From Puniceibacterium sediminis (lineage in GTDB: Bacteria; Pseudomonadota; Alphaproteobacteria; Rhodobacterales; Rhodobacteraceae), in assembly GCF_900188035.1 (NCBI RefSeq), contig NZ_FZNN01000027.1, forward strand, positions 1-36,815: DNA of 36,815 nt, written 5' to 3'. The position numbers were made by a program, and so were the translations under genes. The notes below the pieces were generated by a model. The model saw only the letters and a list, made by a program, of their open reading frames with translations, did no database searches and had not been told where the DNA came from. Positions 1 through 36,815 of the stretch are shown piece after piece (within the stretch, counting starts at the first letter, position 1; each line of letters starts with the position of its first letter).

Positions 1-28
1 CGTCGGATAACCAGATTAGATCAGACAT
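1..28 (-). CDS. IS5-family-like transposase, N-terminal start only (cut by window edge)
   Basis: An ATG at 28-26 on the minus strand opens a frame reading MSDLIWLSD and runs off the left edge of the window. This opening matches the start I know from IS5-type transposases of Rhodobacteraceae (MSDL-W-L followed by a residue pair and a conserved proline region not visible here). The stretch from 29 to roughly 80-90 would be its upstream end. It reads TTTTCGCTTCGCTGCGTG on the minus strand and abuts the broken IS110-like gene at 76-150, so this element seems to have inserted into it. Only nine codons are visible, so the family call rests on the short motif and context. Confidence 0.5.
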
Positions 29-75
29 GTTCACCGCTCATTTTTTGAGCCGTGAATCACGCAGCGAAGCGAAAA

Positions 76-150
76 TCAATGGGTCCTGAGCCTAGCAATA
101 TCAACGGCCACCAAAACAGGCTCGGTCTGTGCAATACTGGTCTTGGTCAT
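76..150 (-). pseudogene. IS110-family transposase, truncated N-terminus
   Basis: An ATG at 150-148, preceded by a good ribosome site (AGGGAGA, 6 bases upstream), starts a 24-residue frame with the core QTEPVLVAVDIARLR. The VAVDIA segment corresponds to the first catalytic Asp of the DEDD domain that opens IS110-family transposases. The frame then hits a TGA at 76-78, exactly where the neighbouring IS5-like end begins. I read this as an IS110 copy interrupted by a later insertion; the rest of the gene would lie outside the window, if it survives at all. Confidence 0.55.
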
Positions 151-297
151 AGTCAGTCTCCCTTGCGGTGTGGTTTGTGCAAAACCACTGTAGGGACCTG
201 AGACCCGGCTATGATCACCTGCTGCGCTACTTGGGGGCTGCGCAGGCAATTATAGCCTTTAAATCAATGTCATTCCGAAGGTGTTACGGTATTCAAT

Positions 298-655
298 TGG
301 CGGAGCAGCCCGCAACCGCAACACAGCACACTCGCGGCAGATGCGCTTCGACATGATCTGCGAGGCAAATGGGATCGAGCGCCGCCTGACAAAGCCAAAC
401 CATCCGTGCACCAACGGCCAGGTCGAAGAGATGAACCGAACGATCAAGGAGGCGACGGTGAAGCGATACCATTACGACAGCCATGATCAGCTGCGCACGC
501 ATCTCACCGACTTCATGGGGGCCAACAACTTCGCACGCAGACTCAAGACACTCAGCGGTCTCACGCCTTATGAATACATCTGCAAAGTCCGGACTTCAGG
601 GCCACATCGTTTCACCCTAAATCCGAGCCACCAGATGCCGGGACTGAACAACTAG
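298..655 (+). pseudogene. IS481-family transposase, C-terminal fragment
   Basis: This is the end of a DDE integrase-core transposase of the IS481 type. The frame contains CEANGIERRLTKPNHP, then NGQVEEMNRTIKEATVK, which carries the catalytic Glu of the DDE triad (the family usually reads NGQVERMNRT), then a SHDQL segment and LSGLTPYEYICK near the end. The stop codon is at 653-655. Family members are about 300-350 residues; here only the last 115 or so remain. Similarity seems to begin abruptly near 298, so both catalytic Asp residues are missing. An ATG at 281 opens the frame but is not a real start. It cannot be active and marks old insertion activity at the left border of the cluster. Confidence 0.75.
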
Positions 656-954
656 GGGCTGCGGGGTACGCCAAACTTCACTTGGTTTTAGGGCAATGCA
701 GTCTTTGACTGTGTCTCTGCCTCCCGTAACGGGAGACAGTTGGCCATGGCGCAGAGGTGTTTTCCGCAAAATGGGGTCTCGGCCGAAGGAAATCATTGTC
801 TTAGCTGGGTTATGCGGCCGACGCTGCGAGCTGCGGACCGACTTTCCGATTGTATCACTTAGCGCGTTGACGGCCTGAGCCATGCCGAAATCCGTGCATC
901 AACAATTGCGACGCGCTTACTGTGACCACTCCAACAAAGCTACTTTGCGAAGGC
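656..954. other. Gene-free stretch between transposase remnant and autotransporter
   Basis: I see no convincing gene here. Short open frames exist on both strands but show no family motif. The stretch holds a small imperfect hairpin at about 709-738 (TCCCG, TAA, CGGGA at its top, with outer CTGTC/GACAG arms separated by a bulge) and a weak CAAAG/CTTTG stem near 936-949, just past the autotransporter stop. Neither has a run of T that would make a confident terminator. Confidence 0.4.
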
Positions 955-3900
955 TTAGAAGTTGAAGCCCAAACTGGCGTCGAGCCGGACAGTCGTTGCC
1001 AGGTCTCCACCGCTTGCTGTGATCCCCGCGCTCCAGATCGGACCGGAGCCTGCGGTGTAGGATGCGCCTGCGCCAACGCGGACCTCAAGACCGTCGGCCG
1101 AGCGAGCTTTCAGTGTGCCGCTGCTGCCCGATGCGCTGTACCGGATGTCAGAACTATCGATATCGGCGTGATAGAACAGGTCAGCGCTGACCCAGGGCGA
1201 AAGGGCCAGGTCACGCGGCTTGCTTTCTGACTTGACGCCAAGACCAAGACGCACGCGTTCATAACTGCGGTCTTCAAAGCTCATGGCAACACCGGTCCGT
1301 GCGGTTTCGGTAAAGGCGTCTTCGGTCACCTTGAAATAGGCCAGACTTGAGTGCCAGCCAGGACTCCAGTTGCCGCGCGCGACCGTCTGCCCCATGCCGA
1401 TGATCGCGCTCCAGCGCTGTTGTTCCGTGCTGCCGTGGGCCGTGCCGGAACCGGTCTTGCGGCGGTAATCGACATCGGCTTGACCATAAAACACGGATGC
1501 GGCGATATCCAGCGCGCCAACCCCAAAGCCAAAGCTGAAGCCGGTGGACAGGTTGTTGATATCTTGATCCCCGCCGCCATTTTCGACGTTGGCGCTGGTC
1601 TCGGTTTGCGCCACGGTCAGCGCGAAATAGCCGAGCGCTCCAAGCGGGCCACCGACCCCGGCAGCCAAACCGCCGGTGCCGATATCGAAACCGGCCACGC
1701 TATCCTGGCTGGCGTAGGACGCAAATGACCCCAGCGCTCGGGCAAATCCGAAGGGGCGGATCGGGCGGTTGCTGGAGCTGACCTGCTCTTGCGCCTGGTC
1801 CAGAACAATCAGGCTGTCGTTGTAGCTACCAGCGGCTACGGCATCAAAGGCGGCCGGGCTTGTGCTGGTCAGCAGAACGCTGTCGGCGGTGTAAATCAGA
1901 TCGTACTGTAATCGGCCGGGCGCTGGATCAAGGAGATCTGCTGTGTCCTCGATCTGAGAAAAGGTGCCGGTCACGCCGTTGGTGGCGGTCAGGATTGGTG
2001 CCTGGAAATCGCCGCTAAGCGGGGTACCGCTGAGGCGGAGCGTGCTGCCGTTGAGAACCGCGATACCTGTGTCGGAAACGGCAAAACCTTCGGACTTCTG
2101 TTCGTCCACTAAAAGGATGTTTGCTGTACCCGCAGATCCAAATACAGTGATCTCAAGCGCTCCGCCGGTGGGTTCAAACCGTGCGACGGTCATCGAGGAT
2201 GCCGCGGTGCTATTGGGCGTGCCGGGAATCACAGTGCCTGGGCCCGCGACCATCCCCATGACCATGCCAGAGCCTTCCAGCCGCGCCGCGCTTCCCAGCG
2301 TGATATCCCCCAGCACGGCACCGTCTACGCGCAGCACATCGCTGCCGCCTGTGGCGAGTATGTCGCCCGTGACGTTACCCGCGGATGTCACGGTGATCGT
2401 GTCGTTGGAGCCGGCGCTGGCGTCGATGGCCACGGCGTCGGAACCGGTGGCTTCGATCTCACCTGAGATATCGACGGTGTTGGCGGTGCCGCCCAGTTGC
2501 AGCAGTGTGAGGGAATTGCCATAGCCTTCGAGTATGCCGTCGGCCTCTACCGTGACGGCGGTATCCGTTGCCGTGACGCCCGTCGCATTGTCGCCGTAAA
2601 ACACATAGGTCGGCACAGCGGCATCGAAATCGACCGCCGGGGACACCCATCGCTGGCCAGAGGGCTGGATGGTGAAGGTATTACCGACCACAATTGTGGT
2701 GTCCGCAACAGTGGTGGCAGTGCAGGTGGTGCCGCCTGCGTTCGAAGTACAACCGTTCGGATTGGCCTGATAGGCATTGTACAGGAGGACGGTCTTTTGC
2801 AGGTCGTAGTAGATGCTGTTAATGTCAGAGGGCAGAAACGCCCGGTCGGAAGGAATGTTCAGAAAGGTGTTGATGTTACCGACGATGAAGAGATCATCCA
2901 GCGATGTATTGAGATCGCCGGGAAAGTGGAACATCAGCGTCTGGTAGCCGCTGATCTCGCCTCCGTGGCCCAGCATGAAGGCGCCGGTTTCAAGACTGTG
3001 CTGCCCATAGATTCCAAGCCCGTAACCACCCGCGACTGTGCCGACCATGCCGTTCATGTCGGTGGTGTTCTGTAGTCGCTCTGCAAAGGTTGCGGCGTCC
3101 AGGATGCCTTGGGCATTTGTTGTCAATTCAACCAGCCAGGTGAGCTGATCCTCGATGTTCGAGATCATGGCACCGGCAGAATTGGGCACAGAGGGCGTAG
3201 TTTCGGAAAAATCGGTGAGGGTGCCGTAATAGTCCCAAGTCCCGTTGGTGTGCTGGGTGGTGCCCCATTCCGTGCCGATGGGATAGAGCGTGTCGGTAAG
3301 GTTCAGTGGGGTGATCACCTCGTCCGTGATCAACTGGCCAATGTCGCGACAGTTTCCGGCCTGACAACTGGCTGCCTCTGCGATGATCCCGGCCATCATG
3401 AAGTTGGCATTTGAATATTCAAACGTGCTTTGATCGCCCGGTGTCATGGTGGGGGCCAGTGCAAGGCTTGCTGTCAGCAACTGTTGCCGCGTCAGATCGT
3501 AGTTACCCGCATTTGCATTCCAGACATCCAGCACCGTCCGGCCCGGGTTGTTCGGATCGGGGCCGCCAAGGTATTCTGCAACGCCGGTGCGCATCGATAG
3601 CAGATCGTGGACCGTCAGCGTTTCGCGCAGGGATTGCGGCATAACCGACAGGGCGGCGGTTGCGGTGGGCTGCAAGGTGTACCAATCCTGCAGCGTGTCA
3701 TCGAGGCTGACAACGCCATCATCGACAAATTGCAGGACCACAGTTCCGGTATAGGTCTTGGTCTGGCTGCCGATGTGAAAGCGGTCTTCCACAACCAAGG
3801 CGCGACCACCCTCAGATGCGGAGGCGGGCCCGGTCACCCCTGTGGCGTTGGTCCAGCGAGTGGCGTCGCCGAATTGGATAGCTGCTGTTGATCCGAAAAA

Positions 3901-4038
3901 TCCAAACTCGCCCACGGTCGATTCATGCGTGGTATCCAACAGGTCCGTCAGGGATAGAACGTTCTGAGCTGACGCAGGGTAAGACGGTAAAAGTAAACAA
4001 ATAATTAACGCAGTTTGATTTTTGCTAAATTCGTACAT
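955..4038 (-). CDS. Surface-displayed S12/class C beta-lactamase-like serine hydrolase autotransporter
   Basis: This 1027-residue exported enzyme joins a penicillin-binding/beta-lactamase-fold hydrolase to a type V autotransporter barrel. A signal peptide covers about residues 1-24 (KNQTALIICLLLPSYPASA). The hydrolase (about 25-440) shows the three S12 motifs: SQTK (Ser91, Lys94), YSN (Tyr208-Asn210) and HGG (His358). A Thr/Gly/Asp-rich passenger follows, and the last 260 residues are an outer-membrane barrel ending in GFNF. I chose ATG 4038 because GGAGG lies 11 bases upstream; an in-frame TTG six codons earlier overlaps that ribosome site. The S12 family includes D-aminopeptidases, esterases and ClbP-like prodrug peptidases. 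It is transcribed divergently from the lipopeptide synthetase, which makes a D-residue, so trimming, activating or degrading the product at the cell surface is possible but unproven. Confidence 0.9.
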   Translation of the reverse strand: MYEFSKNQTALIICLLLPSYPASAQNVLSLTDLLDTTHESTVGEFGFFGSTAAIQFGDATRWTNATGVTGPASASEGGRALVVEDRFHIGSQTKTYTGTVVLQFVDDGVVSLDDTLQDWYTLQPTATAALSVMPQSLRETLTVHDLLSMRTGVAEYLGGPDPNNPGRTVLDVWNANAGNYDLTRQQLLTASLALAPTMTPGDQSTFEYSNANFMMAGIIAEAASCQAGNCRDIGQLITDEVITPLNLTDTLYPIGTEWGTTQHTNGTWDYYGTLTDFSETTPSVPNSAGAMISNIEDQLTWLVELTTNAQGILDAATFAERLQNTTDMNGMVGTVAGGYGLGIYGQHSLETGAFMLGHGGEISGYQTLMFHFPGDLNTSLDDLFIVGNINTFLNIPSDRAFLPSDINSIYYDLQKTVLLYNAYQANPNGCTSNAGGTTCTATTVADTTIVVGNTFTIQPSGQRWVSPAVDFDAAVPTYVFYGDNATGVTATDTAVTVEADGILEGYGNSLTLLQLGGTANTVDISGEIEATGSDAVAIDASAGSNDTITVTSAGNVTGDILATGGSDVLRVDGAVLGDITLGSAARLEGSGMVMGMVAGPGTVIPGTPNSTAASSMTVARFEPTGGALEITVFGSAGTANILLVDEQKSEGFAVSDTGIAVLNGSTLRLSGTPLSGDFQAPILTATNGVTGTFSQIEDTADLLDPAPGRLQYDLIYTADSVLLTSTSPAAFDAVAAGSYNDSLIVLDQAQEQVSSSNRPIRPFGFARALGSFASYASQDSVAGFDIGTGGLAAGVGGPLGALGYFALTVAQTETSANVENGGGDQDINNLSTGFSFGFGVGALDIAASVFYGQADVDYRRKTGSGTAHGSTEQQRWSAIIGMGQTVARGNWSPGWHSSLAYFKVTEDAFTETARTGVAMSFEDRSYERVRLGLGVKSESKPRDLALSPWVSADLFYHADIDSSDIRYSASGSSGTLKARSADGLEVRVGAGASYTAGSGPIWSAGITASGGDLATTVRLDASLGFNF

Positions 4039-4198
4039 CAGGCTTGGGTCCTCCAAAAGAGATTATTGTTTTCTAACATATATTTCGTTCTGGACCAAGT
4101 TGAGCGTTTACCCCTTTTTGGATTTGGCTTAGCGTCGTTTCGCGAGATCTGGGAATCGACCGGACATTTTTTCGGTCCAAAAATTACGGGAGGGCAAC
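4039..4198. promoter_or_regulatory. Divergent promoter region: hydrolase autotransporter / synthetase operon
   Basis: This 160-base AT-richer gap separates the two divergent start codons, so it should carry promoters for both. On the minus strand TTGGTC, 17 bases, TAGAAA (about 4070-4098) is a loose sigma-70-like match for the autotransporter. On the plus strand TTTACC, 17 bases, TAGCGT (around 4109-4137) is weaker. An inverted repeat GACCG (10-base gap) CGGTC at about 4157-4177 sits just before the operon's ribosome site and could be an operator or hairpin. No regulator gene is present in the window, so the controller is unknown. Confidence 0.4.
4187..4195 (+). promoter_or_regulatory. Ribosome binding site deciding the GTG start of the first NRPS gene
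   Basis: A GGGAGGG run lies about four bases before the GTG at 4199. No better ATG occurs nearby in frame, and the C-domain sequence starts within the first residues, so the GTG start is well supported. Confidence 0.7.
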
Positions 4199-7100
4199 GT
4201 GTCGACCAAGCTGCAATCGCTGCATCTGATGACAGGTTTGCAGGAATCTCTCTTTGCGTTTGAGGCGGAGTCCGGGCCTGATGAAAGTTATTCCGCTTAC
4301 ATCGAGCAGTTCAGCTGCAAGTTGAATGGTGAAGCCGACGTGGCCACCTTGGCCCAGGCCTGGCAGGATCTGACTGATCGGCACACATCGTTGCGGACAG
4401 CCTTTGTCCGCACTCGCGAGGGCAAGGCGGTGCAGGCAGTTTTGACGCACCGGGCACCGGATGTTCGCTGCTTGGATGTTGATGCAGGGGCATCTTTTTC
4501 GGCAATGGCGCGAGCCGAACGTGGCAGGCGTTTCGATCTTGCGCGCGACCCGTTGTTGCGTGTGGTCTTGATCCCCAAGCCGGACGGGTCCTGCGCGATG
4601 ATCGTCACCTTTCACCATATCATTCTGGATGCCTGGTCCGCGCCGACTCTGATCGGGGATCTCATGGCGCTTTATGCGCATCGTCTGGGGCGCGGTGCGG
4701 AACCCACTGCGCCTGCGCGCGCGACGGTTGGCGCATTTGCCGACAGCCAGAAGTCCCGGCGCGGTGCGGCAGGCAAGGCATTCTGGGCATCGGCTCTCAA
4801 GGGGGCGGGGTCTGCCGCTTTGCCAGTACTGGATGTTACCCAGCCGCCCGGGCCGAAATCCACGGTTATCAGGCCACTGCCGGATCTTCTAGGCGCTGAA
4901 ATGCAAAGCTTTTCCAGCAGCCTTAGCATTACCCCCAGCGCTGTTCTGCATGCGCTTTGGGGGTGCGTTCTCGCTCGGCTGACGGACCGGGACGATGCTG
5001 TCTTTGCATCGGTCATGGCCAACCGCAGTCATGATCTGCCGGACATTGACCGCGCCGTCGGGCTTTTTGCCGCGACGCTGCCGGTGACGGTTGATCTGTC
5101 GCACGGGAAGGGGTTTGCCGATCTCTGTCGAGAGATGCAGGTCCAGCTGCGGGATGCGCCGCTGTGGTCGGCGATGCCGCTGGCGGACATTCTGGCGGCG
5201 GGTGGGCTGCGGGCCGATCTTTTGGATCACACGATGATTGGTCGACCGGCCGCGCTGGCATGGGGGCAGGCGGATAGCCTCGATTTTCCGGAGGCTGGGC
5301 TGACCGTTTGCGACTACAGCGCAGAAAGCGCAGATCACTACGATTTCCAGATCGGATTTTCACTGGGAGAAGGCCCGTATCTTGAGGTACGCCATGATGT
5401 GAACCGTGTGCCGGTCGACAGGGTCGAAATGTTGTTGTCACTCGCGCTCGATTTGTTGGGCCGTCTTCTGGCGAGGCCATCCGTTCCGATTTTGTCTGTC
5501 CCGATCTGCGCCACGGACGTTGAGGCCAGCCGGATCTTCGGCAAAGTGGTCGCGGCGCCGGTTCCGTCTGTGACAGATGCGATCGCACTGGGAGATCCGA
5601 CTTCGCAAGCCGTTGGTGATACAAGCGAAACGTTGGATCGTGCCGCGCTGATGGGCCGGGCTGCACAAACGGCGGCGGCGCTTGCGGAACAGGGCGTCAA
5701 GGCAGGCGACCGAGTTGCGATTGCCGCAGTTCAAAGCAATACCTTTTTGGTGCAGGTGCTGGCTTGCTGGCGGTTGGGGGCGGCTTTTGTACCGATCAAT
5801 CCGGCCTGGCCTGCGTTGCGTCAGCAGCAAATTCTTGACGCAGCGCGGCCAAGGCTGGCGCTGGGTCTGCCTGCTCGGCGTTCGCCGCACGAGCCAGCAA
5901 TTGACACACCGGACACCGGGCTGGCCTATTGTATCTTCACCTCGGGTTCGACTGGCGCGCCCAAGGGTGTTGCGGTGCCCCACGATGCACTGGCCAACTA
6001 TTGTCAGGCCGTCGGTGATTCATTTGGGTTCACGGCGCAGGACCGGGCCTTGCAGGTGACATCCCCGGCGTTTGACCTGGGCTACACGACTGCCTTCGGA
6101 CTCCTTGCGTCCGGCGGCGCGGTGTTCTGGCTGGGGGCAGAGGCAGCAGTTGACCCAGATCTCGTGTTGCGCGCCATGGCCGTCCACCAGATCACAGTGA
6201 TGAAGGCCACGCCCGCCTTTCTGCATCTGCTGCTGAGCGCGCCGGATCCGGGACGCTTTGCCGCGCTAACGCAATGGCGTCTGCTGATCCTGGGTGGCGA
6301 GAGCCCGGTCCCGGAACAGATCGCCCGGCTGGCCGCACTGTGTCCCTGGCTGCGACTGGCCTGCCATTATGGCCCGACCGAGGCGACGATTGGCTGCGCC
6401 ATGACCGAGCCGCGCCCGATAGCGCAGTGGGCGGAGCGGGACGCACATGATCTGGGAACGCCCGTCGCGGGGGCGGAAATACGCATCGTTGATCGCAAGG
6501 GCGATACTCTGCCGCGCGGCATCCGTGGTGAAATCGCGGTTGGTGGCGGTGCACTGTCACGCGGTTATCTTGATCCTGCACCGCAGGGCGGATTTTCCCG
6601 GATTGACGGTGAACGCTTTTACCTGACGGGAGATCTGGGCGTTGTCACAGCAGACGGCAGCCTGCGGTTTAGTGGACGCCGCGACGGGATTTCCAAGATC
6701 CGCGGGCATCGTGTCGATCCCGAGGAAACCCGTTTGGCGCTGTTGCGCGATACTTCAATCGAGGCGGCAGCGGTTGCCATACGTGGAGAGGGGGTGGCGG
6801 CGCAACTGGTCGCCTTTGTCAAGATGCGCGACGGGTTGCGCGACCCGGCCCGGCTGCGCGATGCGCTGGCGCAGCATCTACCCAGCGTTCAGATCCCGCA
6901 GCGCTTTTTCTTTCTGTCGCGGCTTCTGATGACGGAAAATGGCAAGACCGACACCGCAGCCATGCTGGCCGCGCTGGGGGAATTGCCTGATGGCGCACCC
7001 AAAGGAATGCCGCCCGAGACCGCGACGGAAAAGCGTCTTGCCCGGATCTGGGCCGAGGTGCTGGGGCTTGAGACGGTGGCGGCGAACGACGATTTCTTTC

Positions 7101-8065
7101 TGCTGGGCGGGCATTCGCTGCGCGCCATCGAAGTGTCCGCAGTGATGGAGCGCGAGACTGGACAGCGCCTTCCGCTGCGCTGGTTTACCGACAGGCCGAT
7201 GCTAAGGGATATGTGCGCGCGGATAGACGCGGTTGAGGGCAATGGTGTGGCAGAGCCGGTGGCCGCGATCATGCGGCTATGGGATCGGGGTGATACGCCG
7301 CGGGTGCTCTGTTTTCCTGGACTGATGGGCAGTTCCGGGATCTACCGGGAATGGCTTACCAAACTGGCGCCGGAGTATTCCGTTGCCGGGATTGACGATC
7401 TGCCCGAACTGGATGCGGCCCCTGATGTGCCATCTACCGTTCGATGGATACTTGAGCAGGCCCCCGACGTTGGTCGCGGCTATCAGGTTCTGCTGGGCTG
7501 GTCCTTTGGGGCCGATCTGGCAATTGAGGCTGCGGCTCAGCTTGGGTTGCTGGGTGTGTCACCATTGGTGATCCTACTGGACCGGCTGCCGGGGGAGCAG
7601 CCGTTGGTGCAAGACGTTAGCCAGAGCCCATTAGAGTCGCGCCGCTATTGGTCGCAGGTGATGCGCGTCCTGCGCGGTGCCTTGCCAGAGACCCGTGTCG
7701 CCGAGTACGAGGCTCAGTTCGCACAGCGTATCGCTAAACAGCGCGCCTACGTGCCCGCCGCACCGCTCGCAAATCCGATTGTGGGCGTTCTGGCAGCGCC
7801 GGAAGGACCAGTCCCGCAGGCGCGGCTGGACCGGTTATCGGCGCTATCCCGTGGAACGATCAGTGTTCTGACCTGCGGGGCCGATCATTTCAGCCTGTTT
7901 CACCCACCACACGTGACACAGTGGACCGAAGCGCTGCGATCGCTGATTGCCGCCCATCTGGCGGGCAACAAATTGCCAGAGACGTGCCAACCCGCGGGAT
8001 TGCCCCTATCTGGTCGGCGCATTTCAGGTCCGAAAACGCTTTTGAATAAAGAGGTAGAGGTTTGA
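4199..8065 (+). CDS. NRPS termination module C-A-PCP-TE (Asp-like adenylation code)
   Basis: This 1288-residue protein is a complete final NRPS module. Its condensation domain (about 1-435) has HHIILDAWS with catalytic His140. The adenylation domain (about 455-930) has FTSGSTGAPKG at 580, YGPTEATIG and the A10 Lys916. The carrier domain has GGHSL with Ser973, and a type I thioesterase follows (about 1020-1255; GWSFG Ser1102, Asp1128, His1230). Aligning by hand with the GrsA pocket gives D-L-T-K-I-G-H-I-G-K, one residue from the known Asp code DLTKVGHIGK. Although first in the operon, it must act last because it alone carries a releasing thioesterase, and the epimerase-ended NRPS at 23866-31098 needs an acceptor C domain. 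Its stop overlaps the next gene's start (TTGA), so the two are probably translationally coupled. Confidence 0.93.
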   Translation: MSTKLQSLHLMTGLQESLFAFEAESGPDESYSAYIEQFSCKLNGEADVATLAQAWQDLTDRHTSLRTAFVRTREGKAVQAVLTHRAPDVRCLDVDAGASFSAMARAERGRRFDLARDPLLRVVLIPKPDGSCAMIVTFHHIILDAWSAPTLIGDLMALYAHRLGRGAEPTAPARATVGAFADSQKSRRGAAGKAFWASALKGAGSAALPVLDVTQPPGPKSTVIRPLPDLLGAEMQSFSSSLSITPSAVLHALWGCVLARLTDRDDAVFASVMANRSHDLPDIDRAVGLFAATLPVTVDLSHGKGFADLCREMQVQLRDAPLWSAMPLADILAAGGLRADLLDHTMIGRPAALAWGQADSLDFPEAGLTVCDYSAESADHYDFQIGFSLGEGPYLEVRHDVNRVPVDRVEMLLSLALDLLGRLLARPSVPILSVPICATDVEASRIFGKVVAAPVPSVTDAIALGDPTSQAVGDTSETLDRAALMGRAAQTAAALAEQGVKAGDRVAIAAVQSNTFLVQVLACWRLGAAFVPINPAWPALRQQQILDAARPRLALGLPARRSPHEPAIDTPDTGLAYCIFTSGSTGAPKGVAVPHDALANYCQAVGDSFGFTAQDRALQVTSPAFDLGYTTAFGLLASGGAVFWLGAEAAVDPDLVLRAMAVHQITVMKATPAFLHLLLSAPDPGRFAALTQWRLLILGGESPVPEQIARLAALCPWLRLACHYGPTEATIGCAMTEPRPIAQWAERDAHDLGTPVAGAEIRIVDRKGDTLPRGIRGEIAVGGGALSRGYLDPAPQGGFSRIDGERFYLTGDLGVVTADGSLRFSGRRDGISKIRGHRVDPEETRLALLRDTSIEAAAVAIRGEGVAAQLVAFVKMRDGLRDPARLRDALAQHLPSVQIPQRFFFLSRLLMTENGKTDTAAMLAALGELPDGAPKGMPPETATEKRLARIWAEVLGLETVAANDDFFLLGGHSLRAIEVSAVMERETGQRLPLRWFTDRPMLRDMCARIDAVEGNGVAEPVAAIMRLWDRGDTPRVLCFPGLMGSSGIYREWLTKLAPEYSVAGIDDLPELDAAPDVPSTVRWILEQAPDVGRGYQVLLGWSFGADLAIEAAAQLGLLGVSPLVILLDRLPGEQPLVQDVSQSPLESRRYWSQVMRVLRGALPETRVAEYEAQFAQRIAKQRAYVPAAPLANPIVGVLAAPEGPVPQARLDRLSALSRGTISVLTCGADHFSLFHPPHVTQWTEALRSLIAAHLAGNKLPETCQPAGLPLSGRRISGPKTLLNKEVEV

Positions 8066-10060
8066 ATAGCAGTGGCGCCTTCGATCATCCGGGTCTGCCC
8101 GACCCTGTCTCTGCCCCGGATCTGTGGAGGGCCTTTCTGATGATAGCCCGCGCGGGTGTGGCCACTGTTACCCGCCGCAACCGCGCGGGCGAAGACATGA
8201 CCCTGAACGCCGCCGAACTGGAAGACAGCGCAAGAACACTCGCCCTGCAGCTCACTGCCGCGGGTGCAAAAGCCGGTGATTGCGTGCTGCTTGTGAATTC
8301 GGACCCGATGGCCTTTGTGTGCGGCTTCTGGGCCTGTCAGGCGGCAGGGCTCACGGCGGTGTCGATGCCGCCCATGGGGACGAAGGTGCAAGTTGAACGC
8401 ACCCGCGCAGCGCTTGGCGTGCTTGGGCGGGCCTGGGTTCTGACCGAAGACCCTGCCGCGCGCGAGGCCCTGGAGGACGCCGACGAGGTTATTGGCGCAT
8501 TTGTCATGACCGGCGACAGATTTGACCATCTTGAGGGCACAGTTAACGCCTATCTGACTCGTGCCGAGAAGGTCTGTACGACGGATCCCGAAGCGATTGC
8601 GGTCATCATGTTTTCCTCAGGCTCGACCGGCGACCCTAAGGGAGTCGAGCTTAGCCATCGCGCCATTCTGGCCCAGACGGTTATGCTGCGCGACGCGCTG
8701 GGACTTTCGGCGCGGGACTGTTTTGTCAACTGGATGCCGATGTCCCATGATTTCGGTTTGTTCCACTTTCACATCCTGCCGCTGCTCAGCGGGCTGCCAC
8801 AGGTTCTCATGGCGACCGAGGATTTTGCGCGCCGTCCGGTGTCGTGGCTGCGGGCGCTGCACGATCACGGCGGGACAGTCACCGGGGGGCCGAATCTGGC
8901 GCTGCAAATGGTGACCAACCTGCTCAAGCCGCAGCGCGCAGCCCAGCTTGATCTGCGCCGCCTGCGTTGCATCACCCTTGGTGCCGAACCGCTGGACCCG
9001 GCGGTGCTGCGCGCATTTGCGCGATGTCTGCAGCCGGCCGGATTGGAGCCGACGGCCCTATGGCCCGCCTATGGTCTGGCCGAGGCGACGCTGGTTATTT
9101 CGATGCGCTCCGGGCTGGAAACCGTGCATGTGGCGCGCCGTGCGCTGGAGCCGGGGCAGCGGATTGAGCCACTGACGCATGATGACCCAGAGGCGGTCGA
9201 ACTCCCACTCCTGGGTAAGCCTGTGCTCGGGGCTAAGCTGCGCATTGTCGATGAAGCCGAGACGCCTCTGGCAGAAGGCACAGTCGGGCATCTTCAGGTC
9301 CGTTGCGATTCACTGATGCGCGGCTATCGCAATCGCCCTGACCACAGCAAGCAGGCGTTACGCGCCGGGGGCTGGCTGGCGACCGGCGACATCGGGTTCT
9401 TGCAAAAGGGGCAGTTCGTCATGGTCGGGCGTGCCAAGGATGTCATCATCTCTGGCGGTCGGAACTATCATCCTGCGGATCTGGAACGCATTGCGCTGGG
9501 GGCTCCGGGGCTGTCGCCTATGCATCAGGTGGCCATCGCACAGGGCCGCGACCCGGCGGGCGGTGGGATCAGAACACTCGCCTTCCTGCGGGGTCGCTGG
9601 CACCCAGATAGTGCGGAGTCGCTGCAAGAGGTCATTGCGGACCACGTGGTTGCCCAGACGGGCGTGGTTCTGGATCATGTGTTTGTGGTGCGGGACCTGC
9701 CGCGCACCACAAGCGGCAAATTGCAGCGTCACGCGCTGGCCCGAGCATTTGAACAGGGTGCCTATGCGGATCAGTTGAGCGGGGAGTCCGATGCGGTAGC
9801 CCTGCGGGGTGCGCCGCTGCGTCGCGCGATTTCCGACGGCAATGTCGCGGCTGTGACGGCCCGGATCTGTGAAGAGGCCGCTCTTCTGTCCGGCACGCTG
9901 GTTGATGCTACGACGGGGTTGATGGATCAGGGGTTGTCGTCGCGGCAGGCGGTGGCGCTTTGCGCGCGGCTGGGCGCGTGGCTGGGGTTGGAACTTTCAA
10001 TTGCCCAACTCTTTGATCACCCCAGCCCGCGCGCCTTGGCGCAGGCACTGATCCGAGACA
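8062..10060 (+). other. Domain block: fatty acyl-AMP ligase and first ACP
   Basis: Residues 1-573 are an ANL-superfamily ligase with FSSGSTGDPKG at about 184-193, WMPMSHDFGL, YGLAEATL and the C-terminal TTSGKLQR (about 548-555). The MSHD-GL segment and the AEATL box are typical of fatty acyl-AMP ligases, which pass acyl-adenylate directly to a carrier protein. The following ACP reads DQGLSSRQAV; the second Ser (Ser627) would carry phosphopantetheine. The GLSS form instead of GLDS is usual in ACPs that follow such ligases. Confidence 0.88.
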
Positions 10061-13000
10061 CGGCATCGCTGGATGCGGATGCCGTGATGTCGACGCCGCA
10101 ATCCAGCGAAGACGCGCGGATTGCCGTCATCGGCTACGGTTGTCGGTTCCCGGGCGGTGACTCGCCCGCGGAATTCTGGGATCTTCTGACCACGCCGCGC
10201 CCGGTCGTCAGGCCGATTCCGGAAGACCGCTGGGGCAAAGCAGCCGGCGATTCGATGCTGCCGCCCGCCGCATTACTGTCGCAGATCGACGAATTCGATG
10301 CGGGTCTCTTTGGCCTCGCGCGGGGCGAAGCAGAAGCGATGAACCCCGTGCAACGCCTGCTTTTGCAGGTGCTCTGGCAGGCGCTGGAACACGCGGGTCT
10401 GGATGCAACGCAGCTGCGCGGGCAGCGGGTTGGGCTGTTTGTCGGCCTCAGCGATTCCGGCCTTGCCACTGGGCGGGGCGAGATCATCGCCGATGGTGAT
10501 GCACTGGCCGCTTATGCGGTTTCCGGCAGTGCGGGCAGTATTGCCGTGGGGCGTATGGCGCATCTGTTCGATTTCCGTGGCGCGGCGCTGGCGGTGGATA
10601 CGGCCTGTTCATCGTCGATCGTGGCGCTGGATCTGGCGGCGCAGGCGTTGCGACAGGGGCGCTGCGATCTGGCCATCGCCGGGGGCGCGAACCTGATCCT
10701 GTCACCTGATCTGCATGCCGGGCTGCATCGTATGGGCGCGCTGTCTTCGGATGGGCTGTGCAAGACCTTTGATGCCAGCGCCAATGGCTATGGCCGGGGC
10801 GAGGGGGCCGGGCTGGTCGTGCTGAAACGACTGGACGAGGCTCTGCGTGATCAGGATAATCTGCGCGCCGAACTGCTGGCAACCACCCTGAACCACGATG
10901 GGCAAAGCGCCAGCGTTACCGCCCCGAATGGACGCGCGCAGCGAGATCTGCTGCGCCGCGCATTGCAAGAGGCGGATTTGGCCGGTGGCGATCTGGACTG
11001 GGTGGAAACCCATGGCACCGGGACGCCCCTGGGGGATCCGATCGAGTTGGAGGCGCTGCGGGCTGTGTTGCGTGGCACGCCGGGGCGGGTGCTGCCCATC
11101 GGCGCTGTCAAGAGCCGGATCGGGCATCTTGAGGCGGCGGCGGGGATTGCCGGGGTGATCAAGGTGTTGCTGGCCTTGGAACATGGCGCAGTGCCGCCTG
11201 ACCGTGCCTGCGCGCAGTTGAACGACCGGTTTGACTGGAGTGCTGGTGAGCTGCAGCCGATAGCAGCGACGCTTGACTGGTCGGGCGGCGGGCGCCGCAT
11301 CGCTGGTATCGCGTCCTTTGGGATGAGCGGCACCAATGCCTATGCGATCTTGTCCAGCCCTCCTGCGGCCGCAGTGGTCGGCGTGTCGGACCGGCCGCTG
11401 GTCGTTCCAATTTCGGTGCAGAGCGCGGCAGCGGGCGCGCCGCTGCATCAGGCGCTAAGCGCCGTTCTTGAGAAAGCGCCACCCGAGGCGCGTGCAGAAC
11501 TGACCGCCGGGCAGGCCTGTCGGCGCAGCGGCGGACCCTGGCGCCGGGCGTGTCTGGTGCCACGGGTGGGCCCGTTGTCTGACGTGGTGGAGGCGCCGTT
11601 CGTCAAGGCGATGAAGGCGCCGCGCGTGGTTTTTGCCTATCCCGGGCAGGGTGCCCAAGCGGTGGCGATGGGTGCGGGCCTATACCGGAATGAGCCTGCG
11701 TTTCGCGCAGCCTTTGATCTGGCGTCCGAGGCTGCAGGTCCCGTGGAGGGCCGACGCCTGAGCGAATGGCTCTACGGTGCGACGGCGGCGGATGAGGCGC
11801 GGATCACACAGACTGATCTGTCACAACCTGCGCTGGTGGCCTTTGGCCATGCGCTGACAGAGCTTTGGGCCGAGCTGGGACTGCGCCCTGACGCGGTGTT
11901 GGGCCATAGCGTCGGGGAAATCGGGGCGGCGCTGGCATCGGGGCAGTTCGGGATCGAGACTGCGATGCGGCTCGCGGTGCGACGTGGGCAGTTGATGCAG
12001 GACCGCGCGGGCGCGGGCGCGATGCTGGCGCTGCGGGCGGATGAGAAAACGGCGCTTGGTCTGCTGGACGGGCTGCCGGATACTGTCATCGCAGGATATA
12101 ACGGACCCGCGGCGCTAAGCATTTCGGGACCAGTCGAACAGATAGATCAATTGCAGGCGCGGGCCGAGGCAGCGGGTTGTGCAACGGCACTGATACGGGT
12201 CGCGCGGGCGTTTCACAGCCCGGCGATGGCGCAGGCGGCTGACGAATTGATCGACGGGCGTGCCCTGAACGCAGGACCCGGGGTTTTGCCGGTCTATTCG
12301 ACCCTGTCGGGGACACTGGCTGCGCCGGGAGGGTTTGGCGCGCCGCAGTACTGGCGCGATCAGATGTTACAACCTGTCCGGTTTTTGCAGGCGGCGCAGG
12401 CGGCGGCCAACTCTGGCGAGACGCTGTTTATGGAAATCGGGCCGGGCGCGGTTCTGTCGCGGCTGGGCGCGGCTGCGACGCCCGATGCGGTCTGGATCGG
12501 TGGCGCCGGGGGGCAAGAGACGCTTGCCGAGGCGGCGGGCGCGGCCTGGAGCCACGGTGCGGCGCTGGACTGGGCGCGGTATTTTGGCACGCGAGGTGCC
12601 TCTGGCGACCGGCTGCCACGGCACCCGATGGCCGATCAACCGATGCCGCGACGTCCCGTCGGGGCGGCGGCCTTGGGTGTATCAGTTCCGTTGGCCTCGC
12701 CTGTGTCTTCGTCAGTGGCCGCACAGGATGGGGTGCAGCAGTCGGACCTTATGCCCGATCTTCTGCAAACCGAAATCCTGCCGATTGTCGCGCGTATTTC
12801 CGGTCTCACGGTGGAACGCATTGCGCAGGATGCACCGATGACCGCGCTAGGTATGGATTCGCTGGGCATGTTGCAGCTTCAGCGTGCCTTGTCGTCGCGA
12901 TTGGGGCTTGAGGTGGATTTGCGTGCCCTGTTCGAAACCTATGAAACGCCTCGGAAACTGGCCGATCTTTTGGCCAGCACACGCCCGGCCCCCATCCCGG

Positions 13001-16000
13001 TGCCTGACAGTCCAGCGTTGCCACAGGGGGCAGAAGGACGCTCTGGAGGCATGGCCGAGGTGATGCGGGCGCAGTTGCAGATGGTCGAGGATATCATTGC
13101 GCGGCAGTTGCAAGTGATGTCTGGCGGCGGCACGGTGCCGGTGTCTGCAGCAGCGCCCGCAAGGCCTGTGGTTTTGGCCCGACCTGCCCAGGCCGAGATC
13201 AAAGGGTTGTTTCGGCAGCCGAAAAAGGATGGTTCTGATCTGAGCGCCGCCCAACAGGACCATGTGATGGATCTGAGCCGCCGGTGGAATGCGCGCAGTG
13301 CAGGGTCAAAGGCCGGTGCGCAGAGCGCGAGGACCCATGTGGCCAACAGCCGGGCCGTCTTTGGCTTTGCGCCGGACCTTAAGGAACTAACTTATCCGCT
13401 GATGTCTGACCGCGCAGAGGGCGCGCATGTCTGGGATGTTGACGGCAACCGCTATGTCGATGTGACCATGGGCTTTGGTGTCTATCTGTGTGGTCACAAG
13501 CCGGATTTTGTCACCAAGGCGCTGCACGAAGAGTTGGACCGCGGCGCGGCCATCGGCCCCGCCACGCCGCTGGCCGAACAGGTCGCCGAGCGGATTTACG
13601 CGATGACCGGCGCCGAGCGGAGCGCCTTTTTCTCGACCGGGACCGAGGCGATCATGTGCGCTGTGCGCATCGCCCGCGCCGTGACTGGCCGCCAGCGCAT
13701 CGTGATTTTCAAAGGCGCCTATCATGGCAGCTTTGACGGCATTCTTGCCACCGGCTGGATCGACGACGATGGCACGCCGCAGACCGCGCCGATGACCGAT
13801 GGCACGTTACAGGGCATGGTCGATTCGGTGATCACGCTGGATTATGGCGACATGGCCGGGCTTGAGGTGATCGAACGCTACGCCGATGACATCGCGCTGG
13901 TGCTGGTCGAACCGGTGCAAAGCCGCAATCCGGAAAACCGACCGCTCGAATACCTGCGCGCCTTGCGTGAACTGACGCGTGCCCGCGATGTGCCGCTGTT
14001 GTTCGACGAAGTGATTTCCGGCTTTCGCTTCGCCCCTGGCGGTATGCAGGAGATTTACGGAATCGAGGCCGATCTGGTCACCTACGGCAAGGTGCTGGGG
14101 CATGGTCAGCCGATCGGTGTGCTGTCTGGGTCAGCGCGCTATATGGATGCGGTCGATGGCGGCGCATGGCGCTATGGCGATGACAGCGGACCGGGCACGC
14201 GGACGGCCTTTGTCGCGGGGACTTTCAACGGCCACCCCATGGCACTGGCTGCGGCTCGTGCGGTGCTGGATCATATCCGCGATGCGGGCAGTGACTTCTT
14301 TGCGCAACTGGCCGAACGGACCGAGGTCATGTGCCAGCGGCTCGATATGCTGTTTGAGGCTGCGGATGTGCCGGTTCGGATGGAACGGTTCGGTTCGCTG
14401 TTCCGGTTCAGCTATGGCCCGGGGGCCGAGATCCTGAACACCCATCTGCTGAACAATGGGGTGTTTGTGTGGGAACAGCGCAACTGTTTCCTGTCGACCG
14501 CGCACGGCGACGCCGAAGTGGATCTGATTGTCGATGCGGCGCGGCAGGGCGTTGCTGCGCTGAAGGCGGCGGGCTGGTTCGGGGCCTGCTCGCAGCCGAG
14601 AGTCGTGGCGCATATGGCAAGCGGAGCGGGGGAGTTGGCGTTGCGGCGTCAGGCAGCGCTGGCGCATCCGGGCACTTGGACCGATCTTATCGTGCTGCGT
14701 CTGGGGGCGACGCGTTATGCGCCCGAAGTTGTCGCGATTGCCTGGGCACAGGTCTGTCAGCGACACCCGGCTCTGCGCGCCTGCCTTGCGCCTGATGGGA
14801 CGCGACGGGTAGGTGATGCCGCAGCCGCTGCGTTCGAACATCACCAGTTTGCCCCGGACTCGGGTGGATTGGACACTGTGCTGGACGACTGGAGCAAACA
14901 GGCGCTGAGCCGTGTTTTCGCCTTTGACCGTGCGCCTTTGCGGCTGAGCCTGCTTGAGGTCGGGGAACAGGCGTTGGCCCTGACCAGCAGCCATCTGGGC
15001 TTTGACGGCTGGTCGCTTGCCCTGATCCTGGGCGAGCTGGGGCAGACCCTCGACGGGGACATGCCGGATCCGGTGGACGCGCCAGACACCTATCGTCTGT
15101 GGGAAGAGAACGCCGATTTCTTTCGGCTCGACACGCCATCCGAAAGGATGGTCTTGCCGGTGGACGGGCCTGATCCGGAGACGGTAACGCCGCGTGGTCA
15201 GCGGGTGACGCGGATGGATATTGCGCCGCTTTATGCCGAAATGGCGCAGAGGATGCGCGTTGTTGGAACCACGCCTTTCGTCGGCTTTATGGCACCTTAT
15301 GTGGTGCTTTTGGCTTGGTTAAGCGGTCAGAGCCGGATCACTGTCGGTGTGCCGGTGGCGGGTCAGGCGCTGTCGGGCTGTCTGAACCTTGTCGGGAACC
15401 TCAGCTTTGTGCGGCCAGTCACGGTTGATCTGACGGCGGGGATGACCCTGACCGAGGTGGGCCGACTGCTGCATTCCGAAATCCTGAAACCCGGGTCGCG
15501 TCCACCGTTGGATGGGTTGCCAGAACGACATGTGCTGTTCAATCTGGACGGGCCGATTGACCTCGGCGCTGGCCTTGCCTGCGCCGAAATACATCCAGTG
15601 CCGATTGCCGGTGCGCGGGCGGATCTGTTCCTCAATCTGCTGCGGATCGGGGACAGAGTTGTGCTGGATCTCGATTGGAACAGCGACCGCTTTTCCGGGC
15701 GATCCGTGCAGGCCTGGCTTGACGCTTACCTCGCACTTGTTGGGCAGGCCGCACGCGGTGATCTGACATTGGCCAAGGCGTTCGATCTCTTGCAGGCAGA
15801 GTTTCCAGAAGCCCGGCCCGCGACACGCGTGGCGCGTCAGGAACCTGGACGGTCTCAGTCTGCGGATGACACGATCCCGGCGAGAGCGTTTACCGCGAGC
15901 GAAGCCGTCTTGGCGCGTATCTGGGAAGACCTTCTTGGCACCTCTGTCACGACGCCTGATGCAGATTTCTTTGACCTAGGGGGGGGTAGTTTGCAGGCGG

Positions 16001-19000
16001 TGCGGTTGCTGGGCCGGATAACCGCAGAGTTCGGGACCGAGCCGAGCCTTGAGTGGATCTTTGCCTACCCGCGTCTGAGTGAGATGGCGGCAGCGCTGGA
16101 CGCCCGCGCCGGTGAGCGCCACGAGGCATTGCCTGCACGCTCCTTGTCGGATCGGGTGCCAGCGCTGCCACAACAGCAGCAGCTGCATCTGCTGGAGGCG
16201 GTCAGTGATCCGGGTCCGGCCTATAACATCTGCCTGCGGCTGGATTTTGGCCAGCGGCTTGCGGGTGAAACGCTGGCGCTTGCCATGAGACAACTGGCTC
16301 GGCGTCATGCCTCTTTGCGCACAACATTTGACTGGGGCCAAGATCAGCTGGATCAGGTGATCGCGCCGGATGTGGCTGCGGATCTGGCAGCAGAACTGCT
16401 AAGCGCAGAGGGCGGTTTGGCGGTGCTGGATGGTTTTGCCCAACGGCCCTTTGCCCAGGAGGGTGGGCCGCTTTGGCGGGTTGGCCTGATGGATCGTGGC
16501 GATGCGGGCAGCACGGTGATTCTGGTCCTGCATCATATCATCAGCGATGCCTGGTCTGCGGAAATCATGGTGCGTGATCTGCTGGACGCCTATCAGCGGG
16601 TTGCGCTGGCGGTTGATCCATTGCCGATGCTGGAACGGGACTTTGCCGATCATGCGCTATGGGTCGTGACCGCAGATGAGGGGCGCGCCGCCGCTCTGGA
16701 TTTCTGGCGCGAAGCTGCGGCGCAGATGCCTGCGCTTACGGCGCTGCCGGGGGAGTCTCCGCGTCCAACCGAAAAATCCTTTGCCGGTGCAAGGTCATCA
16801 CGCAAGCTGCCCGCGGATCTGTTGCGGCAGGTGCAGCGGCGTGCGCGGGTGCTTCGCACGACCCCGTTCCAGATGGTACTGACGGCCATCGCCACTTATG
16901 CGGCGGATGTTTTGGAGCGGCGTAATCTGGTGATCGGAACGGTCAGTGCAGGACGTAACCGACCGGGCATGGACAAGGTGATCGGCCTGTTTGCCAATAC
17001 CTTGCCCCTCTGCCTCGATCTGCCCGAGGGGCAGAGCTGGGCTGATCGGATCGCGCTTGTCCGTGCTGCCCTGCTGGGGGCTTCAGCGCATGATCTGGTC
17101 AGCCTACAAGAGATCGTGGCGACCCTTGGCCAGCGACCCGACCCATCGTCCAACCCGCTGTTCGAGATCTGCGTAACCCATGATGACCGGCGCGGGCTGG
17201 CACAGTTGGGTGCGGAGCTGGGCTTTGATTTTGCTGAAATGGTTCTGCCAACGACGCAGTTCGACCTGTCGTTCTATCTGATCGAAACGGGGCGAGATGC
17301 GACGCTGGATGTGACCTATGCGACGGCGATCCATTCCCCGGCAAGGGCCGAGGAGGTGCTGGACGCCGTTTTTGCAGCGCTGGCGCGGATGTGCAGCGAT
17401 CCGAGCGGACCAGCGGATCGACAATTCACTCTGGCACCTCTGCGTGACACAACCGCTAGGCCGACCTCCGCTATGCCGGGCGTTATGGCACCCCAAGGCC
17501 GCGTACCTGAACCGACGGCGCTGCAAAAGCGGCTGTGGTTTGTGGACAGCTTCGAGAACGGCGAACTCTATGAGGCAGCGCCGACCTACTACAACATGGC
17601 GGCGCAATACGTTCTGGACGCTGAGGTGAGCGCCATCTGTCTTGGTGACCGTCTGGGCAGGTTGTATCAGAAGATACCGGCCTTATCGGTGGCCTTTGAC
17701 ATGCGTTCGGATCAGCCGCGCTTCACGGTGGCGACCGCACCGGTTTGGAGCTGTGTTGATCTGGAGCCGGATGCGATCGACGCATTCATAGATGCGCCAT
17801 TTGATCTTTCAGCGGGCGGCTTGTTGCGGGCGGCGCGCGTGGCCGGTGCTGACGGCACGCATAGGCTGCTTTTGGTGGCGCATCACATCTTGACCGATCT
17901 GCGTGGGCTTGACCGGCTGGCCGAGGCGCTGTTGCAGGATGAAATCGCGCCCGATCTGATGCAGGGAAGCCTCGCGCCTGCGCAGGCAGGTGTCGAAACG
18001 GATCTGGCATTCTGGCGCGAGATGCTGGGTGCCAATCCGCCGCGGCTTTTGCTGCCGGTGGATCATCCCCGAGCTGCGGTGCACGTGTTCCAACGCGGGA
18101 CCGTCACGATGTCGCTGGGCGCGGCAGAATGTGCGGCGCTTGACGCCAGTGCCGTGCAGCAAAAAATAGCTTTGGATGATCTGATACTTGCGGGTTTTGT
18201 TGCGCTGCTGCACCGCCTCAGCGGGCAGGACAGCATCGTACTGGGTCAGACCTGCGCGCGACAGGGTAGTGGCCTTGGAGCGCATGACAATCTGGTGACG
18301 CTGAACATCGCGCTGCATGCGCAGCTGAGCACAGGAGACATGATTGCGGAAATAGCACGTCAGGCGCGGCAGGCGGAACTGCACGGACAGACGGATTTTG
18401 ATGTGGTTGTTCTGGACCTGCGGCCTGAAAACGACATGAGCCGCACCGCGTTGTTCGACATTCTGATGGTGCGCGAAAGCGATCCCGCGACGACGCGCTG
18501 CACGCCCGGTGCGGTTGGTTGGGGCAAGTACGATCTGGTGCTGGCCCCGTTACGGCGAGCTGACGGCGGGCTGGATTTGGGCCTGACGTTCAACAGCTAC
18601 ATGTTCGATACCGCAACGATCCGCCATTGGGGTGAGATGTTGGCCCACCTGCTCGGGGTACTGCCGCACAGCGGGGATCAGCCCTTTGACCTGCTGCCAC
18701 TCATGCCTGAGGCCGCGGTCGCGCCGCTGATTGCTGCGGGCGCGCCGCGTCGCAGTACCGTGGACATCGCCTTTGCCTCGGTGCCTGCGGCACTGCGGGC
18801 TGCTGCCGTCGCCCATCCCGATGCGGTTGCGCTGTGGGACGATGCGGGGTGCACGACCTACAGTACGCTGGATGCTGACGCACGTGATCTGGCCTACAGG
18901 CTGGTCGCCGGGGGCGTGCAGCAGGGCGACCGGGTTGCGGTGCTGCTGGCGCGCGGACCCACCTATGTGCGTGCCATGCTGGCCGTGATGCAGGCGGGGG

Positions 19001-21945
19001 CAGCCTTTGTGCCGCTGGATATGCAGGCCGCGCGGGACCGTACCGCGCGCATTTTGGAAGATGCCGGGGTGCGCTGTATTCTTGTTAGCGGCGATGCGGG
19101 GGCTGATCTTCTGCCGACGGGCATTGCGGTCGTGGACGTGGCCTCGGCACCCCTAGACGAAGGGCCGCAGCCCACACTCCCCAAGGTGAGGGCGCAGGAC
19201 GCGGCTTATGTTATCTTTACCTCTGGATCGACCGGGCGCCCCAAAGGAGTGGTTGTCGAACATCGCAATCTTCTGGCGCTGGTGCTGGGGCAAGGTGGGG
19301 TCTATCCCATCGCGGCCGGTGATCGCTGGAGCTGGTTCCATTCGCCCGCCTTCGACTTTTCCGTGTGGGAGGTCTGGGGTGCATTGCTGACGGGCGGTGA
19401 AGTTGTGGTTATTCCCGACGCGGCGCGCACCGATTTGGCCGCCTTCAGGTCGATTTTGGCACAGAGTGGGGTGACGCAGCTTAGCCTGACGCCATCGGCC
19501 TTTCGCGCGCTTTCGGATCTGGAGATGACCGAAGGTGCCGACGCGCTCGCGATAAAGGCAGTGTGGTTCGGAGGAGAGGCTTTAACGCCTGCGGTTGTGC
19601 AACCATGGTCACAGCGCTACCCGGATTGCCAATTGATCAATCTGTTCGGCATCACTGAAACGACTGTGCACACAACGTTCCGACCGCTCACCCCGGCGGA
19701 TCTGAATCGCAGCGACAGCCCCATCGGCGCGCCATTGCCAAGCTATGGGCTGACCATCCGCGACCGTGCCCTGCGCCCCGTTCCCGCAGGGGTTCAGGGT
19801 GAAATCGTGGTCAGCGGGTCTGGCGTCGCGCGTGGTTATCTGGGACAGCCAGAACAGACGGCGGCGCGCTTTGTCGACGATCCACATGATCCCGGTCGGC
19901 GGCTTTACTTATCGGGCGACCTCGGGCGGATGAGTTTGAGTGGCGAGGTCACCTATCTGGGGCGTGCTGACGATCAGGTCAAACTGCGCGGCTACCGGAT
20001 CGAGCTGGGCGAAGTGGAAAGCGGGCTTTGCAGCTTTGTGGGCGTTCGGGGAGCTGCGGCCGGGCTGCTGGGCGACACCGGCAGCGACGCAATCCTTGCC
20101 GTCTGGATAACGCTTGAGGGGCCGGTGGATCCGGATGCCCTGAGCGCGCATCTGGCGGCGGCCCTGCCGGCCTATATGATCCCGCGGCGAATATTTGTGG
20201 TGGACACGCTGCCCCTGACCCTGAATGGCAAGATTGACCGCAAGGCGCTGCGCCAGATGACCGACCACCCGATTGGGGCCGATGGCGATGCCGCCGCGCC
20301 GCGTCCGGGGCCTGAGAGTCGGATTGCCGAAATCCTATCTGCGCTGCTGGACCGGCCCGCGATCGGGCGTACCGAGAGCTTTTTTGCCCTTGGCGGGCAC
20401 AGCCTGATGGCGAACAAGGCGGTGCTGCGGCTGCGTGCGCAATTGGGAATGACTCTTAGCCTGCGGGATTTCTTTGCGGCGCAGACTGTGGCGGCGCTGG
20501 CGGCCCTTGGCGCGATGGAACACGTTGTATCAGAGCCGACGATCCTGCCGGTGCCCGATGCAGAAAGCTATCCGCTTTCCTCAGCTCAGACCCGCCTTTT
20601 TGCGATGCAGACGGCGCAGCCGGAATCGGCATCCTATAACATGGTGGGGGGGTTCATCATCGACGGGGCGCTGGACCACGCGGCGCTGGCGCTGGCCTTT
20701 GGCGATCTTATCGACCGCCACGAAATTCTGCGCACGCGGTTCGTCACCCGAGCGGGCCGACCGATGCAGGTCATCGACGCGCCGGGCGCAGCGTTTGACC
20801 TGTTCGAAGCGGAGCCGGGCGGAGGTACAACAGATGCCCGAATTTCCCGCGCTCTGGATCATGAGTTTGCGCATGTCTTTGATCTGGCGCGCGGGCCGCT
20901 TTTGCGTGCGGGACTGGGTGCGCTGGGTGCGGATCAATGGCTGCTGGTGCTAAACCTCCACCACATCATTTCCGATGGCTGGTCTGTGCCTATCATGCTG
21001 GCGGACCTTTCAGCGTTTTACGCTGCCCGCAGCGGTGCGGGTGACGCGCGGCTGCCTGAACCGTTGGCGATCCAATACCGCGATTTTGCCTGCTGGCAGA
21101 TGGATCAGCCCGAAGGGCATGTGGTGGATGCGGCGCGGGATCACTGGCTGCAGCGTCTGGGCGCAGGGGCTACCGTGGCAAGCCTGCCAACGGATGCTCC
21201 ACGACTGGCGTTACGGTCGGGTCGCGGGCAGATGGCGCGCCACCGGCTGGACGCCTCGACCAGCGCGGCGCTGCGTTCGCAGCTTTCGCAGGCGGGCAGT
21301 ACATTGTTTTCCGTCTGTGCTGCGGCGCTGCATATTCTACTGCGGCTGCGTGGCGCTTGCGAAGGTGCGACGGTGATCGGTACGGCAGACGCCGGGCGCG
21401 ACGTGATAGAAACCGAGGATCAGCTTGGTTTCTATCTCAACTTATTACCGCATGTTCTGGACCTTGGCGCGAACGTGCCTGTTGTGGATTGGCTGGAGGG
21501 TGCTGCCCGCGAAACCGGCGCCATGCTGACGCACAAGACCGTCCCGTTCGAGCGGATGCTGGATGCCTTGGGTCTGCGGGCGGAACCGGGGCACAATCCG
21601 GTGTTTGACATCCTGTTGCTGGTGCAGAACAATGAAGCGACACGTAAGAACCTTGGGCGGCTTGGCCTGCGGGAGGTGCCGGATCAGACCCGCACTGCGC
21701 GCTATGATCTGAACCTCATGGTCGAGGATCGGACCGAGATCGAGCTGGTGCTGGAGTATGATACAGCGCTGTTCAACACTGACACAATGACCTGGTTTCT
21801 GGCGGATTTTGCCCGGTTGCTTGATGGCTTCGTCAAGACGCCAGAGAGCAGCCCGCTTGATATTCTGGGCGTGACGGATGCCGCGCAGGCGGATACGGCG
21901 CAGGGACTGCTTGATGCTGACGACCCGCTGTTGGGGGCGCTCTGA
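8062..21945 (+). CDS. Hybrid lipopeptide megasynthase FAAL-ACP-KS-AT-ACP-AMT-C-PCP-C-C-A-PCP-C
   Basis: This 4627-residue assembly-line protein should start the lipopeptide. Domain order: fatty acyl-AMP ligase (about 1-573), ACP (Ser627), ketosynthase (684-1105), malonyl-type acyltransferase (about 1190-1480), ACP (Ser1600), class III PLP aminotransferase (about 1757-2175; Lys2010), C (His2311), PCP (Ser2643), C (His2825), C (His3275), A (about 3575-4065), PCP (Ser4114) and a C-terminal C (His4301). The ligase-KS-ACP-aminotransferase-C order is that of MycA/ItuA, which make beta-amino fatty acids, but here the acyltransferase is built in rather than supplied by a separate gene. The TTG start overlaps the previous stop by four bases, with GAGG seven bases upstream. 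One C-PCP pair lacks an A domain and two C domains stand side by side. The protein ends on a C domain and so must dock to a partner starting with A, namely the NRPS at 23866-31098. Confidence 0.93.
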   Translation: MNSSGAFDHPGLPDPVSAPDLWRAFLMIARAGVATVTRRNRAGEDMTLNAAELEDSARTLALQLTAAGAKAGDCVLLVNSDPMAFVCGFWACQAAGLTAVSMPPMGTKVQVERTRAALGVLGRAWVLTEDPAAREALEDADEVIGAFVMTGDRFDHLEGTVNAYLTRAEKVCTTDPEAIAVIMFSSGSTGDPKGVELSHRAILAQTVMLRDALGLSARDCFVNWMPMSHDFGLFHFHILPLLSGLPQVLMATEDFARRPVSWLRALHDHGGTVTGGPNLALQMVTNLLKPQRAAQLDLRRLRCITLGAEPLDPAVLRAFARCLQPAGLEPTALWPAYGLAEATLVISMRSGLETVHVARRALEPGQRIEPLTHDDPEAVELPLLGKPVLGAKLRIVDEAETPLAEGTVGHLQVRCDSLMRGYRNRPDHSKQALRAGGWLATGDIGFLQKGQFVMVGRAKDVIISGGRNYHPADLERIALGAPGLSPMHQVAIAQGRDPAGGGIRTLAFLRGRWHPDSAESLQEVIADHVVAQTGVVLDHVFVVRDLPRTTSGKLQRHALARAFEQGAYADQLSGESDAVALRGAPLRRAISDGNVAAVTARICEEAALLSGTLVDATTGLMDQGLSSRQAVALCARLGAWLGLELSIAQLFDHPSPRALAQALIRDTASLDADAVMSTPQSSEDARIAVIGYGCRFPGGDSPAEFWDLLTTPRPVVRPIPEDRWGKAAGDSMLPPAALLSQIDEFDAGLFGLARGEAEAMNPVQRLLLQVLWQALEHAGLDATQLRGQRVGLFVGLSDSGLATGRGEIIADGDALAAYAVSGSAGSIAVGRMAHLFDFRGAALAVDTACSSSIVALDLAAQALRQGRCDLAIAGGANLILSPDLHAGLHRMGALSSDGLCKTFDASANGYGRGEGAGLVVLKRLDEALRDQDNLRAELLATTLNHDGQSASVTAPNGRAQRDLLRRALQEADLAGGDLDWVETHGTGTPLGDPIELEALRAVLRGTPGRVLPIGAVKSRIGHLEAAAGIAGVIKVLLALEHGAVPPDRACAQLNDRFDWSAGELQPIAATLDWSGGGRRIAGIASFGMSGTNAYAILSSPPAAAVVGVSDRPLVVPISVQSAAAGAPLHQALSAVLEKAPPEARAELTAGQACRRSGGPWRRACLVPRVGPLSDVVEAPFVKAMKAPRVVFAYPGQGAQAVAMGAGLYRNEPAFRAAFDLASEAAGPVEGRRLSEWLYGATAADEARITQTDLSQPALVAFGHALTELWAELGLRPDAVLGHSVGEIGAALASGQFGIETAMRLAVRRGQLMQDRAGAGAMLALRADEKTALGLLDGLPDTVIAGYNGPAALSISGPVEQIDQLQARAEAAGCATALIRVARAFHSPAMAQAADELIDGRALNAGPGVLPVYSTLSGTLAAPGGFGAPQYWRDQMLQPVRFLQAAQAAANSGETLFMEIGPGAVLSRLGAAATPDAVWIGGAGGQETLAEAAGAAWSHGAALDWARYFGTRGASGDRLPRHPMADQPMPRRPVGAAALGVSVPLASPVSSSVAAQDGVQQSDLMPDLLQTEILPIVARISGLTVERIAQDAPMTALGMDSLGMLQLQRALSSRLGLEVDLRALFETYETPRKLADLLASTRPAPIPVPDSPALPQGAEGRSGGMAEVMRAQLQMVEDIIARQLQVMSGGGTVPVSAAAPARPVVLARPAQAEIKGLFRQPKKDGSDLSAAQQDHVMDLSRRWNARSAGSKAGAQSARTHVANSRAVFGFAPDLKELTYPLMSDRAEGAHVWDVDGNRYVDVTMGFGVYLCGHKPDFVTKALHEELDRGAAIGPATPLAEQVAERIYAMTGAERSAFFSTGTEAIMCAVRIARAVTGRQRIVIFKGAYHGSFDGILATGWIDDDGTPQTAPMTDGTLQGMVDSVITLDYGDMAGLEVIERYADDIALVLVEPVQSRNPENRPLEYLRALRELTRARDVPLLFDEVISGFRFAPGGMQEIYGIEADLVTYGKVLGHGQPIGVLSGSARYMDAVDGGAWRYGDDSGPGTRTAFVAGTFNGHPMALAAARAVLDHIRDAGSDFFAQLAERTEVMCQRLDMLFEAADVPVRMERFGSLFRFSYGPGAEILNTHLLNNGVFVWEQRNCFLSTAHGDAEVDLIVDAARQGVAALKAAGWFGACSQPRVVAHMASGAGELALRRQAALAHPGTWTDLIVLRLGATRYAPEVVAIAWAQVCQRHPALRACLAPDGTRRVGDAAAAAFEHHQFAPDSGGLDTVLDDWSKQALSRVFAFDRAPLRLSLLEVGEQALALTSSHLGFDGWSLALILGELGQTLDGDMPDPVDAPDTYRLWEENADFFRLDTPSERMVLPVDGPDPETVTPRGQRVTRMDIAPLYAEMAQRMRVVGTTPFVGFMAPYVVLLAWLSGQSRITVGVPVAGQALSGCLNLVGNLSFVRPVTVDLTAGMTLTEVGRLLHSEILKPGSRPPLDGLPERHVLFNLDGPIDLGAGLACAEIHPVPIAGARADLFLNLLRIGDRVVLDLDWNSDRFSGRSVQAWLDAYLALVGQAARGDLTLAKAFDLLQAEFPEARPATRVARQEPGRSQSADDTIPARAFTASEAVLARIWEDLLGTSVTTPDADFFDLGGGSLQAVRLLGRITAEFGTEPSLEWIFAYPRLSEMAAALDARAGERHEALPARSLSDRVPALPQQQQLHLLEAVSDPGPAYNICLRLDFGQRLAGETLALAMRQLARRHASLRTTFDWGQDQLDQVIAPDVAADLAAELLSAEGGLAVLDGFAQRPFAQEGGPLWRVGLMDRGDAGSTVILVLHHIISDAWSAEIMVRDLLDAYQRVALAVDPLPMLERDFADHALWVVTADEGRAAALDFWREAAAQMPALTALPGESPRPTEKSFAGARSSRKLPADLLRQVQRRARVLRTTPFQMVLTAIATYAADVLERRNLVIGTVSAGRNRPGMDKVIGLFANTLPLCLDLPEGQSWADRIALVRAALLGASAHDLVSLQEIVATLGQRPDPSSNPLFEICVTHDDRRGLAQLGAELGFDFAEMVLPTTQFDLSFYLIETGRDATLDVTYATAIHSPARAEEVLDAVFAALARMCSDPSGPADRQFTLAPLRDTTARPTSAMPGVMAPQGRVPEPTALQKRLWFVDSFENGELYEAAPTYYNMAAQYVLDAEVSAICLGDRLGRLYQKIPALSVAFDMRSDQPRFTVATAPVWSCVDLEPDAIDAFIDAPFDLSAGGLLRAARVAGADGTHRLLLVAHHILTDLRGLDRLAEALLQDEIAPDLMQGSLAPAQAGVETDLAFWREMLGANPPRLLLPVDHPRAAVHVFQRGTVTMSLGAAECAALDASAVQQKIALDDLILAGFVALLHRLSGQDSIVLGQTCARQGSGLGAHDNLVTLNIALHAQLSTGDMIAEIARQARQAELHGQTDFDVVVLDLRPENDMSRTALFDILMVRESDPATTRCTPGAVGWGKYDLVLAPLRRADGGLDLGLTFNSYMFDTATIRHWGEMLAHLLGVLPHSGDQPFDLLPLMPEAAVAPLIAAGAPRRSTVDIAFASVPAALRAAAVAHPDAVALWDDAGCTTYSTLDADARDLAYRLVAGGVQQGDRVAVLLARGPTYVRAMLAVMQAGAAFVPLDMQAARDRTARILEDAGVRCILVSGDAGADLLPTGIAVVDVASAPLDEGPQPTLPKVRAQDAAYVIFTSGSTGRPKGVVVEHRNLLALVLGQGGVYPIAAGDRWSWFHSPAFDFSVWEVWGALLTGGEVVVIPDAARTDLAAFRSILAQSGVTQLSLTPSAFRALSDLEMTEGADALAIKAVWFGGEALTPAVVQPWSQRYPDCQLINLFGITETTVHTTFRPLTPADLNRSDSPIGAPLPSYGLTIRDRALRPVPAGVQGEIVVSGSGVARGYLGQPEQTAARFVDDPHDPGRRLYLSGDLGRMSLSGEVTYLGRADDQVKLRGYRIELGEVESGLCSFVGVRGAAAGLLGDTGSDAILAVWITLEGPVDPDALSAHLAAALPAYMIPRRIFVVDTLPLTLNGKIDRKALRQMTDHPIGADGDAAAPRPGPESRIAEILSALLDRPAIGRTESFFALGGHSLMANKAVLRLRAQLGMTLSLRDFFAAQTVAALAALGAMEHVVSEPTILPVPDAESYPLSSAQTRLFAMQTAQPESASYNMVGGFIIDGALDHAALALAFGDLIDRHEILRTRFVTRAGRPMQVIDAPGAAFDLFEAEPGGGTTDARISRALDHEFAHVFDLARGPLLRAGLGALGADQWLLVLNLHHIISDGWSVPIMLADLSAFYAARSGAGDARLPEPLAIQYRDFACWQMDQPEGHVVDAARDHWLQRLGAGATVASLPTDAPRLALRSGRGQMARHRLDASTSAALRSQLSQAGSTLFSVCAAALHILLRLRGACEGATVIGTADAGRDVIETEDQLGFYLNLLPHVLDLGANVPVVDWLEGAARETGAMLTHKTVPFERMLDALGLRAEPGHNPVFDILLLVQNNEATRKNLGRLGLREVPDQTRTARYDLNLMVEDRTEIELVLEYDTALFNTDTMTWFLADFARLLDGFVKTPESSPLDILGVTDAAQADTAQGLLDADDPLLGAL
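10111..12980 (+). other. Domain block: KS-AT-ACP chain-extension module without ketoreductase
   Basis: The ketosynthase keeps its full triad: Cys849 in DTACSSS, His984 in ETHGTGT and His1022 in KSRIGHLEAA. The acyltransferase has Ser1283 in GHSVGE, and His1385 in RAFHSPAM. The AFH motif points to malonyl-CoA rather than methylmalonyl-CoA. The ACP follows at once (LGMDSL, Ser1600). No KR, DH or ER is present, so the product on this ACP should be a beta-ketoacyl chain, the proper substrate for the aminotransferase that follows. Confidence 0.9.
13330..14590 (+). other. Domain: class III (glutamate semialdehyde-type) PLP aminotransferase
   Basis: The domain starts near RTHVANSRAVF and contains the GTEAIMCAVRIAR cofactor loop, the LLFDEVISGFR Asp motif, and TYGKVLGHGQPIG with the Schiff-base Lys2010. 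A location right after an ACP holding a beta-ketoacyl chain and before a C domain is the same as in MycA/ItuA/BmyA, where this domain makes the beta-amine on the carrier-bound acyl chain. Confidence 0.9.
14616..16100 (+). other. Domain block: C-PCP pair with no adenylation domain
   Basis: The C domain has SSHLGFDGWS: the first His of the HHxxxDG motif is Ser, but the second, catalytic His2311 and the Asp-Gly are kept. It should join the beta-amino fatty acid to the next residue. After it comes a short linker and a PCP (DLGGGSLQAV, Ser2643), with no room for an A domain of about 500 residues. The PCP would have to be charged by an A domain acting in trans. Confidence 0.85.
16160..18690 (+). 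other. Domain block: tandem condensation domains
   Basis: Two full-length C-type domains lie back to back with only a short linker. The first has LHHIISDAWS (His2825), FANTLPLCLDL and NPLFEICV. The second has VAHHILTDLRG (His3275), and its downstream motifs are more diverged. No PCP or A lies between them. One of the pair is therefore surplus to a simple one-C-per-residue chain. Confidence 0.82.
18760..21840 (+). other. Domain block: A (Thr-like code)-PCP-C
   Basis: The A domain shows FTSGSTGRPKG (about 3719), FDFSVWEVW, FGITETTVH, the A8 motif LRGYRIELGEVE and A10 NGKID (Lys4057). Hand alignment gives pocket residues D-F-W-S-W-G-L-V-H-K; the nearest code I know is Thr (DFWNIGMVHK), with three differences, so Thr or a similar small hydroxy residue is a tentative call. 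The PCP has GGHSL (Ser4114). The last C domain has LHHIISDGWS (His4301) and ends the protein, so it must receive its acceptor from another protein. Confidence 0.82.
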
Positions 21946-21948
21946 TCG

Positions 21949-23805
21949 ATGTGCGGAATTACCGGGATCTACCGTTCTTCGGGGCTGAGCGACGTTGACA
22001 GAGGTGTTCTGCCCGCGATGTTGAACGCCATCCGCCATCGTGGTCCGGATGAAGAGGGGCAGTTCATCGCGGATCGGGTCGCGATGGGGTGCCGTCGCCT
22101 GTCGATCATCGACCTTGCCGACGGGCAGCAGCCAATGTTTGCGGCAGAGCGCCAGATCGCAGCCGTGGCCAATGCCGAGATCTACAATCACGACGCGCTG
22201 CGCGCCGATCTGACTGCCCAGGGCGCGCGTTTTGGCAGCCGTTGCGATGTCGAGGTGATACCGCATCTTTATGCGCGTGACGGGCTTGATCTGGCACGCG
22301 GGCTGAACGGTCAGTTCGCCTTTGCGGTCTATGACACGGCCCGCGACCGGCTGGTTCTGGGGCGCGACCAGACCGGTATCGCGCCGATGTTCTGGGCGCG
22401 GGTCCGGGACGGCATCCTGTTCGGGTCAGAAATTAAGGCGCTGCTGGCACATCCGGAAATCGCGCGGAAACTGGACCCGGCGGGGCTGGATCAGATCCTG
22501 ACTTACCCCGGCCTTGTCAGCCCGCGCACGATGTTTCATGGCGTTCATGCCCTGCGTCCCGGGCATCTTCTGGTGGTTGAGCGCGGCGCGGTGCGCGAGG
22601 AAAAATACTGGGATTACGATTTCCCGGCCGCGCCCATGGCTGACGGAGATGAAGCCGCCTTGCTGGATGAGCTGGACGCCGCCCTGCGAGGTGCAGTGGC
22701 GCGGCGGTTGGTGGCGGATGTGCCGGTTGGCGTCTATATCAGTGGCGGGCTGGATTCTGCGCTGATCGCGGCGATGGCACATCAGATTGCGCCTGACACG
22801 GCGCGGCATTCCTTCTCCATCACCTTTCCAGATTGCGCCATCGACGAAGCGCGGTGGCAGGCGATTGTGCGTGACCAGATCGGATCGGTGCACCATCAGG
22901 TTACTTTCAGCGAGGATGATATCCTGCAAAACCTGCGCCAGATCGTCGTGTCTGGCGAAACCGCGCTGAAGGAAAGCTATAACGCTTGCACCCTCGTACT
23001 CGCTCGTCTTGTCGCGGCCCAGGGGATGCGGGTGGTCCTGACCGGGGAAGGCGCGGACGAGCTGTTCGGCGGTTACGTCGGCTACCGGCTGGACTTGACT
23101 CGCGAAACCGAGTTCTGCGGGGATATCGAAGAGATGATCGAAGAAGAGACCCGCGCACGGCTTTGGGGGGACGGCGGGTTCTTTTATGAGCGCGACTATG
23201 CGGCCAATGCCGATCTGACTGGCGCGCTTCTGTGTGATGGCCTGCTAGCGCGGCGGGCGGAATTTTCGACGCTGTCCGCGTCGCCTGTGGATCATGCCCA
23301 ACTGGCAGGGCGCAGCGCCTTTCACAAACGGTCCTACCTCGATCTCAAACTGCGGTTGCCGGATCACTTGCTGGCGGATCATTCCGACCGCGTCGCCTAT
23401 TGCGCCAGTGTCGAGGCCCGCTATCCGTTTCTGGACCCCCATGTGATCGACGTGGCTCGCCGGATTCCACCCGCGCTTATGCTGCGCGGCGGGGAAGAGA
23501 AATATATGCTCAAGGCACTGGGCGCGCGCTATTTGCCACCCGAGCTGTGGCAACGGCGCAAGTTCAGTTTTGTCGCCCAAGGTAGCCCGCACCTACTGCG
23601 CTGCGGGCAGGACTGGGTGATGGATCTGCTGGCTCCGGAAACGGTGCGGCGGCGCGGCGTTTTCAACCCTGAAACCGTGGCGCGGCTGCGGGCGCAATAT
23701 GAAAGCCCCGGCTTTGATCTGAGCCAGACGTTCGAAGACGATTACCTGATGATTGTCCTCACCACCGAGATTTTGATGGATGCGTTCGACCTGACCGTTG
23801 CCTAA
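21949..23805 (+). CDS. asnB: Glutamine-hydrolysing asparagine synthase-type amidotransferase
   Basis: This 618-residue protein is of normal length for AsnB-type enzymes, which take ammonia from glutamine and use ATP to turn a carboxylate into an amide. The N-terminal glutaminase begins MCGITGIYR, so Cys2 is the nucleophile, with RHRGPDEEG and NAEIYNH in place; the second Gly of the usual NGEIYN is Ala. The synthase half has the PP-loop SGGLDS at 265-270 and TGEGADELFGGY. It lies three bases after the megasynthase stop and 60 bases before the next NRPS, inside the same operon, so it serves this pathway. It could supply Asn, or amidate an Asp side chain or free carboxylate of the product. Free versus carrier-bound substrate cannot be told from sequence. 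Confidence 0.93.
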   Translation: MCGITGIYRSSGLSDVDRGVLPAMLNAIRHRGPDEEGQFIADRVAMGCRRLSIIDLADGQQPMFAAERQIAAVANAEIYNHDALRADLTAQGARFGSRCDVEVIPHLYARDGLDLARGLNGQFAFAVYDTARDRLVLGRDQTGIAPMFWARVRDGILFGSEIKALLAHPEIARKLDPAGLDQILTYPGLVSPRTMFHGVHALRPGHLLVVERGAVREEKYWDYDFPAAPMADGDEAALLDELDAALRGAVARRLVADVPVGVYISGGLDSALIAAMAHQIAPDTARHSFSITFPDCAIDEARWQAIVRDQIGSVHHQVTFSEDDILQNLRQIVVSGETALKESYNACTLVLARLVAAQGMRVVLTGEGADELFGGYVGYRLDLTRETEFCGDIEEMIEEETRARLWGDGGFFYERDYAANADLTGALLCDGLLARRAEFSTLSASPVDHAQLAGRSAFHKRSYLDLKLRLPDHLLADHSDRVAYCASVEARYPFLDPHVIDVARRIPPALMLRGGEEKYMLKALGARYLPPELWQRRKFSFVAQGSPHLLRCGQDWVMDLLAPETVRRRGVFNPETVARLRAQYESPGFDLSQTFEDDYLMIVLTTEILMDAFDLTVA

Positions 23806-23845
23806 AATCGCAGTATTTTGAACCGCCGCGCGAGTGGCACCAGAC

Positions 23846-23869
23846 ATGAAGACAAGGCTATTACCATGA
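23846..23869 (+). other. Seven-codon mini-frame overlapping the next NRPS start (ATGA)
   Basis: ATG at 23846 reads MKTRLLP and ends in a TGA at 23867-23869 that overlaps the ATG (23866-23868) of the following NRPS in the classic ATGA arrangement. The upstream sequence has only a weak ribosome site (GAGTGG). It might couple translation across the 60-base gap after asnB, or be chance. Confidence 0.25.
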
Positions 23870-26800
23870 TCGACTACCGCCACGCGATTCTGACTCTGGC
23901 ACAGCAATTCCCCGATGCGGCGGCGGTCACTGACGAATCCGGGACGCTGACCCGAGGTGAGCTGGCGCTGCGGGCCGGGGGGGTGGCTGCATGGGCGGCG
24001 GATCTACCTCTTGGCGCAAACAAGGCGCGGATTGTCGCCGTTCTGGCCCCCGCCGGTGCGGCCCAGATCGCGGCCATGCTGGGGGTGTCTGCCAGCGGTG
24101 CCGCCTTTATGCCAGTCGACCCAAGCCTGCCAGCGGCGCGCATCCGCGCCATGCTGGAACGGGCCGGGCCGGTGGGGCTTCTGCATGCAGAGAACCTTGG
24201 CGATTTGGCACAATCTCTTGCCCCGGACCTGCCGCGCACCGCGCTGGAACAATTCGCCCCCGCCCCGCTGGAACTGGCTCCGATGCGCCCTGACGCAGCG
24301 GCCTATGTCATGTTCACCTCAGGTTCGACCGGCGCACCCAAAGGCATTCTGGGGCGTTACAAAAGCCTGAACCATTTCCTTACATGGCAGCGCGACAGCT
24401 TTGATCTGGATGCGTCGACGCGCAGCGCCCAACTGGCACCTGTGACCTTTGATGTCAGCCTGCGCGACGTGCTGCTGCCGCTAACCTTAGGTGGAGTCGT
24501 CACCGTGCCGCCGCGCGACCTGATTGCGGTGCCGCGCAAACTTTTGGACTGGCTGCGCCACCACGAGGTGACCCTGCTGCATTGCGTGCCCAGCCTGTTA
24601 CGCCTGCTAACCTCGGAACTGGCACTGTCATCCGGCACGGACCGGGTAACACCCGTCGCCCTGCGCCATCTGTTCCTGGCCGGAGAGCCGCTGCTGGGTC
24701 GCGATGTCAAAGCCTGGCGCATGGTGGCGGGCGCTGCGGCTGACGCGATGATCGTCAACCTCTACGGTCCGTCTGAAACCACGCTGGCCAAGGTCTTTGC
24801 CCGCGTTGGGCCGGACGGTGATCTGCCCGACGGGATGCTGCCCATTGGCCAGAGCCTGCCGGACACCGATGTGTTGATCCTCAAACCTGACCGGATTGCT
24901 GTGCCGGGCGAGATCGGTGAAATCTGTATTCGCACCGGGTATCCGTCGCTGGGCTATCTCAACGACCCCGCGGCAACCCGCGCGGGATTTCAGCGCAATC
25001 CGTTTGGCACCGAGGCCAACGATATCCTGTACCGCAGTGGCGATATGGGGCGGCTGCGCCCCGATGGGCAGATCGAATGTCTGGGAAGGCGCGACAGTCA
25101 GGTCAAGATCGCTGGCAACCGGGTGGAAGGTGGCGAGGTCGAGTCCACGCTGCGCGATGTGCCCGGCATCACAGGCTGCACAGTCGTCATCAACCGCGAC
25201 GATCCCGCCGATCCGTTTCTGGTGGCCTATGTCACAGGCGCCAGCGAGCAGGATGCGCTGCGCGGTACATTGCGCGATACACTGCCGGATTACATGCTGC
25301 CGCGTTTCATCGTGCCGCTGACCGCATTGCCTTTGCTGATGAACGGCAAGATCGACAAGCGGGCGCTGCCCCGGCCAGAGGCTCTTGTTCATGGTGACGC
25401 GGGGCCGGTGCCTGCGGAAACTGAAACCGAGCGGCGGGTCGAGGCGATCTGGCAGCAAATTCTCAAACTGGACATCGTCGGCGTCGAAACCCCTTTTGCC
25501 AACCTTGGTGGCGACTCCCTCAAGGCGATCAAGGTTCTGGGCGCGATCTATCGTGATACCGGGATAGAGTTGCGCATCGCTGATTTCTTTGCCGCGCGGA
25601 CCATTCGCGCGCTTGCCAAAATTCTTGACGACCACCTGGGCGCCGACGGCGCAATGGTGTCGATCCCGCAGGCGCCCGCCGCCGCGAATGACCCGCTTTC
25701 GGATGCGCAGGAACCTTTGTGGGCGATGCAGAAGATCGGCCTGAATCCGACCGTCTACAATCTCTGTTTCGGATTCCGGGCCGACGACGGCCTGGATCTG
25801 ATCCGGCTTGAACGCGCATTTACCCATCTGATCCAGAGCCACGAAATCCTGCGCACCCGCATCGAGGAAGTGGACGGGGCGCCAAGGTCGGTGGTTGTGC
25901 CCCAGCCAGATTTCCGGATCGAAATGCTTGCGCTGCCCGACGACGTTGGTTTTGACCACGCGGCGCAGGATCTGCTGAACAGGGAACGTCAGCGCCCGTT
26001 TGATCTGGGGGTCGCTCCGCTATTGCGCGTCATCGCGGCGCAGTGCACAGGGGGCGGGCCGGTCTTTCTGGTGATCTCTTTTCATCATGCCATCTGCGAC
26101 GGAGAATCGCTGAACACTGTGGTCGAGCTGGTTGGGCAGGCTTATGTATCTGATGCGCCATTGCCTGTGCCGGTCCTGCAATACCGCGATGTAATCGCAT
26201 GGCAGAACGCGCGGCTGTCCGGCCCCGAAGCAGAGCGCCTGCGCCAATACTGGAAAACCTGTCTGGAAGCCGCCCCCCGAGCGGTCGTCCTCCCCGAGGC
26301 GCAGCCGCGCCCGGCGCGACAGCGGTTCGAAGGTGCCACCCTGCGGCACGATTTTCCCAGCGGCCTGGCCGGTGATCTGCTCAGCCTCTCCCGAGATATG
26401 GAAAGCAGCCTGTTCAACACGCTGCTCACGGGGCTGGCAATCGCGCTGGATCAGCGCGCGGATCAGCCGGATATGGTGATCGCCACACCAGTGCTGGGCC
26501 GCAACCACCCGGAGCTGGCGGATCAAATCGGGTTCTTCGCAAATACCCTCTGCCTGCGTGTGTCCCTTGATCGTGCAGCCAGCGTCGGCGATGCACTGAG
26601 AGATGTAACGCGGCGGGCGCACGAGGCGCTTGACCATCAGGACTGGCCGTTCAACCGACTGGTTAGCGACCTGAACGAGCCGCGCGATTTGTCGCGCAAT
26701 CCGGTGTGCAATGTCATGCTGGTGTTGTTTGATGCCGACCGCCCCGAGCTGAGCCTGCCGGGGGTGACCCTGACGCCCTTTGGTCGCGATACTGAATGGG

Positions 26801-29800
26801 CCTTCAGCCGGTTTGACCTTGTGTTCCACGTCACCCATGACAGCCGCACCGGCGCGCTGGTGCTGGACCTCAATCACGATACTGCGCTGTTTGACGCGAC
26901 ACAGGTTGCCCGGATCGCCCGGCATTTCCAGACCATCCTTGAGCAGCTGGGGACCGCACGGAACCGTGCCATCGGCGCGCTTAGTCCCTTTGATGCGGCG
27001 CAGTCGGAACTGATTGCCGCGCTCGACCGCACCGATCTGATGGCAGAAGAAACCAGCCTGACTGCACTGTTCACCAAGGTTGCCACAGCGACGCCCGAAG
27101 CTATCGCCGTCGAGGATGATAAGAGAACGCTGAGCTATGGCGAACTGGACCACTGGTCGAACGGCGTCGCGCAGGAGTTGGTCGCGCGTGGTGTCGGACC
27201 CGACCGGACCGTCGCCGTTTCGGGCGCCCGCTCGGCTGCCGGAGTGGTGGCAATCCTGGGTGTTCTCAAGGCCGGTGGCGCCTGGGTTGCTCTCGACGAA
27301 CGCTGGCCCCGGGCGCGCATTGACGCGGTAATCAGGGATGCGAACGCTGTTGTTCTGCTTGAGGCTGATGAGACACGCACGGCAAAAGAGGCCCTGCGGG
27401 TGCAACACATCGAACCCACCACAGAGGCGGTGGACCGTGCCGCCGCGTCGGCGCTGGCCTATGTGGTCTTTACCTCAGGATCGACAGGGACGCCCAAGGG
27501 GGTGATGATCGAACACCGTGCCGTTGCCAATATGGTGCGCCAGCAAATCCCGACCTTTGGCGTCACCGCCCGCAGCCGTTTCCTGCAATTTGCGGCCCCG
27601 GTGTTCGATGCGCATGTGTCCGAAGTGTTTGTCACTTTGCTCGCCGGGGGGCGACTGATCATCCCGGCGCGCGACACGCTGGAAAATCCGGCGGCATTGA
27701 AACGGGTGATGGCGGATCATGGCATTACACATATCACCCTGCCGCCGAGCTTTCTGGATGTGGCGCGCGATGTGCTGCCAGACACGCTTGAGGTGTTGAT
27801 CACAGCAGGCGAATCCGCTCGGCCGGAGGAGACCCGTCGCCTTGCCAACCGACTTCGCCTGATAAACGCCTATGGCCCGGCGGAAAATGCGGTTTGTTCG
27901 ACCATGCATTTGGTTGATCCGCTGGTTACACACGCTGCGGTGCCCATAGGCCGACCGATCAATGGCACTGGTCTGGCGCTGCTGGACGGATCGGGTCGCG
28001 CCGTGCCGGTGGGCGTCCCGGGCGAAATCATGCTGCATGGCGCTGGCCTGGCACGCGGCTATCTGGGGCAGCCGGACCTGACTTCGCTGGTATTTCCGTC
28101 GGCAGATGTTTCCGGTGGGCGGCGCTACGTCACCGGCGATATCGGTATCCTGCGCGATGACGGGGCGGTTGTATTTCTTGGTCGGCGCGACGATCAGATC
28201 AAGATCTCGGGCCAGCGGTTGGAGTTGGCCGAGGTCGAGGCACGGCTGAACTCGGCGCCCGATGTCGCCCGTGCAATCGCGGCCCCTGTGATCGGGGCGG
28301 GAGGGCGTACAACGCTGGGTGCCTGGGTTCTCAAAGCTCCCGGGCCGGTCAGCCTTTGGCCTTCAGTCGCCGAGTTCTTTGTTTATGATGACGTGGTCTA
28401 TCAGGCCATGGCGGGTGATCGGGGCCGAAATGCGCGCTACGGAGAAGGGTTCCAGCGCCACCTGCCCGGTCAAGTCGTGCTTGAGGTCGGCCCCGGCCCC
28501 TATGCCATCCTGTCGCGCATGGCTATCGAGGCGGGGGCCCGACATGTTTACGCAGTCGAAATCAACCCCGAGATTGCCGACCGCGCCCGGCTTGCCGTCG
28601 CCGAGGCTGGGTTGCAGGACCGGATCACGGTTCTGACAGGCGATGCGACCGAAGTGGTACTGCCGGAACCCGCCGACTGGTGCATTTCCGAAATTGTGGG
28701 GGGCATCGGTGGTTCCGAAGGTGCGGCATCGATCCTGAACGGAGTACGTGCCAAATTGCGCCAACCGGAAAACATGCTGCCCCGCAGCAGCGTGACCCGG
28801 ATCGCCGCAGTGGATCTGCCGCTGTCACAGATTGACCCCGGATTTTCGACCGTGGCGGCGGATTATGTGCGCCGGATCTTTGAACAGCGCGGTCGGCCTT
28901 TTGATCTTAGGCTGTGTCTGCGCCGTTTCGACCGTGATCGGGTGCTCAGCAGCTCTGATGTTTTTGAAGAGCTGGATTTTACTCGCGACATGGCGCTGGA
29001 AGGGGATCATGACATTACCCTTACGGTGCTTCGGGATGGGCATATGTCGGGATTTGTGATGTGGCTGACGATGGACGTGGGCGCAAACAGACGGATTGAT
29101 GTGCTGAGCGATACGTCAAGCTGGCTTCCGGTTTACGTGCCGCTGGGGGCCGATGGCATAGCCGTACGTCAGGGCGATACAATCCGCGCACGCATCGCCC
29201 GAACGCTGAATTCGGGCGGTCGGCATCCGGATTTTTACATTGATGGCGCTCTGATGCGCGGGGCAAAAAATGTCGCGCCGATCGGCGCGGCGGTGCCGCA
29301 TATGGCATCCGGATTCGGTGAAAGCCCGCTCCATGCACACCTGTTTGACGCCGCTGGCCAACCGCGCATTGTCGAGGATGGTTTTCTCGACCGCATCCGC
29401 AGCCACGCCGCCGCCCATCTACCGCGCTATGCGGTGCCCGGTATCCTGCGCGAGATCGAGACGCTGCCGCGCACAGTCAACGGCAAGCTGGCGCGCACCG
29501 AATTGCCCGACCTTGTTGCGCAGGGCTCTAGTACTGCGTCGACTGACCCGATCGAAATCCCGGCTCTTGCACGTCGCATTGCCGCTGTATTTGCCCGCAT
29601 GCTGGAGCGGGAGAGTATTGATCCGACCGTTGGATTTTTTGAATTGGGCGGTGACTCAATCTCGGCGGTGCGGGCCGTCGGGGCCTTGGCTGCCAAACAG
29701 ATCGAGGTGACCGCCGCAGAGATCCTGCATCACCAAAGCGCCGTGGCACTGTCCTCTGTCGCGCGGCAATCGCACGGTCAAGATGTACCTTCGCAATTTG

Positions 29801-31098
29801 GTCCGGTTCCAGCGCATCCGGTGCAAGCTTGGTTCCTGTCGCGCGACGTCAAGTTGCGCCGCCGGTTCAATCAGTCGGTCCTTATCACCCTGCCGGAACG
29901 CGCAGATCCAGCGGGCCTTGAGGACGCGCTGCAGGTATTGCTGCGCCGCCATGGTGCGCTGAACCTGAGAATCGATCCCGATAAGGGCACGATAGAAGAG
30001 CCAGATCAGCCGCCAGAGCAGCCAATGCTGTTGATCGAAGATCTGCGCCTTGTGCCGCCTGCCAGCCTTTCGGCCCGGCGCGACGCTGCTGCAGAGCAAA
30101 CCCACGCCGGAATCGATCCGCTTTCGGGCCGACTATTTTCCGCGCTGTTGTTGCGTGAAGCCGACCACGACCAACTGCTGTTGGTGGCGCATCACATGTC
30201 AGTGGACATGCTGTCCTGGCGAACCCTTGTTGCAGATTTTGATCAGGTGCTGCGCAATTCGCAGACACCGCTGCCCAAATTGCGCGCACGCTATTCGGAT
30301 ATCTGTGCGGCATTGGCCAAAGAGGCGTTTTCCCCGATCACCGCAACCGAAAAGCCTTTTTGGGAGGGAGTCGCCCGGTTGTCTGAAACCCTGACCCTGC
30401 CCAAGCCAGTGAACGGTGCGGTGCGTGGCATGATGCATTTGCGCCTTGATATTCCCGTTTCAGAAGCGGCATTTGACGCACATAAGGGCGCGGACATGCA
30501 GTCATTGCTGCTGCGGGCGATGGCAGATGCGTCGACCGAGGTTCTGGGCTGGCCGCAAACGGTGATTGATTTGGAAACGCACGGACGTGATCTACCGCGG
30601 CAGGTTCCGGATTGTTCGGCTGTTGTTGGCTGGTTTACGCGCATCACGCCCGTGGTGCTGGGCGCGCAATCGTCGGGCGATCCGCTGACAGAACTGCCAC
30701 GCGGCGGACTTGGTTTTGGGTTGCTGGCGTGGCAGCGCAGCGATGGCGACGCACTTCGCAAGGTGCAGGCGCCAATGGCGCTGAATTATCTTGGCGACCT
30801 GTCGACTGCCAAAAGCGGGCAGGGTGCCACGCCGGGATTGCGTATTGATTGGGATGGGCTGGGGCATGGCGTCGACCCCGCGTTCCGTACCGGGCATGTC
30901 CTAAGCATTCTGGCCCATGAAAGCGATACAGGGCTTTTCCTGTCGCTGAGCGCCGATCTTGAACTTGTCCGCCGCGAGGTGGCCGAGGCCTTTGGCAGCG
31001 CCATGCGCGCGGCGTTGGTGAAGGCCGCTGCCGTCCCTAAAGTCGCGTCCTTGGATGGGATTGATTTGGAAGCGCTGGCCGCCGACCTTGGGATATGA
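23866..31098 (+). CDS. NRPS A-PCP-C-A(PRMT-like MT)-PCP-E
   Basis: This 2410-residue protein adds two residues and methylates and epimerises the second. Order: A (about 15-510, FTSGSTGAPKG at 150, Lys495), PCP (GGDSL, Ser551), C (about 600-1030, HHAICDGES, His741), A (from about 1060; FTSGSTGTPKG at 1202) interrupted after its A8 motif by a methyltransferase (about 1495-1795), A-domain tail with NGK (Lys1874), PCP (GGDSI, Ser1931) and an epimerase (about 1970-2400; HHMSVDMLSW His2110, ETHGR, VGWFTR, NYLG). I chose ATG 23866 because the upstream TTG at 23818 lacks a ribosome site, while AAGG lies eight bases before this ATG and A-domain homology starts directly after it. It begins with A and so fits the megasynthase that ends in C; it ends in E and so should feed the C domain of the C-A-PCP-TE protein. 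Confidence 0.92.
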   Translation: MIDYRHAILTLAQQFPDAAAVTDESGTLTRGELALRAGGVAAWAADLPLGANKARIVAVLAPAGAAQIAAMLGVSASGAAFMPVDPSLPAARIRAMLERAGPVGLLHAENLGDLAQSLAPDLPRTALEQFAPAPLELAPMRPDAAAYVMFTSGSTGAPKGILGRYKSLNHFLTWQRDSFDLDASTRSAQLAPVTFDVSLRDVLLPLTLGGVVTVPPRDLIAVPRKLLDWLRHHEVTLLHCVPSLLRLLTSELALSSGTDRVTPVALRHLFLAGEPLLGRDVKAWRMVAGAAADAMIVNLYGPSETTLAKVFARVGPDGDLPDGMLPIGQSLPDTDVLILKPDRIAVPGEIGEICIRTGYPSLGYLNDPAATRAGFQRNPFGTEANDILYRSGDMGRLRPDGQIECLGRRDSQVKIAGNRVEGGEVESTLRDVPGITGCTVVINRDDPADPFLVAYVTGASEQDALRGTLRDTLPDYMLPRFIVPLTALPLLMNGKIDKRALPRPEALVHGDAGPVPAETETERRVEAIWQQILKLDIVGVETPFANLGGDSLKAIKVLGAIYRDTGIELRIADFFAARTIRALAKILDDHLGADGAMVSIPQAPAAANDPLSDAQEPLWAMQKIGLNPTVYNLCFGFRADDGLDLIRLERAFTHLIQSHEILRTRIEEVDGAPRSVVVPQPDFRIEMLALPDDVGFDHAAQDLLNRERQRPFDLGVAPLLRVIAAQCTGGGPVFLVISFHHAICDGESLNTVVELVGQAYVSDAPLPVPVLQYRDVIAWQNARLSGPEAERLRQYWKTCLEAAPRAVVLPEAQPRPARQRFEGATLRHDFPSGLAGDLLSLSRDMESSLFNTLLTGLAIALDQRADQPDMVIATPVLGRNHPELADQIGFFANTLCLRVSLDRAASVGDALRDVTRRAHEALDHQDWPFNRLVSDLNEPRDLSRNPVCNVMLVLFDADRPELSLPGVTLTPFGRDTEWAFSRFDLVFHVTHDSRTGALVLDLNHDTALFDATQVARIARHFQTILEQLGTARNRAIGALSPFDAAQSELIAALDRTDLMAEETSLTALFTKVATATPEAIAVEDDKRTLSYGELDHWSNGVAQELVARGVGPDRTVAVSGARSAAGVVAILGVLKAGGAWVALDERWPRARIDAVIRDANAVVLLEADETRTAKEALRVQHIEPTTEAVDRAAASALAYVVFTSGSTGTPKGVMIEHRAVANMVRQQIPTFGVTARSRFLQFAAPVFDAHVSEVFVTLLAGGRLIIPARDTLENPAALKRVMADHGITHITLPPSFLDVARDVLPDTLEVLITAGESARPEETRRLANRLRLINAYGPAENAVCSTMHLVDPLVTHAAVPIGRPINGTGLALLDGSGRAVPVGVPGEIMLHGAGLARGYLGQPDLTSLVFPSADVSGGRRYVTGDIGILRDDGAVVFLGRRDDQIKISGQRLELAEVEARLNSAPDVARAIAAPVIGAGGRTTLGAWVLKAPGPVSLWPSVAEFFVYDDVVYQAMAGDRGRNARYGEGFQRHLPGQVVLEVGPGPYAILSRMAIEAGARHVYAVEINPEIADRARLAVAEAGLQDRITVLTGDATEVVLPEPADWCISEIVGGIGGSEGAASILNGVRAKLRQPENMLPRSSVTRIAAVDLPLSQIDPGFSTVAADYVRRIFEQRGRPFDLRLCLRRFDRDRVLSSSDVFEELDFTRDMALEGDHDITLTVLRDGHMSGFVMWLTMDVGANRRIDVLSDTSSWLPVYVPLGADGIAVRQGDTIRARIARTLNSGGRHPDFYIDGALMRGAKNVAPIGAAVPHMASGFGESPLHAHLFDAAGQPRIVEDGFLDRIRSHAAAHLPRYAVPGILREIETLPRTVNGKLARTELPDLVAQGSSTASTDPIEIPALARRIAAVFARMLERESIDPTVGFFELGGDSISAVRAVGALAAKQIEVTAAEILHHQSAVALSSVARQSHGQDVPSQFGPVPAHPVQAWFLSRDVKLRRRFNQSVLITLPERADPAGLEDALQVLLRRHGALNLRIDPDKGTIEEPDQPPEQPMLLIEDLRLVPPASLSARRDAAAEQTHAGIDPLSGRLFSALLLREADHDQLLLVAHHMSVDMLSWRTLVADFDQVLRNSQTPLPKLRARYSDICAALAKEAFSPITATEKPFWEGVARLSETLTLPKPVNGAVRGMMHLRLDIPVSEAAFDAHKGADMQSLLLRAMADASTEVLGWPQTVIDLETHGRDLPRQVPDCSAVVGWFTRITPVVLGAQSSGDPLTELPRGGLGFGLLAWQRSDGDALRKVQAPMALNYLGDLSTAKSGQGATPGLRIDWDGLGHGVDPAFRTGHVLSILAHESDTGLFLSLSADLELVRREVAEAFGSAMRAALVKAAAVPKVASLDGIDLEALAADLGI
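23905..25640 (+). other. Domain block: A of unassigned specificity and PCP
   Basis: The A domain is complete, with A3, YGPSETT and A10 motifs. Hand alignment with GrsA gives pocket D-V-R-H-F-A-L-L-A-K. The Arg and His in the pocket (from TFDVSLRD and LLHCVPS) fit no common code I know. The A8 segment reads IAGNRVEGGEVE. The carrier that follows has NLGGDSL with Ser551. I do not assign a substrate. Confidence 0.8.
27040..29510 (+). other. Interrupted adenylation domain (Tyr-like code) with embedded PRMT-type methyltransferase
   Basis: The pocket read by hand is D-A-S-T-I-A-A-V-C-K, one residue from the known Tyr code DASTVAAVCK. After the A8 motif (KISGQRLELAEVE, from residue 1446) an insert of about 300 residues appears. 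It has a SAM-binding loop VLEVGPGPY (1538-1546), YAVEINPE, then ISEIVGGIGGSEG, with Glu1609 and Glu1618 nine residues apart as in the double-E loop of protein arginine methyltransferases. A beta-rich tail with a FVMWLTMDV segment and ending near FYID resembles the PRMT barrel. The A domain then resumes and ends at Lys1874. Site of methylation (backbone N or phenol O) is not decided by sequence. Confidence 0.82.
29560..31060 (+). other. Domain block: PCP and epimerase
   Basis: The carrier reads ELGGDSISAV; the DSI form is usual for carriers paired with epimerases. The epimerase keeps HHMSVDMLSWR (His2110), ETHGR, VVGWFTRITPV and MALNYLGD, all the diagnostic E-domain boxes, so a D-configured residue is expected at this position. 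Confidence 0.9.
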
Positions 31099-31126
31099 TG
31101 CCCTGGTTACGGCCTCATCGCCGGGC

Positions 31127-31825
31127 TTACCTGCCCGTGAGTTCCAAAACAGAGCGCGCCACTGAGTGCAGAACCTCGGCGGGCGCGTCGCGCAGAAAGA
31201 AGTGCCCGCCGTCAAAAAAGTGGTGCTGAAACCCGCGCCCCCTGTCTGACCATCGTGCCATTTCGGTTGCAGGTACCAGTGGGTCGTCGCGTCCGGACAG
31301 TGAAATTACCGGGATGGGCAAGGGAGGCGTTTCGCTTGGATCAAAGGTTTCGACCACGCTGAAATCCGCGCGCAGGACTGGCTCCATCAGATCCCAAAGC
31401 TCCGGGTAGGTATCAAACGCCAGATTGGCTGGATCGTAGCTTCGCAACCGGTCTAACAGGGCGGGTTTATCCAGTTTGTGCATCATAACTGGCCGCTGGA
31501 TTGGCGGAGGCAGGCAGGCAGAAACGACCAACGCTTGCGGCAGGGGGAGGTCGCGCTCCATACGGCGCAAACATAGGGCATAGCAGATAGCGCCGCCCAT
31601 CGAATGGCCAAACAGGATATGCGGGCGATGCAGGGTCGGTGCCAGTTGCGCATCCAGCCAGTCAAGAAGCGGTGCCATCCGCGTAAACGGCACCTCCCTG
31701 ATCCGGGCCTCGCGTCCCGGCAGGCAGATCGGGTGGATTTTTATCCCTCGGGGTGGCTGAACAGTCCAGGGATGGAAAAAGGCGGTGCCTCCGCCGGCAA
31801 AGGGCAGGCAGATCAGATCACGCAT
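31127..31825 (-). CDS. Type II (editing) thioesterase
   Basis: This 232-residue alpha/beta hydrolase is of standard length for external thioesterases that clear wrong or stalled acyl groups from NRPS/PKS carriers. It has ICLPFAGGG near the start, Ser75 in GHSMGG, Asp180/181 in SGRDDPLV and His208 in DGGHFFL. It is convergent with the NRPS at 23866-31098, with 28 bases between the stops. Its ATG at 31825 follows the SPFH gene stop by seven bases, so it is the last gene of the minus-strand set. It is distinct from the built-in thioesterase at the end of the first NRPS, which should release the finished chain. Confidence 0.92.
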   Translation of the reverse strand: MRDLICLPFAGGGTAFFHPWTVQPPRGIKIHPICLPGREARIREVPFTRMAPLLDWLDAQLAPTLHRPHILFGHSMGGAICYALCLRRMERDLPLPQALVVSACLPPPIQRPVMMHKLDKPALLDRLRSYDPANLAFDTYPELWDLMEPVLRADFSVVETFDPSETPPLPIPVISLSGRDDPLVPATEMARWSDRGRGFQHHFFDGGHFFLRDAPAEVLHSVARSVLELTGR

Positions 31826-31832
31826 ATCCGGC

Positions 31833-32969
31833 TCATGGGTTTTTGGGCGGGTTTTCTAGCGCCGGTTTGGTCACCGGGGACGAACTGCTCAACTCTTCGA
31901 CCGGTACAAAAGTCGTTTCTCCCGATACATCGCCGGTTTCTATATGGCCGATCGTGCCTTTGGAATCCGGACGTTGTGTGGTGATCTCTCCATCGCCGGT
32001 CCGGATCGTGTCCGGAAGGATCGGCTGCGTCGGAATGTCTGTGCCGAAGCGCTGCGACCCCTGCGTCAAATCCATGCCCTGTGAACTGGTGTCCAAAATC
32101 AATGGCAGTCCTGTTTCCGAATTGCCGATCACGACCACCTTGGCGTTGTTGGATTCGGCAAGCCGCAGCGTCGCTTCAATTCCGCGCCAGCGCAGATAAC
32201 TTTCTGAGATCGCGGGCGCAACAATTTCCTGAAACTCGCGAATACCTTGGCCTTCGATCTTCTTTCGCGCGCTCTCAAGCTTTTCGGTCTCGACCCGAAA
32301 TTTGTACTCTTCGACCCTTTGGGCCTGTTCCAGCTTTTGTTCGATCGCCTCTTGTAGAGGCCGCGGCAGGCGCACGCTTTTGATCAGCGTATCTTCCAAC
32401 ACTACTAGATTTTCGGTGTCGTTCTCTGTCGTGCGTTTTCCGATGCCATTGGGATAGTCGTGTGAAACCACTCGCGTATAAATTTCGGTCTGCACTTTGC
32501 TGCGATCGACGCTATAGAGTTTTTCCGCCTCGTGGCGCGAAACGACTTCGCGCGCGACCGACCCGACCACTGGCACCAGCAGCGTTTCAAGGTAGTTGAG
32601 GCCGACGTTGGTGTTGAGCTCGACGATATTTCTTTCGACAGCCCGCCAGCGGAATGTCAGCGTGACTTCCATATGTAGTCCGTCGCGGGACACAACTTCG
32701 TAGACCTGATCAAAGGTCTGCAGTCGGCTGTCGTAAGTGTAAAACTTGTCCCAAGGCAGGATAACGTGCACCCCTTCATCGAGCGGTCCATCCGAGACAT
32801 CCTCGGGCGACCAGGCCATACGGTGCCATACCACACTGACGTGGCCGACCGGCGTGGTGTGAACCATAAGATCCCATAGCAGGACAACGGTCATAATCCC
32901 GATCAGGATCGCAAAGCTCAGCCCGTTGGACAGCCGCCGCAGGCGTTTTTTACTGGATGGGCTCATCAT
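31833..32969 (-). CDS. SPFH/band-7 (prohibitin-like) membrane-anchored protein
   Basis: The 378-residue protein has one N-terminal membrane helix (about 17-36, after a basic KKRLRR stretch). An SPFH/band-7 domain follows (GVHVILPWDKFYTYDSRLQTF, then TLTFRWRA), then a charged coiled-coil region rich in Glu/Lys/Arg (about 205-245), ending in a Thr/Ser/Pro-rich tail. SPFH proteins form ring or cage oligomers that organise membrane microdomains or guard membrane proteins. Its start overlaps the ABC exporter gene by 20 bases, a sign of translational coupling. A role in scaffolding the exporter or shielding the membrane from the lipopeptide is inference from context. The exact SPFH subfamily is not clear to me. 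Confidence 0.85.
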   Translation of the reverse strand: MMSPSSKKRLRRLSNGLSFAILIGIMTVVLLWDLMVHTTPVGHVSVVWHRMAWSPEDVSDGPLDEGVHVILPWDKFYTYDSRLQTFDQVYEVVSRDGLHMEVTLTFRWRAVERNIVELNTNVGLNYLETLLVPVVGSVAREVVSRHEAEKLYSVDRSKVQTEIYTRVVSHDYPNGIGKRTTENDTENLVVLEDTLIKSVRLPRPLQEAIEQKLEQAQRVEEYKFRVETEKLESARKKIEGQGIREFQEIVAPAISESYLRWRGIEATLRLAESNNAKVVVIGNSETGLPLILDTSSQGMDLTQGSQRFGTDIPTQPILPDTIRTGDGEITTQRPDSKGTIGHIETGDVSGETTFVPVEELSSSSPVTKPALENPPKNP

Positions 32970-34680
32970 TCACCTCAAGATTCAGGCGCCCGGTCGCCAT
33001 GTGGACCCTGCGGTCACAGCAATCGAAATACTGTTCATCATGCGTCGCCGCGAGGATGGTCTTGCCGGCATCCCTCAGGCCCGGCAAGATTTCGCGGTAA
33101 AACCGTCGCCGCGTTTCAGGATCCTGATCGGCGGCCCACTCGTCAAGGATCAGGATCTGCCGGTCCTCGGCCAATGCCAATGCCAGACCCAGCCGCTTTT
33201 TTTGTCCGGTTGACAGCGCGGCGGGGTCGATCGTACGCAGGTCAGGGCCGAACTTGTCACGAATGCCGAGTTCGTTCAACCAGTGTTCAAACCGTTTCAG
33301 CCCGGCCTCATCTAACCCGTAGGGCTCTGGAAAGACGTGGAAATCGGCGAATACAGTTGAGAACAGGTTGCGGTAGCTCTGCTGTTGGTACAGTGGGGTC
33401 GCGGCCCCATTCAACTGGATGTCGCCTGTGCGGCGAGGATAGAGCCCAGTCAGAACCCGCAGCAGCGTGGTCTTGCCTGACCCGTTGCCGCCAGTCATAA
33501 AAACGATCTCGTTCCGGGTCAGCAAAAAATCGATATCCGTGATGGCAAATCCCTGTTCGCCGCCATGGCGATAGCAGAGGTTGACCAGTTCAACAGATTG
33601 GAACGACTCGGCCTCTTCGGTCGAGGTGTCCTGTTCGCGCCGGGCCGAAAGGGCGGCAACACGCTCCTGAAAGGCATCGATTTCTGACAGTGCATATTGA
33701 GCCGTCGTCACCTGCTGAAACGTCTGGACCACAGCGCTGATCGGACCCAGAAGAAACATCACCGCAATCATGATGCGCGATATATCTGCCGAAGAATCCT
33801 GTGAAATCAGCGGCATGATGAACACAACCGACCCGGCCATCAGGTAAGAAGCCGAATTGCCGGTGGCCAGCATGCCGGCGAAATGCGCCGCCGCATTTCC
33901 GCGTCCCTGGGCCAGATATTCGGACCGGTTCTGCACATCCGTTTGGAAATCGCGACGCCTCGCGGGATTGAGGCTAAGTTCTTTCGCGCCCCGTACCAGA
34001 CCTTCAGTGATTTCGCGGTATTTCTCTTCTGCCTTGGTGGCGCGGCGCATGTCGTCGTCCAGCATGCCACGGCTGGTTAGGAACCCCGCAACGGTCAGGA
34101 CCACGACGACTGTGGTCAAAAGCGCTGCCAAGGGGGACAGGAACAGCAGATAGGCAAACATGAACAGCAGCAGAACAAGGCCCTCGGCCCCTGCGATAAT
34201 CGGTACAAGTGTCTGTGACAGCGACGAATAATGCGTGTCGGATCCGTCCATCACATTGCGCAGGCCAACAGTCTGGATGTCCTCAAGCGACAGATTCAAA
34301 ACATCTTCGGCGGTGGCCAGACGGCGGTCGTGCAAGGCCGTTTCGATGGATTGGGTCGCCTCACGAATCAGGTAGTTCTGCGCCCAACGATAGATGATCA
34401 GCAACAGCAGAAAGCCAAAGGCCATCAGCCGGGAATAGCCGTGATATTCTACTTCACGCGCTTCTGCGTTCAGCAAGAACAGTACGACGGTACCGCAGGT
34501 CGCCGACAGGATCGCGATCAGTCCGAGGTTCACTAGTCCCGGTTTTCCGATGGATGACCAAAGCCGGACGAGCCGGAAATCCCGTGCCTTTTGCTTGGTC
34601 CGATTACCAGAGGCCATCAGCCTCAATAGCTTTTCGCCCAGCCCGTGGGGCTGAGCGGTTTGGGACGCCTTTTTGGTCAT
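32950..34680 (-). CDS. Cyclic-peptide-type ABC exporter (SyrD/PvdE family), fused TM and ATPase
   Basis: This 576-residue half transporter has an N-terminal membrane domain with about six helices (roughly 48-70, 85-100, 160-180, 185-203, 275-292, 300-320). The ATPase domain has Walker A GGNGSGKTT (397-405), an LSTGQ signature (489-493), Walker B with LDE (512-514) and His547. The LDEWAADQDPE box after Walker B is characteristic of the cyclic-peptide exporter family that includes SyrD and PvdE, which move NRPS products or their precursors across the inner membrane. Gene context fits export of the lipopeptide made by this cluster. The start at 34680 lies 11 bases past the stop of a small membrane protein gene. 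Confidence 0.92.
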   Translation of the reverse strand: MTKKASQTAQPHGLGEKLLRLMASGNRTKQKARDFRLVRLWSSIGKPGLVNLGLIAILSATCGTVVLFLLNAEAREVEYHGYSRLMAFGFLLLLIIYRWAQNYLIREATQSIETALHDRRLATAEDVLNLSLEDIQTVGLRNVMDGSDTHYSSLSQTLVPIIAGAEGLVLLLFMFAYLLFLSPLAALLTTVVVVLTVAGFLTSRGMLDDDMRRATKAEEKYREITEGLVRGAKELSLNPARRRDFQTDVQNRSEYLAQGRGNAAAHFAGMLATGNSASYLMAGSVVFIMPLISQDSSADISRIMIAVMFLLGPISAVVQTFQQVTTAQYALSEIDAFQERVAALSARREQDTSTEEAESFQSVELVNLCYRHGGEQGFAITDIDFLLTRNEIVFMTGGNGSGKTTLLRVLTGLYPRRTGDIQLNGAATPLYQQQSYRNLFSTVFADFHVFPEPYGLDEAGLKRFEHWLNELGIRDKFGPDLRTIDPAALSTGQKKRLGLALALAEDRQILILDEWAADQDPETRRRFYREILPGLRDAGKTILAATHDEQYFDCCDRRVHMATGRLNLEVNDEPIQ

Positions 34681-34691
34681 ATTTCCGACAA

Positions 34692-34856
34692 CTAATGCTT
34701 AGGCTGGGTCAGGAGCAGCATGATGGCCACGATCAGCGGCGTCAGGATGATGGCGAATATGAATGACCCGCCAAAACCCAAAGCACGGTCACGACCTAAA
34801 AGCCCCACAATGGCGCAGAGGCCAAGATAGGTTATGACGACAACCGGGTGCATCAT
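34692..34856 (-). CDS. Small two-helix membrane protein (54 aa)
   Basis: This short gene lies between the DUF697-like gene and the ABC exporter, on the same strand, with gaps of 8 and 11 bases. It encodes 54 residues: MMHPVVVITYLGL opens a first hydrophobic helix (about 5-20), a short charged turn GRDRALG follows, a second helix covers about 31-49, and the protein ends TQPKH. The tight fit between neighbours, the in-frame double ATG and the clear two-helix layout argue that it is real. Ribosome site is weak, so it may depend on coupling to the upstream gene. I do not recognise a family; a small partner of the exporter or of the DUF697 protein is possible. Confidence 0.65.
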   Translation of the reverse strand: MMHPVVVITYLGLCAIVGLLGRDRALGFGGSFIFAIILTPLIVAIMLLLTQPKH

Positions 34857-34864
34857 TTTCGGGC

Positions 34865-35353
34865 CTAGTTGGCTCTCGAGGATGAGAATTCTTCCTGCAA
34901 TTCCTTCTTGATCGCATCAACACTAAAGTCGAGCATCGATCCGCCGCCTTCAAAGTGGCGCACAAAGACCTTGCCGATGGCATAGGTAGATGCGGCCGCA
35001 AAGGCAGCCATTCCGGCACTCCCGAGCAGCGTACCACTAATTGGAATAAGCTTGACCGAAGAGCCGAGCAGGGTGGTGCTCACAGCTGCCGGGGCGAGCG
35101 TGCCCAGAAGCGATGTGATTATCGCCTTGAGGTTCTGTTCATCGGCTTCCTGCCCGTAGGCGGCAGCAAGCTTGCGCACCATCTGGACCTGTACCGCACC
35201 GACAGCGAGCAAATCCAGGTAGGGCACAGGCACAACGCCGCCCGCCGCCGACCATTTCACCGAAGATGATATGATTTCAGCAACTTTCTGGTGCCGGATA
35301 TCCACAGCATTTGCTGTCTTGTCATTGTCTTTCGAAATCGTCGCAGTCGCCAT
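34865..35353 (-). CDS. DUF697-like membrane-associated protein
   Basis: The 162-residue protein has a hydrophilic start, then a VPVPYLDLLAVGAVQVQMVRKL segment (about 41-62) and AYGQEAD. This matches the pattern I know from DUF697 proteins (IPVP--D--A---IQ--MI--L---YG). A Gly/Ala-rich hydrophobic region (about 76-128) follows, then a short charged tail. The function of DUF697 is not established; some members are fused to GTPases or linked with envelope stress. GAGGTGA lies four bases before the ATG at 35353, the best ribosome site of this operon, so it is likely the first intact gene of the minus-strand set. A role in self-protection or exporter assembly is only contextual. Confidence 0.78.
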   Translation of the reverse strand: MATATISKDNDKTANAVDIRHQKVAEIISSSVKWSAAGGVVPVPYLDLLAVGAVQVQMVRKLAAAYGQEADEQNLKAIITSLLGTLAPAAVSTTLLGSSVKLIPISGTLLGSAGMAAFAAASTYAIGKVFVRHFEGGGSMLDFSVDAIKKELQEEFSSSRAN

Positions 35354-35671
35354 GGTGTCACCTCGTGTCGTTTTGGGAAATAGATCGGACCAGAAACCAG
35401 GGATGGTCGAAAATTGTCATTTGTCTACGTCACCTACTGTCGCAATCATTCGATAACATGCCGTCAAAGTCCAACTTTATTTGCCCCCACGGAAATTTTT
35501 GTTCTGATTTATGTGATCTGAATATGTGATTCGGGTGAGGGGCGGTCAAAATCCAGAAAGGTTTACAAAATGTTAATATTGCAAGAATTTTCCCATCGGA
35601 AAGAGAAATCTACCGCCTTGGGACTGATTAGAAATCAACACCGGGGATCAGTCGGGGCCGAGCGCAAAAGG
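35354..35671. promoter_or_regulatory. Upstream region of the exporter operon
   Basis: This stretch of 318 bases is clearly AT-richer than the genes and sits before the first intact gene of the minus-strand operon, so it likely holds that promoter. A direct repeat ATGTGAT occurs at 35511-35517 and 35524-35530, 13 bases apart. On the minus strand this reads ATCACAT twice, and it could be a regulator site. I could not pick a convincing -35/-10 pair. Open frames on the plus strand here are not supported. Confidence 0.35.
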
Positions 35672-36347
35672 TTACCACATGCCTGCGCCACCATGCGGCC
35701 CGGGCACGCAACGAGCGTTGATGCCCCAGCTGGGACGACAGGTCGGCATCACACCAAAGTACAGTTCCTCGGCAGACATTGCCCTGAGCCGCACTTCGTG
35801 AAAATCGACAAAGCGATTGACCGTCGGGTGGACCGCCTTGAATACCGCCTCTTTCGCCAAAAAAAGCCGCGTCGAACCATAGTGCGCCCAAAGAGTGTTT
35901 GTGACAATCGCCAGTTCCTCCGGTCGGAATATCTTGGGCGCAAGGTCCACACTGTCCTGGGTGGGACGCTTGCTTCAATGTCTATTCCCTGACCGGTGAA
36001 GCGTTTTGACGGTCTCGTAACACGGATCACAAAGCTGTCGCTGCGGGCAAGACTGTCTGTGATGCTCACTGGCCCAGACTGGTGTGCGGTCCGGCCCAAA
36101 GACCGGCCGGTCTTTGAATTTTCGTCAAATGCAGGCAGAGCCGATTTCAACTGACGGATCGAGTCCTTCGCGCAGGCCCGGCCTCCACGATACTCGCCTT
36201 TGCGCTTGGCCACGGCCCGATCCAGTGCAGTCGGTACGGCAATTTCAGGCCTCGCCATTTCGCCGCCATCCAGAGAACACAGAGGTCATCTTGGTCAAGC
36301 CAATGCGACAGGGGAGTAGCGGTGGCTCTCATTTGCAGCGCCTTCAT
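35672..36347 (-). pseudogene. Phosphopantetheinyl transferase (EntD/Sfp-type), decayed by several frameshifts
   Basis: Pieces of a 4'-phosphopantetheinyl transferase appear in order but in changing frames. They are an N-terminal HWLDQDDLCVL piece; AVAKRKGEYRGGRACAK (start ATG 36258 in that frame); a GPDRTPVWASE piece near 36070-36110 in another frame; SITDSLARSDSF and GIDIEAS back in the earlier frame; then FRPEELAIV and LAKEAVFKAVHP (frame from 35950). GIDIE and the KEA-FKA box carry the family's metal- and CoA-binding residues. End to end the region spans about 225 codons, the family's usual length. At least three, probably four, frame changes make one working protein impossible. The long intact genes next door argue against poor sequence. 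Such an enzyme would have activated the carrier domains of this cluster, so another copy elsewhere must do it. Confidence 0.72.
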
Positions 36348-36720
36348 GGCCTCTGCGTCGACACAATGATCGCGCGAATGACTGTGGCGGCTTTCGTTCC
36401 GTTCGAAAGATACGTTCTGCCTCCTCACTTATGCTTCCATCGCAAGGCAATTGCCAGGCCGTGGTCATCGGCCTGCGCGGTCGGTCCTTCTTCAAAAAAT
36501 TACCGGAAATATGAAAGCCGTTGTAACACAAGGGAAAAATACCTTTTTGGATGCTTCTTGCCTTCCTAGATTTTCGGTATCCGGAAAGCTCACCCTTTGG
36601 CGCTGGTCCCTGCGCTCGTGAGTCGGCAGCTGCCGTTAAGTGCTCAAAGAGTAATGGCGCTCCAAAGTGCGCACACCGGCAACGCAAAATTTCTGTCACC
36701 AAAGGAGAGCTTTTCCTTAC
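36348..36720. other. Stretch with no recognised gene
   Basis: An open frame of 135 codons on the minus strand (36295-36702) crosses this area, but its product is rich in Arg/Pro/Ser, shows no motif I know and overlaps the transferase remnant in another frame, so I do not call it. The area may be eroded upstream sequence between the transferase pseudogene and the insertion sequence that starts near 36721. Confidence 0.35.
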
Positions 36721-36815
36721 CTAGGACGTGTTGACAAAAGGGATTCCCACCCTCAGCTGATCATGATTCAAGCTAGTATCTGCAATGGAGATCAGCTTGG
36801 CACGAGACCTAATGT
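36721..36815 (+). mobile_element. Left end of an insertion sequence (IS5-like), cut by window edge
   Basis: From about 36721 the sequence changes to an end-like stretch (GGACGTGTTGACAAAAGG at 36723-36740) followed by 40-odd bases of untranslated leader and an ATG-led frame. I recall such starts from IS5-type elements of roseobacters. The exact terminal base cannot be fixed without the other end or a target duplication; CTAG at 36721-36724 may be part of the target. Confidence 0.5.
36785..36815 (+). CDS. IS transposase start (partial, IS5-like)
   Basis: An ATG at 36785 reads MEISLARDLM and continues beyond the window. ARDLM followed by a Ser and acidic residues is the usual opening of one group of IS5-family transposases in Alphaproteobacteria. 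Only ten full codons are visible. Confidence 0.5.
   Translation, partial: MEISLARDLM

Follow-up and report, generated by a model that had tools for sequence, protein, structure and literature searches.

Organization of the locus

The window, that is, the whole stretch of DNA analysed here, comprises 36,815 nucleotides of Puniceibacterium sediminis contig NZ_FZNN01000027.1. Its genes, and the parts of the NRPS on which this analysis centres, are as follows.

955-4056, minus strand: product that, by eye, looks like a beta-lactamase-like serine hydrolase whose C-terminus is of autotransporter type
4199-8065: C-A-T-TE NRPS (Pfam)
8062-21945: hybrid PKS-NRPS of 4627 aa with two AMP-binding stretches, a ketosynthase, an acyltransferase, a class-III aminotransferase, three Condensation stretches and four carrier stretches
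21949..23805, plus strand: asparagine synthase-like gene, directly upstream of the methyltransferase-bearing NRPS (Pfam, locus comparison)
23818..31098, plus strand: NRPS, putative order A-T-C-A(MT)-T-E (ORF list, Pfam, motifs)
27040..28335, plus strand: second A domain, N-terminal part to A8, with Tyr-like pocket code DASTIAAVC (Pfam AMP-binding, residues 1085-1416)
28180-28239, plus strand: A8 motif of the second A domain, GRRDDQIKISGQRLELAEVE
28336..29355, plus strand: PRMT-fold methyltransferase (MT) insert, 340 residues as modelled (phmmer, alignment, structure model)
28477..28503, plus strand: SAM-binding motif I, VLEVGPGPY, with both Gly in 80/80 alignment rows
28687..28719, plus strand: double-E loop SEIVGGIGGSE, with E1625 at 28690 and E1634 at 28717 (alignment with PRMTs)
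29116..29139, plus strand: SSWLPVYV, in the position of the THW loop of PRMTs, with its Trp but no His (alignment)
29380..29532, plus strand: resumed A domain, with A9 (LPRYAVP) at 29419-29439 and A10 (NGKLART) at 29479-29499
29635..29664, plus strand: carrier (T) motif FFELGGDSIS
30190..30219, plus strand: epimerization-type motif HHMSVDMLSW in the last Condensation-superfamily domain

The NRPS open reading frame on the plus strand encodes 2426 aa when read from TTG at 23818, an ATG at 23866 being a possible alternative start, and the whole interrupted module lies in frame within it. Pfam identifies two stretches each of the AMP-binding, Condensation-superfamily and carrier types, from the order and motifs of which the arrangement A-T-C-A(MT)-T-E is predicted. 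HHMSVDMLSW is presumably the signature of an E domain, which we take to carry the motif HHxxxDxxSW.

Inspection of the second A domain reveals that its sequence is left at about 28335 and that A9 returns at 29419. The spacer between the strand and A9 is 16 residues in the uninterrupted first A domain (LVAYV to A9, 25219-25302) versus 363 residues in the second (from LGAWV), which puts the length of the insert, located at the a8/a9 site, at about 347 residues. To judge by these motifs, the MT lies between a8 and a9. A structure model of the A-MT-A unit (mean pLDDT 89.6) places A-domain strands before the insert and a helix after it. The G+C content of the insert is 0.61, and that of its flanks 0.63 and 0.61. 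The initial annotation had proposed a PRMT-like domain after A8 of a Tyr-type A domain, and the motif coordinates, the pocket code and the A-MT-A model bear this out; its Glu1609 and Glu1618, numbered from the ATG at 23866, correspond to E1625 and E1634 counted from the TTG.

The neighbouring genes offer some indication of the product. As in the window, an asparagine synthase-like gene lies directly upstream of the MT-bearing NRPS in 8 loci, that of Desulfobulbus among them, out of 15 that were hand-picked from the best 80 of 146 relatives. The class-III aminotransferase encoded at 8062-21945 suggests a beta-amino fatty acid lipopeptide; mycosubtilin-type lipopeptides start from a beta-amino fatty acid, and the layout of this gene is reminiscent of theirs. 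Separately, a 43% relative of the 955-4056 product adjoins the Desulfobulbus NRPS.

The insert has a PRMT fold

Sequence search, alignment and structure modelling together identify the insert as a Rossmann part joined to a beta-barrel, as in PRMTs. A phmmer search of the PDB returned PRMTs as top matches (best E 7.4e-14), and all 50 rows listed in a VIA-align comparison of the insert model were PRMTs, a count that is no measure of the absence of other folds. Pfam gave weak matches only, with the PRMT5 model at 0.0025, below its cut-off. The PRMT fold proposed in the initial annotation is thus supported by searches, alignment, model and structure comparison, and the fold search that the annotation had named as a means of refuting the claim returned this fold, barrel included, and left the claim standing. 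PRMT6, PRMT7, PRMT8 and CARM1 share with the insert both the barrel-containing fold and an equally spaced double-E loop, but they act on protein arginine and possess a THW-loop His that is absent from the insert.

The TioS M domain (5wmm) shares its insertion site with the window insert, according to a portion of PMC11355689, but appears from its sequence to belong to another MT family. Membership of the insert in this TioS-type N-methyltransferase family was considered and rejected: in BLASTP, the N-methyltransferase of Tistrella matches the insert with an E value of 3.0 at best. Likewise, the insert matched 108 PDB sequences, and 5wmm does not appear among the 60 of them that were listed.

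Conservation of the double-E loop

Conservation was assessed in an alignment of 80 rows (A2), comprising the window and 79 of 80 loci (L052 was left out), these loci being the best 80 of 146 relatives. The insert holds two Glu nine residues apart, and the columns of E1625 and E1634 align with the double-E Glu of PRMT7 and PRMT6. Given this match and the place of PRMTs at the top of the PDB search, the Glu pair does not arise by chance; a chance motif was rejected on the PRMT alignment and on conservation across A2, and the double-E loop recognized in the initial annotation is real. The first column holds Glu in 72 rows and Gly in 8, a frequency biased upwards because one of the two search patterns contains that Glu. 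Neither pattern includes the second Glu, so the count for its column, Glu in 71 rows, Asp in 8 and Gln in 1, is free of that bias. Both Glu are kept in 71/80 rows.

Loss of the pair in close homologues had been named beforehand as evidence against the claim, and the alignment did not refute it. Close homologues keep the pair, though a distant clade of eight rows (L101, L103, L106, L109-L113) has lost both, with Gly and Asp replacing them together. These rows form one branch in a quick tree (SH-aLRT 99). In 6 of the 7 hosts of this Gly/Asp clade with a readable pocket code, the code starts with Gly and not Asp, so a substrate that lacks an alpha-amine is possible there.

A further landmark of PRMTs, known as the THW loop, is altered throughout. 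The window insert has no His before the Trp of this loop. Trp occupies its column in 80/80 rows of A2, and the residue before it is Ser in 33, Cys in 33, Ala in 9, Asn in 3, Gly in 1, Thr in 1 and His in none. Among 14 free-standing bacterial PRMT-like proteins (ORFs hand-picked among L002-L031), a joint alignment gave His before Trp in 12 and the Glu pair in 13. One free-standing protein with the Glu pair and the HW loop (L002, C58:18878-19270) is encoded in the genome of the window itself, and relatives of it (L004-L007) come from other genomes in the same family.

Distribution of relatives

In a tblastn search of named plasmids, which yielded 13 records, the insert matched best on Tistrella mobilis pTM3 (44.3%), followed by a Nostoc sp. 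ATCC 53789 plasmid (40.6%). A scan of genome contigs gave 146 relatives, the best 80 of which (L035-L114) span eleven phyla, as judged by record title: Pseudomonadota, Cyanobacteriota, Acidobacteriota, Chloroflexota, Bacteroidota, Myxococcota, Gemmatimonadota, Verrucomicrobiota, Planctomycetota, Actinomycetota and Thermodesulfobacteriota. Many of these are metagenome-assembled. The nearest relative lies in Puniceibacterium confluentis JSSK-17 (84% identity). Within the window's own family, 13 of 248 genomes hold some match and only the window's own genome a near full-length one, with at most 8 candidates scored per genome; the insert therefore looks patchily spread.

Other arrangements of the domain were also observed. 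Four long ORFs (L053, L080, L082, L094) hold it with no A domain before it; in L053, the one subjected to a domain scan, it comes after the KR domain of a PKS. In L065 (6001-7008), the insert is not at a8/a9 but is preceded by a C domain and followed by the body of a Tyr-like A domain. Nine ORFs of about 370-515 residues (L016, L017, L034, L062, L078, L102, L105, L107, L108) comprise the insert domain without an A domain, and some have an N-terminal stretch that, by eye, resembles a TubC docking domain. These short proteins could possibly act in trans on carriers.

Predicted specificity of the host A domains

Aligned against its counterparts, the window host A domain has the pocket code D-A-S-T-I-A-A-V-C, which we take to stand for Tyr and which has no acidic residue past the first Asp. 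The corresponding codes are DASTLAAVC in the Tistrella mobilis relative and, read by eye, DASTIAGIG in the Nostoc relative. Elsewhere in the window, the A-domain codes are DFFGTGALL (weak, first AMP-binding domain), DFWSAGLVH, DVRHFALLA and DLTKIGHIG.

Full codes were obtained for 124 A domains in 81 sequences (the window and the best 80 of 146 relatives). Tyr-like codes, by a pattern defined only after the codes were seen, occur in 43 of 63 A domains with the insert at a8/a9 distance (window included) versus 1 of 60 other A domains; the remaining one is that of L065, Tyr-like with the insert ahead of its body. Because an A domain and its insert may be inherited together, the 63 are not independent cases, and a Fisher value calculated for this contrast, with a pattern chosen in hindsight, overstates its weight if read literally. 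Twenty of the 63 hosts are not Tyr-like, with codes such as DVENIGAIT, DAFWLGGTF and a class that starts with G. Hosts with a DVExxG pocket and an intact Glu pair were seen in L089, L095, L096, L099 and L104, with L072 and L100 similar. The only PDB match of the L089 pocket region at 1e-20 is ApnA A1, which is bispecific for Arg and Tyr.

Tandem modules and published relatives suggest a probable methylated atom

The relatives speak to which atom the insert methylates. The T. mobilis pTM3 module has the order C-A[PRMT-like MT + TioS-like NMT]-T-TE, in which the second MT matches TioS 5wmm at 8.5e-46 and has no significant similarity to the window insert. The same tandem order recurs in L067, L079, L084 and L091, where the second MT starts 1155-1242 bases after the start of the first. 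An A10 pattern was found behind the second MT in L067, L084 and L091; it was looked for at the same place in L079 and not found. Since a separate TioS-like N-methyltransferase comes after the PRMT-like domain in these five loci (Tistrella included), the phenol oxygen would be left to the PRMT-like domain. The Tistrella MT is 44% identical to that of the window, with a Tyr-like A domain and the Glu pair kept (L032/L066), but it stands in tandem ahead of a terminal TE, whereas the window has a single MT and an E domain.

Didemnin contains N,O-dimethyl-Tyr, and the pTM3 stretch with the tandem module is presumably the did cluster. Portions of two papers bear on this organism: one names T. mobilis as a didemnin producer (PMC5577590), and the other used an oxygen MT from Tistrella as the outgroup of an OMT/NMT tree (PMC10949194). 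A second named relative, WP_159402678 (L033) of Nostoc ATCC 53789, adjoins a PKS gene and is a C-A(MT)-T-E protein with a single insert 41% identical to that of the window. According to passages of PMC6835634, this strain carries crpA-D and produces cryptophycin, and cryptophycin-1 holds 3-chloro-O-methyl-D-tyrosine, a residue that is chlorinated in addition, unlike the unit proposed for the window. WP_159402678 would then be CrpC of cryptophycin.

Published modules likened by description point the same way. In the part of PMC10127204 concerned with lyngbyapeptin B synthetase (Moorena bouillonii), LynB3-OMT and LynB5-OMT lie within a Tyr A domain, as in the window, and the first MT of LynB3, presumed to O-methylate Tyr, shows about 30% similarity to arginine methyltransferases; there an N-methyltransferase follows in the same A domain, whereas the window has a PRMT-like MT alone and then an E domain. 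In a portion of PMC10949194, HcaA-MT1 clusters with the VatN OMT, both HcaA MT domains having first been labelled N-methyltransferases by antiSMASH. The O-methyltransferase assignments of LynB3, HcaA and VatN in these excerpts rest on product structure and similarity (PMC10127204, PMC10949194), and the excerpts consulted yielded no measured activity for any member of the family. Finally, the Ms domains of KtzH and ColG, as described in part of PMC11355689, are side-chain O-methyltransferases at a8/a9, as is proposed for the window insert, and the Ms-Mb order of ColG resembles the tandem loci; they act on Ser, whereas the insert would act on Tyr. A statement that no such insert is known at a8/a9 was rejected on these same portions of PMC10127204 (LynB3), PMC10949194 (HcaA) and PMC11355689, and the initial annotation, which knew of no well-studied example at this site, had overlooked the PRMT-like LynB3 domain that PMC10127204, in the part concerned, had put in print in 2023. 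Literature searches that paired the double-E loop with O-methyltransferases, or interrupted adenylation domains with side-chain, arginine and O-methylation, found no paper.

Discussion

We conclude that the insert is very probably a PRMT-fold side-chain O-methyltransferase, which converts carrier-bound Tyr to O-methyl-Tyr and, through the E domain, leads to D-O-methyl-Tyr. By analogy with its relatives, it would methylate a side-chain heteroatom. The second A domain would activate L-Tyr and load the next carrier domain, and the insert would bind SAM in its Rossmann part. The tyrosyl side chain on the carrier would sit between the Rossmann part and the beta-barrel, where its phenol oxygen would be methylated; the double-E loop may use one Glu or the pair to hold and deprotonate the phenol OH, which would replace guanidine. 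Because an E domain stands behind the interrupted module, we infer a D-configured product, with the residue epimerized by that terminal domain to D-O-methyl-Tyr, the cryptophycin unit minus its chlorine. For the window, where the insert is the sole MT of the module, phenol O-methylation is the best reading of the tandem N-methyltransferases, the Nostoc/cryptophycin relative and LynB3 combined.

The initial annotation instead suggested that the domain perhaps holds the amino-acid amine, which would mean N-methylation of carrier-bound Tyr with the Glu pair gripping its amino group. PRMTs do methylate nitrogen, and most a8/a9 inserts in a partial table of interrupted A domains are backbone N-methyltransferases (portion of PMC11355689). 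This activity is nevertheless very unlikely here, since a TioS-type N-methyltransferase follows the PRMT-like domain in five loci, the cryptophycin-type relative has a PRMT-like MT alone and a product with O-methyl Tyr (if the ORF is CrpC; PMC6835634, in part), and the relevant portions of PMC10127204 and PMC10949194 interpret published relatives as methylating a phenol oxygen. That the insert is degenerate and plays a structural role only is highly improbable: its motif I does end in Tyr at a position that is acidic in 65/80 rows of A2, but it keeps the Gly pair of that motif, the acidic residue at post-I and both Glu of the loop, and Puniceibacterium confluentis retains the domain (L037).

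An extremely improbable alternative is a guanidine methyltransferase in an A domain that accepts Arg, alone or alongside Tyr, in the manner of ApnA A1. Its basis is the double-E loop, intact at PRMT spacing and equally expected of a guanidine binder, together with relatives in DVExxG A domains, among which the L089 pocket best matches the ApnA A1 structure. The window pocket, however, has no acidic residue after the first Asp, and the THW His is missing from every row of A2. Methylation of protein-arginine guanidine is likewise spoken against by the apparent Tyr specificity of the A domain and by the tandem N-methyltransferase in relatives. A broader proposal, which we consider unlikely, is that the active site is re-aimed by the host A domain: towards phenol oxygen in Tyr-type hosts, the guanidine of carrier-bound Arg in DVExxG hosts, and a third chemistry in the Gly/Asp clade where the first Asp is lost. 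If true, this would be a natural series in which one fold is switched between N- and O-methylation.

With phenol O-methylation as the preferred reading, the window insert would belong with the known side-chain O-methyltransferases of interrupted A domains (described in part in PMC11355689), as a PRMT-like Tyr branch. A large family of assembly-line MTs is hereby tied to the PRMT fold, with the Glu pair intact and the THW His absent. Because the top solved structures are PRMTs, how a double-E loop would act on a phenol becomes a directly testable question. The finding may, in addition, provide a rule by which O-methyl-Tyr in nonribosomal peptides could be predicted from sequence, for which the initial antiSMASH call of HcaA, as recounted in a portion of PMC10949194, may be compared.
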